Positions 1 to 53,049 of a stretch of 53,049 bases of DNA are shown here, piece by piece (the stretch's first letter is position 1; each line of letters opens with the position of its first letter). This DNA is from Candidatus Doudnabacteria bacterium. Lineage in GTDB: Bacteria; Patescibacteriota; Doudnabacteria; UBA920. Made by a program: the position numbers and the translations under genes. The notes under the pieces were generated by a model, which worked only from the letters and a program-made list of their open reading frames with translations, was not told the origin of the DNA and ran no database searches. The stretch lies in the NCBI GenBank assembly GCA_031291995.1, contig JARLHZ010000001.1, forward strand, positions 1-53,049, given 5' to 3'.

Positions 1-141
1 ACCAGAGACGGAAACAAGCAACGCGGAAATCAGAATCTGGCATAACGAGAGCCTGGCGGCGACCAAGACGATTCTGCTTAAAGATCTGCCCCAAGTCCAT
101 CTTTGAATTTTAAGGAGTCCGGTTTTGAATTTTTCCTAACA
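1..141 (+). mobile_element. Right end of an IS1202-like insertion sequence, cut by the window edge
   Basis: This stretch is nearly identical to the last ~140 bases of the complete element at 39701-41113, including the transposase 3' end and the right terminal inverted repeat (AGTCCGGTTTTGAATTTTT...AACA). The element ends at base 141. A 14-base string, TTGGCTTATTTAAA, follows this end (168-181) and also follows the complete copy (41145-41158). Only one end is visible, so the target duplication cannot be read. Confidence 0.85.
2..106 (+). CDS. Transposase, C-terminal 34 residues (partial)
   Basis: The reading frame matches the last 34 codons of the transposase at 39817-41079, from a PET..NAEIRIW stretch to the terminal PQVHL and a TGA stop. 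Only a few codons differ. The rest of the gene lies outside the window. The good match suggests a recently active second copy rather than an old relic, but completeness cannot be judged here. Confidence 0.8.
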   Translation, partial: PETETSNAEIRIWHNESLAATKTILLKDLPQVHL

Positions 142-190
142 GGGCTTTGGATTATAATGATTATTTTTGGCTTATTTAAAGTAAAAATAT

Positions 191-220
191 CCCGCCCCAC
201 ATAAAAATACATGGGGCGGG
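191..220 (-). terminator. Rho-independent terminator after the 86-aa gene
   Basis: A 9-bp perfect stem, CCCGCCCCA / TGGGGCGGG, encloses a 12-nt loop. On the minus strand it is followed by a T-rich run (ATATTTTTAC). It lies 14 bases downstream of the stop of the gene at 234-494. Confidence 0.7.
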
Positions 221-233
221 CGGGGGAGGTAAG

Positions 234-494
234 TTAGAGTCCAAACAGTCTCCTGGTGCCGCTAAAATCAAGCCCGGGATTATCTGCCGCCAATTCTTCA
301 AACAAAACGGATTTCGCCGCCAAGCTTAAATTTTTGGCAAGTCTGCGCAAACGAAACTCCAGTTCCAGGGTTGCCGCCGCAAGCAGATCGGGCCTTTCGG
401 CCAAAACTACCACTTTGGGCCCCTTACCGGAGATTATTTGCGCATGGTTCAACATGAGCCGCTTTAGCTCATGCCACTCTACCACCTCACTCAT
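234..494 (-). CDS. Hypothetical 86-aa protein
   Basis: Function not recognised. The sequence begins MSEVVEWHELKRLM and is probably mostly helical and cytosolic, rich in Leu and Ala with basic patches (FRLRRLAKNL). The start at 494 is chosen because AAAGGAGGG precedes it at normal spacing; the frame stays open upstream to 557, but that extension would read through the ribosome-binding site. A terminator follows the gene. The nearest neighbour upstream is the 88-aa gene at 608-874. Confidence 0.6.
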   Translation of the reverse strand: MSEVVEWHELKRLMLNHAQIISGKGPKVVVLAERPDLLAAATLELEFRLRRLAKNLSLAAKSVLFEELAADNPGLDFSGTRRLFGL

Positions 495-607
495 CCTTCC
501 CTCCTTTCGGGTTGGGGAGGTAACGAATATTGTAATCACAAAAACAAAAAGGCGCAACCGGATATTTTGGCTACGCCCTAAATTTATAAATTATAAAAAA
601 ATTTACT

Positions 608-874
608 TTATTTTGTATGTTTATCTATTAAAGCCTGTAACAACCGCTGGGATTCCTGAAATGCCGCGTCGGTCTGATTCAGTTTGTATGATTTATAAAC
701 TTTAGTGAGGGATCGCCAAAATTCGGTATCCGGATTTTGTTGGCCGGTATGGATAAGGAATTTAACTTGTTCATCGCTTAACCATACCAGTTCCTGTAGA
801 CCCTCAACGATTTCTTCCGGAGAGCGGTCAGCGTTATCATAATCTTCAATTAACGAGTCTCTATTTATGGGCAT
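608..874 (-). CDS. Hypothetical 88-aa acidic protein
   Basis: Function not recognised. The protein begins MPINRDSLIEDYDNADRSPE and looks like a small soluble helical protein with many Asp, Glu and Gln residues and no membrane segment. No clear Shine-Dalgarno site precedes the ATG, as for many genes in this window. It is separated from groEL by a terminator-like hairpin at 911-935, so it is probably a separate transcription unit. Confidence 0.55.
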   Translation of the reverse strand: MPINRDSLIEDYDNADRSPEEIVEGLQELVWLSDEQVKFLIHTGQQNPDTEFWRSLTKVYKSYKLNQTDAAFQESQRLLQALIDKHTK

Positions 875-910
875 ATAAGTTATTAAACATTTGTTTATAT
901 TATACCAAAA

Positions 911-935
911 AGTCCGGCTCTGTTAAAGCCGGACT
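911..935 (-). terminator. Terminator of the groES-groEL operon
   Basis: A perfect 9-bp stem, AGTCCGGCT / AGCCGGACT, with a 7-nt loop is followed by TTTT on both strands, so it could stop transcription in either direction. It lies 45 bases past the groEL stop codon at 980. Confidence 0.8.
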
Positions 936-979
936 TTTGTAAGTGTTAATCCATTGCGCTACCCGCGTTTATCTGTTTG

Positions 980-2656
980 CTAGTATCCCATTCCACCCAT
1001 GCCGCCCATTCCTCCGCCCATTCCGCCGCCGGGAGCGGCCGGCTCTTTGGGTTCGGGCTTGTCCACTATTATGGCTTCGGTGGTTACCAGGGTCGAAGCA
1101 ATCGATACCGCGTTCTCCAAAGCCAACCGGGTAACTTTTAACGGGTCGACAATACCGGCCTTCATCATGTCGGCTTCCTGGCCCAGGGTCCAGTCGGCCT
1201 CGTCGTATTTGGTAAAATCATAACCCGCGTGCAGGCCGCCGCTTTGGATGTAGGTAATTACTCCGGTCGGTTCCACTCCGGAATTTTCGGCAATCTGCCG
1301 CAGCGGGGCTTCCAAAGATTTTCGCACGATTTTATATCCGGTTTTCTGCGCGCCCTGGACTTTGGTCATTTCTTTTTCCAGCATCGGGGCAATACGGGCC
1401 AGAGCGGCGCCGCCGCCGGCCACTATGCCTTCTTCCACGGCCGCTTTGGTGGCGTTTAACGCGTCTTCAATCTTGAATTTTTTGGCCTTCATTTCCGTTT
1501 CGGTAAACGCGCCGACTTTAATTACGCCCACGCCGCCGGTTAAGCGGGCCATGCGTTCCTGCAATTTTTCCTTGTCGTAATCCGAGGTGGAATTTTTGTG
1601 TTCGGCTTTAATTTGGCTGACGCGGTCTTCAATCTTCTTTTTGTCGCCCGCTCCGCCGATTATTGTGGTAAATTCCTTGGTGGCAATAACTTTGCGGGCC
1701 TTACCCAAATCTACCAGCTCGGTTTTTTCCAGCTTCAGTCCCATGTCCTCGGTAATAACCTGGCCGCCTGTCAGCACGGCAATGTCCTGGAGCATCTCTT
1801 TGCGCCTGTCGCCGAATCCCGGAGCTTTTACGGCCAAAACGTTAAACGTGCCGCGCAATTTGTTAAGCACAAAAGTAGTCAGCGCTTCGCCTTCGACTTC
1901 GTCGGCAATAATCACCAAATCTTTTTTGCCGCTTTGGGCGACTTTTTCCAAAATCGGCAGGACATCCTGGACCGAGGAAACTTTTTTATCGGTAATCAAA
2001 ATATACGCGTCTTCCCATACGGCTTCCATGCGCTCGGCGTTGGTCACCATGTATGGGTTTACAAAACCTTTGTCAAAACGCATGCCTTTAACGACTTCCT
2101 TTTCCAATCCCGTAGTCTGCCCCTCTTCCACGGTAATAACACCGTCATGTCCGACTTCTTCCATGGCTTCGGCAATCAACTTGCCGACTTCCTCATCCAA
2201 AGACGCGATGGTCGCCACCTGCTGAATTTCCTCTTTATTCTTTACGTCTTTTTTGACTTTGCCGAGTTCAGCCACTACAAACCTCACCGCGGCGTCCATG
2301 CCCTTTTTAATTTGATTGGCCTGGGTGCTGGCTAAGGCCGCGGCCTCAAACGCCTCGGCAATCATGGTCTGGGCCAAAACCGTGGCCGTGGTCGTGCCGT
2401 CTCCGGCCGCTTCGTTGGTTTTGTTGGCAACTTCCTGGATTAACGAAGCGCCCACGTTTTCAAATTTGTCTTCCAGCTCGATGTCTTTTGCTACCGTTAC
2501 GCCGTCGTCGGTAATTGTCGGACTGCCGTAACCTTTGTCTAAAATAACCGCTTTGCCGGTCGGCCCCAGAGTGACCTTAACGGCATTGGCCGCTTTGTCC
2601 ACGCCGGCCTTAATGGCCTGTTTGGCGTCAAACCCGTACTTGATAATTTTGCTCAT
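980..2656 (-). CDS. groL: Chaperonin GroEL (Hsp60)
   Basis: ATP-dependent 60-kDa chaperonin that forms double heptameric rings and folds cytosolic proteins with GroES. At 558 residues it is slightly longer than the usual ~545. Visible hallmarks are the N-terminal [10 protein letters not shown] region, the nucleotide-binding stretches [19 protein letters not shown] and [11 protein letters not shown], the apical domain, and a C-terminal Gly-Met tail ([15 protein letters not shown]). It lies downstream of groES across a 177-nt spacer filled by a word-palindrome (2676-2820) and is probably co-transcribed from the CIRCE-controlled promoter at 3240-3280. No anomalies were seen in the core motifs. 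Confidence 0.98.
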
Positions 2657-2675
2657 AATTAGTTCTCTGCGATCT

Positions 2676-2820
2676 CTACTAAATACTAAAGATTACGAAA
2701 GATACGAAATACTAAACAGTACTAAACTAAAAATATTCCTTCTTCCCCCTGCCCTCACCCCTTATTAAGCACTCTCAAAATTTCGTATTTAGTATCTTTA
2801 GTACATTTTCGTATTTAGTA
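2676..2820. repeat. Inverted word-repeat in the groES-groEL spacer (TAC[T/G]AAA)
   Basis: The left arm (2677-2716) carries five 7-nt words TAC[T/G]AAA with spacers 0, 3, 2 and 0. The right arm (2781-2820) carries the reverse complement with the same spacers. The fourth base of successive words is T,T,G,G,T in the left arm and T,G,T,T,G in the complemented right arm, so four of five word pairs are mismatched at that base. The element lies inside the operon transcript and would form a long hairpin with evenly spaced mismatches. Confidence 0.8.
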
Positions 2821-2833
2821 GATAAGTTAATAA

Positions 2834-3130
2834 TTATTCAATTAATGCCACCACGTCCGACTCGTTTTTCTCTTTACCGACGAACAAAACTTTATACTCC
2901 GTTTCTTTGTCGTCTTTCATTTCCACTTCTTCGCCGCTGTATTTGCCGGCCACGACATTTTGGCCGATGGTAAATTTTTTGGCCGCTTCGCCGTCGCCCA
3001 GCGCGACAATTTCGTAAAAGCCGCTTTTTTGTTTTTCGGCCGTGTCCGGCAAAACAATCCCGCTTTTGGTCGTTTCTTCCCGGGAAACCGTTTTTACCAG
3101 AATCCGGTCGCCTATTGGTTTGACTTTCAT
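2834..3130 (-). CDS. groS: Co-chaperonin GroES
   Basis: 10-kDa lid of the GroEL chamber. The 98-residue protein begins MKVKPIGDRILVK and contains the mobile-loop region (TKSGIVLPDTAEKQK) and the C-terminal VLFVGKEKNESDVVALIE. The start at 3130 is preferred over an in-frame ATG four codons upstream because GGAG lies 6 nt before it. It is the first gene of the groESL operon, about 100 nt downstream of the predicted transcription start. Length and motifs are typical. Confidence 0.97.
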   Translation of the reverse strand: MKVKPIGDRILVKTVSREETTKSGIVLPDTAEKQKSGFYEIVALGDGEAAKKFTIGQNVVAGKYSGEEVEMKDDKETEYKVLFVGKEKNESDVVALIE

Positions 3131-3239
3131 ATCGTTCTCCACTAATACACTAATACCACGAATATCCCGATTTTACTTGCGTAATTTACGGCGATCCGAG
3201 AATTAGTGAATAACTAATTAATTATCTTTATGTATTCTG

Positions 3240-3280
3240 ATTTTATCCCGCATTTATCACTCTGTCAAGTGGAGTGATAA
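3240..3280 (-). promoter_or_regulatory. groESL promoter overlapped by a CIRCE-type HrcA operator
   Basis: On the minus strand, TTGACA (3268-3263) and TAAAAT (3245-3240) are separated by exactly 17 nt. The -35 box lies within an inverted repeat TTATCACTC-N9-GAGTGATAA (3254-3280). Canonical CIRCE is TTAGCACTC-N9-GAGTGCTAA, so this copy differs by one symmetric base pair. Spacer length, arm length and position upstream of groES all fit HrcA repression released on heat shock. No hrcA gene is in the window. Confidence 0.88.
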
Positions 3281-3334
3281 ACCAGGTTTAGCCCATTAAT
3301 ATCGCGTAATTCTTGAGAATTTCATTTAGCAGAT

Positions 3335-3500
3335 AAGGGATCCCCTCCGCTACATTCAGGGTATTGCCTGGCCCATTTTCTTGACCATGTCAGCTTGCCC
3401 GCCAAAGCCTTGGCGACGGCGGGTCGGGATGACACCTGAGGCTTGATATTCTTATAAACCCCTTGGAGTGGCGGGCAATAGGATGACTTGGGGTTTGTCG
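3335..3500. repeat. Composite palindromic repeat (GTCATCC.. type) running into the methyltransferase 3' end
   Basis: The region contains GGGATGACACC-type ends, a hairpin CCCGCC...GGCGGG (3398-3423) with an inner GCC/GGC pair, and, on the minus strand, two GTCATCC strings. The last ~19 codons of the methyltransferase at 3452-4189 are read through this repeat (HDKPQVILLPATPRGL). Such GTCATCCCGA strings recur at 13723-13812 and in the 16.3-16.5 kb gap. No gene is supported in 3131-3451. Confidence 0.6.
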
Positions 3501-4189
3501 TGATTTTTGTCGACAGTCCGAGGCCGCAACAAAAAAATAAACTTGCCGGAAAACAGGCCCGGCCAGCGGGCCAGTAAAAATTTCCGGACAAAAACCGGGG
3601 TAAACCGGGACGGCATTATACCGCCGCCCATAAAATTATATTGGGACTTGTCGATAAAAAAATGTTCCCGATTAAATAACCTGACCAAATCTTTTAAAGT
3701 AAAAAATCTCAGGTGCATGTAAGATTCGGCGTACTGTCCGTGCCGGATGTTGTCCCAGTGCACAATTCCCCCGCCGAACAGCATGCGAAGGCGCTGGCGC
3801 AGGTCAAAATGATTGGGGACGCCAAAAATTAACACGCCGTCCGGACGCAAAACTTTTTTGGACTGGCGCAATATATGGCCCGGATCTTCCAGATGTTCGG
3901 CTACGTCGGTACAAACTACCGCGTCAAAACTTTGTTCCTCAACCGGCCAGTCTTTGGTAACGTCGCATAGCATCACCCAAGGACATTTTAAGGCCTCCGG
4001 ATTTACATCGAGCCCCGTGACCTGATGGCCAAGGCCAATCAGTTTATTTCCCAACGCGCCGCTGCCGCTGCCCACGTCTAAAATCCTAAGTTTTTTCGCG
4101 GATTCGAAATCCAGGAGCCGTTTAACTTTTTGATAGCTGTCGGATGGCTGGAAAGTTTCATTGGCGCTATGGTATTCGGCGGATGACAT
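3452..4189 (-). CDS. Class I SAM-dependent methyltransferase
   Basis: Probable small-molecule, lipid or sugar methyltransferase of the methyltransf_11/UbiE-like type. Residues ~34-45 give the SAM-binding motif ILDVGSGSGALG; GLDVNPEAL follows as the acidic loop, then AVVCTDVAEHLEDP and LRPDGVLIFGVPN. The substrate cannot be inferred from sequence. The gene overlaps the stop of the upstream nucleotidyltransferase gene by one base, so the pair is translationally coupled. The C-terminal ~19 residues after FIFLLRPR look like translated intergenic repeat rather than part of the fold. Confidence 0.85.
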   Translation of the reverse strand: MSSAEYHSANETFQPSDSYQKVKRLLDFESAKKLRILDVGSGSGALGNKLIGLGHQVTGLDVNPEALKCPWVMLCDVTKDWPVEEQSFDAVVCTDVAEHLEDPGHILRQSKKVLRPDGVLIFGVPNHFDLRQRLRMLFGGGIVHWDNIRHGQYAESYMHLRFFTLKDLVRLFNREHFFIDKSQYNFMGGGIMPSRFTPVFVRKFLLARWPGLFSGKFIFLLRPRTVDKNHDKPQVILLPATPRGL

Positions 4190-5151
4190 TAATTAACCTC
4201 CGGGATTAAAGACGGCGGCTTGGGCCGCTGCCGTTGAACGTAGTCAAAGAAGCTGTTAAACAGCTGCTGCTTTCGGTTATTCGGATGGAAGGACAGCTCG
4301 TCCTCGGAAACGACAATAAACTCGCCGCGGTTAATATGGCCATACTGCGCTTTTTTGACCCAGCGCTCCAAAAAACCGCCGGTTTTTCCGCCCAAAAGAC
4401 GCTCAAAAAAATTGCGGGCTACAGACACAGATTCATCCACAGGAATAATTACCGGCGCGTTGCCAAAAATCCGATTCATCCAGGAAAAATTGTTTTTCTG
4501 GAAGTCCGCCACTGCCCGGCCGGAAATAGCCGGCCGCATTTTGAAATACTCGGAGGCTGTGTAAAGGTTGCGGTCGGAATTTAAAATTTTGTCCGCGGCC
4601 ACGTAATGGTTCAGGCAAAATCGGTTGGCGACTTTCCGGCCGTGCCGCCTGAGCCCCAACATTTGGAAATAACTGGTAATGAAAATCCGGGCCAGCCCTA
4701 TTCGGCCGCTGTCCACCAAAATCAATAAATCGATATCGGACCCTTCCCTGGGCATACCCAGCGCCTGCGAGCCCAAAACGGACACCCCTTTTATAAAAGG
4801 CAGGTGGCGCACGCCGGGCAAAAATTTCGCGATTAACTGTTCGCGCTTAATGCCGTAACAATAATTCTCCCACCGGCCGGAAATTATCTGCCGCCTTCCG
4901 GCTAACGCGTAATAGCCATAAAGACAACACGCCTCGGTTTGGCATTCGTTTTCCAGACAGGCCTGAACCTGGCTGATGTTTACCTGCGGCGACGCCGGAC
5001 CGGCATCATTTTTTATTTCCCCGCGTTCATCGAGGAGCCCGGTTAAAATTTCCGGTTCAGGCAGTAAAAATTTGTGCAATTCCAAAAGCGTCAGCGGGCA
5101 ATCCTGGAGGTCGAAAAATTTTAATGTCGATAATATACGATCTTTGAGCAT
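4189..5151 (-). CDS. Nucleotidyltransferase-fold protein (pol-beta superfamily)
   Basis: 320-residue cytosolic protein. The centre contains VSVLGSQALGMPREGSDIDL, the GS...DxD signature of the pol-beta nucleotidyltransferase superfamily, giving a metal-binding Asp pair (SDIDLLI). The N-terminal ~120 residues look like a helical DNA- or ligand-binding region. The substrate is unknown; related genes often sit beside methyltransferases or glycosyltransferases, as here. Its stop overlaps the start of the downstream methyltransferase (TAATG). A TACGAA word-palindrome fills the gap upstream. Confidence 0.75.
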   Translation of the reverse strand: MLKDRILSTLKFFDLQDCPLTLLELHKFLLPEPEILTGLLDERGEIKNDAGPASPQVNISQVQACLENECQTEACCLYGYYALAGRRQIISGRWENYCYGIKREQLIAKFLPGVRHLPFIKGVSVLGSQALGMPREGSDIDLLILVDSGRIGLARIFITSYFQMLGLRRHGRKVANRFCLNHYVAADKILNSDRNLYTASEYFKMRPAISGRAVADFQKNNFSWMNRIFGNAPVIIPVDESVSVARNFFERLLGGKTGGFLERWVKKAQYGHINRGEFIVVSEDELSFHPNNRKQQLFNSFFDYVQRQRPKPPSLIPEVN

Positions 5152-5155
5152 AGTT

Positions 5156-5231
5156 TACGAAATACGAAATTTTACGAACTTACGAATCTAAGTACCAACT
5201 TTCGTAAGTTCGTACCGTTTCGTACTTCGTA
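5156..5231. repeat. Inverted eight-word repeat, word TACGAA
   Basis: TACGAA occurs at 5156, 5163, 5173 and 5181 (spacers 1, 4, 2) and TTCGTA at 5201, 5209, 5219 and 5226 (spacers 2, 4, 1). The two 4-nt spacers (ATTT and CCGT) are not complementary, so the hairpin has a central internal loop. It fills the gap between two minus-strand genes. Copies with the same architecture are at 10590-10666 and 50286-50354, and with a changed word at 19358-19433. Confidence 0.9.
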
Positions 5232-5233
5232 AA

Positions 5234-5581
5234 TTATAACCCGAGCTTGTCTAACGTTACTTCTTCCCATTCGTCAAAGTCTACTTCCTTGTAAACTTTT
5301 AATTTGTGGGAAAAGTCCGTTTCCGAAAATTTATATTGGGTCTGGGCGCCCTGGCCGGCTCGGTGGCTGTACAGCTCCTTTTTTTCCAATACCACCGGAC
5401 GATTTTCCCGCACCAGCTTGTACTTGCCTCCCTGCGGATGGTCAAAAATCAAAATGTCCTGAGTCCCCTGCTTTTGGGAGCCGTCGGAGGTTTCCAAAAT
5501 TAAATCTTCGTGCGACAGCTGAACATACTTAAAATGCTTTTGCGCCGCATCCACAAGTTCCTGCCATTTATCGTCATTCAT
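5234..5581 (-). CDS. Hypothetical 115-aa protein
   Basis: Function not recognised. A soluble acidic protein beginning MNDDKWQELVDAAQKHFK, with a beta-rich middle (DILIFDHPQGGKYKLVRENRP) and an acidic end (EVDFDEWEEVTLDKLGL). No membrane segment or catalytic motif is evident. Small single-domain proteins of this kind are common in CPR genomes. A MITE-like element (5636-5801) lies just upstream; a TACGAA word-palindrome lies downstream. Confidence 0.6.
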   Translation of the reverse strand: MNDDKWQELVDAAQKHFKYVQLSHEDLILETSDGSQKQGTQDILIFDHPQGGKYKLVRENRPVVLEKKELYSHRAGQGAQTQYKFSETDFSHKLKVYKEVDFDEWEEVTLDKLGL

Positions 5582-5635
5582 AAAATTTAAGATACTAATG
5601 ATAATGCTGGCGAAATACGGATAAAACGAATCAGT

Positions 5636-5801
5636 TAGGACTTACGCGATTGGCCGAATACGAGGCATTTTCCGCGGATTTTGCGAGGCGTAGTTTATCT
5701 GCGTCGAGCAAAACCGCAAGGAAAATAACGAAGTAGTCGGTCAAGCCCCTTGCGGGTTTCGTCAATTGTTTGATAATTTTAGACGAAACGCGTAAGTCCT
5801 A
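5636..5801. mobile_element. MITE-like element, copy 1 (TAGGACTTACGCG ends)
   Basis: 166 bp bounded by perfect 13-bp terminal inverted repeats TAGGACTTACGCG / CGCGTAAGTCCTA. TCAGT occurs directly on both sides (5631-5635 and 5802-5806), which reads as a 5-bp target duplication. There is no open reading frame of note inside. A second copy with extensive identity is at 11507-11671. The layout is that of a non-autonomous transposon; the mobilising transposase is not in the window. Confidence 0.85.
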
Positions 5802-5822
5802 TCAGTATTCTTCGCTTCAAGC

Positions 5823-6038
5823 CTACTGGGACAAGGATCCGCCCGGCAGATAAATACTTCCCAGCGTGCCCAGGGATTTTAAAGCCATTGGAATTATCGC
5901 CAAAGCGGCAAGCAACGGAAGGACAACCAAAATTAAGGTAATGTATAATTGCCACTTCATGTAGTTCATGGTTTTTTTGCTATTCTTGTATATTTCGGCA
6001 ATCATCTGCTCGTTTGTCAAGGCTGGTGTTTGATCCAT
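5823..6038 (-). CDS. Small membrane protein, 71 aa
   Basis: Function not recognised. A cytosolic N-terminal segment (MDQTPALTNEQMIAEIYKNS) is followed by one or two hydrophobic stretches (LYITLILVVLPLLAALAII) and a short Gly/Ser tail. It starts 4 bases after the stop of the glycosyltransferase gene upstream, so the two are almost certainly one operon, and it may be an accessory subunit of that membrane enzyme. Confidence 0.6.
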   Translation of the reverse strand: MDQTPALTNEQMIAEIYKNSKKTMNYMKWQLYITLILVVLPLLAALAIIPMALKSLGTLGSIYLPGGSLSQ

Positions 6039-6042
6039 ATGG

Positions 6043-7176
6043 TTATTTAATATAATTAAGCCCTAAAGTCCACAAGGCCATAAACAAACCCTGGGATAAT
6101 ATGAGCAAAACGGTTAATAATTTGTCAGCTTTCGTCCTTACCGTCATCTTAGCAAATACCAGAAAAAGAGGGAACGCGGACAGGGTATAACGAGGGAGGC
6201 TTTCCAGTCCGGAAAACATGGGCAATAAAATTACCATTACGGCAAAGACCCAGTAGCTAAAGCGAATTTGACGGTAATATATCACCAGCAACAGCAGGCA
6301 GACGAGGGCAAACCCGGCCGCGAAAATATTGTAAGGGTCGCGGGCAATCAACGCGCCGTAAACCAGCCGGAGCGGATTGGAAATTTGTCGGTGCCAGGCG
6401 GTTTGGGTATGTAAAAAGCCAAAAAAATTACCGGTTAACATTTTACAATACCAGCCAAAAACTATTGTTCCCAAAACCGGTAAAAAAATTGTCCAGCTTC
6501 TTTTTAACCAAGCACTGATGGAAAATCCGTGTTGTAGATAAAATTCAATAACCATGGGCACTACTAATAGCACGCCCAAAGGCCGGGTTAAAGCGGCAAA
6601 AAAACCTAAACAACCGGCAAGTACCCATTTATGCCGCCTTGCATAATAAAAGCCGGCAACGGCTAGCAATAAAAACAGGGATTCGGTAAATACCCCGGAA
6701 AAAATAAAGGCCACCGGGAATAAAAATAAATATTTAACAGACCGGCGCGCCACATCTGCGCCCTCTTCCAAAGCCGCAAGTTTGTAAAAGTACCAGGCGG
6801 CGGCTAACAGACAGACATTGGATATAATCAACCCGGCAATAAAATAGTTGCCAACTATCACGCCGATTAAATGCATTAATAGCGGGTACAAAGGAAAGAA
6901 CGCGTAAGAAGCCTGTCCGAATGTCGCGGGCAAATTGCTCAGAGCCGATGAATACCCGTATTGCGCAATACGCAAATACCAGCCGCTGTCCCAAACTCCC
7001 CATATGGCCAGCCAGGAAAACCGCGAATAATCCCACGGGAATGCGCCGCGGATAAAATACGCGCGCGCCGCCACGCCAATTATAATAAGCGCGAGCCGGC
7101 TAACCAAAAATAGGCCGAAGATATATTTAATCTCTTTAGGCAATGATGAAAATATTCTTGATATTCGATTATCCAT
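6043..7176 (-). CDS. PIG-V-like GT-C membrane mannosyltransferase
   Basis: Polytopic membrane protein with roughly 8-10 hydrophobic segments and a catalytic-loop motif near the N-terminus, IWGVWDSGWYLRIAQYGYSS, like the WDS-W motif of PIG-V/GPI-mannosyltransferase-2-like enzymes of the GT-C fold. It probably transfers a sugar from a lipid-linked donor on the outer membrane face. The ATG at 7176 is preferred; a TTG at 7200 in the same frame would add eight residues. Co-transcription with the 71-aa membrane protein downstream is likely. Confidence 0.75.
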   Translation of the reverse strand: MDNRISRIFSSLPKEIKYIFGLFLVSRLALIIIGVAARAYFIRGAFPWDYSRFSWLAIWGVWDSGWYLRIAQYGYSSALSNLPATFGQASYAFFPLYPLLMHLIGVIVGNYFIAGLIISNVCLLAAAWYFYKLAALEEGADVARRSVKYLFLFPVAFIFSGVFTESLFLLLAVAGFYYARRHKWVLAGCLGFFAALTRPLGVLLVVPMVIEFYLQHGFSISAWLKRSWTIFLPVLGTIVFGWYCKMLTGNFFGFLHTQTAWHRQISNPLRLVYGALIARDPYNIFAAGFALVCLLLLVIYYRQIRFSYWVFAVMVILLPMFSGLESLPRYTLSAFPLFLVFAKMTVRTKADKLLTVLLILSQGLFMALWTLGLNYIK

Positions 7177-7202
7177 CGCTTTTATAATTTTTGTTGTCAA
7201 CT

Positions 7203-7228
7203 AATATCTACAAATATCCATTAATATC
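7203..7228. repeat. Single-arm word repeat, AATATC x3, period 10
   Basis: AATATC occurs at 7203, 7213 and 7223, exactly 10 bases apart, with spacers TACA and CATT. It lies just downstream of mutM. The opposite-orientation word GATATT occurs three times just upstream of mutM (8173-8198), so mutM is bracketed by inverted arms. Confidence 0.75.
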
Positions 7229-7234
7229 AATCAT

Positions 7235-8161
7235 TTATTTCTGGCAACCCGGACAAAAACTCCCCGTCCGTCCGCCGAGCTTTACGGCTTCTATTAGGTG
7301 CCCGCATTTTTTGCATTTTTGTCCTTTCCGTCCATAAACAAAATGGAACTTGCCCATTTGGCCCCAACTGCCGTCGGTGCGCACGAAATCCCCGACCGAG
7401 GAACCCTTGGCCTTGATTCCTTTAACTAAAACCGGCCGGATCCATTTGTAAATTGAAGCCAGCTCTTTATTGGAGAGCGATGAGACCGGGCGCGTTGGTC
7501 GCACTCCGGCGTGGAATAAAATTTCGTCGGAATAAATATTGCCAATGCCGGCCACAACTTTCGGGTCCATCAGCGTCAGCTTAATTTTCCCCATCGGACG
7601 TTTTTTCGCGGCCGAGAAAAACGCTCCGATGGTAAATTTTTTATCCAGCGGCTCCGGACCGAAGGACTGTAGTTCTTTAACCCTTTCCAATTCGTCGTCC
7701 CGAACAAGTTTTAAATAACCGAATTTTCTAATGTCGTTAAAATACAAAACGCTGCCATCGGTAAAATAAAAAATTACGTGCGTATGATTGCCCGGCAACC
7801 GGACCAGCGACGCGTTTATGTTATTGAACATCCGGTATTTGCCGCCGGTTTTCGCGCGCTGTTTGTTATCTTCAAAAATAAACTGTCCGGTCATCTTAAG
7901 ATGAACTAACATGCTTAGCGAGCCGGAAACATCGAAGATTAGCAATTTTGCCCTTCGTTTGACGGACAAAAACTTTTTGCCCTTGAGCAGGCTAACAAAC
8001 TGATTAGCCGACCGCTGACTGGCTATCCTTATATTACTGACGGTATGCGGACCCACGCTTATCATTTTGGGCGCGTTAACGTTCACGGATTTAATAATCC
8101 GGTTTTTCAATTTGCGGTTAAGTTCACCGGCTATGGTTTGGACTTCGGGAAGTTCCGGCAT
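7235..8161 (-). CDS. mutM: Formamidopyrimidine-DNA glycosylase (Fpg/MutM)
   Basis: Bifunctional glycosylase/AP lyase that removes 8-oxoguanine and formamidopyrimidines. The start MPELPEVQTI gives the catalytic N-terminal proline and Glu3. The C-terminus has the four-cysteine zinc finger (CKKCGH...FCPGCQ), and GIGNIYSDEILF is the H2TH signature. At 308 residues it is slightly longer than the usual ~270. GATATT/AATATC word arrays bracket the gene. It is on the minus strand and divergent from the alarmone synthetase gene. Confidence 0.96.
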   Translation of the reverse strand: MPELPEVQTIAGELNRKLKNRIIKSVNVNAPKMISVGPHTVSNIRIASQRSANQFVSLLKGKKFLSVKRRAKLLIFDVSGSLSMLVHLKMTGQFIFEDNKQRAKTGGKYRMFNNINASLVRLPGNHTHVIFYFTDGSVLYFNDIRKFGYLKLVRDDELERVKELQSFGPEPLDKKFTIGAFFSAAKKRPMGKIKLTLMDPKVVAGIGNIYSDEILFHAGVRPTRPVSSLSNKELASIYKWIRPVLVKGIKAKGSSVGDFVRTDGSWGQMGKFHFVYGRKGQKCKKCGHLIEAVKLGGRTGSFCPGCQK

Positions 8162-8172
8162 AAATTTTGAAG

Positions 8173-8239
8173 GATATTGAAAGATATTAATGGATATTGC
8201 TTATCAAATGGCTAATATCAACTAATATCAACTAATATC
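8173..8239. repeat. Inverted word repeat, GATATT, period 10
   Basis: GATATT at 8173, 8183 and 8193 is followed by AATATC at 8214, 8224 and 8234. Every spacer is 4 nt and the phase is exactly 10 bp. The spacers (GAAA, AATG against AACT, AACT) are not complementary. Further GATATT arrays with the same 10-bp period lie at 19894-19927 upstream of nrdR and, weaker, at 48190-48239 upstream of der. Confidence 0.8.
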
Positions 8240-8276
8240 TATGTTTTCAATTGCATTATATCATCATTCGCTAACG

Positions 8277-8285
8277 TGATATAAT
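8277..8285 (+). promoter_or_regulatory. Extended -10 promoter of the alarmone synthetase gene
   Basis: TGATATAAT: TG at 8277-8278, one base, then a perfect TATAAT at 8280-8285. There is no good -35 at 17 nt, as is usual for extended -10 promoters. The same TGATATAAT occurs upstream of the pilin-like gene (22606-22614). Transcription would start near 8291-8293. Confidence 0.65.
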
Positions 8286-8288
8286 AAC

Positions 8289-8397
8289 TTTACCCGCCAA
8301 TATTTTGCGGGGAAATGATAAAAATTTCTGTTTATTCGGTATTTTTTATAAATAGTAATCTTTGTCCGAAATTTCGGGCAAAATTTAGGCGGGTAAA
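8289..8397 (+). promoter_or_regulatory. Structured 5' leader that sequesters the rel ribosome-binding site
   Basis: The first bases of the predicted transcript, TTTACCCGCC (8289-8298), are perfectly complementary to GGCGGGTAAA (8388-8397), which contains the only purine-rich ribosome-binding site and the A of the ATG. A second 7-bp helix, ATTTTGC (8302-8308) with GCAAAAT (8378-8384), continues the rod after a 3x3 internal loop. The 69 bases inside include GAAAT/ATTTC and a self-complementary CCGAAATTTCGG. This reads as a riboswitch, thermometer or protein-controlled leader; the ligand is unknown and no known riboswitch core was recognised. Confidence 0.6.
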
Positions 8398-9914
8398 TGC
8401 CCAAAGAATTTAAAGATTTTCTAAATTCCACCCCCCATAAATTCACCCCCGAACAGGATGAACTTTTGCGGAAGGCTTTTGAACTGGCCAAAGCCGCGCA
8501 CGCCGGGCAAAAACGCCAAAGCGGCGAGGATTATTTTAGCCACGCGCGCGATGCCGCTATAATTTTGGGGAAAATTTTTCCAGACGCCATTACTCTGTCC
8601 GCCACTCTGCTCCACGACGTGCCGGAAGATACCAAAGTAACGCTGGAGGAAATTGAAAAAGAACTCGGGCCGGAAATTTCCCAGCTTATAGACGGCGTAA
8701 CCCAACTCGGCCACGTGCGCATGAAAAACAGCCAGGACAAATTTTACGTGGAAAACCTGCGCAAGCTGTTTATTGCCACCAGCAAGGACATTAGGGTCAT
8801 TTTAATAAAGCTGGCCGACCGCCTGCATAATATGCGGACTATAGAATTTATTAAGCCCGAAAAACAGGCCAAGGTCGCCACCGAAACTCTGGAAATTTAC
8901 GCGCCCATTGCCGGACGGCTGGGTATCGGCTCCTGGAAGGACGAACTGGAAGATTTGTCTTTTAAAATTGTCTTCCCCAAAGAGTACGCGGAAACCAAGC
9001 GGCTTTTGGACACCGAGCTGGCCGGGCGGCAGGAAGGCGTTAAGCTGATGGAAAAAAATCTGTCCCATACCCTGCGCACCGAGGGCATAAAATACTTGGA
9101 AATTACCGGACGCGTCAAACGTCTTTATTCTCTTTGGAAAAAACTCCAGCGCTATGGCGGCGACTTGAATAAAATTCACGATTTCATCGCCCTGCGCATT
9201 ATTACCAAATCCACTTCCGATTGCTACGCGGCCCTCGGCGTCATCCATAAGCATTTTCAACCGGTGCCGGGGCGGATTAAAGATTTCATCGCCACGCCCA
9301 AACCCAACGGCTACCAGAGCATCCACACCACGGTATTCGGCCGCGATGGCAAGACTTTTGAAATCCAGCTGCGCACGGATCTGATGCACGAAGAAGCCGA
9401 GCGCGGGGTAGCGGCCCACTGGTTTTACGCCGAAGAGGGCAAACCCGACACCATCGGCCGGCTAAGCGCCAACTGGATTAAGGAACTGCAATCTTGGCAG
9501 GAAGAGGCTTCCAATCCCGATGAATTTTTGGAAAGTTTAAAAATAGATTTCTTTCGCGATCGGATATTCGTGTTCACGCCCAAAGGCGACATTAAAGACC
9601 TGCCCCAGGGCAGTACGGTTATTGACTTTGCTTTTGCCGTGCATACCGATTTGGGCTACCACATGATGGGCGCCAAAATCAACGGCAAAATGGCCAGCAT
9701 TTTTGACGAGCTAGATAACGAAGACACGGTGGAAATAATCAAAACCAAAAAAGAAGCCGTAATTTCCCGCGACTGGCTCAAAGCCGCCAAAACCCACAAC
9801 GCGCGCAACCGCGTCCGCCACTACCTGGTCGAACATGACCGAGGCATTATCCAGCGGGTAAGGGAACTAAAATTAAAAGATTTGAGTTTGCCCAGGTTCT
9901 TTCGTAAAAAATAG
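8397..9914 (+). CDS. rel: RelA/SpoT-type (p)ppGpp synthetase/hydrolase, short form
   Basis: Alarmone metabolism enzyme. Residues ~25-190 form the HD hydrolase domain, with SHARDAA, a complete LLHDVPEDT motif and LADRLHNMRT. The synthetase domain follows with LKKIQRYGG-like, KIHDFIALRII, KPNGYQSIHTTV and EIQLRT motifs, then a TGS domain (FVFTPKGDIKDLPQGSTVIDFA). The intact HDxxED supports hydrolase activity. At 505 residues it lacks the C-terminal zinc-finger and ACT domains of full-length Rel (~720-740). It is a monocistronic plus-strand gene ending in a terminator at 9999-10033. Confidence 0.93.
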   Translation: MPKEFKDFLNSTPHKFTPEQDELLRKAFELAKAAHAGQKRQSGEDYFSHARDAAIILGKIFPDAITLSATLLHDVPEDTKVTLEEIEKELGPEISQLIDGVTQLGHVRMKNSQDKFYVENLRKLFIATSKDIRVILIKLADRLHNMRTIEFIKPEKQAKVATETLEIYAPIAGRLGIGSWKDELEDLSFKIVFPKEYAETKRLLDTELAGRQEGVKLMEKNLSHTLRTEGIKYLEITGRVKRLYSLWKKLQRYGGDLNKIHDFIALRIITKSTSDCYAALGVIHKHFQPVPGRIKDFIATPKPNGYQSIHTTVFGRDGKTFEIQLRTDLMHEEAERGVAAHWFYAEEGKPDTIGRLSANWIKELQSWQEEASNPDEFLESLKIDFFRDRIFVFTPKGDIKDLPQGSTVIDFAFAVHTDLGYHMMGAKINGKMASIFDELDNEDTVEIIKTKKEAVISRDWLKAAKTHNARNRVRHYLVEHDRGIIQRVRELKLKDLSLPRFFRKK

Positions 9915-9998
9915 TCCCTTACCGCTGTTCCGTCGCGGATATATACACTGAACGGGACGCTGAATCTAACCTTCCCGAGCTTATCCTTTTTACTATCG

Positions 9999-10033
9999 TA
10001 AACACTCTCATTCTTGCGAAACGAGAGTGTTTA
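9999..10033 (+). terminator. Terminator of the alarmone synthetase gene
   Basis: An 11-bp stem, TAAACACTCTC (9999-10009) with GAGAGTGTTTA (10023-10033), encloses a 13-nt loop. It sits 85 bases past the stop in a convergent gap with ndk. Confidence 0.65.
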
Positions 10034-10055
10034 AATTCATCGTGTGAACAACCGG

Positions 10056-10087
10056 CCCGCTGATTGACAATCGTACCTATCAGCGGG
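10056..10087 (-). terminator. Hairpin just downstream of ndk
   Basis: A perfect 9-bp stem, CCCGCTGAT (10056-10064) / ATCAGCGGG (10079-10087), lies immediately after the ndk stop. There is no T-run on the minus strand, so it may act as an mRNA 3'-end stabiliser or be a repeat element rather than a true terminator. Confidence 0.4.
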
Positions 10088-10088
10088 A

Positions 10089-10583
10089 CTAGTAGGCAAT
10101 AGTGTGTTTGGTATATCCCGGTTTGTAATCGTGCAATTCTTCGGATGTAAACCAGACCGATATTTCCACCGGGGCTTCTTCTACACTGCCCGAAGCGTGG
10201 ACCAGATTGTATACGCCCATTTTTTTGCTGTCCGCGTGTTTAAAGGACACGTGGGAATAATCGCCGCGGATAGTGCCGGGAGCGGCAGATTTGGGTTCGG
10301 TAGTGCCAACCATCTTGCGCACAATTTCCACGGCTTCCACGCCTTCCAAAACGAGAGCCACAATTGGACCGGAGCTTATCATGTCTATCATCAAATCACG
10401 AACATGCTGGCCGCGGCGCTTAGCCAAATCTTCGGTGTAGTGCCGGGCGGCATGTTCCTTTCCGGCCTGGAGCATTTTGAGTCCGGCAATTTTTAGGCCC
10501 ACGCGTTCAAACCGCTGAATAATCTCTCCTACCAATCCGCGGTCCACCGCGTCGGGTTTAAGTAAAACTAAAGTTCGTTCCAT
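10089..10583 (-). CDS. ndk: Nucleoside-diphosphate kinase
   Basis: Transfers gamma-phosphate among NTPs and dNTPs through a phosphohistidine. The protein begins MERTLVLLKPDAVDRGLVGEI and has the active-site stretch NLVHASGSVEEA, with the catalytic His, followed by EISVWF. At 164 residues it is longer than the usual ~140-150; extra residues lie around KSAAPGTIRGDYSHVSFKHADS and in the C-terminal tail. It completes dNTP supply together with NrdJ. A TACGAA word-palindrome fills the upstream gap. Confidence 0.96.
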   Translation of the reverse strand: MERTLVLLKPDAVDRGLVGEIIQRFERVGLKIAGLKMLQAGKEHAARHYTEDLAKRRGQHVRDLMIDMISSGPIVALVLEGVEAVEIVRKMVGTTEPKSAAPGTIRGDYSHVSFKHADSKKMGVYNLVHASGSVEEAPVEISVWFTSEELHDYKPGYTKHTIAY

Positions 10584-10589
10584 AATATT

Positions 10590-10666
10590 TACGAAGTACG
10601 AAATTTTACGAACTTACGAACCCAAGTGCAAACTTTTCGTAAGTTCGTACTTGTTCGTACTTCGTA
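10590..10666. repeat. Inverted eight-word repeat, word TACGAA, upstream of ndk
   Basis: TACGAA at 10590, 10597, 10607 and 10615 (spacers 1, 4, 2); TTCGTA at 10636, 10644, 10654 and 10661 (spacers 2, 4, 1). The 4-nt spacers are ATTT and CTTG, which are not complementary, while the 1- and 2-nt spacers are. It fills the gap between ndk and the cyclophilin gene. Confidence 0.9.
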
Positions 10667-10687
10667 AAATCGGTTAATGTTCAAAAA

Positions 10688-11473
10688 TTATTTAATTATC
10701 TTCACACTCTGCATAACAACCGGCGTAACCGGACTGCCGTCCGTCGGGCCCATTTGGGGCGTAATAGCAACCTGGCCGATTTTATCAACTACGTCCAAGC
10801 CCATTGTCACGTGCCCAAAAATTGTATAGTTGTGCGGCAGTGTGGTGTTATCGGCCAGCATAATAAAGAACTGGCTGCCATTCGTATTGGGACCGGAGTT
10901 GGCCATGGCCAGCACACCCTTAACATATCCCGCTTTGTAGGAAGCGGTTTTGGAATTTAGTTCGTCGGCAAATGGGGCGCCATACGCGCTCGTTCCGCCG
11001 CTGCCGTTGCCGCTGGGGTCGCCGCCCTGGATAACAAAGCCCTTGGAGACTCGGTGGAAAGTTAAACAATCATAATAACCGGCGTCCGTAAGGCGCAAAA
11101 AATTCTCCACGGTCTTGGGCGCGTCCTGGTCGTAAAATTGCACCTGGATTTTGCCGAAATTAGCCACGTCTATTTCCACGGTCCGGTTGTGGATGTTTAA
11201 TCCCGCGTTGCTGCCGAGTTTGTTTTGATTGAAATCGCGGGTACATGCTGCGGCGGCCGGAGTCGAACTGGCGGCGGCAGGCTGTTTTTGCTCGGCGGGC
11301 GGGGGGTTAAATGACATTTGAGAGTTATTATTTTGTTGAATAGAGTCTGGGTTGGAAATCTGGCTGGAACTGACCACAAGCGGCCGGGTATTTTGCCAAT
11401 AATAGTAAGCCGCCGCCGCTACCCCTAAAACTACGACCGCACAGGCAATCACAAATAAAGTTTTGTTTGTCAT
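10688..11473 (-). CDS. Membrane-anchored cyclophilin-type peptidyl-prolyl isomerase
   Basis: An N-terminal transmembrane anchor (LFVIACAVVVLGVAAAAYYY) is followed by a ~75-residue Gln/Pro/Ser linker and a cyclophilin domain from about residue 100. Visible cyclophilin motifs are FHRVSKGFVIQGGDP, GTSAYGAPFADEL and ANSGPNTNGSQFFI, including the catalytic Arg of FHRV. It probably folds secreted or cell-surface proteins outside the membrane. It is preceded by MITE copy 2 and then comEC, both upstream in transcription direction. Confidence 0.93.
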   Translation of the reverse strand: MTNKTLFVIACAVVVLGVAAAAYYYWQNTRPLVVSSSQISNPDSIQQNNNSQMSFNPPPAEQKQPAAASSTPAAAACTRDFNQNKLGSNAGLNIHNRTVEIDVANFGKIQVQFYDQDAPKTVENFLRLTDAGYYDCLTFHRVSKGFVIQGGDPSGNGSGGTSAYGAPFADELNSKTASYKAGYVKGVLAMANSGPNTNGSQFFIMLADNTTLPHNYTIFGHVTMGLDVVDKIGQVAITPQMGPTDGSPVTPVVMQSVKIIK

Positions 11474-11506
11474 GATGGTTATTAATTATTCTTAAAGCTA
11501 TGTTAT

Positions 11507-11671
11507 TAGGACTTACGCGCTTGGCCGAATACGAGGCATTTTCCGAGGATTTTTGGAGACGTAGTATACCTACGTCGACAAAAACCGCAGGAAAATAACG
11601 AAGTAGTCGGACAAGCCCCTTGCGGGTTTCGTCAAATTGTTTATTATTTTAGACGAAACGCGTAAGTCCTA
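11507..11671. mobile_element. MITE-like element, copy 2 (TAGGACTTACGCG ends)
   Basis: 165 bp with the same 13-bp terminal inverted repeats as the copy at 5636-5801 and strong internal identity, for example CCGAATACGAGGCATTTTCC and AAATAACGAAGTAGTCGG. Flanks share TTAT (11503-11506 and 11673-11676), an imperfect target duplication. It sits in the gap between the cyclophilin gene and comEC. Confidence 0.85.
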
Positions 11672-11680
11672 ATTATATTA

Positions 11681-13201
11681 TCACAGGCCCGCGGTTTGTT
11701 CAACTGATAACGAAACTCGCCGCTTGTTTAGCAGGACTAAAAGATAGTAAAAGCCAAAAACCGCCCCGCAAAGCAGCAAAAATACCGGCAGCCCGATTTG
11801 CGCGTTTAAACTGCTGTAAGGCAAGCCGGCAAAAAATTCCGTCACTTTTAAAATATAAATTAATATCCAATTGGCTACCATGGCGCAGCCGGCGCCGACA
11901 AACGGCAGAGCCGTTAAAAATCCGAACAGCATGGACCAGGGCACGGCCGGCACCACAAGCACATTGACCATTGGCGCCGACAGGCTGACAATGCCGAAAT
12001 TTAATACTATTAATGGCATGGTGGCTATAATCGCGGAGAACGTAGTAAGCACCAGAGTTTTTAAACCCAAATCATCCGCCACAAGTGCCAGTCCGCTTAA
12101 GGCCGCCCGCCAAAAACCGGCGGACGAACCGGCGCCCCGGTTTTCGGTCAACTTATTAAACTCCGGCATAAAATAAATAATTCCCAGCGTGGCCGCGAAC
12201 GACAGTTGGAAACCCGCGTCCCAGAATAAAATTTTTGGGTTCAGTATCAACATAATCAAAGCGGCAAAAAACATGGCCGGAGCCACGGAATACTGCCGAC
12301 CAAGGCTCAAAGAAGTCAGCATCAGGCTGCCCATTATGGCGGCGCGGACCACGGATGCCGACGCCCCGCAAATAATCACAAACGCGACAATCGCCGCCGC
12401 GGCCAGCCAAACGCTGTTTCTCCGGCCGATAATTTCAGCCAACGAGGCTATGGCCAAAATAATAATGGTAATGTTAAATCCGGACACCGCGATTATGTGG
12501 GAAATTCCCGTAACGCTGAAGTTATTCACAATCTCCTTGGGTAACGTGCCGTGGCCGCCGATTAAAATACCCACAGCCAGACTGTTTTGCGGTTCGTCCA
12601 AAAAACTTCCCAAACGGGCCAAAAAAGCCGCTTTTATTTTAAGCAGCCCTCCCGTAACCGGGTTTAACCGGTCGCTTTTGAGCATTAAAATTTTTGGATA
12701 GCTCATGGTCGCGTACACGTTAAACCGTTCCAGATATTTTTGATAATCGAAGTCTTCATAATTTTTTGCCGCCGTGACTTTTCCTTCGGCCACTATCCAG
12801 TCGCCGTAAAAAAACCGCTGGCCGAGCCGGGCGCTAATTAAAATATTCTGGCTAAAACCATTCGGCTTGAAAGTTATAAGCTGCTGGGTGCTGCGGACAT
12901 CAACGTCTTCCACTATATAGCCTTCCAACTTCTGTTTGGCGTCAAAAAACTCCTCAAACTGGTTGGGGACCAGGGAAACCTGCAGGCGCAAGGAGCCGAG
13001 GCCGGCGCAAAATAAAAAAAGCAGACCTAGCGCCGTTTTATTATTGCGCCCGTAAAAAGCCAGGGCAAAGGCGGACAGCGAGGCGGCCAAAAAAATCAGA
13101 ACGGCCTGACGCGGCACATTAAACACCGAAGCCGCCAAAACTCCTACGGCAAAGCTTATGGCAATGCCGATAAAAATTTTACTTTTGGATATTGAGGTCA
13201 A
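11681..13201 (-). CDS. comEC: ComEC/Rec2 competence channel protein
   Basis: Inner-membrane channel for single-stranded DNA during natural transformation. The N-terminus has three hydrophobic segments and then an OB-like extracellular DUF4131 region (~60-170). The Competence domain follows with ISHIIAVSGFNITII, the hallmark H-x-x-A-V-S-G, and about eight further membrane segments. At 506 residues it lacks the C-terminal metallo-beta-lactamase domain of longer ComECs. It starts with TTG inside the end of the YggU-family gene, a 23-base overlap. dprA at 50.6 kb is a functional partner. Confidence 0.93.
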   Translation of the reverse strand: MTSISKSKIFIGIAISFAVGVLAASVFNVPRQAVLIFLAASLSAFALAFYGRNNKTALGLLFLFCAGLGSLRLQVSLVPNQFEEFFDAKQKLEGYIVEDVDVRSTQQLITFKPNGFSQNILISARLGQRFFYGDWIVAEGKVTAAKNYEDFDYQKYLERFNVYATMSYPKILMLKSDRLNPVTGGLLKIKAAFLARLGSFLDEPQNSLAVGILIGGHGTLPKEIVNNFSVTGISHIIAVSGFNITIIILAIASLAEIIGRRNSVWLAAAAIVAFVIICGASASVVRAAIMGSLMLTSLSLGRQYSVAPAMFFAALIMLILNPKILFWDAGFQLSFAATLGIIYFMPEFNKLTENRGAGSSAGFWRAALSGLALVADDLGLKTLVLTTFSAIIATMPLIVLNFGIVSLSAPMVNVLVVPAVPWSMLFGFLTALPFVGAGCAMVANWILIYILKVTEFFAGLPYSSLNAQIGLPVFLLLCGAVFGFYYLLVLLNKRRVSLSVEQTAGL

Positions 13202-13406
13202 AAGTTTTTATTTTGGACTTGTGGCCTCTGATTAATGAAATTTGGGATTTTTTAATATGGAAGTGCCCGGCCAAAGATTCAACTACGGCAAGGTTGGCCC
13301 GCCCGTCGAGCGGCGGGGCGCTCACGTAAACCTGAAGTTTACCAAACAGATCCTTTTCCACCCTGGGCTTTTTTGAATTGGGATGAGCGATAATTTCTAT
13401 TCTCAT
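13179..13406 (-). CDS. YggU/DUF167 family protein
   Basis: Small cytosolic protein of the YggU (DUF167) fold: MRIEIIAHPNSKKPRVEKD, then VYVSAPPLDGRANLAVVESLAGHF and ISLIRGHKSKIKTFDL, which match the family core (V-x-P-x-x-G-x-A-N, then G-x-x-S-R-x-K). Its role is not established. The ATG at 13406 is chosen; an upstream in-frame TTG at 13424 is possible. It overlaps comEC and is probably co-transcribed with it. Confidence 0.88.
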   Translation of the reverse strand: MRIEIIAHPNSKKPRVEKDLFGKLQVYVSAPPLDGRANLAVVESLAGHFHIKKSQISLIRGHKSKIKTFDLNIQK

Positions 13407-13429
13407 AGATATATCATACTCCAAATTAA

Positions 13430-13451
13430 AAATCCGCCAAAGGGCGGATTT
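13430..13451 (-). terminator. Terminator after the DUF6580 gene
   Basis: A 9-bp stem, AAATCCGCC / GGCGGATTT, with a 4-nt loop is followed on the minus strand by TTAATTTGG. It lies 14 bases past the stop at 13466 and separates the DUF6580 gene from the YggU-comEC pair. Confidence 0.75.
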
Positions 13452-13465
13452 TACAAGTATCGAAT

Positions 13466-14068
13466 TTAAGCCACTACCGGCGGAAGTTTGGACCGACTCG
13501 ATTTTAAAGCTACGGCCAAATCATAAGCCCCGAAAAGAGCCACGGAATAGCCCAAGTCACCCATTAACGTGCCGCGCAAAAACGGCAGACCGTTGGCGTA
13601 AGCTAAAATTATTCCGCTGATATTATGGGCATAGCCGGAATAAAGAAAAGCGAAGTTGGTAACCAAAAAGAACAGGGTGGAAGCGGCCAAAGACGAGCCG
13701 GTGATTTTTACCCACTTTATATGTGTCAGTCCGAAGGAGCGCATGCGACTGAAAAATCCCTTAACCAGAGGAGTTTGTTTAAGGGATCCCTCGGATGCGC
13801 TCGGGATGACACCGACTGGTTGCTTTATCCAAACCCCAAATAAAACCCCGGCCAAGTGCGCTGCGTAAACGGCAACCATGAGCGGCCAGGAAAAAAAGCC
13901 CAGGAAAATATCGCTGATAAATCTTACAGCAAGGGTTAGTCCGGCCGCTTTTTTCCACCCCAAATTCGCCCCGCCAAAAATTGCCAAAGCCGTTATAGGC
14001 GCGAAATTCGGCATGTGGGGAACAAATCTTAAGGCAATGGCGGCTAACATCAAAAAATAAATTATCAT
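13466..14068 (-). CDS. DUF6580-type membrane transport protein with in-frame palindrome insertion
   Basis: Polytopic membrane protein that begins MIIYFLMLAAIALRFVPHMP and contains NFAPITALAIFGGANLG and DLGYSVALFGAYDLA, the pattern of DUF6580, a putative S-component-like transport family. Its neighbours (DUF4430 lipoprotein, corrinoid adenosyltransferase, NrdJ) suggest cobamide uptake, but that is inference. Residues ~86-116 (GVIPSASEGSLKQTP...SFGLTH) are encoded by a 90-bp palindromic repeat at 13723-13812, exactly 30 codons, placed in a loop between membrane segments. The reading frame stays open. Confidence 0.75.
   Translation of the reverse strand: MIIYFLMLAAIALRFVPHMPNFAPITALAIFGGANLGWKKAAGLTLAVRFISDIFLGFFSWPLMVAVYAAHLAGVLFGVWIKQPVGVIPSASEGSLKQTPLVKGFFSRMRSFGLTHIKWVKITGSSLAASTLFFLVTNFAFLYSGYAHNISGIILAYANGLPFLRGTLMGDLGYSVALFGAYDLAVALKSSRSKLPPVVA
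13723..13812. repeat. 90-bp palindromic repeat inserted in frame in the DUF6580 gene
   Basis: The ends GTGTCA (13723-13728) and TGACAC (13807-13812) are inverted. Inner segments also pair imperfectly: GCGCAT with ATGCGC, and ATCCCTTAA with TTAAGGGAT. The length is a multiple of three and no stop codon is introduced. The GTCATCCCGAGCGCATCCGA string resembles dispersed intergenic palindromes also seen near 3.4 and 16.4 kb. Confidence 0.8.
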
Positions 14069-14080
14069 TGTTTTATCCTG

Positions 14081-14662
14081 TTAATTAATTACACTTAATT
14101 TCCACTCAACCGCATCGCTGTCTTTTAATACGTAGCTTGAGGCGCCGACATTGCTGGACTTTCCGTTTACAAAAAATTCCCAAAAATGTTTACTGTCGGC
14201 TGAAACGCCATCAATCGATTGCACCATTTCGCCCAATCCCGGATACTCGGTTGTTTGCACGCTGTGGTCGGACTTTAGCAGTAAAATTGCGGTTTCCCCG
14301 GCCGTAATTGAATAAAAAGACTTATTTAAACTGGAGCCGTCCACTTTCTGAGTCGCCGTTGGACCTGTGGGCGTCGGACTTGCGATATTTGTACTCGTAG
14401 CCTGAAAATTTAATTGCGCAACCGGCGTATTTGTCGGCTGGGGCGACGGACTCTTTTCCAAATTGGTATCGTCCAATCCCGGATTTTTCGCCTTATTCGC
14501 AGGCGTTGGCTGGACTAGTTGTGACGGCCGATTTGCCGCCGGGCTGGTTTGCTGATTAGCTGATCCGCCGATTAGCTGATTAGCTGATTGGCCGGCACTA
14601 CATCCCGCCGCTAACAAAAAAATTGCCCCCAAAGCCAATGCAACTCTACCCGAAATTTTCAT
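14081..14662 (-). CDS. DUF4430-domain lipoprotein
   Basis: The signal peptide ends in a lipobox LLAAGC (residues ~16-21), so the protein is anchored on the outer face of the membrane. A ~75-residue Ser/Thr/Pro/Asn linker leads to a C-terminal domain (~residues 110-193) with SFYSITAGETAILLLKS, GLGEMVQSIDGV, HFWEFFVNGKSS and KDSDAVEWKLSV, which match DUF4430. That domain is related to the transcobalamin/intrinsic-factor C-terminal domain. Binding of a corrinoid is plausible but unproven. Part of the linker is coded by repeats of GATTAGCT. It ends 12 bases before the DUF6580 start, so the two are one operon. Confidence 0.8.
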   Translation of the reverse strand: MKISGRVALALGAIFLLAAGCSAGQSANQLIGGSANQQTSPAANRPSQLVQPTPANKAKNPGLDDTNLEKSPSPQPTNTPVAQLNFQATSTNIASPTPTGPTATQKVDGSSLNKSFYSITAGETAILLLKSDHSVQTTEYPGLGEMVQSIDGVSADSKHFWEFFVNGKSSNVGASSYVLKDSDAVEWKLSVIN

Positions 14663-14742
14663 ACTTCCTGATTTTAATTTGTTAATTAAGTGTTGTCAAT
14701 CATTTCAGCAATATCTCGGAGCCACGAGCACAAATGCGGAGC

Positions 14743-14764
14743 CCCTCCCCTCCTGAGGGGAGGG
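14743..14764. repeat. Palindrome CCCTCCCCTC/GAGGGGAGGG downstream of the DUF559 gene
   Basis: A 10-bp perfect inverted repeat with 2 bases between the arms. A related palindrome, TCTCCCCTC-A-GAGGGGAGA, is found just upstream of the same gene (15194-15212), so the gene is bracketed by similar C/G-rich palindromes. Confidence 0.7.
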
Positions 14765-14781
14765 CCAGGGAGAGATTGTCT

Positions 14782-15141
14782 TTAAACTCTGCAAACTTTT
14801 TTAATCTCTTGCATTACGCCTTCCAAATTATTGTCTAAATCACTATTCCAAAATCTTATAACATTATAACCCTGGCTTTGGGCATATTGTTGTTTTGCTT
14901 TATCTTTTTCTGATACCACTTTTTCGAAATGATGTCCTCCATCCAGTTCGATTAAGACCAGTTTACTCCTGCATGAAAAATCAAAAATATAACCGCCTAT
15001 TTGAACTTGCCTTTTAAACTTTAAACCGTAAAACCTGCCGGCACGAAGTTGCTGCCATAATTTTGCTTCCCAGATTGCCTGGTCGCGGCGCAAATTCCGG
15101 CTATATGAAAGATGCGGTTCGGGTATTAGTCGCTCGTCCAT
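14782..15141 (-). CDS. DUF559-family endonuclease-like protein
   Basis: 119-residue protein with the DUF559 core, a very-short-patch-repair-like PD-(D/E)xK nuclease fold: RRDQAIWEAKLWQQLRAG, GLKFKRQVQIGGYIFDF, LVLIELDGGHH (catalytic Glu/Asp region) and YNVIRFWNSDL. The biological role of the family is unclear. The ATG at 15141 is chosen over a TTG nine codons upstream. The gene interrupts the DUF4430-cobO cluster and is flanked on both sides by C/G-rich palindromes, suggesting acquisition as a cassette. Confidence 0.85.
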   Translation of the reverse strand: MDERLIPEPHLSYSRNLRRDQAIWEAKLWQQLRAGRFYGLKFKRQVQIGGYIFDFSCRSKLVLIELDGGHHFEKVVSEKDKAKQQYAQSQGYNVIRFWNSDLDNNLEGVMQEIKKVCRV

Positions 15142-15175
15142 ATTAAGTAACTTCTGGATTATGTGCAACCTCTCT

Positions 15176-15212
15176 GTCGCCCTTGGGGCGACATCTCCCC
15201 TCAGAGGGGAGA
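15176..15212. repeat. Two palindromes upstream of the DUF559 gene
   Basis: GTCGCCC-TTG-GGGCGAC (15176-15192) is followed by TCTCCCCTC-A-GAGGGGAGA (15194-15212). Both are perfect. The second matches in character the palindrome at 14743-14764 on the other side of the gene. Confidence 0.7.
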
Positions 15213-15226
15213 GACTACTGTCGAAC

Positions 15227-15853
15227 TTAATAGTCGATTCCCTTCTGCGCTAAGATGCCTTTGTAGTACGGGTGCTGGAGCATTTTCATTTCGGTCACCA
15301 AGTCGCAGAGTTTTAAAATTTTTGGGTATTTGTTGTGGCCGGTTATTACCAAATGCTGGAGCGGCGCTTTTAGTTTTATTAAATCAATTATGTCCCGCTC
15401 TTCCAAGAGCCCGACTTCCAGCGCGGAGATTATTTCGTCGAGGATGACTAATTCGTATTCTCCCGATGTAATTATTTCGCGGGCCCGCTCCACGCCTTTT
15501 AACGCCTGGCGGATATGGATGTCCTTGTCTTTTTTGTCGCCCAAAATTCCCACAAAACCCAGGCCGACTTGTTCGTTGTCAATATGACCTATAGGACCAC
15601 TGGGGCGTATATTATCAAAGAAGTTAATTTCGCTGGAAATTGGCCACTCGCCCTCTTTAATTTTATCATCCGATTTATTGGCCGCCTTCACAAACTGCAA
15701 AATGTAAACATTCTTCCCGTCCCCCGCCGCCCGCACCGCCATACCCATGGCCGCCGTCGTCTTCCCCTTGCCGTCACCAATATAGCAAATCACCAATCCC
15801 TTGGGAGCGTCGGAAAAAGTTTTTGGAATTTTAATTTTCTTTTTTTCAGGCAT
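15227..15853 (-). CDS. cobO: Corrinoid (cob(I)alamin) adenosyltransferase, CobO/CobA type
   Basis: Adenosylates cob(I)alamin to make adenosylcobalamin. A P-loop lies at residues ~20-30 (CYIGDGKGKTTAAMG), followed by VYILQFVKA, YELVILDEI and HLVITGHNK, the typical CobA/BtuR (PduO-unrelated) ATP-binding fold. At 208 residues it has normal family length. The start at 15853 (MPEKKKIKIPKT) fits the family; the frame is open upstream but that part overlaps a likely plus-strand RNA. Its product is the cofactor of the adjacent NrdJ, so the pair links supply to use. Confidence 0.92.
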   Translation of the reverse strand: MPEKKKIKIPKTFSDAPKGLVICYIGDGKGKTTAAMGMAVRAAGDGKNVYILQFVKAANKSDDKIKEGEWPISSEINFFDNIRPSGPIGHIDNEQVGLGFVGILGDKKDKDIHIRQALKGVERAREIITSGEYELVILDEIISALEVGLLEERDIIDLIKLKAPLQHLVITGHNKYPKILKLCDLVTEMKMLQHPYYKGILAQKGIDY

Positions 15854-15880
15854 TGAATTATTTCTGTTAACTGATATAAT
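15853..15880 (+). promoter_or_regulatory. Plus-strand promoter facing away from cobO
   Basis: TTGAAT (15853-15858), 16 nt, then a perfect TATAAT (15875-15880). It overlaps the cobO start codon region on the other strand. No plus-strand gene follows; a strong terminator comes 190 bases later. Confidence 0.6.
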
Positions 15881-15886
15881 AAGTTG

Positions 15887-16103
15887 TATTCCGGCCTTCC
15901 ACGCTAGAACTCGGGTTTTGGCTTGTAGGAAGATTGACTGGAATCGGCGTTGTAACGGACGAACTTCACAGTCCGACGGAAGTATTCTCCCAACCGTCAA
16001 TTAATTTCGCTGACCGGATTATCATTTTTAGCTGCCGCTAAGATACTTCCGGTTTCTGCGCCGTACCATTGTGGCTCCGCTCATAAATCGGAGCCTTTTT
16101 TTT
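15887..16103 (+). ncRNA. Candidate structured non-coding RNA, ~215 nt
   Basis: The interval runs from a TTGAAT-16-TATAAT promoter to a strong terminator (GGCTCCG at 16073-16079, CGGAGCC at 16089-16095, then eight T). There is no convincing reading frame. By eye it folds into nested helices: CGGCG (15944-15948) with CGCCG (16059-16063), CGGAC with GTCCG (15956-15975), and CGGAAGTAT with ATACTTCCG (nine perfect pairs, near 15977-15985 and 16042-16050). It does not show the conserved cores of 4.5S, tmRNA, RNase P or cobalamin riboswitches. The size would suit 6S RNA, but the expected single rod is not evident. Confidence 0.45.
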
Positions 16104-16161
16104 ATTCAATTTTTAGGCGGCAGCTATAAGCCGCCGCCTTGGTCTTACTAACAACTAAAAA

Positions 16162-16332
16162 CTAATCACTAACAACTTCCCCAGTCCATTTGACTATACG
16201 GAAATTGGTTTGGGGATGGCGCTCCCGAAGTTCTTTCAATATTTTTTGGGCTCGCGGCAGGCCGGGACGCATTATCCGGTGATAATTAATCCAACCAGCT
16301 GAAGTTTCAATTTCTATCGCAAATTTTTCCAT
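16162..16332 (-). CDS. Hypothetical 56-aa protein
   Basis: Function not recognised. A small soluble protein, MEKFAIEIETSAGWINYHRI, with a basic helical stretch (LPRAQKILKELRERHP) and an FRIVKWTGEV end. The start at 16332 is preferred because the in-frame extension to 16491 translates a dispersed palindromic repeat. It lies between nrdJ and cobO on the same strand. Its last codons overlap an ACTAA word array. Confidence 0.6.
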   Translation of the reverse strand: MEKFAIEIETSAGWINYHRIMRPGLPRAQKILKELRERHPQTNFRIVKWTGEVVSD

Positions 16333-16557
16333 AAGATTATTCCCTCTCACTCCGTACGAAAGAAACCGAATTGTCCGTCGTAGACTTGGTGAAGCCGAAA
16401 ATCCGGATGACAGTTTATTGCTCATTTCTAGATCCCGGATATTTTTTGCGGCCAGTGATGTTCGTCTGCACAAAAAATTCCAGGATGACACATGCTCTAG
16501 TTCCGTGGATTCCGTAGTTTTCCGTAGTTCCGTTCAATTCCGTAGTTCCGGATCGAT
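16333..16557. repeat. Composite repeat gap: palindromic repeat plus TTCCGTAG word array
   Basis: GTCATCC-type repeat arms (GGATGACAGTTTATT, CCAGGATGACACATG) occupy 16390-16495. A word array follows: TTCCGT, TTCCGTAG, TTCCGTAG, TTCCGT, TTCCGTAG, TTCCGG (16500-16556) up to the nrdJ stop. Only one orientation of the word is present here. No gene is supported in the gap. Confidence 0.65.
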
Positions 16558-16560
16558 TTA

Positions 16561-19320
16561 CTACCCGCACTTACTGTACCCACAAACGTCGCACTTCATG
16601 CATCCTTCCGCCAAAATCATCATGTTGGCGCAAGAGGGACAGACCGGGGCGTTGCCTAAATTGGCAATGGAAACTTTTTGCGTTTTTTTATAAGTCATCG
16701 AGCCATTAACCTTTATTTTATCTTCGGAAACTGTTTCCACGATTTTTTCTTCGGTTTTTATGGCAATAATATCTGCACCTATCGGCAGGCCACGGGCCTG
16801 CACTACATCTCCGCGTAAATCCGCGTCGGCAATTTTATCCGCGTCATTCCGCGATTTCGGCAAATCCAGCATCATCTGTTTGTCCGCGCGTTTAATGTGC
16901 TTTTCCAAAATTTTGGCAATGGCGTCGGGGAGGCTGAATACCACGCCGCCGTCGGAAAACGAAACATCGGGACTGCGAATGCCTTTAAGCTGGTCAATAA
17001 TTTCTTCCACCGCGACATTGGAACGAAGCGCCAGGGAAATCATTCTGGTAATGGCTTCGGTCTGGGCGCTAAAGAACCCGCCGGCTTTGCCCATAACCGC
17101 GAACACTTCCAGCGGCCCCTGGGTATCCTCATTTATGGTCACGTACAAATTACCGTACGCGGTTTGCATTTTGTAAGTAATGCCCTGCACCATATCGGGC
17201 CTACTGCGCGGGGCAAGTTTAATTTGGATGTTGTCTCCGGAAACCGACATAACTTCTTGAGGCCGCAAAGCCGAAACCCCGAGCAAAGTCGAGGGGTTTG
17301 GCTGCTGCGATGGCGCGGCTATCGCCTTGTCCAACTCCTGCTTGGCCATAACCTGGTCGGACGCGTCCTTGCCCAGCTTTTTATGGTCAGTGGCCAAAAT
17401 CTGCTCGTCGCGCGAGCCGTCGCGGTAAATGGTACCGCCCTTACAGCCCAAATCGTACATTAAAGTATAAAGCTGTTTGGTTTGTTCAACGGTATAATCG
17501 GCCGGGGCGTTGCAGGTTTTGCTAATGGCCGAGTCGGTCCAGCGCTGGACCGCGGCCTGCACGCGCACGTGTTCTTCCGGCATCAGTTCCATGGCAGTCG
17601 TAAAATACGAGGGAAGATCCTGTCCGGGATGCTTTTCCAAATAGTCCTGAGCCAGTTTGATTTTTTCTTCGTGCACGCCCAGCCGGCTCTTGCGGAAATA
17701 GGTCCAGGAAAAAAACGGCTCAATCCCGGTGGACGTCCCAACCATGGTCCCGACGGTTCCCGTGGGAGCCTGAGTCAATATAGTGACGTTACGGATGCCG
17801 TACTTGGCGACGAGGTCGCGAATATAAGCGGGCATGGCCTTCATATAGCCGGACTGCAAAAACTTTTCCGCGTCGAACATGGGGAACGCGCCTTTTTCGC
17901 GCGCCAGCTCTACCGAAGTTTCGTAAGCCGTAACCGCAATGAACTGGTAAAGTTTGTCGATAAACTCCACGGCCTCGGGACTGCCGTATTTGACGCCTTT
18001 GTATATCATCATTTCGGCCAGGCCAATAGTGCCCATGCCCACACGGCGTTCGGACATTTGCTGGTCTTTGTTCTCGTCAAAAAAGTACGGCGTGGCATCT
18101 ATTACGTTGTCCTGGAACCGCACGGCATACTGCACGGTCTGCTTCAGCTCGTTCCACATAACTTCGCCGCTGTCTTTATTGATGTGTTTGGAAAGGTTTA
18201 CGTGCCCCAAATTGCACACGCCCCAGGCCGGCAAAGGCTGCTCGCCGCAGGGGTTGGTGCAGGGCAGATCCGCGAAGTAGTGGGAGTTGCTGAAATAATT
18301 GGCGCGGTCGATAAAATACATGCCGGGCTCGGCGCTTGACCAGGCCGAAGTAATAATATTGTCCCAAACGTCAGCCGCGCGCACGGTTTTGTGCTTTATA
18401 ATTTTGCCGCCCAATTCTTTCCAGCGCTTTATGTTGCCATCCCACTTGGTGGCATAAAGCGGGTCGGAAGTGTCGGGGAACACCAAATCCCACGGCTTGT
18501 CGTTTTTAACGGCGTCCATGAAGTCGTCGGTAATGCCGACGGAAATATTGGCGTTGGTAATTTTGCCGGCTTCTTTTTTGGAGTTGATAAAATCAATCAC
18601 GTCCGGGTGCCAGCAATTTAAAATCAGCATCAGCGCGCCGCGCCGGCTGCCGCCCTGTTCGATAAGTCCGGTGACAAAACTATAGAGCGAGGCCCAGGAT
18701 ACCGCGCCGCTTGAGCGGCCGTTAACACCCTTAACGTACGCGTAGCGCGGGCGCAGCGAAGATACGTTAATGCCCACGCCGCCGCCGCGGCTCATAATTT
18801 CCGCCATCTGCCCCAGAGTTTCAAAAATTCCCTGGCGGCTGTCCTTGGGGTGGGGAATAACATAACAATTATAAAAAGTCAGGTTCTGGCCGGTGCCGGC
18901 GCCGGTAAAAATCCGGCCGGCCGGGACATACTTCCAGTCATCCATGAGCTTGCGGAACTTGTCTTCCCATTCGGTCCGTTTCTCCGCGAGCTTTTCCACG
19001 CTGGCAATATGTTTGGCAATCCGGTCGAACATCTGCTCGGGCACCAACTCCAGCGGCTTGTCCACGTGCTCCAGGCGGCGGTACTCCAGCTGGCCGTCGC
19101 GCATTTTTACCGTAACTTCCTTGGTCGAGATATCTATATTTTCGATAATGCCGATTTCCCGCTGGCCGGTTTTGGGGTTAACCAAAACCACCACCGTGTC
19201 GCCCACGGCCAAAGTTTCGCGCTTGACGTCCTTGACGGCGTAGCGGTCCAAAAATATTTTCTCGCCCAGTTCGCTGAGCCCGTTAATTTTTCTGTCCTGG
19301 AGGTTGACCTTGGATTGCAT
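16561..19320 (-). CDS. nrdJ: Class II (adenosylcobalamin-dependent) ribonucleoside-diphosphate reductase
   Basis: Reduces ribonucleotides to deoxyribonucleotides using AdoCbl. Motifs: substrate-cysteine region NLTFYNCYVIP (~residue 150), MSRGGGVGINVS, NPCGEQPL (~353, radical-site Cys and Glu), ILTQAPTGTVG and TSTGIEPFFSW (~515), a TSCPD-type domain (~690-800), and a C-terminal zinc-ribbon/thiol tail CPSCAN...GCMKCDVCGYSKCG. At 919 residues it is normal for this class. Residues ~674-683 (NPSTLLGVSA) are encoded by a palindrome in a linker. It lies downstream of nrdR across an inverted TACGGA word array and is presumably co-transcribed. Confidence 0.96.
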   Translation of the reverse strand: MQSKVNLQDRKINGLSELGEKIFLDRYAVKDVKRETLAVGDTVVVLVNPKTGQREIGIIENIDISTKEVTVKMRDGQLEYRRLEHVDKPLELVPEQMFDRIAKHIASVEKLAEKRTEWEDKFRKLMDDWKYVPAGRIFTGAGTGQNLTFYNCYVIPHPKDSRQGIFETLGQMAEIMSRGGGVGINVSSLRPRYAYVKGVNGRSSGAVSWASLYSFVTGLIEQGGSRRGALMLILNCWHPDVIDFINSKKEAGKITNANISVGITDDFMDAVKNDKPWDLVFPDTSDPLYATKWDGNIKRWKELGGKIIKHKTVRAADVWDNIITSAWSSAEPGMYFIDRANYFSNSHYFADLPCTNPCGEQPLPAWGVCNLGHVNLSKHINKDSGEVMWNELKQTVQYAVRFQDNVIDATPYFFDENKDQQMSERRVGMGTIGLAEMMIYKGVKYGSPEAVEFIDKLYQFIAVTAYETSVELAREKGAFPMFDAEKFLQSGYMKAMPAYIRDLVAKYGIRNVTILTQAPTGTVGTMVGTSTGIEPFFSWTYFRKSRLGVHEEKIKLAQDYLEKHPGQDLPSYFTTAMELMPEEHVRVQAAVQRWTDSAISKTCNAPADYTVEQTKQLYTLMYDLGCKGGTIYRDGSRDEQILATDHKKLGKDASDQVMAKQELDKAIAAPSQQPNPSTLLGVSALRPQEVMSVSGDNIQIKLAPRSRPDMVQGITYKMQTAYGNLYVTINEDTQGPLEVFAVMGKAGGFFSAQTEAITRMISLALRSNVAVEEIIDQLKGIRSPDVSFSDGGVVFSLPDAIAKILEKHIKRADKQMMLDLPKSRNDADKIADADLRGDVVQARGLPIGADIIAIKTEEKIVETVSEDKIKVNGSMTYKKTQKVSIANLGNAPVCPSCANMMILAEGCMKCDVCGYSKCG
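17274..17299. repeat. Palindrome inside nrdJ
   Basis: AAACCCC (17274-17280) and GGGGTTT (17293-17299) bracket GAGCAAAGTCGA, in frame and within a low-complexity linker between the catalytic core and the C-terminal domain. It resembles an inserted palindromic element rather than conserved coding sequence. Confidence 0.5.
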
Positions 19321-19357
19321 GGTTGTAAAATGATTAATAGTTTTATTTTGAGGACTT

Positions 19358-19433
19358 TACGGAATACGGAGATTTACGGATATACGGAAGAAAGTGCTCC
19401 CTCCGTATATCCGTATCACATCCGTATTCCGTA
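19358..19433. repeat. Inverted eight-word repeat, word TACGGA, between nrdR and nrdJ
   Basis: TACGGA at 19358, 19365, 19375 and 19383 (spacers 1, 4, 2) and TCCGTA at 19402, 19410, 19421 and 19428 (spacers 2, 5, 1). The architecture equals that of the TACGAA elements (5156, 10590, 50286), with all eight words changed at the same base. The long spacers (GATT and TCACA) are not complementary. Confidence 0.9.
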
Positions 19434-19436
19434 AAG

Positions 19437-19883
19437 TTATAATTTTTTAAGTTCTTCCTTAAACTCGTCCACGTCCTCGAACTGGCGGTACACGGCGGCA
19501 AAACGGATGTAGGCGACCTTATCCACTTTTTTTAGCCTCTTCATGACAATATCCCCGATTTCCGCGCTGGTGATTTCCCCGTCTTTGGCCTTTTTCTGGA
19601 TGTCGATTTCTATACCGGCGACCAGTTTGCGGAAGGCTTCGTCAGTATGGGGCCGCTTATCCATAGGCAGACGTATGGACCGCTCCAGCTTTTCTTTGGA
19701 AAACGCCTGTTTACTCCCGTCTTTTTTAACGACCGCCAGATCCAGGATTTCAATTTCTTCGTAAGTCGAAAAGCGGAAATCGCATTTTTCGCATTCACGC
19801 CGCCTCCGGATGGCGCTGCCGTCGTCTACCGGACGGCTGTCCAGGACTTTAGTGTCTTCGAACTGGCAATTGGGACATCTCAT
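19437..19883 (-). CDS. nrdR: Transcriptional repressor NrdR
   Basis: Zinc-ribbon plus ATP-cone repressor of ribonucleotide reductase genes that senses ATP/dATP. MRCPNCQFEDTKVLDSRPVDDG and RRRRECEKCDFRFSTYE give the four zinc cysteines, and the ATP-cone follows (VVKKDGSKQAFSKEKLERSI to AYIRFAAVYRQFED). 148 residues, typical length. It is the first gene of the nrdR-nrdJ unit, about 350 nt downstream of a promoter bearing two NrdR boxes, so it should be self-regulated. Confidence 0.97.
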   Translation of the reverse strand: MRCPNCQFEDTKVLDSRPVDDGSAIRRRRECEKCDFRFSTYEEIEILDLAVVKKDGSKQAFSKEKLERSIRLPMDKRPHTDEAFRKLVAGIEIDIQKKAKDGEITSAEIGDIVMKRLKKVDKVAYIRFAAVYRQFEDVDEFKEELKKL

Positions 19884-19893
19884 GGAACTCCCT

Positions 19894-19927
19894 GATATTA
19901 ATAGATATTAGTAGATATTGGGATATT
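19894..19927. repeat. Single-arm word repeat, GATATT x4, upstream of nrdR
   Basis: GATATT at 19894, 19904, 19914 and 19922, with period 10 for the first three. It is the same word and phase as around mutM. No inverted partner array was seen nearby. Confidence 0.7.
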
Positions 19928-20052
19928 AGTTTTCCAAAATAACTTTTTAAAATAAACGCCAAACTAAAATAAAAATTAAAAATACGATTATTTTCCAAAA
20001 TTTTGCGAATCTTTAACAACCCTTGCTGGCCAAGATTTATAGAACCCCTATG

Positions 20053-20189
20053 AAAAGCTTTACCCAGGCATCTTCCGATACTTTTTTACATTTCCTGACA
20101 AATAGTACATCTGCCACTATTTTCTGAAACGTTTGTCACCCTGGGAAGATGCCTGGGTTAATTTTAAAACCGCATTTTTTAAAGCTTTT
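20053..20189 (-). promoter_or_regulatory. Long structured segment in the nrdR-nrdJ 5' leader
   Basis: A perfect 15-bp inverted repeat, ACCCAGGCATCTTCC (20062-20076) / GGAAGATGCCTGGGT (20144-20158), is enclosed by AAAAGCTTT (20053-20061) / AAAGCTTTT (20181-20189). Inside is a smaller AAATAGT/ACTATTT hairpin next to TGAC/GTCA. The ~350-nt leader has no reading frame. It may be a regulatory RNA, a processed small RNA or a palindromic element; no known riboswitch core was recognised. Confidence 0.5.
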
Positions 20190-20216
20190 TGTCTATTTGT
20201 TTGTTTTTCCACTCGG

Positions 20217-20271
20217 CACAATATGTTGTGTCATCTAGTAATAGTATAATACTACATATAGATTTTTTCAA
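20217..20271 (-). promoter_or_regulatory. nrdR-nrdJ promoter with two NrdR boxes
   Basis: On the minus strand, TTGAAA (20271-20266), 17 nt, TATACT (20248-20243); start near 20236. One NrdR box, CACAACATATTGTG (20230-20217), matches the consensus CACwATATaTwGTG at 13 of 14 positions and lies just past the start. A weaker box, ATCTATATGTAGTA (20263-20250), fills the -35/-10 spacer. The box centres are 33 bp apart, about three helical turns, as in known tandem NrdR sites. Confidence 0.82.
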
Positions 20272-20340
20272 GGCATGGAAACATCAGGAATTTTACGGTT
20301 TCCCCTATGTGAAAAAATGATATCCACAAAAATACATAAA

Positions 20341-20368
20341 AAAGCTCCGGGGGCACAGCCGGAGCTTT
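20341..20368 (-). terminator. Terminator of the 157-aa membrane-protein gene
   Basis: A 10-bp stem, AAAGCTCCGG / CCGGAGCTTT, is followed by a T-run on the minus strand. It lies 20 bases past the stop at 20388. Confidence 0.85.
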
Positions 20369-20387
20369 TAAAACCGTTAGATGATAT

Positions 20388-20819
20388 TTAATTCCCAAAA
20401 AAGAGTGAAAATACTCCCTGGGAATGAGACTGGTAAGCCGGGCTTTGGGTGTAAGCGCCCGCGACCTGCGGCCTTTCGGCATAAGCCATTCTTGCGGCGC
20501 CCAAATTCTGCAATCCCGCCAGCTGCATAATCTGCGGGCCGGCGTTGTCGGCGATAAAGGCCACGTCATCTCCTACAAAGCCGTAGTCTCTGCCCGCCGG
20601 GGCGATTAAATTTTGGTTTATGAAATTACTGTAGCTGTTAGACGCGATATCAACCATGGCTACGACATGGCTGGAAGCAAACGGATCGGGCAGTACCTGC
20701 GCCTGCTGAAAGCTCGCGTTACTTATAGTCACCATGAACAAAAAGAGCATGGAGACCATGGAAGCTCCGAGCAAACTTACTACTTTGCCGGGGCTTTCGT
20801 GGGTTAAAAAGTGATCCAT
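20388..20819 (-). CDS. Hypothetical single-pass membrane protein
   Basis: Function not recognised. After MDHFLTHESPGKV there is one hydrophobic segment (SLLGASMVSMLFLFMVTIS), then an extracytoplasmic region rich in Ala, Gln and Asn with no recognised domain. The ATG at 20819 is chosen; an upstream in-frame start at 20861 would add 14 residues. It has its own promoter at 21001-21029 and a terminator, so it is monocistronic. It lies between the nrd operon and ftsZ. Confidence 0.6.
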   Translation of the reverse strand: MDHFLTHESPGKVVSLLGASMVSMLFLFMVTISNASFQQAQVLPDPFASSHVVAMVDIASNSYSNFINQNLIAPAGRDYGFVGDDVAFIADNAGPQIMQLAGLQNLGAARMAYAERPQVAGAYTQSPAYQSHSQGVFSLFFGN

Positions 20820-21000
20820 AAATCTATAATTCCAAATTAGCTCCCCAATTGATAGAGCCAATTATACTTTATTAAATTTTATTTTTGTTTTAACTTAATT
20901 AGTTCTCTAGAAACTAACAAAGTTATTTTTGTTTCTTATTGTTTGATATCCCCGTCCATATTTTTTTGGACGATCGACCGTGAAATATCTTGACTTAGTT

Positions 21001-21029
21001 ATTATAGCATATCCGGAAGATTTTTGCAA
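21001..21029 (-). promoter_or_regulatory. Promoter of the 157-aa membrane-protein gene
   Basis: On the minus strand, TTGCAA (21029-21024), 17 nt, then a perfect TATAAT (21006-21001). The ~170-nt leader contains a CGTCC/GGACG hairpin (20953-20971) but no reading frame. Confidence 0.65.
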
Positions 21030-21032
21030 GTA

Positions 21033-21147
21033 GGACTTCGGAACTACGGGAGACTACAGAATAAAAAACTGCCCCATATATTATGGAGCAGTTTCATAAT
21101 TATTTTGTTCCGTTGTTTCTGTAGTTTTCCGCAGTGGTCCTTCCAAA
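21033..21147. repeat. Inverted repeat around the ftsZ terminator
   Basis: The left arm (AGGAC..CT.CGG...ACTACAGAA) and the complemented right arm share AGGAC, CTnCGG and ACTACAGAA in order. The words resemble the TTCCGTAG array at 16.5 kb. The ftsZ terminator lies in the loop. Confidence 0.5.
21066..21094 (-). terminator. Terminator of ftsZ
   Basis: AAACTGC-C-CC pairs with GG-A-GCAGTTT over a 9-nt loop. On the minus strand it is followed by TTTTTATT. It lies about 70 bases past the ftsZ stop. Confidence 0.8.
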
Positions 21148-21161
21148 CTTTCCGGATGCCT

Positions 21162-22376
21162 CTACTTCATCTTTTTCCTAATAAACGCCGGGATGTCCAG
21201 TTCGTCTTCCTTGACCTCGTCGTTGTTGGAATTAATATTCATCGGAGATTGCGGCTGGGGCATAATTTCTATGGGCGGGGCGGGCTTGGGGTTGAACATC
21301 GGCTTTCTCATTTCCGGCATAACCGGAGGCTGGGCCGGCTGGTTGAACTTTGGTTCCGGCGCTTTGGCGGGCTTGGGCTGGTCGAACATCTGGCTGGCCG
21401 GCAGGCGCTTGCTGGATTCGTCAAAACCCGTGGCAATAACCGTAATGCGCACTTCGTCGCCCATGGCTTCATCTATTACCGCGCCAAACTTGACCTTGGC
21501 ATCGTTGTCTATGCTCTTGGTAATAACCTTAGCGGCTTCGTCTATTTCAAACATGCCCAGGGAAGCTCCGCCGGTAATGTTAAACAGCACGCCTTTGGCG
21601 CCGTCTATAGTCATTTCCAGCAAAGGAGAATTAATAGCCATTTTGGCCGCGTCCTGCGCCCTGGTGTCGCCGCTGGCATGGCCAATACCCATGAGCGCGG
21701 TACCGGCGTCCTGCATAATGCTTTTGACGTCAGCGAAGTCGGCGTTAACAATACCGTGGGTGGTAATCAGGTCGGAAATGCCGGCAATGCCCTGGCGCAA
21801 TACTTCATCTACTGTTTTAAAAGCTTCTATAAGTGAAGTTTTCTTGTCTATAATCTGTAAAATACGGTCGTTATGAATAGAAATTATGGCGTCTACTTTA
21901 TCCTTTAAATTATCGTAACCGACCTCGGCCACTTCTTTACGTTTGCTGCCTTCAAAGGTAAACGGTTTGGTAACCACGGCTACGGTTAAGATGCCTTTGT
22001 TTTTGGCCAGCTCAGCCAAAATCGGCGCCGCGCCCGTGCCGGTGCCTCCGCCTAAGCCGCAGGTAATAAAGACCATGTCGGCATTGTCGATAACTTCTTC
22101 CAGTTCTTCCACGCTCTCTTCGGCCGCCTGCCGGCCAAGGTCCGGATTCATGCCGCTACCAAGGCCTTTGGTGGCTGTTTTGCCAATATGGACCTTGCGG
22201 TCGGCCTGGTTGTTGTGCAAAGCCTGGGCGTCGGTGTTGATGGCAATAAATTCCACCCCGCGAATGCCCAGCTGGGTCATGCGGTTTACGGCATTAGTTC
22301 CCGAACCGCCGACTCCAAGTACCTTAATTCTCGCAAAAGCCTCAATTTTCGGTTTAACTTCCATGGTTTTTTTCAT
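21162..22376 (-). CDS. ftsZ: Cell-division GTPase FtsZ
   Basis: Tubulin homologue that forms the Z ring. VLGVGGSGTNAVNRM, the tubulin signature GGGTGTGAAPILAE, and the T7-loop region NADFADVKSIMQDAGTA are intact. A Pro/Gln-rich linker (~330-385) leads to the conserved C-terminal tail DELDIPAFIRKKMK that binds FtsA and other partners. 404 residues, typical. Its usual upstream neighbour ftsA lies at 41276-42523 on the same strand, separated by ~19 kb of accessory genes. A hairpin with flanking T-rich runs lies in its leader (22420-22449). Confidence 0.98.
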   Translation of the reverse strand: MKKTMEVKPKIEAFARIKVLGVGGSGTNAVNRMTQLGIRGVEFIAINTDAQALHNNQADRKVHIGKTATKGLGSGMNPDLGRQAAEESVEELEEVIDNADMVFITCGLGGGTGTGAAPILAELAKNKGILTVAVVTKPFTFEGSKRKEVAEVGYDNLKDKVDAIISIHNDRILQIIDKKTSLIEAFKTVDEVLRQGIAGISDLITTHGIVNADFADVKSIMQDAGTALMGIGHASGDTRAQDAAKMAINSPLLEMTIDGAKGVLFNITGGASLGMFEIDEAAKVITKSIDNDAKVKFGAVIDEAMGDEVRITVIATGFDESSKRLPASQMFDQPKPAKAPEPKFNQPAQPPVMPEMRKPMFNPKPAPPIEIMPQPQSPMNINSNNDEVKEDELDIPAFIRKKMK

Positions 22377-22419
22377 GCAATGTTGATAACCTAAGAATAA
22401 TAGATAAAAAAAATAAAAG

Positions 22420-22449
22420 CAAGCCTTAACAAACAGTTGTTTTGGCTTG
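22420..22449. terminator. Terminator-like hairpin in the ftsZ 5' leader
   Basis: CAAGCC (22420-22425) pairs with GGCTTG (22444-22449). T-rich runs follow on both strands, including CTTTTATTTTTTTT on the minus strand. It is 44 bases upstream of the ftsZ start and could act as an attenuator or insulate ftsZ from the island. Confidence 0.5.
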
Positions 22450-22605
22450 TGTTTTTGTTTTTGTAACCAACAGATTCGGCGTTTTTTTCAAGCCGCCCGA
22501 AATTTCGGTAAAATCGAAAGTTTTGTTTTCATGATTATAGCATAAACGCGCCGCAATGCAAAAATTGGCAAATTTTTAACCCCCGCCCCCGAAAAAAGCA
22601 AAATG

Positions 22606-22614
22606 TGATATAAT
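22606..22614 (+). promoter_or_regulatory. Extended -10 promoter of the pilin-like gene
   Basis: TGATATAAT with TG correctly placed before a perfect TATAAT (22609-22614) lies ~36 nt before the start codon. It is identical to the -10 of the alarmone gene at 8277. Confidence 0.65.
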
Positions 22615-22649
22615 AAACCTGCATTAATTAAGTACGTTTTTGAAATAAA

Positions 22650-23771
22650 ATGAACAAAAAAATAACCAAAATTGCATTTGCTCTAACACTTTTGGCGGCG
22701 CAATTTTCATTCTTAAATTTTGCGCTGGCACAACAAGCTACCTTTACCCCACAGCTCAGCCTTTCCAGCGGCCCTTACGCGCTGGGTCAGGGTTCTCTAA
22801 ATGTTTATATTTATATACCGCCAACGCAAACGAACTCATCGTATACAAATATTTCAGCAACTATTAAGACATACGTCAACGCTAACTTAGAAGGCACGAT
22901 TAATACTACATTAAGCCAGCTGACGACAAATAGCACCAGTGCTTTAGGAAACACTTACCAAACAATTCCCGTAGCCACGCAAAGCGGATTTGCGGCAGGC
23001 TCCAATAGTATTGATGTCCTTATTACTGATGCGAATGGAGATCATTTTAATACAAATACGATTACATTTAATGTGGCAGGTACTGTTGGTTCCGCTCAAT
23101 TTAGCGTAGACAAAAATACTGCCAATATTGGTGATACTGTAAATGCTTCATTTACTAATATGCCCAGCGGCGGTTGGAGTGTGTTAGTCGCCGTAAATAG
23201 CAGCACTACAATCACCTGTTCCTCGGCCGTTTGTCCTATTGTTCTTTCCACAGCTAACGGGGCAACCGATAATTCCGCCAACACACTAACAATCATTAAA
23301 GCTTTTGACAGTAGCAACAACCCAATTACAATTCAACCAACTACGCAGACTATTACAATAGGAACTGCGACCCAAAACACGTGTACCCCCGCCTGCACCG
23401 GTGGACAAACCTGCCAAAATGGGACTTGCCAAGCGGCAGGAACCGGGATGTCGGGCAACAGTACAACCCAACTTTATAATCCTCTTCCGGAGCAAGATTT
23501 AACCCACGTATTTTTACTAATCCTCCAAGGATTTTTGGCCATTATTGGGATTTGGGCGGTTATATTTATAGTTATTGGCGGGTTCCAAATGATTACCGCG
23601 GCAGGAAATGAGGAAATGTATACTAAGGCCAAAAAAACTATTATTTGGGCAATACTAGGATTAGTAATAGCTTTAATGTCCTTTAGCATAATTGCCATTG
23701 TCCAGGATATTCTGCAGAGCAACATTAAATCCGCTTCTACCAGCCCGGCAAAGATTGTTAGATACTTGTAA
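22650..23771 (+). CDS. T4SS-pilin-like secreted protein with two C-terminal membrane helices
   Basis: The signal peptide (MNKKITKIAFALTLLAAQFS...ALAQ) is followed by Ig-like beta-rich repeats rich in Thr/Asn/Ser (~30-245). A short cysteine motif CTPACTGGQTCQNGTC (~247-263) and two hydrophobic helices come next: FLAIIGIWAVIFIVIGGFQM and ILGLVIALMSFSIIAIV, separated by TAAGNEEMYTKAKKT. That C-terminal module is the T4SS-pilin (VirB2/TrbC-like) family pattern common in CPR genomes. It is probably a surface-displayed pilin or adhesin fusion. It is the only plus-strand island gene besides the transposase, and no VirB4/VirB6/VirD4 genes are in the window. Confidence 0.75.
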   Translation: MNKKITKIAFALTLLAAQFSFLNFALAQQATFTPQLSLSSGPYALGQGSLNVYIYIPPTQTNSSYTNISATIKTYVNANLEGTINTTLSQLTTNSTSALGNTYQTIPVATQSGFAAGSNSIDVLITDANGDHFNTNTITFNVAGTVGSAQFSVDKNTANIGDTVNASFTNMPSGGWSVLVAVNSSTTITCSSAVCPIVLSTANGATDNSANTLTIIKAFDSSNNPITIQPTTQTITIGTATQNTCTPACTGGQTCQNGTCQAAGTGMSGNSTTQLYNPLPEQDLTHVFLLILQGFLAIIGIWAVIFIVIGGFQMITAAGNEEMYTKAKKTIIWAILGLVIALMSFSIIAIVQDILQSNIKSASTSPAKIVRYL

Positions 23772-23785
23772 ACCATTCAAAGCCA

Positions 23786-23864
23786 AGTGTCATTGCGAGG
23801 AGTGCATCCGACGAAGCAATCTATAACATTAAAAGATTGCTTCGGCTGCACTCGCAATGACACT
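23786..23864. repeat. REP-like palindrome (GTCATTGCGAG ... CGAAGCAATC)
   Basis: AGTGTCATTGCGAG...CGAAGCAATCT on the left pairs with AGATTGCTTCGG...CTCGCAATGACACT on the right, forming a long hairpin. GTCATTGCGAG/GAAGCAATC repeats are widespread dispersed palindromes in environmental bacteria. Confidence 0.8.
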
Positions 23865-23872
23865 ACCAAATC

Positions 23873-23904
23873 AAAAACCGCCACCAATTAAGGTGACGGT
23901 TTTT
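23873..23904 (+). terminator. Terminator of the pilin-like gene
   Basis: AAAAACCG-C-CACC pairs with GGTG-A-CGGTTTTT over a 6-nt loop; a T-run follows on the plus strand. Confidence 0.75.
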
Positions 23905-23909
23905 GAAAT

Positions 23910-23949
23910 GATGACGAAAGGCAGGGATTGGACCTACAGTTTCGTCATC
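23910..23949 (-). terminator. Hairpin downstream of the 200-aa membrane-anchored protein gene
   Basis: A perfect 10-bp stem, GATGACGAAA (23910-23919) / TTTCGTCATC (23940-23949), lies about 110 bases past the stop at 24060. On the minus strand ATTTCAAAAACC follows, so it is a weak terminator candidate. Confidence 0.45.
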
Positions 23950-24059
23950 AAGGATCTCTCCCCGTTGCCGCTGGTGCGCGACATCGAAAAAAGATAACTT
24001 CATTGGTCAAGCGTCCCTCAAAGCGCGAGGGGAAAGCGGCGGCGCGGCAGCTGGGTCCA

Positions 24060-24662
24060 CTATTTGTGGAGCACGAATTCAACATAGTCGGCATCCCCAT
24101 TAGGTACCAACTTCAGGAAGCCTCGCAGTCTCATATCCACCGTCGAAACGTCATCAGGATCCGAAACCACAACGGCTTCGCTAAACTGGTCATCGTGCAC
24201 CACGGAAATTTGTGGCTTAGCGGCGATCGGCTTACCGTGCAAATACATCTGAACGGAATATGTATCATCGGCCAAAAGATTGAATAAAGGAATCAACAGA
24301 AACTGGCCGACAGCACACCCTGAAATATCCAGGGTGATTTTGTTGCCGCTGTGCTGCGGACCGGCAGGGCAGGCTTTGGAAATATCTCCGTCGATTTGGC
24401 GATCCGTCTGCTGCCTTTCAATCTTTACTGCGTTGAGCTGCTGGGCCGCGTCGCGGACCGCATTAGTGTCAGGGTTGTCACCAAGGGCTTGTTCGACTGC
24501 ATTACCCTCGTTATTGGAAACTTCGTTCGCGATAGCGTGCAGTCGATTTGTCCGCAGCTGGTGGTAAGGCACGTAACGGGTAGCACCAACGAAGGCACCC
24601 CAGTTTGCTATCGTAAAGTACACGCCAACCAGAATAGCGGAAGCAACCAGAAGTTTACGCAT
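24060..24662 (-). CDS. Membrane-anchored extracytoplasmic protein, unknown function
   Basis: MRKLLVASAILVGVYFTIANW is a signal anchor. The exported part (~25-200) has two Cys (CPAG..., SGCAVG) and an acidic beta-rich C-terminal half (YSVQMYLHGKPIAAKPQISV...). No family recognised. The start at 24662 is chosen because GGAGGTGATC lies 8 nt before it. It overlaps the upstream gene by 8 bases, the last of a three-gene coupled operon with consensus ribosome-binding sites, unlike most genes of the window. Confidence 0.65.
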   Translation of the reverse strand: MRKLLVASAILVGVYFTIANWGAFVGATRYVPYHQLRTNRLHAIANEVSNNEGNAVEQALGDNPDTNAVRDAAQQLNAVKIERQQTDRQIDGDISKACPAGPQHSGNKITLDISGCAVGQFLLIPLFNLLADDTYSVQMYLHGKPIAAKPQISVVHDDQFSEAVVVSDPDDVSTVDMRLRGFLKLVPNGDADYVEFVLHK

Positions 24663-25377
24663 GATGATCACCTCCGGAACTTGCAGGCGGAGCCGGCGGA
24701 GTGGATTTGGACCCGAACATCTTACTTAAAACTAACGCCAAAACTATCAGCGCCGGTCCGAGCCACAAATTGCCATGCCCCGAAGTAATCAGCGAATGAA
24801 ACCAACCGGAGCTGCCGGCCGGCACAAACGGCTCATAATCTTTGCGGCCCTGGTAGATAATGCTTACCACGGCTACGAGAATATTGATGAGCGGGAATAC
24901 GACCCAACGTTTCCAGTTAATAGATTCATTGGCCATAATCCGGGTGAGAAAGTATCCGCCCAGCGCCGACGGAAGAAAGAAAAACAACGGCCATGCGGCG
25001 TGGAAAGGCAGGATAGCGAAAAAAATGTTGACGAAAGTTTCAATGTCAATAAAGGCAATGACAACCCTCAACACCATAATCGCTTTTTTATCGCCTCTGG
25101 CCGCGTCACCGGCTACGCCGAACAGTGCCCAACTGCCGAACATCAAGAGAGCCGGAATTAGCGTACCGACCCAAATGAGTCCCCAGACACTGTTTGCGAT
25201 GGAAAACAGCGTTTTCTGCAGGCATGCGTGCACAAAAACCAATACAACAAAGTGCAGCAAGCCGAGCAGAATCGCGAAGGTGAGTCCCCGGCGGATATCG
25301 TCCGCGAGCTCATAGGTTTCCCGCGCGACCGCAGGACCTTCATTCATAAACCGCCGTAAAAGATTTTGCCAGTTCAT
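24655..25377 (-). CDS. Polytopic membrane protein, unknown function
   Basis: 240 residues with about 5-6 hydrophobic segments, for example FAILLGLLHFVVLVFVHACL, LIPALLMFGSWALFGVAG and LIVLALVLSKMFG. A cytosolic N-terminus (MNWQNLLRRFMNEGPAVARE) and a Pro/Ser/Gly/His tail (STPPAPPASSGGDHHA) flank them. No family recognised. AAGGAG lies 6 nt before the ATG. It starts 16 bases after the upstream gene ends and its stop overlaps the next start. Confidence 0.65.
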   Translation of the reverse strand: MNWQNLLRRFMNEGPAVARETYELADDIRRGLTFAILLGLLHFVVLVFVHACLQKTLFSIANSVWGLIWVGTLIPALLMFGSWALFGVAGDAARGDKKAIMVLRVVIAFIDIETFVNIFFAILPFHAAWPLFFFLPSALGGYFLTRIMANESINWKRWVVFPLINILVAVVSIIYQGRKDYEPFVPAGSSGWFHSLITSGHGNLWLGPALIVLALVLSKMFGSKSTPPAPPASSGGDHHA

Positions 25378-25393
25378 CTGTTTCTCCTTTTTT

Positions 25394-26026
25394 CTAGCGA
25401 ATCACAAACCTCGCCACCCTCATGAACCACCCGCTTCTGCGCCGCTGGCGAAGGCCTGCCAGCCACGTGTTAATATCGTGAAACCGGTCGGCCAGGACTT
25501 CGCAGAGGGAGAACAAAAACTGTTCCGCCTCTTCGGGATCCATTTTGCCGACGGCTGTGAGCCTGGTGTTGCGCTGTGCGTCGTCGAGACGCGCGTATTC
25601 GGCGATAAGGGCGACGCGTCGTTCCGGTTGCTTGTTTTGCAACGTCAAACTATTGCGAAAAGCCGCGCGGCGATCCAAATCGGCATCAAGCCAGCGCTCC
25701 AGATTGCGAATCCGATTCTCAGGAGCTTGATTTGGACCGTTACCAGTTGCCGCGAGCAAGTCTTCATCGAACATTTGCTCGTCGTACTTACCAAAGCCGA
25801 ATGGGAGCCGTTTGAGCTCCTCTATGGCCTGGTCTCGTTCGCCCTTCTTAAAGTGTTCGTGGGCTTTGGCGAGAATTAGCTTCTCTTGCTCGGTAATCGG
25901 CTGACCGGAAAGCTTTTGTTTCAGCCACGGCAAGACGAAACCGACAACTACGGCATCACCGATAGCTGCAACACCCATTTCTTCGGCGAGTTGCTTCCAC
26001 CACTTCTTCTTATGCTCTTCTGGCAT
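25394..26026 (-). CDS. Hypothetical ~210-aa protein, first gene of accessory operon
   Basis: No family recognised. MPEEHKKKWWKQLAEEMGV leads to a short hydrophobic stretch (AIGDAVVVGFVLPWL), then a helical, charged region that may be a degenerate TPR-like array (EKLILAKAHEHFKKGERDQA). The C-terminus is basic (RQRRRSGWFMRVARFVIR). AAGGAGG lies 12 nt upstream of 26026 and directly abuts an alternative ATG at 26038. A TTGTACA/TGTACAA hairpin touches the ribosome-binding site. Base composition and codon choice look more G+C-rich than the five-gene operon that follows. Confidence 0.6.
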   Translation of the reverse strand: MPEEHKKKWWKQLAEEMGVAAIGDAVVVGFVLPWLKQKLSGQPITEQEKLILAKAHEHFKKGERDQAIEELKRLPFGFGKYDEQMFDEDLLAATGNGPNQAPENRIRNLERWLDADLDRRAAFRNSLTLQNKQPERRVALIAEYARLDDAQRNTRLTAVGKMDPEEAEQFLFSLCEVLADRFHDINTWLAGLRQRRRSGWFMRVARFVIR

Positions 26027-26043
26027 AAACTTGACCATCCTCC

Positions 26044-26307
26044 TTGTACAGTTTAATGTACAAATTCTTCCTGCCGGTGTAACCCGATACAGGGATCCCC
26101 GAAGGGATATCACCCACAAAGTTTTTAGGCTTTGCGATGAATAAAACCCGGTGAATTATTTATCGTTGTATCGTGGTGCAATATAACGATAAAAAATAAA
26201 TCCCGCACAGGGCAGGACTTAGAATATTCACCAGGTTTTGCCCACCACAAGCATAGCCCTGTACCGGAGCCGCCACTAATTAGCAAAGCGACTGGTACGG
26301 GGCAAAA
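26044..26307 (-). promoter_or_regulatory. Structured leader of the three-gene accessory operon
   Basis: Three nested or competing inverted repeats precede the operon. TTGTACA (26044-26050) / TGTACAA (26057-26063) abuts AAGGAGG. AAAACCcGGTGAAT (26143-26156) pairs with ATTCACCaGGTTTT (26226-26239), enclosing ATCGTT/AACGAT. TTTTGCCC (26236-26243) with GGGCAAAA (26300-26307) encloses GTACC/GGTAC. The second and third helices share four bases (26236-26239), so they exclude each other. No gene is supported in 26027-26345. Confidence 0.5.
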
Positions 26308-26345
26308 AACCATACTATTAAATTTTAACTTCCAATTATAACAAA

Positions 26346-26383
26346 AAAACCGCATTCTGTCAATAGTCAGATTTTGCGGTTTT
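26346..26383 (-). terminator. Terminator of the five-gene giant-protein operon
   Basis: AAAACCGCA (26346-26354) pairs with TGCGGTTTT (26375-26383), followed on the minus strand by TTTG. It lies 22 bases past the stop of the 56-aa gene at 26405. Confidence 0.7.
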
Positions 26384-26404
26384 GTTTGGTGTTTTTGGCT
26401 TGTC

Positions 26405-26575
26405 TTAAACTAATTTTACCCCAACTTTGTCGGCAATTTGCTTGGTCCATTGCTCTAAACGATCTATCCGCTGTTTTCCAGCTAACCGCTGGGCAAACCG
26501 TCCCATGTAATAATCGGCAATTTTTTTTATATCCCGGTCGCTCAAAGAATTAGTTTTGACTTGTTTAGTCTTCAT
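26405..26575 (-). CDS. Small 56-aa protein, last gene of the giant-protein operon
   Basis: An open frame of 56 codons from ATG at 26575 encodes MKTKQVKTNSLSDRDIKKI, then ADYYMGRFAQRLAGKQRIDR and a basic C-terminus ending VGVKLV. The protein is highly basic and helical with no membrane segment. Function not recognised. Its position between the 99-aa gene and a terminator, and its normal codon use, support it as a real gene. Confidence 0.6.
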   Translation of the reverse strand: MKTKQVKTNSLSDRDIKKIADYYMGRFAQRLAGKQRIDRLEQWTKQIADKVGVKLV

Positions 26576-26635
26576 AAATTAAATATAATCCTGCCGGAAA
26601 AGACTGTCAATCTTATGTACTTATTTGATAGAGTT

Positions 26636-26935
26636 TTACTTTAACTTAGCGCGGGCTTCTTCCATTTCAATATCATCCATTAGTTTTGAGGCATTAGAGT
26701 AAAAAGTAGAAGTCTCATCCTCTATTGAAGACAATTCCTGATTAAAATCCTTTACGGCAGAGTCTATTTGGGACTTGGCCTGTACCTGTGCCGCGGCTTT
26801 GGTTAAGATGGCCTGAATTTCTGGCTTTATCGCTTCCTCTCCTTCCGTCTCCAGGCGTTGAAGGAGCCCTTGTTTATCTAAATCAGAAATCGGCAACTTA
26901 ACTATCAATCCTTTTATTAGTTCATTAGTGGGCAT
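26636..26935 (-). CDS. Hypothetical 99-aa helical protein
   Basis: MPTNELIKGLIVKLPISDLD starts a segment resembling the N-terminus of DUF5663-type proteins (short helical bundle), then a predicted coiled coil (AAAQVQAKSQIDSAVKDF... to the KLK end). Cytosolic; function unknown. It lies 23 bases after the 310-aa gene in the same operon. Confidence 0.6.
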   Translation of the reverse strand: MPTNELIKGLIVKLPISDLDKQGLLQRLETEGEEAIKPEIQAILTKAAAQVQAKSQIDSAVKDFNQELSSIEDETSTFYSNASKLMDDIEMEEARAKLK

Positions 26936-26958
26936 ATTTTTATATTTAATATCTTAGA

Positions 26959-27891
26959 TTATGCGGCCTTATCAAGAACTCCTTCTTCGCCGGCCTCAGG
27001 CGTCTTCTGTCCCAATCCCGCCCGAGCCTCTCTGCCTGCGGCCTCATTTTGCTGTTGCTGTCGGGTTGTCCCGCCAACTTCTGTGCCTTTTATACTTATT
27101 GGAACCCCCGCCGCTTCAGCCTGACGGATTAAGATCATCAAATCGTCAGCATCAACGTTAACCGTTACCTTGGTTCCGCTTTCCGCTCGATGTTCATTCA
27201 AATCAGCCAAATTACCCTTTATATTTTCCCGACGTTGTTCAAAAGCCTTGGCATCACCTTCCAAGGTTTGGCTAAAAACCTGCCGTTCTCCTTCGGTACG
27301 CGGCATCACGTGCAATTGGGTCATGGTTTCTTTGGCCAAAGACATCCGGTTGCCCAAATTTTCCTGGGCTTTGGATATTTTGCCATTAATATAAGCCGGG
27401 GCTTTGTCCATGGCTGCGAATAAAGTTTCCATTTTACCGCTTTTAGTTTGCGCGGTTTCGGGAGCATTTAAATTTAAGGAAATTACGCGGTTATAATCGA
27501 CATTCCCTTTCATATTGGCCACCGACTGTTCCTTTTTGACAGCTTGGTCTGCGGCCTTGGCAACCCGGTTCTGCTCAGCCTGCTGTCCGCGCTCTTTCAT
27601 AGAAGTCGCCCATTTGTCCAAACGCGAGGAAATTGCCCCAAGCCATTTACTAACCTTTCCTTCCGTGATCTGAGCCTTTTGGGCAGCATTGGCTGCCATA
27701 TCTTTGGATAACCCTTCCAACCACTCCGCATTTTTTGTCCTAACCTCTGTCCCTACAAATTCATGCCCAAAAGATAAATTTTCCTGTGTGGCTTTAGATG
27801 AATCAAACTCCGCTTTTTTGTCCAGCTTCTGTCCCGCCAAAGCGCCCAAAGATTCTACAGGCGGTTTACTTTCCCTGTTCCAAAATGCCAT
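26959..27891 (-). CDS. Hypothetical 310-aa coiled-coil protein
   Basis: Soluble, charged protein starting MAFWNRESKPPVESLGALAG, with long helical stretches rich in Ala, Gln, Lys and Glu (residues ~60-230). A short beta/alpha element (KVTVNVDADDLMILIRQAEA, ~245-265) and an acidic disordered tail follow. No family recognised. It lacks a clear Shine-Dalgarno site, like its operon neighbours. Third from the end of the operon that starts at 35760. Confidence 0.6.
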   Translation of the reverse strand: MAFWNRESKPPVESLGALAGQKLDKKAEFDSSKATQENLSFGHEFVGTEVRTKNAEWLEGLSKDMAANAAQKAQITEGKVSKWLGAISSRLDKWATSMKERGQQAEQNRVAKAADQAVKKEQSVANMKGNVDYNRVISLNLNAPETAQTKSGKMETLFAAMDKAPAYINGKISKAQENLGNRMSLAKETMTQLHVMPRTEGERQVFSQTLEGDAKAFEQRRENIKGNLADLNEHRAESGTKVTVNVDADDLMILIRQAEAAGVPISIKGTEVGGTTRQQQQNEAAGREARAGLGQKTPEAGEEGVLDKAA

Positions 27892-27961
27892 AAATTTTAT
27901 AATTAATTAGTCTTCTTCCGGGGACTGGCCGGATGTTTAAATTTATAAATAAAAACTTAAA

Positions 27962-30280
27962 TTATTTCTTCTTTTTAACCGTTTTTTTACCGGCAGATTT
28001 TTTAGGCGCCTCTGCTTGCGCTTCCAACAATTCAAGATCCGCCGGGTCAATAACACCACGCGGCACGATGATCGATTTTTTTGTTTTAGCGGGGACTTTT
28101 TCTGCTCTGATCTTTATTACCTTCCGGTCTTTCCCCATAATGGGAGCCGCGGATTTCGCCTCGCCAATCCTGTTTTTAAGCTCCTCAACTACCAATTGCT
28201 CGGTCAGGCTGGGAAGGCCGCTATGGGCAAATAAGCCCTGAAACTTATAAACCGCCTGCTTTTTCCAGTCCGGAACTTTATCCCAGTCTTGGCCACCGGA
28301 TTTTTTACTATCCAAATAAACGGCTTTAAACAATTCCGCTTCAACCTTATTATGAAAACTTAAAGAATCATATAAGCTTTGGTAATCTACCTCAGCTCGT
28401 GTTTTCCCCAAAGTCAAACGGAAATTCGGGTTATTTTTTGTTTTAGATTTAATTAACTCAATATATGGATCAAAACTTAAGTGTTGACCTTTTTCCGCCC
28501 GGTCGATAAAAATGCCCGAAACCATTCGCCGCAATTCTTTGGCGGTTTGCAAAGAATCGATGACCTTATTGTCGCCAAAAGGCAAGTGTAAAATTCTGTC
28601 TTTGAGTTCTTCGCCATCAGCCTTGGCGCGCCGCCTGATTATTGCCACATCGACAAATTGCGCGCCGGTTCCAGCCTGAGTTCGCCTTTTGGCGACAAAA
28701 GTCCCGGGCCGCTTGTCGTCGGGATCCTGAAAAATAACATCCTGTTTTTGGTCAAAATATTTGAAATCGACGTAATTGACGTGTTTTTTGTTCTTGGCTT
28801 TCGCCTGAACTAACTCCAGTGCTACCCGCGCCGAGGTCCGAAAAATTTCCAGGTTGGAAATCGGACCTATTAAATCTTTCTTGCGCATATCATCAACTAC
28901 ACTCCTTGGCGTAAAGCCGGTTTCCAAACAAGCGGCCAGATAAACCATACCTTTGTCCTTTTCCGAAATTTGCAAAGCGTCAATTTTTTTCTGCAATCCC
29001 TTAAAGCCCAGTTTGGTTAAATTTAACCCTCTTACAAACTCTTTGGCTTCATCCAACAAATCTTTGGCCTTCTCGTTTGTCCGCGGTTCCCGATGTAACC
29101 TCTTGAATAGTGCCTGCTGAGCGGCCTCGGTAGCAATACTTTCGCCCATATCGCGCAAACGCAAACCCAAATTCTCAAAAATATAAATTACATCCTGATT
29201 TTTTATCTGAGCTTTGCCTCTTCCCCGATATTGCCTTCCCTGGCTAATTTTAAAGCCTGCATATCCATCTAATAATTCTTTAGTTTCCCCATTATCCACC
29301 CATTTTTGCGCTAATTTTAAAGCCCTTGAGGGAATGCCGGCAAAAAGGGATAAAATGTCCAAGGCTGTCTTGCGATCATTTTCGTCTGCAATTTTGCGAA
29401 TTTCCGCAAAAGGCATGGCGCGGTATTTTTCCACAACTGGCAACTGGCCTTCCTTTAGTAACTCCAAAACGACTTCTACCCGATCTTTGACTTCCGTTAA
29501 CGGATACTCGAACTGCCGACCGTCGATATAGAAAGCCAATTGGCTACCCTTACCCTTTTGCAAAGAATTATGCAGCGATACTTCTTTCGGATTTAAATCA
29601 AAATTATTATCTTTAAGCAACCCGGCAATTTCCTGCTCCACGCTCCCCGCCACAGGCCTTTCCCAAATTTGTTCTCCTGGTTCGTATCCCCATCCTGCCA
29701 ACAAGGCGGCTAAATCTTCATCCGATTCCCAGGTCAGACCTTGATGATGAACTCGGTTGAGTTGCTGATAATTATACCCTGTATAATTTCGAAACTCTTT
29801 TTCGTCGATTTCCAACGGCTTGCCGCTTCGATAACTATTATATTGTTCTGATAATGTCTCCGGAGAAAATTTAAGTTCTTCTTTTCGCCGCTCTTGCTCG
29901 TGACCAGGTGCAAATTTCAAAAAAGCCTCCCGATCCGCCTTCGGGATTACAAACCGAAAACTGCGGTGGAAAATTATTTCTTTACCTGTTTTAGGATCTT
30001 TTCCCGGGGCATCTATTTTAGCCACATAACGAACGCTTTCGTCAGGAAGAAGTTTTCCATTCTGATCGTGTAAATCAACGCTTGTAATATCAAAAAGCTT
30101 GGTTTGTTTTTGTTCAGAGGCCAATTTTTGACCCTTGGCATCCGGTGCTTTTCCTTCAGGCTGCTTTGAAGAAGCCAATTGATCATAGGCCTGATTAGCT
30201 TTCTCCACGTCGTCGTTTTGCTCCGATTCGGAGCTAACTGCCCCAGTAATTCTGGGGTCAAACTCTCCATGTTCACCCAT
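27962..30280 (-). CDS. Hypothetical 772-aa protein with basic tail
   Basis: No family recognised. A disordered acidic N-terminus (~1-60) is followed by a beta-rich segment (LFDITSVDLHDQNGKLLPDE..., ~65-135) and a helical central region (~200-470). After a basic segment (FVAKRRTQAGTGAQ, IIRRRAKADGEEL) the protein ends in a Lys-rich tail (APKKSAGKKTVKKKK). No signal peptide or membrane helix, so it is probably cytosolic; the tail suggests nucleic-acid or membrane-surface contact. It starts 11 bases after the giant gene ends. Confidence 0.65.
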   Translation of the reverse strand: MGEHGEFDPRITGAVSSESEQNDDVEKANQAYDQLASSKQPEGKAPDAKGQKLASEQKQTKLFDITSVDLHDQNGKLLPDESVRYVAKIDAPGKDPKTGKEIIFHRSFRFVIPKADREAFLKFAPGHEQERRKEELKFSPETLSEQYNSYRSGKPLEIDEKEFRNYTGYNYQQLNRVHHQGLTWESDEDLAALLAGWGYEPGEQIWERPVAGSVEQEIAGLLKDNNFDLNPKEVSLHNSLQKGKGSQLAFYIDGRQFEYPLTEVKDRVEVVLELLKEGQLPVVEKYRAMPFAEIRKIADENDRKTALDILSLFAGIPSRALKLAQKWVDNGETKELLDGYAGFKISQGRQYRGRGKAQIKNQDVIYIFENLGLRLRDMGESIATEAAQQALFKRLHREPRTNEKAKDLLDEAKEFVRGLNLTKLGFKGLQKKIDALQISEKDKGMVYLAACLETGFTPRSVVDDMRKKDLIGPISNLEIFRTSARVALELVQAKAKNKKHVNYVDFKYFDQKQDVIFQDPDDKRPGTFVAKRRTQAGTGAQFVDVAIIRRRAKADGEELKDRILHLPFGDNKVIDSLQTAKELRRMVSGIFIDRAEKGQHLSFDPYIELIKSKTKNNPNFRLTLGKTRAEVDYQSLYDSLSFHNKVEAELFKAVYLDSKKSGGQDWDKVPDWKKQAVYKFQGLFAHSGLPSLTEQLVVEELKNRIGEAKSAAPIMGKDRKVIKIRAEKVPAKTKKSIIVPRGVIDPADLELLEAQAEAPKKSAGKKTVKKKK

Positions 30281-30291
30281 ATGTTTTTATG

Positions 30292-33200
30292 TTATTTACT
30301 CCTTTTACGAGTCGCTGCTTTTTTTACCTTGCGCGAGGGTTTTTTAGCTGCGTCTACACGTCTAGCCCTTATCGCTGCCAAAAGATCCCTTGCACTTGTA
30401 GGCTTTAAATCTTCGGCAGATTCTGCCGAAGATACTCTTGGCCTCGTTGCCTCGAGCCCGCGCACTGGAGTACCAGTCGGTCTTAATTCACCCCCAGGTC
30501 TCCCGGGAACACGCGGGCCGCCTATTGGCGCAGGACCGCGGCGTATTTCCGTAATTCCCTGGGCTTTTCGCAAAGTAGCTCGCAAATACTCTTCTCGACT
30601 GCCGGAAGCGGAAACCTGCTTGTCAAAATTTTTCCTAGGTTCCGGTTTTAAAGACGGCTTTAAGTCAAAAACTCGTTCTAAAACCTTTAACGGTTCAATC
30701 TGATATTTAGCGGCTAAAGCGTTTATATCGGCATCGCGAAGATTGTTCGCGCCAACTTTGTCCCGAAGTTCTTTGTCGTTAATCTCCAAGGCCCAGCGCT
30801 CAAATAAATCTGGGCTTGCGCCTTTCCAAATTGCTAACAAACCGGGGTTTTTTTCCGCCATCAACCTAGCCAACTGCGCCAAAGTCCTGCGCGTATTGCT
30901 GGAACCTTGCATATACTTGGCCTGTTCTTTAGCCTTCTCAATTTCCCCATAAGCTCCTTCAGCTTCAAACAAACCCGGCACTAAAGTTTTTGGCTTTATG
31001 CCGCTCGACTCCTGAAACTGCAATCCGGCATTCCGATAAATAAATTCCAAGGGGTTTTGCTCAAATTTCTGTTTCGCCTCAACTTTAATCTTATGCTCTA
31101 GTTCAGCCTTATCATTCTCCCGCTTTTGTTCCGCATCATTCAGTCTTTCTCTTTTTGGTTTCCAAGATTCAAATTTTTTCTTAAGATGGTCAGTTTTTAA
31201 AATCTTGATTCCCCTTACCGTTATTATTTTGCGGTCTTTGTCTTTGATCTTTATTTCACCTATTTCATAATCTTTGTATTTTACAAACTTATTGCTGTTT
31301 ACATTTGTAATAACATTTCCATGGTCATCTATTGGATCGCCGTCATCATTAGTCTCAATGCCAGCCAAACCCAGCCAAGCCAAAGCGCGCTGGACTTGAG
31401 GAGAGTCTTCGGTTACTCTCCACTTATTCATCATCCAATAAAATTCCTGCTGTAGTCTGTCTGTATTAATGGTCTCCTGATCACCTTGAATCTGCTCCGC
31501 AAAAGATTTTCCGTATACATTCATTTCTCCCCATTCATCCCAAGCCTTTGCCACCGGCTTCCCCTTTTGATACATCCCCAACTCGCGCCTGGGATCTGTT
31601 TCCAGCCACGCTTTATTTTCATAGGCAAAAGGGTTTCTGTCTTTTGGCAAAACGTTATCCACCCCACGACGCCCCGTTCGGATCATGTCCCCTAATTGGG
31701 TGTCTGCTCCGGCATCTTTTTCAACCCGAGCCCCGCCCACAGCGCAATAAGCGCTGGCTCTTAAAGCAGTATTTCTTCCTTGCGTTATAACCTGCTTCTC
31801 GCCTGTTTTCCGATTTACTACAACATAACCGGTTTCAGGATCCACATAAGGGGTCTCCGTACCTTTATACCCATACCTGTTTTGCGCATCCAAAAATTGG
31901 TCAAACCGCGTTGTAAGGAAAAAATTCGGCCATTTACTATAAGTTTCGTTATCATGGTCTATCCTGCCTACCATTCCATCGTACCTAACTCCGTTTCCAG
32001 CTGCCGCTTCGGACTCATTTCTGTCAAAATCATCCATTAAGTACCTCAAATACTTATCGGACATATCTCGTAAGTCCGCATCATTGGTCAATATAAGAAA
32101 GTCTTTATTAACTGGCGACTTTCGGTTTCGCGCTCTAACGCAAGCGGCGTCATATAGATACTTAATAATCCAACCCCACATAGGACGTTTCTCAAATTCT
32201 TTTTTCATGACCCTGATTTTCATTTCAGGATGTTTTTCCTGATATTGTCTGATGACTTCTTCCGTATCGTATGCTTCCGGATTCCCATTCCGAACTCGTT
32301 CGTCCGCACCGGGTAACATTGAGAGAGCTTCGCGGCGATCTTTGGGATGATTCAAAAATAAAATCAGCTCAAATTCCTCGGGTTTAACTGAACCGTTTGC
32401 AATCTGTTTCCTATATTGCTCTAATGTATTTTCTATAACTTTACCTTCTCCTAAATCAAATACCGGAATACAAGCTACGGCCCGGCATTCAGCAACCATC
32501 CCCTCTTTCATACCAGGTTGTTTGAGAATACTTTCAAAATCCTTTTTGTAATACGCGTTGCTTTCTATCCCATTTCTCATATACCAATCCATTTCCCTTT
32601 CAAAATCTAATTGCGCTTGCGGATTATCTCGCAAAATTGGCGACATTCGTTCCCTATATTCGTGCCTCAACTCTTCGGATTCTCTTCCGTAACCACCGTA
32701 AGGCGGTGGGGGCTCTATTGTCCTCTCCATTTCTTCCAGTCCCGGTCTGGTGTAAGCCGGAATTATTAACGGCGGTTCGGTGATGTAGTCGGTTGGGTTT
32801 TCCGGGCGGCCGAGGACGGTTACTGGAACTTCGTGATGGCCGGGAATGAAATGATCGGAGCCAGGTGTGTGGATTATATGGTCGGCGGTCGCGCCAAAAT
32901 CGTGGCCTTGAGCCGTGGCAAAAACATGTCCGTCAACCCGGAACTCCATAAACCTGAACGGCAGGTGGCCGTCGTGTAGCATTGATTTGTCGGTAAACGT
33001 AGAAGAAATTTCTGAAGGAAATGACAGTTTGCCGTTGTGTGCGACTTCGTAAAGCATGCTTAAGCCGGCATGATTAGCCGCGTCAGTCGGAATTATTGCC
33101 ACCTGGATATGATCCTGGAGAGTTTTGTTTTGAGCCCACTCAACTAATTTTGGACCCATATGTACCAACATTTGATCGTAAGTACCGTCAGGATTCATCC

Positions 33201-35415
33201 CGAATTCCGGATCAAAGTGGTAATCTCCATTTCCATCCACATGGACATGTTCATGCAAATTTTTAAACAAGTTTGCCATGACCATATTGGCATCCATAGA
33301 AACCGTTCCGTCTTTGGCCTGCTCCAAAAACAATTCCTGCTGTTTGCCTTCATACTCTATTTCTTTATTGTGGATGGTACTGAAGTGTTTACCCGGATTG
33401 TCATGAGAGTCCACCCGGTGGTGTTTGGCCAAGCCGGGAAATTTTTCTTTGAGCTCTGCCAAAGTTAAATGGTGCCCGTGCTCAACCATGTCGGATCCGG
33501 AAAGGGCATGGTGCTGATCCGGGGCGCCGCCATGGCCTAAGTCCTCATGCGGGCCAAAATGATGATCAGCCAAATATTTATGGGCTTCCGGCGTTAAACT
33601 TCCGTCCGGTTTTAGTTTAAAGGAATCGGTAATTGCCCGGCTTTGGTCAAAAATTTTAAATCCGCCATGCCCGTCCGGGCGCATTTCATAACCTTCGGGT
33701 AACTTAAAACCATGGCCGGCAACTGTTTGTTCGTGCAAATTTATAAAACGCGTATTATGGCCGGATTGCATGTCTACTATACGCCTTCTTAAGCCCTCAA
33801 CCAACGTAACGTGCTCTCCGGGAGAATGCGCCGAAGATTGGCCAACAAAACCATGCAAATCGTGGCTGACCAAGGCATGAGCCTCCTGCATTACCATACC
33901 AATGGCCCCGCCGATTAAGGCGCCTTTGCCCGCGGCTATCCAAACCTTCCGAGTTTTCAATTTCTTAAAAGTCTTAACCTGATTTTTAATTCCTTTTTCT
34001 CCATGCCACAACTCCTGGAACGATTCATCTTTTTTGGTTCGAATTTCAGTTTCAAAATCTCTTCCATTTGCAACAGCCCATTTATTCAGTTCAGTCCTGG
34101 CCTTATAAACAACCATATTTAATCTGGCTCGTTCCTGTTCTACTTTGGTTACATCCGAAAAACTAATTAAGTCTACTTTTTTGGCTTTGTTTGAACGCCA
34201 GAATTGCCACATATGCGTCTTTGGATTCTCTACGATTCCATCATCGGATATCTGAATGCGCGCTTTAATGTCACCCACAGCGCTTAAGGCTTCGTTATAT
34301 TCGGTTTCGGTTAAATCTTTAGCTTCACGACCTGCTAATTTATCAAAAAGACTTGTTTTAACCCCCTTTTCTAACTCTGTGGCGCTTTTGGTCTGAATAC
34401 GCGAAGTCTCAAGCTCATTTCTTCTTTCCGCCAGTGCCGGATTCTTAACTTCTTTGCCCTGGGCTTTTTCGCGGGCATGTTGCATTCTTTCCACTTCCAA
34501 TTTCCGGCTTTCCCTGCCCGCGGCCACAGCGCCGCTGGCCGCCATACCCAACCCAAAAACCGAAGCCGCTCTCTTGACGCTGCCCTGGACTACTTTGGTA
34601 AAGATTGTATTTACAGACGCAACCGCTACGGCAACTGTTTTTTCATTAAATATCCCTCCCGTCCACCTCTGGATTTTATCTACTATATTATCTATAGCGT
34701 TAAATTGCGCTTCAGTGCGCACGCCGGCCTTGGCTTTACCAACAACAACGTCAAAATCTAAATCCGTTTCCCGCAATGCCGCCTCATGGTCTACCGCCTG
34801 TTCAACCTGGTGCTTTACCTCCTTGGCAATATCAAATAAGTTATCGGCATACATTTTACCCTTACCCAAAGCGTCGGGTTTCAATCCGTGAAGTTCAGCA
34901 AAAATTCTATTTTTGTAAGCGTGAAAACCACCCTCGTCCAAATTCCCGCGGGCGTATTCCCGTATCAGAGTTTGAATCCTGGCTTTAATTACCTGCTCCT
35001 GATGGCTGTTGCCTAACCGGTCAATTGTTTCGCCGGCGCCTTTATGAATAAACTGATCTTCCAACTCAGGGCTAACCATATAGCGGGCAGTTATTGCGCC
35101 CGCTTCCTTATTGTGCGCTTCCTTTTTGTCTTTGCCCTCGTCGTGCGCGTAAAGATTGCCGCTCTCTATGATTTCTTTTTCCGCTTTATACCTCTCCCTG
35201 GTTTGATTGATTTCACTGCGCTTCCAAACGGTTTTGCCGAAATTTTTGACCCGATTCCAAAAACCCTTGGGTTTCTCCGAGCTTTCGGTAGATTTGTCCA
35301 AGGCGACGTCTTTGGATTTTGCCGTTACGGCATCGCTTATATCGGCAATTACGAACTTCTTTTTCCCGCCGCTTATATCTTGTATTTCTTCGGGGTTAAA
35401 GCCAAGTCGTTCCAT
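30292..35415 (-). CDS. Giant 1707-aa protein with a GT-A-like glycosyltransferase region
   Basis: Residues 1-270 are charged and helical. Small hydrophobic stretches occur at ~275-300 (ASVFGLGMAASGAVAAGR) and ~490-510 (GKGALIGGAIGMVMQEA). A His-rich region spans ~600-740 (HHFGPHEDLGHGG, HGHHLTLAELKEK). Residues ~975-1290 look like a family-2-type GT-A domain: VACIPVFDLGEG, FELILFLNHP, LILTNDADLRD (DxD-like, ~1108) and TALRASAYCAVGG. The C-terminus ends in a basic tail (PSRKVKKAATRKRSK). No signal peptide. The activity and acceptor are unknown; very large proteins are known in CPR. It follows a DUF5663 gene and precedes the 772-aa gene with 11-bp spacing. Confidence 0.7.
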   Translation of the reverse strand: MERLGFNPEEIQDISGGKKKFVIADISDAVTAKSKDVALDKSTESSEKPKGFWNRVKNFGKTVWKRSEINQTRERYKAEKEIIESGNLYAHDEGKDKKEAHNKEAGAITARYMVSPELEDQFIHKGAGETIDRLGNSHQEQVIKARIQTLIREYARGNLDEGGFHAYKNRIFAELHGLKPDALGKGKMYADNLFDIAKEVKHQVEQAVDHEAALRETDLDFDVVVGKAKAGVRTEAQFNAIDNIVDKIQRWTGGIFNEKTVAVAVASVNTIFTKVVQGSVKRAASVFGLGMAASGAVAAGRESRKLEVERMQHAREKAQGKEVKNPALAERRNELETSRIQTKSATELEKGVKTSLFDKLAGREAKDLTETEYNEALSAVGDIKARIQISDDGIVENPKTHMWQFWRSNKAKKVDLISFSDVTKVEQERARLNMVVYKARTELNKWAVANGRDFETEIRTKKDESFQELWHGEKGIKNQVKTFKKLKTRKVWIAAGKGALIGGAIGMVMQEAHALVSHDLHGFVGQSSAHSPGEHVTLVEGLRRRIVDMQSGHNTRFINLHEQTVAGHGFKLPEGYEMRPDGHGGFKIFDQSRAITDSFKLKPDGSLTPEAHKYLADHHFGPHEDLGHGGAPDQHHALSGSDMVEHGHHLTLAELKEKFPGLAKHHRVDSHDNPGKHFSTIHNKEIEYEGKQQELFLEQAKDGTVSMDANMVMANLFKNLHEHVHVDGNGDYHFDPEFGMNPDGTYDQMLVHMGPKLVEWAQNKTLQDHIQVAIIPTDAANHAGLSMLYEVAHNGKLSFPSEISSTFTDKSMLHDGHLPFRFMEFRVDGHVFATAQGHDFGATADHIIHTPGSDHFIPGHHEVPVTVLGRPENPTDYITEPPLIIPAYTRPGLEEMERTIEPPPPYGGYGRESEELRHEYRERMSPILRDNPQAQLDFEREMDWYMRNGIESNAYYKKDFESILKQPGMKEGMVAECRAVACIPVFDLGEGKVIENTLEQYRKQIANGSVKPEEFELILFLNHPKDRREALSMLPGADERVRNGNPEAYDTEEVIRQYQEKHPEMKIRVMKKEFEKRPMWGWIIKYLYDAACVRARNRKSPVNKDFLILTNDADLRDMSDKYLRYLMDDFDRNESEAAAGNGVRYDGMVGRIDHDNETYSKWPNFFLTTRFDQFLDAQNRYGYKGTETPYVDPETGYVVVNRKTGEKQVITQGRNTALRASAYCAVGGARVEKDAGADTQLGDMIRTGRRGVDNVLPKDRNPFAYENKAWLETDPRRELGMYQKGKPVAKAWDEWGEMNVYGKSFAEQIQGDQETINTDRLQQEFYWMMNKWRVTEDSPQVQRALAWLGLAGIETNDDGDPIDDHGNVITNVNSNKFVKYKDYEIGEIKIKDKDRKIITVRGIKILKTDHLKKKFESWKPKRERLNDAEQKRENDKAELEHKIKVEAKQKFEQNPLEFIYRNAGLQFQESSGIKPKTLVPGLFEAEGAYGEIEKAKEQAKYMQGSSNTRRTLAQLARLMAEKNPGLLAIWKGASPDLFERWALEINDKELRDKVGANNLRDADINALAAKYQIEPLKVLERVFDLKPSLKPEPRKNFDKQVSASGSREEYLRATLRKAQGITEIRRGPAPIGGPRVPGRPGGELRPTGTPVRGLEATRPRVSSAESAEDLKPTSARDLLAAIRARRVDAAKKPSRKVKKAATRKRSK

Positions 35416-35433
35416 AAAAAGGATGTTGCCTAA

Positions 35434-35760
35434 TTATTTTATTCCAAGATAGGTATTTCTAAAATTCGTCAGGGCTTCGGCCGTGAGCTCCTGTAAGTTT
35501 GGAATTTGCCGGTTCGTAAACTCTTCTATGGCCTGCTGATTGCCGCCGTCCAAAAGTTTGTCAAACTCTTCCAGTTTTTCCGGTGGAATATTGGCCATTA
35601 TAGTGGCGTTTATGATATCTTCAGCCCGGTCGTAAACGTCGGCCTTAATTTGCTCCATTACGTCAGGCTCAACTTCAAAATTTTTGGCCGCAACCAAATT
35701 ATCCACGAAAGTCCTTAATCCTTGCTCGGCTTGATTGTTTTTTGTTTCTAAATTAGCCAT
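35434..35760 (-). CDS. DUF5663-type small protein
   Basis: 108 residues from ATG at 35760 (MANLETKNNQAEQGL). The stretch VMEQIKADVYDRAEDIINA, then MANIPPEKLEEFDKLLDGG, fits the DUF5663 pattern seen repeatedly in CPR genomes. Function unknown; probably a helical adaptor. First gene of the operon that includes the giant protein; a good promoter lies directly upstream. A TTG at 35793 would extend the frame but lies at the transcription start. Confidence 0.7.
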   Translation of the reverse strand: MANLETKNNQAEQGLRTFVDNLVAAKNFEVEPDVMEQIKADVYDRAEDIINATIMANIPPEKLEEFDKLLDGGNQQAIEEFTNRQIPNLQELTAEALTNFRNTYLGIK

Positions 35761-35793
35761 ATTTTCGATGTTTTTATAAATCTCTCTGAGCAA

Positions 35794-35822
35794 ATTATAG
35801 CATAAATATCCAAAAAGACAAA
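35794..35822 (-). promoter_or_regulatory. Promoter of the giant-protein operon
   Basis: On the minus strand, TTGTCT (35822-35817), 17 nt or 16 nt depending on register, then a perfect TATAAT (35799-35794). Transcription would start near 35787, about 27 nt before the DUF5663 start. Confidence 0.7.
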
Positions 35823-35827
35823 AAAAA

Positions 35828-35884
35828 GTAGGAACCGGCCGAAGCTGGTCCCTACAAGGTAGCGATGGATCGCTACAAATTGCG
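35828..35884. repeat. Two adjacent palindromes upstream of the giant-protein operon
   Basis: GTAGGAACCGGC-CGAA-GCTGGTCCCTAC (35828-35855, two mismatches) is followed by GTAGCGAT-GG-ATCGCTAC (35859-35876). The first resembles the palindrome inside der (49164-49191). The string ATCGCTACAAATTGCGC (35869-35885) recurs at 52955-52970 with one base missing. Confidence 0.75.
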
Positions 35885-35896
35885 CAACACTTGGTT

Positions 35897-37042
35897 TCAG
35901 TCCTGGTGATTCGTTTCCACCGGCACCTTTTCAGGCGTGGCCGGAGTTTGATGCCGGAACCAACCGCAGGGTGGGATAGGAATGTGGGTTACGGCACTGG
36001 CAATGAGGGTACCGCCACAGACGATAATTGCCGTCCGAACCGGATGACACACCACTTGCACGACCGTAATCCGCGCGAAAATGTTGTGGTGAACCTCGCA
36101 GTACCCCGCCTCCTCTTCAGGAGGCTGGAGCGTAAACGGAGTCTCACCCTCCCAAGTCCGTTTGCAAACAGCGGTGGAACCGGCACCAGCGACCCGAGCT
36201 TCGAACGTGTGGAGGCCGGGACCATTAGGCATAGGGCCTGTGGTATAGGGCTGGCCGTCCACAAACACGGAAATGTCGCCACTGGCCATAACCGAAAATC
36301 CGGTTTCCGGGCTTCCGGTAGGAGGTAGGCACCATGGTCCGGCAGGCGGAACTTCTATCGGTGGCGCGATGGGTGCTGGCGGCTGAGCGGGCGGGCGTTT
36401 TTGACGGTTCTTTACGACCACATTGACCGTTTCTCCCGGCTCGACCGTCACTCGTGGCAGCGACACATCGTACTGCTCCCAAACTACGGAAGCAATCCGC
36501 TCGGAAATCTCGTAGTCACCCGCGGGAACGTCTACCGTAAGCTCGCCGTTGGCGTCCGGCTCCCCGCAAATGGTGCCGGCACAGAGTGTAAACACTCCGG
36601 TCGGGACAGGAATCTGTTTGCCCTCGGTATTGAAGGCCTCCTTTAAAAAGTGGACCTTCCCTGTAGGCGGAGCTGGCGGCGGAGCGGGAGGCTTGCAGCC
36701 TTCGCATTCCGCGCCGTTAAGGCATTCCTCAAGCACAACTTCGGTGCCATCGGAATTTATCCAACCAATGGTGCCGGCCGGAACCTTGTATGCGACGTTG
36801 GCGATGCGGACAGCTCCGCCAGCTTCGACCACGCAGTACTGCATTTTCCGCAGCACTTCGTTACCGGTAAAAACGTAGCGGGTATTCAGTCCCCGTTCCG
36901 CCTTTACGGTTTCCAGTTCGGCGCCACAGCGACGCATTGCCGTCGGGCTGTCTGCCCGGGGCGTGAGTAAACGAGTCTTGCCGTCCTCCTGCCCGAAGGC
37001 GATTGACACGGCTCCCAACAACAACAGCAGCGTTTTCATCAT
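35897..37042 (-). CDS. Secreted protein with Cna-B/SpaA-like domain
   Basis: The signal peptide MMKTLLLLLGAVSIAFG gives an exported ~365-residue protein. The region ~125-220 (VHFLKEAFNTEGKQIPV..., LTVDVPAGDYEIS, VEPGETVNVVVKN) resembles a prealbumin-like Cna-B/SpaA domain. It is flanked by Pro-rich linkers (PPAPPPAPPTG, RPPAQPPAPIAPP) and followed by a second beta domain; a late hydrophobic stretch (VRTAIIVCGGTLIASAVTHI, ~335-355) may be a membrane anchor. The start at 37042 follows GAGGA at good spacing and is buried in a long hairpin. Codon usage is G+C-rich relative to the neighbouring giant operon. Confidence 0.7.
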   Translation of the reverse strand: MMKTLLLLLGAVSIAFGQEDGKTRLLTPRADSPTAMRRCGAELETVKAERGLNTRYVFTGNEVLRKMQYCVVEAGGAVRIANVAYKVPAGTIGWINSDGTEVVLEECLNGAECEGCKPPAPPPAPPTGKVHFLKEAFNTEGKQIPVPTGVFTLCAGTICGEPDANGELTVDVPAGDYEISERIASVVWEQYDVSLPRVTVEPGETVNVVVKNRQKRPPAQPPAPIAPPIEVPPAGPWCLPPTGSPETGFSVMASGDISVFVDGQPYTTGPMPNGPGLHTFEARVAGAGSTAVCKRTWEGETPFTLQPPEEEAGYCEVHHNIFARITVVQVVCHPVRTAIIVCGGTLIASAVTHIPIPPCGWFRHQTPATPEKVPVETNHQD

Positions 37043-37045
37043 AAA

Positions 37046-37108
37046 AAGTATCCTCAGTGCAAACCAAAACGCGTAATAGTCCGCGCTTAAGTTTGCACTA
37101 AGGTACTT
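37046..37108 (-). promoter_or_regulatory. Leader hairpin that covers the ribosome-binding site of the Cna-B-like gene
   Basis: On the minus strand, AAGTACCTTAGTGCAAAC (37108-37091) pairs with GTTTGCACTGAGGATACTT (37064-37046): 17 Watson-Crick pairs, one U-G pair and one bulged A. The 3' arm contains the Shine-Dalgarno GAGGA and ends 3 bases before the start codon. The 26-nt loop contains CGCG...CGCG. This would hold translation off unless opened. Confidence 0.65.
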
Positions 37109-37260
37109 AAACCCAAGTAAATTGCTAATCCTCCTTATTTTGATTGAATTATCAACCAACGAAAAACCAAATCTTTCGTCGAAGGACAATTATCTAAAAA
37201 CTAATGATTAACTCGTAACTTATTATTTATCACTTCTAACTACTTTGAATCGGAGAGGGA

Positions 37261-37352
37261 GGAGACTGGCATGCGTCTCCCCCCCTTCCTATAAGCCCCG
37301 TACCCGTCGTGGTACTGGGGCCGCCCGCCTTGCCGTATTCACGGGAGGCGGG
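37261..37352 (-). terminator. Cluster of three hairpins between the two secreted-protein genes
   Basis: In transcription order: AGGCGGG/CCCGCCT (37352-37324), CCCC-A-GTACC/GGTACGGGG (37320-37296) and GGAGAC/GTCTCC (37280-37261). They begin 7 bases after the 683-aa gene stops. No long T-run follows, so they may be a 3' stabiliser, a factor-dependent terminator or repeat DNA. The rest of the 37043-37359 gap holds only the leader of the next gene. Confidence 0.5.
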
Positions 37353-37359
37353 ATTAGCG

Positions 37360-39411
37360 TTACTTCTTTTTGGCGTCTTTGGGCTTGGCTGTTTTCTTGG
37401 GCTGACCGAACTCGTCAGCCTGGCAAGAAACACCGGCGGCCTTGCAGGCGTCTTCCAAGCTCTTCTCCCATGATGCCGCCGTAGCCTTGGGGAGTTTCTT
37501 CCCCGCGGCGTCCAGCTTCAGTATGCTTGCAGTGGTCTTCGCGTCTGCGGCCGCAACCTGTTTGGCCTTGCCAGCGTCGATTTTGGCCTCATCGGCTGCA
37601 GTCTGTGCGGACTGCACGCCAGCCGCCAATGGAGCGAACTTCTCGCCAACCTTAGAGTCGACAATCGCGTTCACTCGCTCTTCGGTCACACCAGCATTGC
37701 CACCGGCATTGGCCGCAATCTTAGCCTCCAGCTCTTCAGCCTTGGCCTTGACCGCGTCAGCCTGTGCCTGCGCCGCGTCCGAGCGGGTCTTAAGAGCCAC
37801 AAAGCGATCATCGTGGAAAACACTGTCGATAATCGCATTGCGGAGCGCTGAGCCAGCCTGCGCCGATGTACCTCTGCCATTGCCCCACGCCTGCGCGCGG
37901 AACTTGGCCACACAGACAGGATCGGGAGAAGCGCCGCAAGCGGCACCTTCCAAAACTAGACGAGTTTTCGCGTCCGCTCCGCCAGAAGAGACGCCGCCGA
38001 CGGACTCGCGAGCCAAATCGATCGCCGCATTCAACTGCACGGCCACCGGAGCATCGTCGATGACGAGCATGGACATGTCCACGCCGCCAACTTTAATGCG
38101 CGCGCGACCTCGGGTGGGGGGCGTAAAGGTAAATGAATGAGCGTTCCCCGTGACCGGAACAGAAGTCCCGTTCAGGTACACCACCTGCACCGCGCCGTTA
38201 CCGGCACAGACCATGGTGTTGCTCACGCCGACCACCGCCAACGGAATTGCGTTGTTGGCTGAGGGGGTAGCCCCGCGCGGAGCCGTTGCGGGATTATAGC
38301 AGCGAGGCGCGGCATAGGCGGCGTGGCCGAAAGACAACAAAATGCAGCCAGCAAATACCGCGACGACACCGAGGCCTTTTTTTCCAGAAGCGGGCTTTGC
38401 CTCATACAAATGGACTTGTACCGATCCCGACTTGGTCGGATCGGCGACCGAGGTCGCAGTGATGACAACCGTAGTCGGATGCCCATCGTGAGTGGGTGGC
38501 GCGGTAAATGTACCACCTTTAATCTCGCCGGCATCCGCCGGAGAAATCGTCCAAGTTACCGCCGGGTTTACCGCGGGTGGTCCGCTGACCCTGGCTTTAT
38601 ACGTGATGCTCTGGCCAGGGTAGAGGATTGCGTTGTCAACGGAGTCGTTGACGTAAACGTTGATTGGCGCTTCGAACATACGCCTTACTATCGACTCGAC
38701 TTCCTCGTCTTTAGTAACTGTCAGCGGCCGAACGGCTTCCTTGATCTGGGTCAAAGTGGGGACCGTGAGGTACATTTGCACTGATGCCGCAATCTCATCT
38801 AAAGTCGGCTGATTGCGTCGCATGATGTCCACCAATTCCGTCTCAGTGAATCCCCTTGGAGCCGCTGGCATTGCGGTCTTGACGCGATCGACAATGTCGC
38901 CGATCGGCGGAACCGTAGGGGTCGGAGGAAGGTCGTCAATTACCGCTTCAACAATCTCCTCAACTGTGGGTAACTTCGGCATGACATTCTTGGCGATCGC
39001 TTCGACTTCATCACGAGTTACGCCGCTGGCCTTGATCTTCTTCGTCCGCCAGATAAGGATGATCAACAAAATCACCAAAACTAGGGCTGAAGTAAAGTTT
39101 GCCGTTTGAAGCCACGTCGGGTTCCCCGGGGTCAAGCCACCGTTGAGCTGCACTACCGGCTTCGTTTCTTTAGCCGGCGGCTGCTTAGGGTTGCCGGTAG
39201 CCGCTTGCGCCGGAGGTGCCTGCTGCTGGGCCGGAGCTTGAACTGCCGGCTGAGCCGGGGGTTGCGCGGGCTGGACCGCGGGAGCCGGAGGAGCCGGCGG
39301 AGCGTAATCCAGTTGCGCGTATACGGGCCCAACACTGAGTGCTAACAGCACCAGCGCGAAGGCCAATAAGCCGAAAAAACTTCGGCGGAAACTTCCACCC
39401 ATGTTCGACAT
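37360..39411 (-). CDS. Large exported Ala/Pro-rich protein with Ig-like and coiled-coil regions
   Basis: 683 residues. Signal-like segment (FFGLLAFALVLLALSVGPVYAQ), a Pro/Ala/Gln linker (~33-85), a transmembrane helix (~103-122, ALVLVILLIILIW), then short helical repeats of the form LPT-x-x-E-I-V-E-A-V (~135-240). A bacterial Ig-like domain follows (~250-335, NVYVNDSVDNAILYPGQSITY...). A second hydrophobic, signal-like stretch (GLGVVAVFAGCILLSFGHAA, ~345-365), a further beta domain, and an Ala-rich coiled coil (~545-640) lead to a Lys-rich end. No family recognised. GGAG lies 8 nt before the ATG; the leader has alternative hairpins. Confidence 0.65.
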   Translation of the reverse strand: MSNMGGSFRRSFFGLLAFALVLLALSVGPVYAQLDYAPPAPPAPAVQPAQPPAQPAVQAPAQQQAPPAQAATGNPKQPPAKETKPVVQLNGGLTPGNPTWLQTANFTSALVLVILLIILIWRTKKIKASGVTRDEVEAIAKNVMPKLPTVEEIVEAVIDDLPPTPTVPPIGDIVDRVKTAMPAAPRGFTETELVDIMRRNQPTLDEIAASVQMYLTVPTLTQIKEAVRPLTVTKDEEVESIVRRMFEAPINVYVNDSVDNAILYPGQSITYKARVSGPPAVNPAVTWTISPADAGEIKGGTFTAPPTHDGHPTTVVITATSVADPTKSGSVQVHLYEAKPASGKKGLGVVAVFAGCILLSFGHAAYAAPRCYNPATAPRGATPSANNAIPLAVVGVSNTMVCAGNGAVQVVYLNGTSVPVTGNAHSFTFTPPTRGRARIKVGGVDMSMLVIDDAPVAVQLNAAIDLARESVGGVSSGGADAKTRLVLEGAACGASPDPVCVAKFRAQAWGNGRGTSAQAGSALRNAIIDSVFHDDRFVALKTRSDAAQAQADAVKAKAEELEAKIAANAGGNAGVTEERVNAIVDSKVGEKFAPLAAGVQSAQTAADEAKIDAGKAKQVAAADAKTTASILKLDAAGKKLPKATAASWEKSLEDACKAAGVSCQADEFGQPKKTAKPKDAKKK

Positions 39412-39430
39412 CTTTTTATCTCCAGAACTA

Positions 39431-39523
39431 CATCATACGGATACCATCTGCTGCGATGAAACTCGGGTATCCTATGCGGTAAATAACCAATCAAAAAATT
39501 AGTTAAAAGCCGCATAGGATACC
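39431..39523 (-). promoter_or_regulatory. Alternative-pairing leader of the 683-aa gene
   Basis: In transcript order, segment A GGTATCCTATGCGG (39523-39510), segment B CCGCATAGGATACC (39479-39466) and segment C GGTATCCGTATG (39448-39437). B is perfectly complementary to A (14 bp) and can alternatively pair with C (7 bp, a bulge, then 4 bp). C ends about 9 bases before the GGAG ribosome-binding site. This is the layout of a two-state RNA switch. Confidence 0.55.
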
Positions 39524-39684
39524 TCCAAAAAATAAGTAACGTTTATTCCTCCTGGTTATTTAAAAGAACAGTTGAGCCCAAAAATTTCCGGGCTCATGTT
39601 TACCTACTATAATAGGCAATAATTAGACCGGAAAACAAATTATTTTTTAACTAACTATTATATCAAAAAACCCGCCATTTGTCA

Positions 39685-39700
39685 ATGTTAGCGGATTTTA
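39685..39700. repeat. Left target-site duplication of the IS
   Basis: ATGTTAGCGGATTTTA, 16 bp, identical to 41114-41129 immediately beyond the other end of the element. Confidence 0.85.
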
Positions 39701-41113
39701 TGTCATTTAAAATTCAAAACTGGACTGGTTTAAAGCCCAAAACTGGACTTTTAGCTTAATTCCGCCGCTTAAGATAACATATACGGTTAGCCTTAATTAA
39801 TAGAAAGGAGCTGTATATGAGCCAGGTTCACAAGCGTTTGGATGATGAAATCGTCCGCAGAATCTTAAGCCAGTATGATTTAAAACAATTAATTTTGCCG
39901 ATAGCTTTAGCCCAGCTCGGATTAAAGCGCAGTCAATTCTTTGCCCTGCTGGCAGAATTTCGGGAGAACACCGCGGATTTTTCCGTGAGCTACAAACGTG
40001 AGGCCAGAAAATTAATTACCGATGCGGCGGAAGAAAAAATTAAAGCCGAGTTGTTAAAAGAAAAAGTTATGATTGAAGACAAGACTTTACCGATTAAGTG
40101 GTACAACTATTCGGCGGTGCGGGACACCCTAAAAGAAAAACATAATATTACAGTATCAGTGCCAAGCATTATCAGCAGAGCTAAAGCGCAGGGCTTCTAC
40201 ATCCCAAGGCCGGAAAAGAAAAAACACAACCATGAAGTTATCACCAATTACCCAGGAGAGTTAATCCAGCACGACGCAAGCCATCATCGCTGGAGTCCGT
40301 ATGTGGAAGCGCCGTGGACGGGAATTACTTCCATCGATGATTACAGCCGCGTATTGTTGTTCGGCGACCTGTTTGAACACGAAAGCAGCTGGGCGCATAT
40401 TTCCTCAATAGAATCAATATGTTTAACCTATGGCGTTCCGGCTAAATATTACCTTGACCAACATAGGATATTCCGCTTCGTTAGGAACAGAGATGCTCAA
40501 AGCCGGTTTTTTAATTATCAGAAGTTCACCGATGAAGTCGATCCGCAGTTTAAACAGGTGCAGAAAGAATTAAACATAGATTCAACTTATGCCTTAAGTC
40601 CGCAGGCTAAGGGTAAAATTGAGAGGCCGTATCAGTGGCTGCAGGATAGAGTTGTCAGGCGCTGCTCCAAAGACCAAGTCAGCAAGTTTACCGAGGTCAG
40701 GGAAATATTCAGGGACGAAGTCAGCCGCTACAACAATCGGCAGGTGCATTCCACCACCAAGGAAATTCCTATGATGAGATTTGAGGCGGCCTTAAACCAA
40801 AACAGGACAATGTTTAGGCCCTTTACTATTCCCAAACCGTTTGAATCCACCAAGGATATATTTTGTTTAAGAACTACGAGGACTGTTAATCACTACCAGA
40901 AAATTTCTTTACACAACTTAATGTTTGACGTTCCAAGTGTCAGACCCGGGCAGGAAGTCAATATCCGCATCCGCCCAGAGCCGGAGACCGGCAACGCGGA
41001 AATCAGAATCTGGCATAACGAGAGCCTGGCGGCGACCAAGGTTATTCTCTTAAAAGATCTGCCTCAAGTCCATCTTTGAGTTTTAAGAAGTCCAGTTTTG
41101 AGTTTTTGTTAAC
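39701..41113 (+). mobile_element. Complete IS1202-like (ISNCY group) insertion sequence
   Basis: 1413 bp with imperfect 26-bp terminal inverted repeats (21 of 26 match) that begin TGT and end ACA and share the inner block TCAAAACTGGACT. It carries one transposase gene. A 16-bp direct repeat, ATGTTAGCGGATTTTA, flanks it. Family placement rests on the transposase motifs, the TGT ends and the long target duplication; IS481 is the alternative. It lies at the ftsA-proximal edge of the island. Confidence 0.9.
39817..41079 (+). CDS. DDE transposase of the IS1202-like element
   Basis: 420 residues. An N-terminal helix-turn-helix region (~1-120) is followed by an RNase-H-like DDE core: LIQHDASHHRW (first Asp, ~156), KYYLDQHRIF (second Asp, ~214) and SPQAKGKIERPYQWLQDRV (Glu, ~275). 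This arrangement matches IS1202/ISNCY and IS481 transposases. GAAAGGAGC precedes the ATG at good spacing. The gene is intact, and a second copy's 3' end is at 2-106. Confidence 0.93.
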   Translation: MSQVHKRLDDEIVRRILSQYDLKQLILPIALAQLGLKRSQFFALLAEFRENTADFSVSYKREARKLITDAAEEKIKAELLKEKVMIEDKTLPIKWYNYSAVRDTLKEKHNITVSVPSIISRAKAQGFYIPRPEKKKHNHEVITNYPGELIQHDASHHRWSPYVEAPWTGITSIDDYSRVLLFGDLFEHESSWAHISSIESICLTYGVPAKYYLDQHRIFRFVRNRDAQSRFFNYQKFTDEVDPQFKQVQKELNIDSTYALSPQAKGKIERPYQWLQDRVVRRCSKDQVSKFTEVREIFRDEVSRYNNRQVHSTTKEIPMMRFEAALNQNRTMFRPFTIPKPFESTKDIFCLRTTRTVNHYQKISLHNLMFDVPSVRPGQEVNIRIRPEPETGNAEIRIWHNESLAATKVILLKDLPQVHL

Positions 41114-41129
41114 ATGTTAGCGGATTTTA
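41114..41129. repeat. Right target-site duplication of the IS
   Basis: ATGTTAGCGGATTTTA, identical to 39685-39700. Confidence 0.85.
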
Positions 41130-41163
41130 AATTTATTATTTTATTTGGCTTATTTAAAACAAA

Positions 41164-41275
41164 TTATGGCAAAAAAGATTTCAGTCCACCTTCGCCTAGG
41201 CTATGGCGGACTTCAACTATTAGGGGAGAAAAGATTTTAGCCCGCCTTCGCCGAGGCTATGGCGGACTTCAACTA
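41164..41275. repeat. Two tandem 56-bp copies of the ftsA 3' end plus palindrome
   Basis: Units 41164-41219 and 41220-41275 continue in register with the true ftsA end at 41276. On the minus strand each starts with codons for LKSFLP-stop, followed by a near-identical 32-base tail that contains the palindrome CCGCCATAGCCTCGGCGAAGG. The three coding ends differ at several bases but every change is synonymous. The extra units lie downstream of the real stop and are untranslated. Confidence 0.9.
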
Positions 41276-42523
41276 TTATGGAAGAAATGATTTCAGCCAC
41301 TTCCGGACTTTGGCTACGTTTTGGTTGGACATTATGCCTTTTATGACGCTGCCGAGCTGTTGGCTGCCGCCGGCGTTATATTTGCCGCCCCACAGGACAA
41401 GGCCCGCGGCTGTGGCAAAACTCGGGTCGTTGACGCGGTCTATTATAGTCACAATATTTTGCGGCCAGCCTAAAAGGCTTGGCAGGCGCAAATGCTTTTT
41501 GGAAAATTCCACCACGCCCGGCAGTTTGGCGCCGCCGCCTGTAAGCACTATTCCGGCCGGCAATTTGCCGTCGCGGGAAATTTTTTTCAGTTCGTTGTTG
41601 ACCATGCGGAAAATTTCTTCCTGCCTGGCCTCAATAATTTCCACCACATAACTGCGCAGGGTGGACTGTTCCTCGGTCTTGTCGATTTGCGACAGGTCTA
41701 TTTCTTCGTCTTTATCAACCGCTTTGGGATCGCAATGCCCGTACTGCAGTTTCACTTTTTCCGCGGTCTCAATACTGCACCTCAGGCCAATGGCAATGTC
41801 GTTGGTAATATGCATACTGCCCACGGGCAATACCGAGGTATGGAGCAGGTCACCCTCTTCGTACACCGCAATGCTGGTCGTCCCGGCTCCCAAATCCACC
41901 AAACACACGCCCAAATCTTTTTGGCGTTTGGTTAACACGGCCTCGGCCGCCGCGCAGGGCGCCAAAACCAAATCGCCGACTTCCAGCCCCGCCTGCAGGG
42001 CCGAACGGGTCAGGTTGCGGACAAACGGCAGGCCGGCCTGGACAATAATCGTATCAACTTCCAGCCGGATGCCGCTCATACCCAAGGGGTCGCGAATGCC
42101 GGCCTGGCCGTCCAGGGTAAAAGTTTTGGGGAAAACGTGGAGTACTTCCTTATTTTGGGGAATAGATATAGCCTGGCTGGCGTCCACGCAGCGGACAATG
42201 TCGCTTTCGGTAATTTCCCCGTCGGCGCGGGACACCGCAATGACGCCGTGTGATTGCTGGGAAGAAATATGGTTGCCGCCCACGGAAATATTGGCCATAG
42301 TTACCGGAACGCCGGTCATGCGCTCGGCTTTTTCCAAAGCGCTGCTTATGCCGGAAACGGCTTCTTCTATGTCGGTAATTACGCCGCGGCGCATACCGGA
42401 AGAGGCCACTTCGCTGGCGCCAATAACGCTGAGCTTGCCGCTTTGCTGGTCAAGCTTAGCCTGCACCACGCGGATACTGCTGGTTCCGATATCCACGCCG
42501 ACAATGTATGTTTCCTTGCTCAT
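41276..42523 (-). CDS. ftsA: Cell-division protein FtsA
   Basis: Actin-like membrane tether of FtsZ. Phosphate-1 motif VGVDIGTSSIRVVQAKL, the 1C domain (~85-165), phosphate-2 VCLVDLGAGTTSIAVYE, and adenosine motif GIVLTGGGAKLPGV are intact. The C-terminal amphipathic membrane-targeting helix is VAKVRKWLKSFLP. 415 residues, typical. Its normal partner ftsZ is ~19 kb downstream on the same strand, with the island between. Two extra tandem copies of the 3' end follow the stop codon. Confidence 0.97.
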   Translation of the reverse strand: MSKETYIVGVDIGTSSIRVVQAKLDQQSGKLSVIGASEVASSGMRRGVITDIEEAVSGISSALEKAERMTGVPVTMANISVGGNHISSQQSHGVIAVSRADGEITESDIVRCVDASQAISIPQNKEVLHVFPKTFTLDGQAGIRDPLGMSGIRLEVDTIIVQAGLPFVRNLTRSALQAGLEVGDLVLAPCAAAEAVLTKRQKDLGVCLVDLGAGTTSIAVYEEGDLLHTSVLPVGSMHITNDIAIGLRCSIETAEKVKLQYGHCDPKAVDKDEEIDLSQIDKTEEQSTLRSYVVEIIEARQEEIFRMVNNELKKISRDGKLPAGIVLTGGGAKLPGVVEFSKKHLRLPSLLGWPQNIVTIIDRVNDPSFATAAGLVLWGGKYNAGGSQQLGSVIKGIMSNQNVAKVRKWLKSFLP

Positions 42524-42535
42524 GCTACGCGTGTA

Positions 42536-42988
42536 CTATTTTAATTTTTCTTTCAACATTTTCGCCAGCAGCGAGCCGTCGGCGGAGTTGCCGGTTTTGG
42601 CTTTAAGCATGCCCATGGCTTTACCGAAATCCGCGGCGGTAAAATTATTTTTGCCAATAACTTCGTCAATCAAAACAGCCAGTTGGTCCTGGGACATCTG
42701 TTCGGGCAAATATTTTTGCAAAATTGCCGCTTCGGCCAGCTCTTTTTTTGCCATTTCCGGCCGGTCGCCGGAGGCAAAACTTTCCGCCGCCTCTTTGCGG
42801 CGCTTGATTTCGGATTTTATCAGCGGAATAATTTCGTTTTCGGTCAAATCACTGCCGGCGGCGCCGGATTTCGCGATTTTCTCGTTCTGCAGGCGCACCT
42901 TTAAACCGCGCAGCGTATCTACCGCCGTCTGGTCTTTGGCTTTCATTGCCGCGGTTAAATCCGTTTCAATTTGGGAAAGGCTTATCAT
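42536..42988 (-). CDS. GatB/YqeY-domain protein
   Basis: 150-residue YqeY-type protein: MISLSQIETDLTAAMKAKDQ, DTLRGLKVRLQNEKIAK, YLPEQMSQDQLAVLIDEVI and GKAMGMLKAKTGNSADGSLL match the YqeY fold, related to the tRNA-binding tail of GatB. Its exact role is unknown; it frequently sits next to rpsU, as here. It lies 12 bases upstream of ftsA in transcription order and is probably co-transcribed. Confidence 0.92.
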   Translation of the reverse strand: MISLSQIETDLTAAMKAKDQTAVDTLRGLKVRLQNEKIAKSGAAGSDLTENEIIPLIKSEIKRRKEAAESFASGDRPEMAKKELAEAAILQKYLPEQMSQDQLAVLIDEVIGKNNFTAADFGKAMGMLKAKTGNSADGSLLAKMLKEKLK

Positions 42989-42990
42989 AA

Positions 42991-43094
42991 AATTTCAAAT
43001 CATAAATTCCAAATTTCAAATCAAACCATAATTTCAAATTTTAAATTTAAAACTTTGACCTTGATTTGAAATTTGATATTTGTAATTTGTAATT
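42991..43094. repeat. Inverted word repeat (CAAAT/AATTT words) between rpsU and yqeY
   Basis: The left arm AATTTCAAATCATAAATTCC... and the complemented right arm AATTACAAATTACAAATATC... match along about 34 bases, with scattered mismatches mainly between words. It fills the gap between two co-directional genes. Confidence 0.75.
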
Positions 43095-43100
43095 ATTTAC

Positions 43101-43337
43101 TTATCTTCGTCCATATTTCCGCGGAACCAGCTTGCCCATCTTCTTTAGTTCTTCCTTTTCGCTCTTTATCTGGCTTCTGCGGCGGGCGGCGACTTTCTGC
43201 AAGTTCCGGCTTTTGGGAGGCTCGAAAAAACGAATCCGGCGGGCACGAATAAGCACGCCGCTCTGTTGAATCTTGCGATTAAAGCGGCGCAATAAACTGT
43301 CAAAGGATTCATTGTCCTTCTTTTTAACTTCTACCAA
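43101..43337 (-). CDS. rpsU: 30S ribosomal protein bS21
   Basis: Basic protein of 78 residues if started at TTG 43337 (product M/L-VEVKKKDNESFDSLLRRFNR), with IRARRIRFFEPPKSR and AARRRSQIKSEKEELKKMGK, the bS21 pattern. AAAGGAGA lies 9 nt upstream of the TTG; an in-frame GTG at 43346 directly abuts the ribosome-binding site and is less likely. The C-terminal extension (VPRKYGRR) is common in CPR S21. Confidence 0.92.
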   Translation of the reverse strand: MVEVKKKDNESFDSLLRRFNRKIQQSGVLIRARRIRFFEPPKSRNLQKVAARRRSQIKSEKEELKKMGKLVPRKYGRR

Positions 43338-43409
43338 TGTATTCACTCTCCTTTCACACTTAAGATGGATTGATTATAACAGAGATATTTGATAAATGCA
43401 ACAAAAAAA

Positions 43410-43476
43410 CTGATAATTTATAACCAATAACCACTCCGATGCCCGAAGTTATAAGTTATCAATTATAAATTATCAG
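43410..43476. repeat. Inverted repeat between the HIT gene and rpsU
   Basis: A perfect 14-bp pair, CTGATAATTTATAA (43410-43423) / TTATAAATTATCAG (43463-43476), continues inward with GTTAT/ATAAC words. It fills the intergenic gap. Confidence 0.75.
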
Positions 43477-43484
43477 CTATTAAA

Positions 43485-43820
43485 CTACTCCCCCAGCTTT
43501 TTCCCGCCCATTAAATGCAAGTGTAAATGGGGAATGACCTGCCCGCCGTCGCGGCCGACGTTAAAAATCAGCTTATACCCGGTGTCCGCCACCCCAAACT
43601 TTACCGCCATCTCTTTAGCCACGACAATCATTTCCCCAACAAGGGTCTCATCTTCTTTTTCGGTATGGGTAATGCTTAAAATGTGCTTTTTTGGAATAAT
43701 CAGCAAATGAACCGGGGCTTTGGGCAAAATATCCTTAATGACAATCAGCCTCTCATTCTCAAAAAGAATTTGGGATTCAATAGTGTGATTGACAATATTG
43801 CAAAATACGCAGTCGTCCAT
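43485..43820 (-). CDS. HIT-family (histidine triad) hydrolase
   Basis: 111 residues from ATG at 43820 (MDDCVFCNIVNHTIESQILF). C-x-x-C near the N-terminus, PKAPVHLLIIPKKHI, and the catalytic triad HLHLHLMGG. HinT/PKCI-like nucleoside phosphoramidase fold; physiological substrate uncertain. The frame opens five codons upstream, but the family start is at MDDC. A TTGACAA word array lies upstream. Confidence 0.95.
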   Translation of the reverse strand: MDDCVFCNIVNHTIESQILFENERLIVIKDILPKAPVHLLIIPKKHILSITHTEKEDETLVGEMIVVAKEMAVKFGVADTGYKLIFNVGRDGGQVIPHLHLHLMGGKKLGE

Positions 43821-43828
43821 AAATATAA

Positions 43829-43866
43829 TTGACAAAATTTAATAAATTGACAAAATTGACAAAATT
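43829..43866. repeat. TTGACAA word array upstream of the HIT gene
   Basis: TTGACAA occurs three times (43829, 43847, 43856) in one orientation. The same word forms an inverted array at 45554-45614. Confidence 0.65.
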
Positions 43867-44244
43867 ATTCTTTACTTTGATTTTTAATAGCAGAATTCTT
43901 TGAAGCGGTCATAATTGCCGTAAGCTCACCCGATTCTTTTAATAATCCTTTGATAATATCCGTGTCTATCAGCCCTGATTCAATCAACAATTCTAACCAA
44001 AGCTGGGTTTCATCACATTCCTCAATCTCTGTCCCCATCTTGGAAATAAAATCTTTTCTCGATTTACACCCGCAAGCCGCCCGATAGTTAGCGGCCATAC
44101 CGGTACCCGACCTGATAAGCTGTTTATTTGCAATAATTTTAGCTGCAACAGGGCCATGCTCGTTGATATATTGGACTAATTTTATAATTTCTATTGCAAA
44201 CGCCTTCGTTCTTTTTTTAATTCGTCGGCGTCATTTTTGTCAAT
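43865..44244 (-). pseudogene. Four-helix-bundle protein gene with a -1 frameshift at an A7 run
   Basis: The frame ending at 43865 encodes the C-terminal part of a four-helix-bundle (23S rRNA intervening-sequence-type) protein: RSGTGMAANYRAACGCKSRKDF, then ETQLWLELLIESGL. Its N-terminal helix (NDADELKK) is in a different frame. The two join exactly if reading slips back one base at TTAAAAAAAG (44211-44220), giving ELKK-RTKAFAIEIIKLV, the family consensus. No canonical start codon is in the 5' frame. Options are a decaying gene, a homopolymer error, or programmed frameshifting. The intact part alone is 77 codons from 44098. Confidence 0.7.
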
Positions 44245-44247
44245 ACA

Positions 44248-45546
44248 TCAGCGGCCCAGCCGTTTTTTTACTTCCGCTACTATTTTATCATAAGAAATGA
44301 TTTCCTGCATGCCGGATTTTACGTCGCGCAAAATGACCATTTCATCGGCGGCTTCCTTTTGCCCCATAATCAAAGCCACGGGCGCGTGCGACATCTCCGC
44401 CTGCTTGAGCTGGTTTTTTACGCCGCTCTGGCCAAAATGGTCGTAAACCGATATTTTTTCCCCGGTTAAGTCTTTAAACAGGCGCAGCGCTTTTTTGGCC
44501 GCAAGTTCTCCGAGCGGAACCAGAAACACTTCGCTGTGCTGTTCTTTCGTCGTGGTGATTTTATTGGCCTCAAGTAGCTGCCGGACAACCGAAAGGCTGC
44601 CGCTAAAACCAAAACAACAATAGGCCTTGCCGCACAAACTTTGAATTAAACTGTCATGATACGCGCCCTCGCCTATTACCACGTTCTCACCTTTATTTTT
44701 GTACTTAATAACCAAATTGGTCCTGCCCGAGCCTTCGCCTCCGGCAAAAAACGGATTTAACTGGTAAGGAATCCGTAATTCATCCAGCGCTTCCAGAATA
44801 TTGGTAAAATGTTTTTTGCTGGCTTCATCCAAAAAATCCAAAACCGTGGGAGCTTCCGACAGCAAAGCCTGGCAATCCAGGTTGCCGCAGCGGAACACGC
44901 TCAATACCCGGCCGTCCAGATGCTCAACGCAGGAGTCGCAAAGCTGGTACTTTTTCCCCGACAAATAATCGCGCAGGGCCTGGCTGTAAGTTTCCTGGCA
45001 GTCGGCCTGGCCGATGTGGTTTATTTCCAGGCTGGAATCCTTTAGTCCCAAACTTTGCAAAAATTCCCAGACCCCGCCTATAATTTGGGCTTCGGTCAGG
45101 TGGTTAAATGCACCAAAAACCTCAAAGCCAAACCGGTAATCGGAGCGCAAATTTTGTTTTTCGTCCTGCCGAACCACAAAACCCGAGCTCATCCATTTGC
45201 TCACCGGTGATTTATCGTAAACTTTTTGCTGGTAGTAGGGCCGAAGCATGGAAGGGAGCAAATCCGCGCGAATCGCGGCCTGGTGGCCGCCCGCGTCAAC
45301 CCGCACCACTTGCGACAGCTCAAAAGGGCTGGCCTTGTAAAAATTCTCGTACAGGCGCGCGTCTTCAAGCAGCGGGGCTTCAACCTTTTCAAAGCCGTAG
45401 ACGCGGCCGAACCTGGCCAGGCGGTTAAGAATTACCGACCACAAAGCGTCGGTGTCCGCGGTAATATCTTCCAGACCTTCCAGGCTTTGGACTTTTTTCG
45501 GCACATAAGCCGAAGACGCGGTTTGATTTTTCCTTGGTCGGCCCAT
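44248..45546 (-). CDS. hisS: Histidyl-tRNA synthetase-like protein with altered active site
   Basis: Class II synthetase fold: GLEDITADTDALW start, motif-2-like FVVRQDEKQNLRSDYRFGFEVFG, motif-3-like AYCCFGFSGSLSVVRQLL, and an intact C-terminal anticodon-binding domain (EVFLVPLGELAAKKALRLFK to the end). The histidine-specific motif R-G-L-D-Y-Y is replaced by FAGGEGSGRTNLVIKYK and the G-G-R-Y-D segment by GEGAYHDSLIQS. A four-cysteine element (CDSCVEH...CGNLDC) is inserted near residues 215-240. It is either a divergent HisRS or a non-catalytic paralogue. 432 residues. Confidence 0.75.
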   Translation of the reverse strand: MGRPRKNQTASSAYVPKKVQSLEGLEDITADTDALWSVILNRLARFGRVYGFEKVEAPLLEDARLYENFYKASPFELSQVVRVDAGGHQAAIRADLLPSMLRPYYQQKVYDKSPVSKWMSSGFVVRQDEKQNLRSDYRFGFEVFGAFNHLTEAQIIGGVWEFLQSLGLKDSSLEINHIGQADCQETYSQALRDYLSGKKYQLCDSCVEHLDGRVLSVFRCGNLDCQALLSEAPTVLDFLDEASKKHFTNILEALDELRIPYQLNPFFAGGEGSGRTNLVIKYKNKGENVVIGEGAYHDSLIQSLCGKAYCCFGFSGSLSVVRQLLEANKITTTKEQHSEVFLVPLGELAAKKALRLFKDLTGEKISVYDHFGQSGVKNQLKQAEMSHAPVALIMGQKEAADEMVILRDVKSGMQEIISYDKIVAEVKKRLGR

Positions 45547-45553
45547 AGAATAA

Positions 45554-45614
45554 TTGACAAGATTGACAAGATTGACAAGATTTAAACTGCGGCTATTTTT
45601 GTCAATTATGTCAA
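45554..45614. repeat. Inverted word repeat, TTGACAA, between lepB and the HisRS-like gene
   Basis: TTGACAA at 45554, 45563 and 45572 (period 9), then TTGTCAA at 45599 and TGTCAA at 45609. It fills the gap. Confidence 0.75.
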
Positions 45615-45629
45615 TTTTTTAAATTTTGT

Positions 45630-46250
45630 TCACTGCTGGTAACTCGGGGTGTGGAAAAATCCGAAATCGCTAAATGGGAAAATTCTCAGCCAGACTTTAC
45701 CCACAATATCGGTTCTGGGCAATATGCCCCAGACCCGGCTGTCGCTTGAGGCGGTACGGTTGTCACCCAGGACAAAATATTCCCCGGTACTTAAAGTCAC
45801 TTTTTGCGGACTGCCGTAAGTTGGCGTGCCGGCGGGCAAATAACTCTCGGGCAACACGAATCCCGCGGGATTTTGCTGGTTAAAAATTACCACATGACCA
45901 AAATTTGGCGAACCGGCCGGCGGCAATTCAATGGTCTCCCCGGGCAGCCCGATAATTCGTTTGATAAAAAACTGGCTGGTATCTTTGGGGTATATCATGA
46001 CCATAACATCCCCGCGCTGGGGGTTGCCGGTAATGTAAGACAGGCGATCGACAATCAAATAATTGCCGTTTTGGAAGTTCGGCAGCATAGATGAGCCCGA
46101 AACCACAAACGGCTCCGCCACAAACATCCGAAACGGAACAATTATAATTAGAGCTATGACCAATATTTTCACCAAATCCCAAATAAAGGATCCGACGGCC
46201 TGCATTGAAGAACTGCCGCTGTCCTGATTTTTGTTTGTGTTTTCGTCCAT
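45630..46250 (-). CDS. lepB: Signal peptidase I
   Basis: Membrane serine-lysine protease that cleaves signal peptides. An N-terminal membrane helix (DLVKILVIALIIIVPFRMF) precedes the catalytic Ser in VSGSSMLPNF, the Lys region FFIKRIIGLPGE, and box E GDNRTASSDSRVWG. 206 residues with a single anchor, the short Gram-positive-like form. tRNA-Val lies just upstream on the same strand. Confidence 0.96.
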   Translation of the reverse strand: MDENTNKNQDSGSSSMQAVGSFIWDLVKILVIALIIIVPFRMFVAEPFVVSGSSMLPNFQNGNYLIVDRLSYITGNPQRGDVMVMIYPKDTSQFFIKRIIGLPGETIELPPAGSPNFGHVVIFNQQNPAGFVLPESYLPAGTPTYGSPQKVTLSTGEYFVLGDNRTASSDSRVWGILPRTDIVGKVWLRIFPFSDFGFFHTPSYQQ

Positions 46251-46314
46251 AAAAAATTAAATTAAATATGTATTGTTCATTGTAAGGATATTTCAGGATT
46301 GGTCAAGGCTTCAC

Positions 46315-46419
46315 CCCCACGCCAATGGTGGATACGACAGGATTCGAACCTGTGACCTCGCCGATGTGAACGGCGCGCTCTAACCAGCTGAGCTACGCAT
46401 CCTAAACATTGGCGTGGGG
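46315..46419. repeat. 13-bp inverted repeat enclosing tRNA-Val
   Basis: CCCCACGCCAATG (46315-46327) and CATTGGCGTGGGG (46407-46419) are perfectly complementary and lie directly outside the tRNA; the downstream arm includes two bases of the encoded CCA. In the precursor they would extend the acceptor stem by a 13-bp helix. Confidence 0.85.
46326..46402 (-). tRNA. tRNA-Val (anticodon CAC)
   Basis: Minus-strand cloverleaf: acceptor GGATGCG/CGTATCC (one G-U pair), D arm GCTC-AGCTGGTTA-GAGC, anticodon arm CGCCG-TTCACAT-CGGCG with anticodon CAC, and T arm CAGG-TTCGAAT-CCTG. The discriminator is A and the CCA end is encoded (46328-46326). Confidence 0.95.
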
Positions 46420-46558
46420 ATAAGCGGGAATTTTCAAAAATAATTCAGTATTTTTATCGGCTGTGTAAAATATAACATTGTTTTAAGCCAGGTGGCAAGA
46501 GACAATACGGGCTTAACCTGAACTGATTTTACCACAAAGCTTCATTAACCCCGGGGAC

Positions 46559-46587
46559 TTAACCATTTGGCGTTTTTCGGCTATAAT
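46559..46587 (+). promoter_or_regulatory. Promoter of the LCP-family gene
   Basis: TTAACC (46559-46564), 17 nt, then a perfect TATAAT (46582-46587). The start would be ~46594, giving a 5' leader of only ~20 nt. Confidence 0.6.
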
Positions 46588-46614
46588 TTATACATTGCTC
46601 GCGTAAATTTTCTT

Positions 46615-48171
46615 ATGAAAGATATCGACTCAATCCATAAAATCCAGCCGGCGCCATCGCAAAATCAAAATTACCGCCCGCAGGCGCCAGCGGCCAAACC
46701 CCAAACAGTCAGCCTGCTTAAAACCCCGGAAAAAAGCCGGGGCAAAAAAATCCTAAAGCGGATAGTGTTGCTGCTTGGAGCGGTCATTTTAATATTAGGC
46801 GTCACCATTGCCGTTCGCGCCGCGAGCTTGTCAAGCAAAATTTTTGTCGGCCAAAAAATCACGTTTTTCGGGCAGCTCGCCAATTTTATCAGCGGCGGGG
46901 GCGGCGGTGAAAAATTGACCGGTGAAGATTTGGGACAAATCAATATACTGCTTTTGGGGGTTGGCGGCGCCGGCCACGACGGTCCGTACCTGACGGACAC
47001 CATGATTCTGGCCCAAATCCGTCCGGACATCGGGCAAATTACCCTAACATCCATTCCTCGCGACTATTGGGTTAATATGCCCGAAGGCGGCCAGGATAAA
47101 ATAAATTCCGCCTTTGCTTACGGCCTCGGCCAAAACATGGACTGGAACCAGGCCGGGTCCTACGCCCGCCAGGTCGTCCAAAACCTCAGCGGTTTGCAAA
47201 TCCCCTACTTTGCCGTTATGGATTTTTCCGGCTTTGAAAAGGCCGTGGACCAGGTGGGAGGGGTTGATGTTACTGTGGACCGCACGTTTACCGACTACCA
47301 ATACCCCGATAGCGGTACGGGCTACCTGCCGCCGCAGACCTTTACGGCCGGGCTCCAGCATATGGACGGCGCGCGCGCCTTAATTTTCGCCCGATCCAGG
47401 CACGCGGCCGGCATTGAAGGCAGCGATTTCGCCCGAAGCCAGCGTCAGCAAAAAATCATTGAAGCATTCAAGCAAAAAGTATTAAGCGGCAACCTTATAA
47501 GCGACACCGGCAACCTCAATTCGCTGTTGGGAATTTTTGCCGATCATTTTCACACCAACATGACGCCCGCGGACATTTACCGGCTGTATTCTTTAAGCAA
47601 AAGCCAAAATATGCAAACCCTGTCCCTGAGCCTCGACCCCGACACCGGGTTGATTTGCCCGGAAATCCTGGCCTCAAACGGCGCGTATGTTTTAACCCCG
47701 TGCCAGGGCAAAAGCCCGGCGGACGTCCAAAACTTTTTTAAAAACAGTTTCAGCATCGGAAAACTCGCGGCGGAAAAGAGCACGGTTTGGCTGGCCGATT
47801 CCACCGGCAACCAACAGGCTTACGATACGGCATTTCGGGAACTGACCGACGCCGGAATTACGGTCTTCCAGCTGGCATATTCTAAAGACCACCTGGCCCA
47901 GACCATTGTTTTCCAGGCCAATCCGAAACCCGCGACCGCGGAATTTATAAAGAACAGCCTAAACGCGGAAGAAGTCACTCTGCCGCCGCCCGGTGTCACG
48001 GTCAATAAAGACCGCGTGGATGTAATTGTCGTCCTGGGTCAAAATGCCCCGGCGCTGCCGCCGCCCCCGCTTTACGTTCCTCCGCCGGCCAGAGTTGCCG
48101 CCATTCCGACCACCGCCACGGACACTATAAATTCCATAGCTTCAACCACAACGGCCACAACCACAAAGTAA
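46615..48171 (+). CDS. LytR-CpsA-Psr (LCP) family ligase
   Basis: Membrane-anchored enzyme of the family that attaches glycopolymers to peptidoglycan. A cytosolic Gln/Pro-rich N-terminus is followed by one membrane helix (~60-80, VLLLGAVILILGVTIAV) and the LCP domain (~100-290): INILLLGVGG, LTDTMILAQI, TLTSIPRDYWV, VGGVDVTVD and ARSRHAAGIEGSDFARSQRQQ, which contain the conserved Arg/Asp residues. A LytR_C-like domain lies at ~390-460, then a Pro/Thr-rich tail. The ATG at 46615 is chosen because the upstream frame runs through the -10 box. First gene of the plus-strand block. Confidence 0.92.
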   Translation: MKDIDSIHKIQPAPSQNQNYRPQAPAAKPQTVSLLKTPEKSRGKKILKRIVLLLGAVILILGVTIAVRAASLSSKIFVGQKITFFGQLANFISGGGGGEKLTGEDLGQINILLLGVGGAGHDGPYLTDTMILAQIRPDIGQITLTSIPRDYWVNMPEGGQDKINSAFAYGLGQNMDWNQAGSYARQVVQNLSGLQIPYFAVMDFSGFEKAVDQVGGVDVTVDRTFTDYQYPDSGTGYLPPQTFTAGLQHMDGARALIFARSRHAAGIEGSDFARSQRQQKIIEAFKQKVLSGNLISDTGNLNSLLGIFADHFHTNMTPADIYRLYSLSKSQNMQTLSLSLDPDTGLICPEILASNGAYVLTPCQGKSPADVQNFFKNSFSIGKLAAEKSTVWLADSTGNQQAYDTAFRELTDAGITVFQLAYSKDHLAQTIVFQANPKPATAEFIKNSLNAEEVTLPPPGVTVNKDRVDVIVVLGQNAPALPPPPLYVPPPARVAAIPTTATDTINSIASTTTATTTK

Positions 48172-48189
48172 CAACTAAATTATACAAAG

Positions 48190-48239
48190 GATATTTTTTG
48201 ATAATCGCGCCGCGATATTAATCGATATTTACGGACATG
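48190..48239. repeat. Degenerate GATATT word array upstream of der
   Basis: GATATT at 48190, 48214 and 48224, then GACATG at 48234 in the same 10-bp phase, overlapping the der start codon. Weaker than the arrays near mutM and nrdR. Confidence 0.45.
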
Positions 48240-49640
48240 AACAAACATCTGCCAATCGTCGCTCTCGTCGGCTTGCCCAATGCCGGAAAATCCACACTGC
48301 TTAATAAAATCTCCGGCAGGCAACTGGCCGTCACTTCCGATTTGCCCGGCACGACCCGGGACCGTCAATATGCCAACACCGCCTGGAACGGCAGCGCTTT
48401 TACGCTGGCCGATACCGCCGGAATGTCCACAAACACGCTCAACGATCTGGAACAAAATGTCAACAAACAGATTGAAATCGCGCTTAAGGAAGCTGACGTA
48501 ATTGTTTGGGTGGTAGATGGCAAGGAGCCCGTGGGCAAAGTCCCCCAGGTTTTAAAGCAACGCTTCCGGAAAATCCAAAAGCCTGTGGTTTTGGCCGTAA
48601 ATAAACTCGACGGCTCAAAATTTTGGAATGAAAAAACCGCCGAATTCAAAGCCCTGGGAATAAAAAATATTTTTCCGGTGTCGGCTTTAAACGGACGCGG
48701 ACTCGGGGATTTTTTGGACAAAGTGGTTGAGTCTTTGCCTACTAAAGACGAGGCTGACGAATATCTCCAAACCCCGGCCGATTCCATTGCCGTGAGCATT
48801 GTCGGGAAACCGAACGTCGGCAAGTCCAGCATATTTAATAAAATTCTTGACGAGGAACGGGTAGTTGTCTCGCCGGTTGCCGGCACCACCCGGACGGCCA
48901 TAGACAGCGATATAAGGATTGACGGGCAAAATTATACATTCATTGACACGGCGGGATTAAAGAAAAAGGAACACCGCCAGGAGCAGCCCGACGTATTTTC
49001 CGGTTTTCAGACCTTTAAATCAATCCGGCGCAGCGACATTTGTTTTTTTGTCATCGACGCAACCCAGGAAATTACCAAGCAGGACCAGCGCGTGGCTCAG
49101 GAAATTTTCGCGCTCGACCGGGGCTGCATTATTTTGGCCAACAAGTGTGACCTTCTCCCCGCCGTAGGGAACGGCCTAGACCGTTCCCTACAAAGAAAAA
49201 ACGTCAAATCAATTGAAAAAAACCGCGACGATAAATACCAAACAACTCGCGACTATATTTCCCACCATTTCCCGTTTTTATGGATGTGCCCGTTGTTCTT
49301 TATTTCCGGGCTGACAGGCGAAGGGCTTAAAGAAGCGGTTGACAGCATTAAGCCGATATTTGAGCGCCGCCATAAAACTATCCCTTCGGAAGTTCTCACC
49401 GTATTCCTCAAAAAAGCCATGGCCATAAATTCCCCCAAGCTGCTGCGCGACCAAAAAAAACCCAAAGTTTTCAGCCTGCGCCAGGCCGATGCCAATCCCC
49501 CCATTTTTGAGCTTCTCGTCAACCACCCAGCCACAATTTCCCAGCAATTCAGAAAATTTTTGGAAAACTCCATTATGCGCGAACTGGATTTCTACGGCAC
49601 GCCGATTGTTCTAAGGCTCCGAGGGAAAGATAAAACCTAA
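48237..49640 (+). CDS. der: Ribosome-assembly GTPase Der (EngA)
   Basis: Tandem-GTPase protein for 50S assembly. The first G domain has GLPNAGKSTLL, DTAG and NKLD; the second has GKPNVGKSSIFN, DTAG and NKCD; a C-terminal KH-like domain follows (~375-467). 467 residues, normal range. Right after the NKCD motif a palindrome at 49164-49191 is translated in frame (residues ~310-319, VGNGLDRSLQ) into a loop. Followed by pth after 47 bases. Confidence 0.96.
   Translation: MNKHLPIVALVGLPNAGKSTLLNKISGRQLAVTSDLPGTTRDRQYANTAWNGSAFTLADTAGMSTNTLNDLEQNVNKQIEIALKEADVIVWVVDGKEPVGKVPQVLKQRFRKIQKPVVLAVNKLDGSKFWNEKTAEFKALGIKNIFPVSALNGRGLGDFLDKVVESLPTKDEADEYLQTPADSIAVSIVGKPNVGKSSIFNKILDEERVVVSPVAGTTRTAIDSDIRIDGQNYTFIDTAGLKKKEHRQEQPDVFSGFQTFKSIRRSDICFFVIDATQEITKQDQRVAQEIFALDRGCIILANKCDLLPAVGNGLDRSLQRKNVKSIEKNRDDKYQTTRDYISHHFPFLWMCPLFFISGLTGEGLKEAVDSIKPIFERRHKTIPSEVLTVFLKKAMAINSPKLLRDQKKPKVFSLRQADANPPIFELLVNHPATISQQFRKFLENSIMRELDFYGTPIVLRLRGKDKT
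49164..49191. repeat. Palindrome inserted in frame in der
   Basis: GTAGGGAACGG-CCTAGA-CCGTTCCCTAC: 11 perfect pairs, then a CTAG core. It resembles the intergenic palindrome at 35828-35855. It falls after the second G domain's NKxD motif, in a stretch that varies in length in the family. Confidence 0.8.
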
Positions 49641-49687
49641 TCAGCGTTAAGATCCGCGTGGCCGATCCGCGTTAAGATCGGCGGTAT

Positions 49688-50236
49688 ATGAAATTAATAG
49701 TCGGTTTGGGAAATCCGGGAGAAAAATATAAAAACACCCGCCATAACGCGGGGTTTTTGGCTATTGATTATATTTTAGTGGACGGGGACGGCTTAATAGA
49801 CGCCAAGCCCAGCCACGAGTTTAAATCTGAGATGTTTTCCGTAGGCCGTGACGGAAACAAAATTATTTTTCTCAAGCCGCAGACCTACATGAACGACAGC
49901 GGCCAGGCGCTTAAAGTCATTTGCAACTTTTACAAAATGGACCTGGCCAAAGACTTGCTGGTGGTCCATGATGATACCGATTTGCCGTTTGGAGAAATCC
50001 GCATGACCGATTCGTCGTCTTCCGCGGGCCACAACGGCGTCCAAAGCATTATCGACAATCTCGGCACGCAGGACTTTCATCGGATAAGAATTGGCGTCGA
50101 GTCCAGAACGGCGCGCCAGGATTTGCCGACCGATGTTTTTGTTCTGCAAAATTTTGGCGGCGAAGAGCTGGAAAAACTCCAAAGCGAAGTGTTCCCAAAG
50201 GTAAAATCGGAAGTGGAAAAATTTTTTAAAAACTAA
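49688..50236 (+). CDS. pth: Peptidyl-tRNA hydrolase
   Basis: Recycles peptidyl-tRNA. KLIVGLGNPGEKYKNTRHNAGF contains the catalytic His; KPQTYMNDSG and VVHDDTDLPFGEIRM (catalytic-site Asp) and GHNGVQSII follow. 182 residues, typical. It ends 1 base before a strong terminator; upstream der is probably co-transcribed. Confidence 0.96.
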   Translation: MKLIVGLGNPGEKYKNTRHNAGFLAIDYILVDGDGLIDAKPSHEFKSEMFSVGRDGNKIIFLKPQTYMNDSGQALKVICNFYKMDLAKDLLVVHDDTDLPFGEIRMTDSSSSAGHNGVQSIIDNLGTQDFHRIRIGVESRTARQDLPTDVFVLQNFGGEELEKLQSEVFPKVKSEVEKFFKN

Positions 50237-50258
50237 AAAAACGCCCATCGGCGTTTTT
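50237..50258 (+). terminator. Terminator of the der-pth unit
   Basis: A 9-bp stem, AAAAACGCC / GGCGTTTTT, with a 4-nt loop (CATC) lies immediately after the pth stop codon. Confidence 0.85.
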
Positions 50259-50285
50259 AAATAATTCGTTCTTTTAGGTTGAGTT

Positions 50286-50354
50286 TACGAAGTACGAACC
50301 GATACGAACTTACGAAGTCAGTTTTCGTACGTTCGTAAAAATTCGTACTTCGTA
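50286..50354. repeat. Inverted eight-word repeat, word TACGAA, downstream of pth
   Basis: TACGAA at 50286, 50293, 50303 and 50311 (spacers 1, 4, 2); TTCGTA at 50324, 50332, 50342 and 50349 (spacers 2, 4, 1). The long spacers are CCGA and AAAA, not complementary. Confidence 0.9.
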
Positions 50355-50362
50355 AATTGTGT

Positions 50363-50519
50363 CCGCTACCCTACCTGCAAGTGAAAGGCTACAGGCAGAC
50401 GCCTACAACCTTTACTTGATGCTCAAACCGGTAATAGGAGGGATGATACCAGTCTTTGCGACTTGCAAATAGGGCGGCAGATACAAAATCCAAACAAAAA
50501 AGCTCGAGGCTTTTATTTT
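50363..50519 (+). ncRNA. Candidate structured RNA upstream of dprA, terminator-ended
   Basis: A closing stem is built from CCG (50363-50365), CCCTA (50369-50373) and TGCAAGT (50376-50382) with ACTTGCA (50461-50467), TAGGG (50470-50474) and CGG (50475-50477): 15 pairs with a 2x2 internal loop and one bulge. Inside is a second hairpin, AAAGG..AGGC-AGAC-GCCT..CCTTT (50384-50413), and a GGTA/TACC pair. A short terminator follows, AAAAGC-TCGAG-GCTTTT then ATTTTG (50498-50519). It could be a riboswitch for dprA or an independent small RNA; no known family recognised. Confidence 0.5.
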
Positions 50520-50588
50520 GATTTATACCTAATTATACTCTTATTTAGCCCTTTTGTCAATGCAATAGCTAAAAAACCCCTTAATTCT

Positions 50589-51686
50589 ATGGCTTTTGAG
50601 GAATCATTATACTTACACGGCCTAAACCTGCTCCCGCAATTCGGACCGGCTCGCCTGGGAATTTTAGCCAAGCGGTTCGGAAATTTTTCAGAAGCTTACA
50701 ACGCGTCCGAGGAGAACCTGGTTACCGCCGGAATCGATCCGCAAATTACTAAATGCTTTTTAGAACTTCGCGCAAAGACCCACCTCGAACAGGAACAGGA
50801 AAAATTACGGCAGGCGGATATAAAATTACTGACATTTCGGGATAAAAATTACCCCAAATTGCTGTTGCAAATCCCAAAATTTCCGCCTTTGCTATATTAT
50901 AGAGGGGCGTTGCCGGATCCCGAAGAATTATGCCTGGCAGTGGTGGGCACGAGAAATATTACCAATTACGGACGCGTTATAATCCCCCAGCTGGTTGAAC
51001 CCCTGGTGGACTGCGGATGCGTAATTGTCTCCGGGATGGCGTTTGGCGTGGACGGGGCGGCACACCAGGTGGCCGTTAAAAAAGGCCGCCGTACCGTTGC
51101 CGTGCTGGGCGGAGGCCTGGATGAAAAAAGTCTTTATCCCAAACACCACGCCTTTCTGGCCCAGCAGATTATCGGCACCGGAGGCACTCTGTTTTCCGAG
51201 TACCCAATGGGAACCCCGAATTTTAAACAAAATTTTGTGGCGCGCAACCGGATTATTTCGGGTATGTCCCTGGCCACAATAATAATCGAGTGCGACTTAA
51301 AAAGCGGCACACTCATTACCGCCAAACACGCGCTGGACCAGAACCGGCAGGTTTATGCCGTGCCCGGACCAATTTATTCCCCTCAAAGTCTCGGACCCAA
51401 TAACCTGATTAAAATGGGCGCCAAACCGATTACCGAGGCCAACGACGTCCTCCAGGATCTTAACCTAAAATCTTTGCCGGAACAGCAATCCGTCCAAACT
51501 ACTTTGGGCGACAGTAAAGAAGAATCAATTTTGTTAAAAATAATTAACCACGACCCGGTCATTATTAACGAGCTGATTAAAGAATCCGGCCTGGACGCGG
51601 CCGCGGCGCTTTCGGCGCTAACTTTTTTGGAAATGAAAGGCAAGGTTAAGAATCTTGGGGGGCAACAGTATGTACTATCGCGGTGA
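50589..51686 (+). CDS. dprA: DNA-processing protein DprA
   Basis: Binds incoming single-stranded DNA and loads RecA in natural transformation. Helical N-terminus (~1-70), then a Rossmann-like DprA core: DKNYPKLLLQIPKFPPLLYYRG, AVVGTRNITNYG, VSGMAFGVDGAAH, VAVLGGGLD, FVARNRIISGMSLATIIIE and AVPGPI. A winged-helix C-terminal domain (~310-365) follows. 365 residues from the ATG at 50589; the frame is open upstream but that part overlaps the terminator region and is not family-like. Partner of comEC. Confidence 0.95.
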   Translation: MAFEESLYLHGLNLLPQFGPARLGILAKRFGNFSEAYNASEENLVTAGIDPQITKCFLELRAKTHLEQEQEKLRQADIKLLTFRDKNYPKLLLQIPKFPPLLYYRGALPDPEELCLAVVGTRNITNYGRVIIPQLVEPLVDCGCVIVSGMAFGVDGAAHQVAVKKGRRTVAVLGGGLDEKSLYPKHHAFLAQQIIGTGGTLFSEYPMGTPNFKQNFVARNRIISGMSLATIIIECDLKSGTLITAKHALDQNRQVYAVPGPIYSPQSLGPNNLIKMGAKPITEANDVLQDLNLKSLPEQQSVQTTLGDSKEESILLKIINHDPVIINELIKESGLDAAAALSALTFLEMKGKVKNLGGQQYVLSR

Positions 51687-51716
51687 CATTTAATACAAGT
51701 AGTATTAAAATTTATC

Positions 51717-51728
51717 AGGACTTACGCG
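51717..51728 (+). repeat. Isolated MITE end upstream of the CapA-like gene
   Basis: AGGACTTACGCG matches the 12 inner bases of the terminal repeats of the elements at 5636 and 11507, but there is no second end nearby. It lies 20 bases before the start codon. It may be a solo end left by deletion. Confidence 0.5.
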
Positions 51729-51747
51729 TATATGTTAGAATGACTGT

Positions 51748-52914
51748 ATGATCCGAAATCGCAAAGCTCTAATCCCAATAATTATATTAGTAGCCGCATT
51801 GGCGGTGGTTTTTTATTTTATAGCGCCAAAGTTTTTTATCCCGGGCAAACCGATAAAAAAAGTTAGCAACGTGGCTCAAGACAGCCTGCAAAGCTATTAC
51901 GAACAGGCGCAAAACTTGAACTCCCATATCACCCCAACCACCACCGCGACCTTTTTGGCCGTTGGCGATATTATGCTCAGCCGCAATGTGGCTCTGGCTA
52001 TAAACAACGCCAATGATGCTGGCTTGCCGTTTAAAAATATGGCGGACGTACTAAGGTCAACCGATTTTAATTTCGCCAATCTCGAGTCGCCTGCTGCGCC
52101 AATCCGACCGGTTATCGGCGGCCACTCCCTGGTTTTTGGCGCCGCTACCTCCAGCTTGCAAGCACTTAAAGATTTCAATTTTCAAATAATTAATTCGGCA
52201 AATAATCACGCGTTCGATCAGGGACTTGCGGGGCTTGAAATAACCAACTCCACATTGGACAGCCTTGGCATTGCGCACGAAGGCACCGGTGACAATTTAG
52301 ACCAAGCTTGGGGGCCGGCCGTGGTAACGGCCAACGGCATTAAAATCTGCTTTGTCGGGGCGTCCTATGGCACCAACGGCGGAGGCAGCCTGGCGGCCCA
52401 ATATGTGGCGGAAATTGCCGAAACAGACCGGCTAAATCAGGCTATTACAAAAGCTAAATCTGAATGTGACTTTACGGTCGCGACCATGCACGCCGGCATT
52501 GAGTATACGCGAATACCGAATGCGGGCCAAAAAGATTTTGCCCATGCCGCGATTGATGACGGCGCGGATATGGTTATTGGCGCCCATCCGCATTGGGTAC
52601 AACCTTTTGAAAAATACCAGGGAAAATACATATTCTATTCCCTGGGAAATTTTATTTTCGACCAGGGTTTTAGCCAGGACACCTCGCAGGGACTAACTCT
52701 CAAAATCACAGTTTCCAAAACCTTGACAACGAATCCAACAACTCCGGGAGCCGCCACGGCGGACGATCTGCAAGGCACTCGAAAGCCTGCCCAATTGGAT
52801 TCCGTGGAATTACTTCCGGTAATTATAACTAATTCCCAGCCACGCCCAGCCACGCCAGCTGAAACAAAAACCATACTGAGTAAAATAAAACAACAAGAGA
52901 CAATTTTAAAATAA
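51748..52914 (+). CDS. CapA-family (PGA_cap) metallophosphatase-like exported protein
   Basis: N-terminal membrane anchor (LIPIIILVAALAVVFYFIA), then a CapA/PGA_cap domain: FLAVGDIMLSRNVA, FANLESPAA, INSANNHAFDQG, THAGIEYTRIPN-like ATMHAGIEYT, DMVIGAHPHWVQPFEKY and FYSLGNFIFDQ. The metal-binding Asp, Asn and His residues of this calcineurin-like fold are present. Family members are linked to poly-gamma-glutamate or surface-polymer synthesis, but the substrate here is unknown. No other cap genes are visible. 388 residues. Confidence 0.9.
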   Translation: MIRNRKALIPIIILVAALAVVFYFIAPKFFIPGKPIKKVSNVAQDSLQSYYEQAQNLNSHITPTTTATFLAVGDIMLSRNVALAINNANDAGLPFKNMADVLRSTDFNFANLESPAAPIRPVIGGHSLVFGAATSSLQALKDFNFQIINSANNHAFDQGLAGLEITNSTLDSLGIAHEGTGDNLDQAWGPAVVTANGIKICFVGASYGTNGGGSLAAQYVAEIAETDRLNQAITKAKSECDFTVATMHAGIEYTRIPNAGQKDFAHAAIDDGADMVIGAHPHWVQPFEKYQGKYIFYSLGNFIFDQGFSQDTSQGLTLKITVSKTLTTNPTTPGAATADDLQGTRKPAQLDSVELLPVIITNSQPRPATPAETKTILSKIKQQETILK

Positions 52915-52917
52915 AGG

Positions 52918-53049
52918 TTCCCCGCCGCAAGCAGCGGGGTATTACTGCAAAGACATCGCTACAATTGCGCGGCGAGCCGCGCGGTATTGAACCTGTATTA
53001 GCTCCTCGGCTCGCTCGGCCATAAATGGCCGGACTCGCTCTACGTCGCT
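52918..53049. repeat. Composite palindromic repeat at the right edge
   Basis: TCCCCGC...GCGGGG hairpin (52919-52938), the string ATCGCTACAATTGCGC (52955-52970; also at 35869-35885), GCGCGGC/GCCGCGC (52967-52982), and GGCCATAAATGGCC (around 53020). No gene is supported. The mosaic continues past the window. Confidence 0.7.

Follow-up and report, generated by a model that had tools for sequence, protein, structure and literature searches.

The prophage e14 in the icd gene of E. coli supplies a new icd 3' end, and the displaced old piece, 163 bp long, is found downstream (PMC6379469). Islands of the SGI1 type insert at the 3' end of trmE, where tandem insertions have been reported (PMC3285670). 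Homology-facilitated illegitimate recombination joins DNA through one homologous and one non-homologous junction (PMC3240628). Here we describe an array of three ftsA ends in a Candidatus Doudnabacteria genome (assembly GCA_031291995.1), located in the window, that is, the whole stretch of 53,049 nucleotides of contig JARLHZ010000001.1 that was analysed. On balance, we favour the view that serial replacement by inserted DNA built up the array from displaced ftsA 3' ends, because the ends differ only silently, second ftsA ends are found in a genome of the same genus and in Daviesbacteria, and the gap between ftsA and ftsZ is variable.

The gene itself (41276–42523, minus strand) encodes a protein of 415 aa ending in VAKVRKWLKSFLP-stop. 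Its identity as FtsA is secure, judging from the match to TIGR01174 (389.6 bits), and the PF14450 and PF02491 domains are also found. Nearly all of 30 relatives, with overall identities as low as ~61%, share the KSFLP end, suggesting strong selection on this peptide in the translated copy. On the minus strand, LKSFLP-stop is read three times within 41164–41296, with an exact period of 56 bp. The translated ftsA end, F1 (CTGAAATCATTTCTTCCATAA, 41276–41296), is followed by tail 1 (41241–41275), which consists of the leader TAGTTGAA and a hairpin. Next are the untranslated second end, F2 (CTAAAATCTTTTCTCCCCTAA, 41220–41240), and tail 2 (41185–41219), which has 32 of its 35 bases in common with tail 1. 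The untranslated third end, F3 (CTGAAATCTTTTTTGCCATAA, 41164–41184), closes the array and gives way to unrelated DNA (TTTGTTTTAAATAAGCC...). Thus, the order is F1-tail-F2-tail-F3, with only two 35-base tails, behind F1 and F2. Tandem Repeats Finder (TRF) assigns the array a score of 203, with units 88% alike. F1 alone lies in the ftsA frame. Pairwise, F1, F2 and F3 differ at 4, 3 and 4 of their 21 bases, and every difference is silent. A reading made earlier from the sequence only had reported the three ends with their strict period, the translation of the first alone and the purely silent differences, and it was accurate on all of these; its near-identical tail in each unit holds for copies 1 and 2, but not for copy 3. 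When the ftsA end was compared with the next 400 bases, the nucleotide match was better than in 300 of 300 shuffles, and exact searching as well as a search with 161 bases found the full unit at no second place in the genome, which argues against a chance repeat of the ftsA end.

An ISNCY/IS481-like insertion sequence with inverted ends, recognized by its transposase match and repeats, lies nearby on the plus strand (39701–41113; transposase gene, 39817–41079). It adjoins a perfect extended sigma-70-like promoter (TTGACA-17-TATAAT, minus strand, 39685–39657). The insertion sequence has relatives elsewhere in the genome and is flanked by a 16-bp direct repeat of its own (ATGTTAGCGGATTTTA, 39685–39700 and 41114–41129), the right copy of which stops 34 bases short of F3. 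On these grounds it was rejected as the cause of the array and appears to be a separate, later event.

We compared the individual ftsA ends with the sequence that follows them, which yielded a parallel case. In a genome of the same genus (G003, locus L117), ftsA runs to position 1333, an AbiEii-like gene (PF08843) occupies 1521–2255, and a second ftsA end, SMNKILNSQSVTRVRKWLKSFLP-stop (2264–2335), lies behind this gene, ~1 kb downstream of ftsA. The second end is a diverged stretch of 22 codons with the terminal sequence MNKILNSQSVTRVRKWLKSFLP-stop. Over the last 12 codons, including the stop, six silent and zero replacing changes separate it from the true end; upstream of these, the differences resemble those between the ftsA ends of separate species. 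A profile built without this copy recovers it at E 1.5e-10, and a profile search of 49 genomes of the order identified it as the only clear extra ftsA end. We also scanned contigs for two KSFLP-stops within ~60 bases. The scan gave one biological match, in Daviesbacteria (L155), and a Spirochaetaceae match (L154) was discarded as a simple repeat. In L155, the ftsA end GTGAAATCGTTTTTACCGTAA is followed by 23 bases, GTTAAGTCCTTCTTGCCCTAG and the ftsZ start region, and the two VKSFLP-stops differ at seven positions, all silent. Because matches were required to contain the peptide, the silence of the differences is not independent evidence, whereas the presence of a second copy is; the chance expectation for such matches at ftsA ends is ~0.005 by our own rough estimate from base composition. 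In the same locus (L155:6851–6913), the last codons of the first ftsA end form a perfect 14-bp palindrome with the bases of the insert that follow the stop. Read by eye, the last ftsA codons (TTGCC) resemble a -35 box for the next gene in both genomes (L117:1324–1355; L155:6905–6935), with TATAAT or TATATT 17 bases past TTGCC. The 22-codon end of G003 and the recoded end of L155 support the earlier suggestion that the copies are once-functional ftsA ends.

The region behind ftsA is a variable slot that reaches to ftsZ (21162–22376, minus strand; PF00091, PF12327) and measures 18.9 kb in the window (22377–41275). Within the family, the gap between the two genes ranges from 0.1 to 19 kb (L099–L118): it is 14.1 kb in G001, 7.6 kb in G007 and 0.2 kb in the same-genus G005 and other family members, and the genes are adjacent in several relatives, one of them from the same genus. 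The contents are mostly unrelated between genomes and include giant proteins, T4SS_pilin proteins and toxin-antitoxin or defence genes (AbiEii, HepT, BrnT and PIN toxins). In the window, an open reading frame of 1707 aa (30292–35415) has no match in Pfam or NCBIfam, and giant open reading frames weakly similar to it occupy the same slot in several relatives. Genome size (0.5–1.5 Mb in the relatives), gene content and the FtsA ending in common with Daviesbacteria suggest that the host is a member of the candidate phyla radiation (Patescibacteria). That an island begins at the array, as had been proposed, is a fair description of this variable slot. We tentatively suggest, as a possibility of wider reach, that bacteria with small genomes, of the candidate-phyla type, receive insertions time and again at the ftsA 3' end, where cargo, including toxin and defence genes, may repeatedly replace the last codons of this essential division gene without an integrase in the slot, leaving displaced ends that can be counted.

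From the anatomy of the array, its silent differences and the parallel cases we infer the displacement, its order and the route of insertion as follows. Incoming DNA with its own, silently diverged last ftsA codons would join the chromosome at the ftsA end. The incoming end would become the translated one, and the previous end would stay untranslated beyond the insert. F3 is probably the oldest, native end, since it borders on the former downstream DNA. F2 and then F1 would have arrived or taken the first place, each with a tail of leader and hairpin. The inserts would amount to only 35 bases here, either through loss of cargo or because the tail is everything that came. With two tails this similar, it may be that the same DNA was inserted again at the second step, or that a unit was duplicated in place, with recombination. 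Candidate routes of entry are a site-specific recombinase acting in trans, or a homologous joint within ftsA combined with a non-homologous one. The window encodes DprA, which makes DNA uptake plausible, although it proves nothing. Counting against displacement, the slot has no recombinase, no viral contig carries an ftsA end and no donor was found for any ftsA-end copy.

A simpler explanation is plain tandem duplication, by slippage or recombination, of the ftsA end with its hairpin tail, followed by decay, the silent pattern being luck. The strict 56-bp period and the 88% likeness of the copies are consistent with it, as are the hairpins in the unit, since hairpins favour slippage. A simple-slippage example exists at the ftsA end of L019 (G021), where an 11-bp perfect tandem duplication, TTTCTGCCATA, has identical bases and lacks silent differences. 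However, untranslated copies would be expected to decay regardless of codons, whereas the peptide is kept in both F2 and F3. We simulated this process, keeping F1 translated and treating F2 and F3 as dead, and scored the 990 runs that had exactly the observed numbers of differences. The peptide was intact in both dead copies in four of them (~0.4%). The probability that one change is silent is ~31%, and codon comparison places two to three changes necessarily in the dead F2 and up to two in F3. Between F1 and F2, ~4 of 6 to 7 silent sites differ, versus 3 of 35 positions in the tails (Fisher p 0.005 to 0.009), whereas over all sites F1 and F2 are no more different than the tails (Fisher p 0.41). 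The silent-change argument concerns few sites, the copies in the window being only 21 bases long, and a pattern spotted after the fact. In addition, selection for pairing may act on the tail hairpins, which would slow the divergence of the tails and weaken their comparison with silent sites. The ortholog-like 22-codon copy of G003 is left without an account. Overall, simple duplication followed by decay fits the array poorly, as the sequence-only reading had argued from the preserved peptide, and we regard it as somewhat unlikely. A microhomology between the hairpin arms and the ftsA codons KVRKW was considered as the seed of the 56-bp duplication and dropped, because equal scores were reached by 10 to 35% of 63-base stretches taken at random from the window.

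A special case of displacement, which we consider doubtful, is that the ends are scars of an integrase-encoding element that used the ftsA end as its attachment site and then lost its cargo. The geometry is that of e14 in icd (PMC6379469), with a displaced second gene 3' end downstream in the form of F2, F3 and the longer G003 copy; SGI1 offers a known case of tandem insertion at the 3' end of a gene, trmE (PMC3285670), and the ftsA slot is full of variable genes. By contrast, an integrase gene beside one end and a common core at both junctions, as in the icd case, are not found. Tyrosine and serine recombinase families (Phage_integrase, resolvase) are absent from the 80 slot open reading frames of the family, and the integrases of the source genome are on contigs C31 and C18, with none on the contig of the window. 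The proposed core, TTGAAGTCCGCCATAGCC, has an exact match inside the array only, and neither exact nor 161-base searches gave a second junction, so a matching core at the far junction was rejected. Viral contigs were searched as well, and none has a KW.KSFLP-stop end or the tail. In our search of the open-access literature, no paper described ftsA as an attachment site. Thus, the integrase-driven element put forward in the sequence-only reading is not borne out: relatives do have variable cargo at their ftsA 3' ends, but the tyrosine recombinase expected with it is missing from the slot, and the core expected at the other junction is absent elsewhere.

Turnover within the array requires no foreign DNA: after one duplication, recombination would repeatedly rotate copies into the translated place, exposing each of them to selection for a time. 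This would account for silent-only differences next to near-identical tails in a 56-bp array. However, such exchange should homogenise the ftsA ends like the tails, yet the ends differ more at silent sites, and G003 and L155, both of which lack an array, are not covered. We consider this quite improbable.

Each tail contains a 28-base imperfect palindrome, GTCCGCC...GGYGGRC, with a stable fold: hairpin 1 (GTCCGCCATAGCCTCGGCGAAGGCGGGC, 41240–41267, minus strand) and hairpin 2 (GTCCGCCATAGCCTAGGCGAAGGTGGAC, 41184–41211, minus strand). Both have folding energies of -18 to -19 kcal/mol and precede AAATCTTTT; the whole array has a z of -5.3, and the arm changes between the hairpins both retain pairing, through G-U. 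Sequences of the REP type are recognized as palindromes of 20–40 bases, present in many copies between genes of a genome that encodes a REP-associated tyrosine transposase. The palindrome of the tail was found in 30 of 145 genomes of relatives, in intergenic positions, with 1 to 7 close matches each (at most 3 mismatches), and further copies lie between other genes of the source genome. Across the order, the 28-base hairpin GTCCGCCRWAGCYTNGGCGAAGGYGGAC is dispersed (L043–L090), and it turns up rarely in further families of the phylum. Genes of the Y1_Tnp (RAYT-type) family are present in 8 of 8 genomes of the genus. From its form and its dispersal, the hairpin is probably a REP-like palindrome of this lineage. 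Its copy number is below that of classical REPs, and the spread of REPs by TnpA-REP (RAYT) carries no gene ends. LKSFLP adjoins none of the other hairpin copies listed, the flanks of which are unrelated, and among the 85,000 species genomes scanned there was no other case of KSFLP-stop followed by the hairpin. Thus, the ftsA ends are not passengers of a dispersed unit, and the idea that LKSFLP is part of one was dropped. Dispersal of the whole unit with the same coding bits would speak against captured ftsA ends; it is the hairpin core of the tail that is dispersed, and not the coding bits. In another reading, the hairpins are the reason why the unit persists behind ftsA: they would terminate transcription twice over or stabilise the messenger, with the LKSFLP part carried along and its T-rich strand serving as U-tract. 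This would agree with the folding and the preserved pairing, but a terminator scan gives neither hairpin and the silent-only codon changes are left unexplained, making this very unlikely.

If serial displacement is correct, the silent differences amount to a modest fossil record, in uncultivated bacteria, of how the end of an essential division gene was exchanged. The ftsA–ftsZ interval would then be a cargo slot, refilled with toxin-antitoxin, defence and giant-protein genes without a resident integrase, and a short repeat behind a gene could mark insertion rather than slippage. Among the known processes, homology-facilitated illegitimate recombination would be expected to produce a new gene end together with cargo and the displaced former end, and DprA in the window is in line with it; it does not usually yield stacks of short units, however, and for this group it is a candidate route. 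SGI1 at trmE has in common with the array a gene 3' end as insertion point and tandem insertion, whereas the ftsA array lacks the 42-kb element, the integrase and a conserved attachment core at a second junction. Compared with e14, the array has neither integrase nor prophage genes, its pieces are 21 bases long (66 in G003), and three ends are stacked. Judged by its sequence, the array thus falls outside the class of e14 and SGI1 insertions, for want of an integrase and a second core, yet it would work as they do, with a new core-gene 3' end in place and the old end displaced downstream, as for e14 (and phage 21) in icd.
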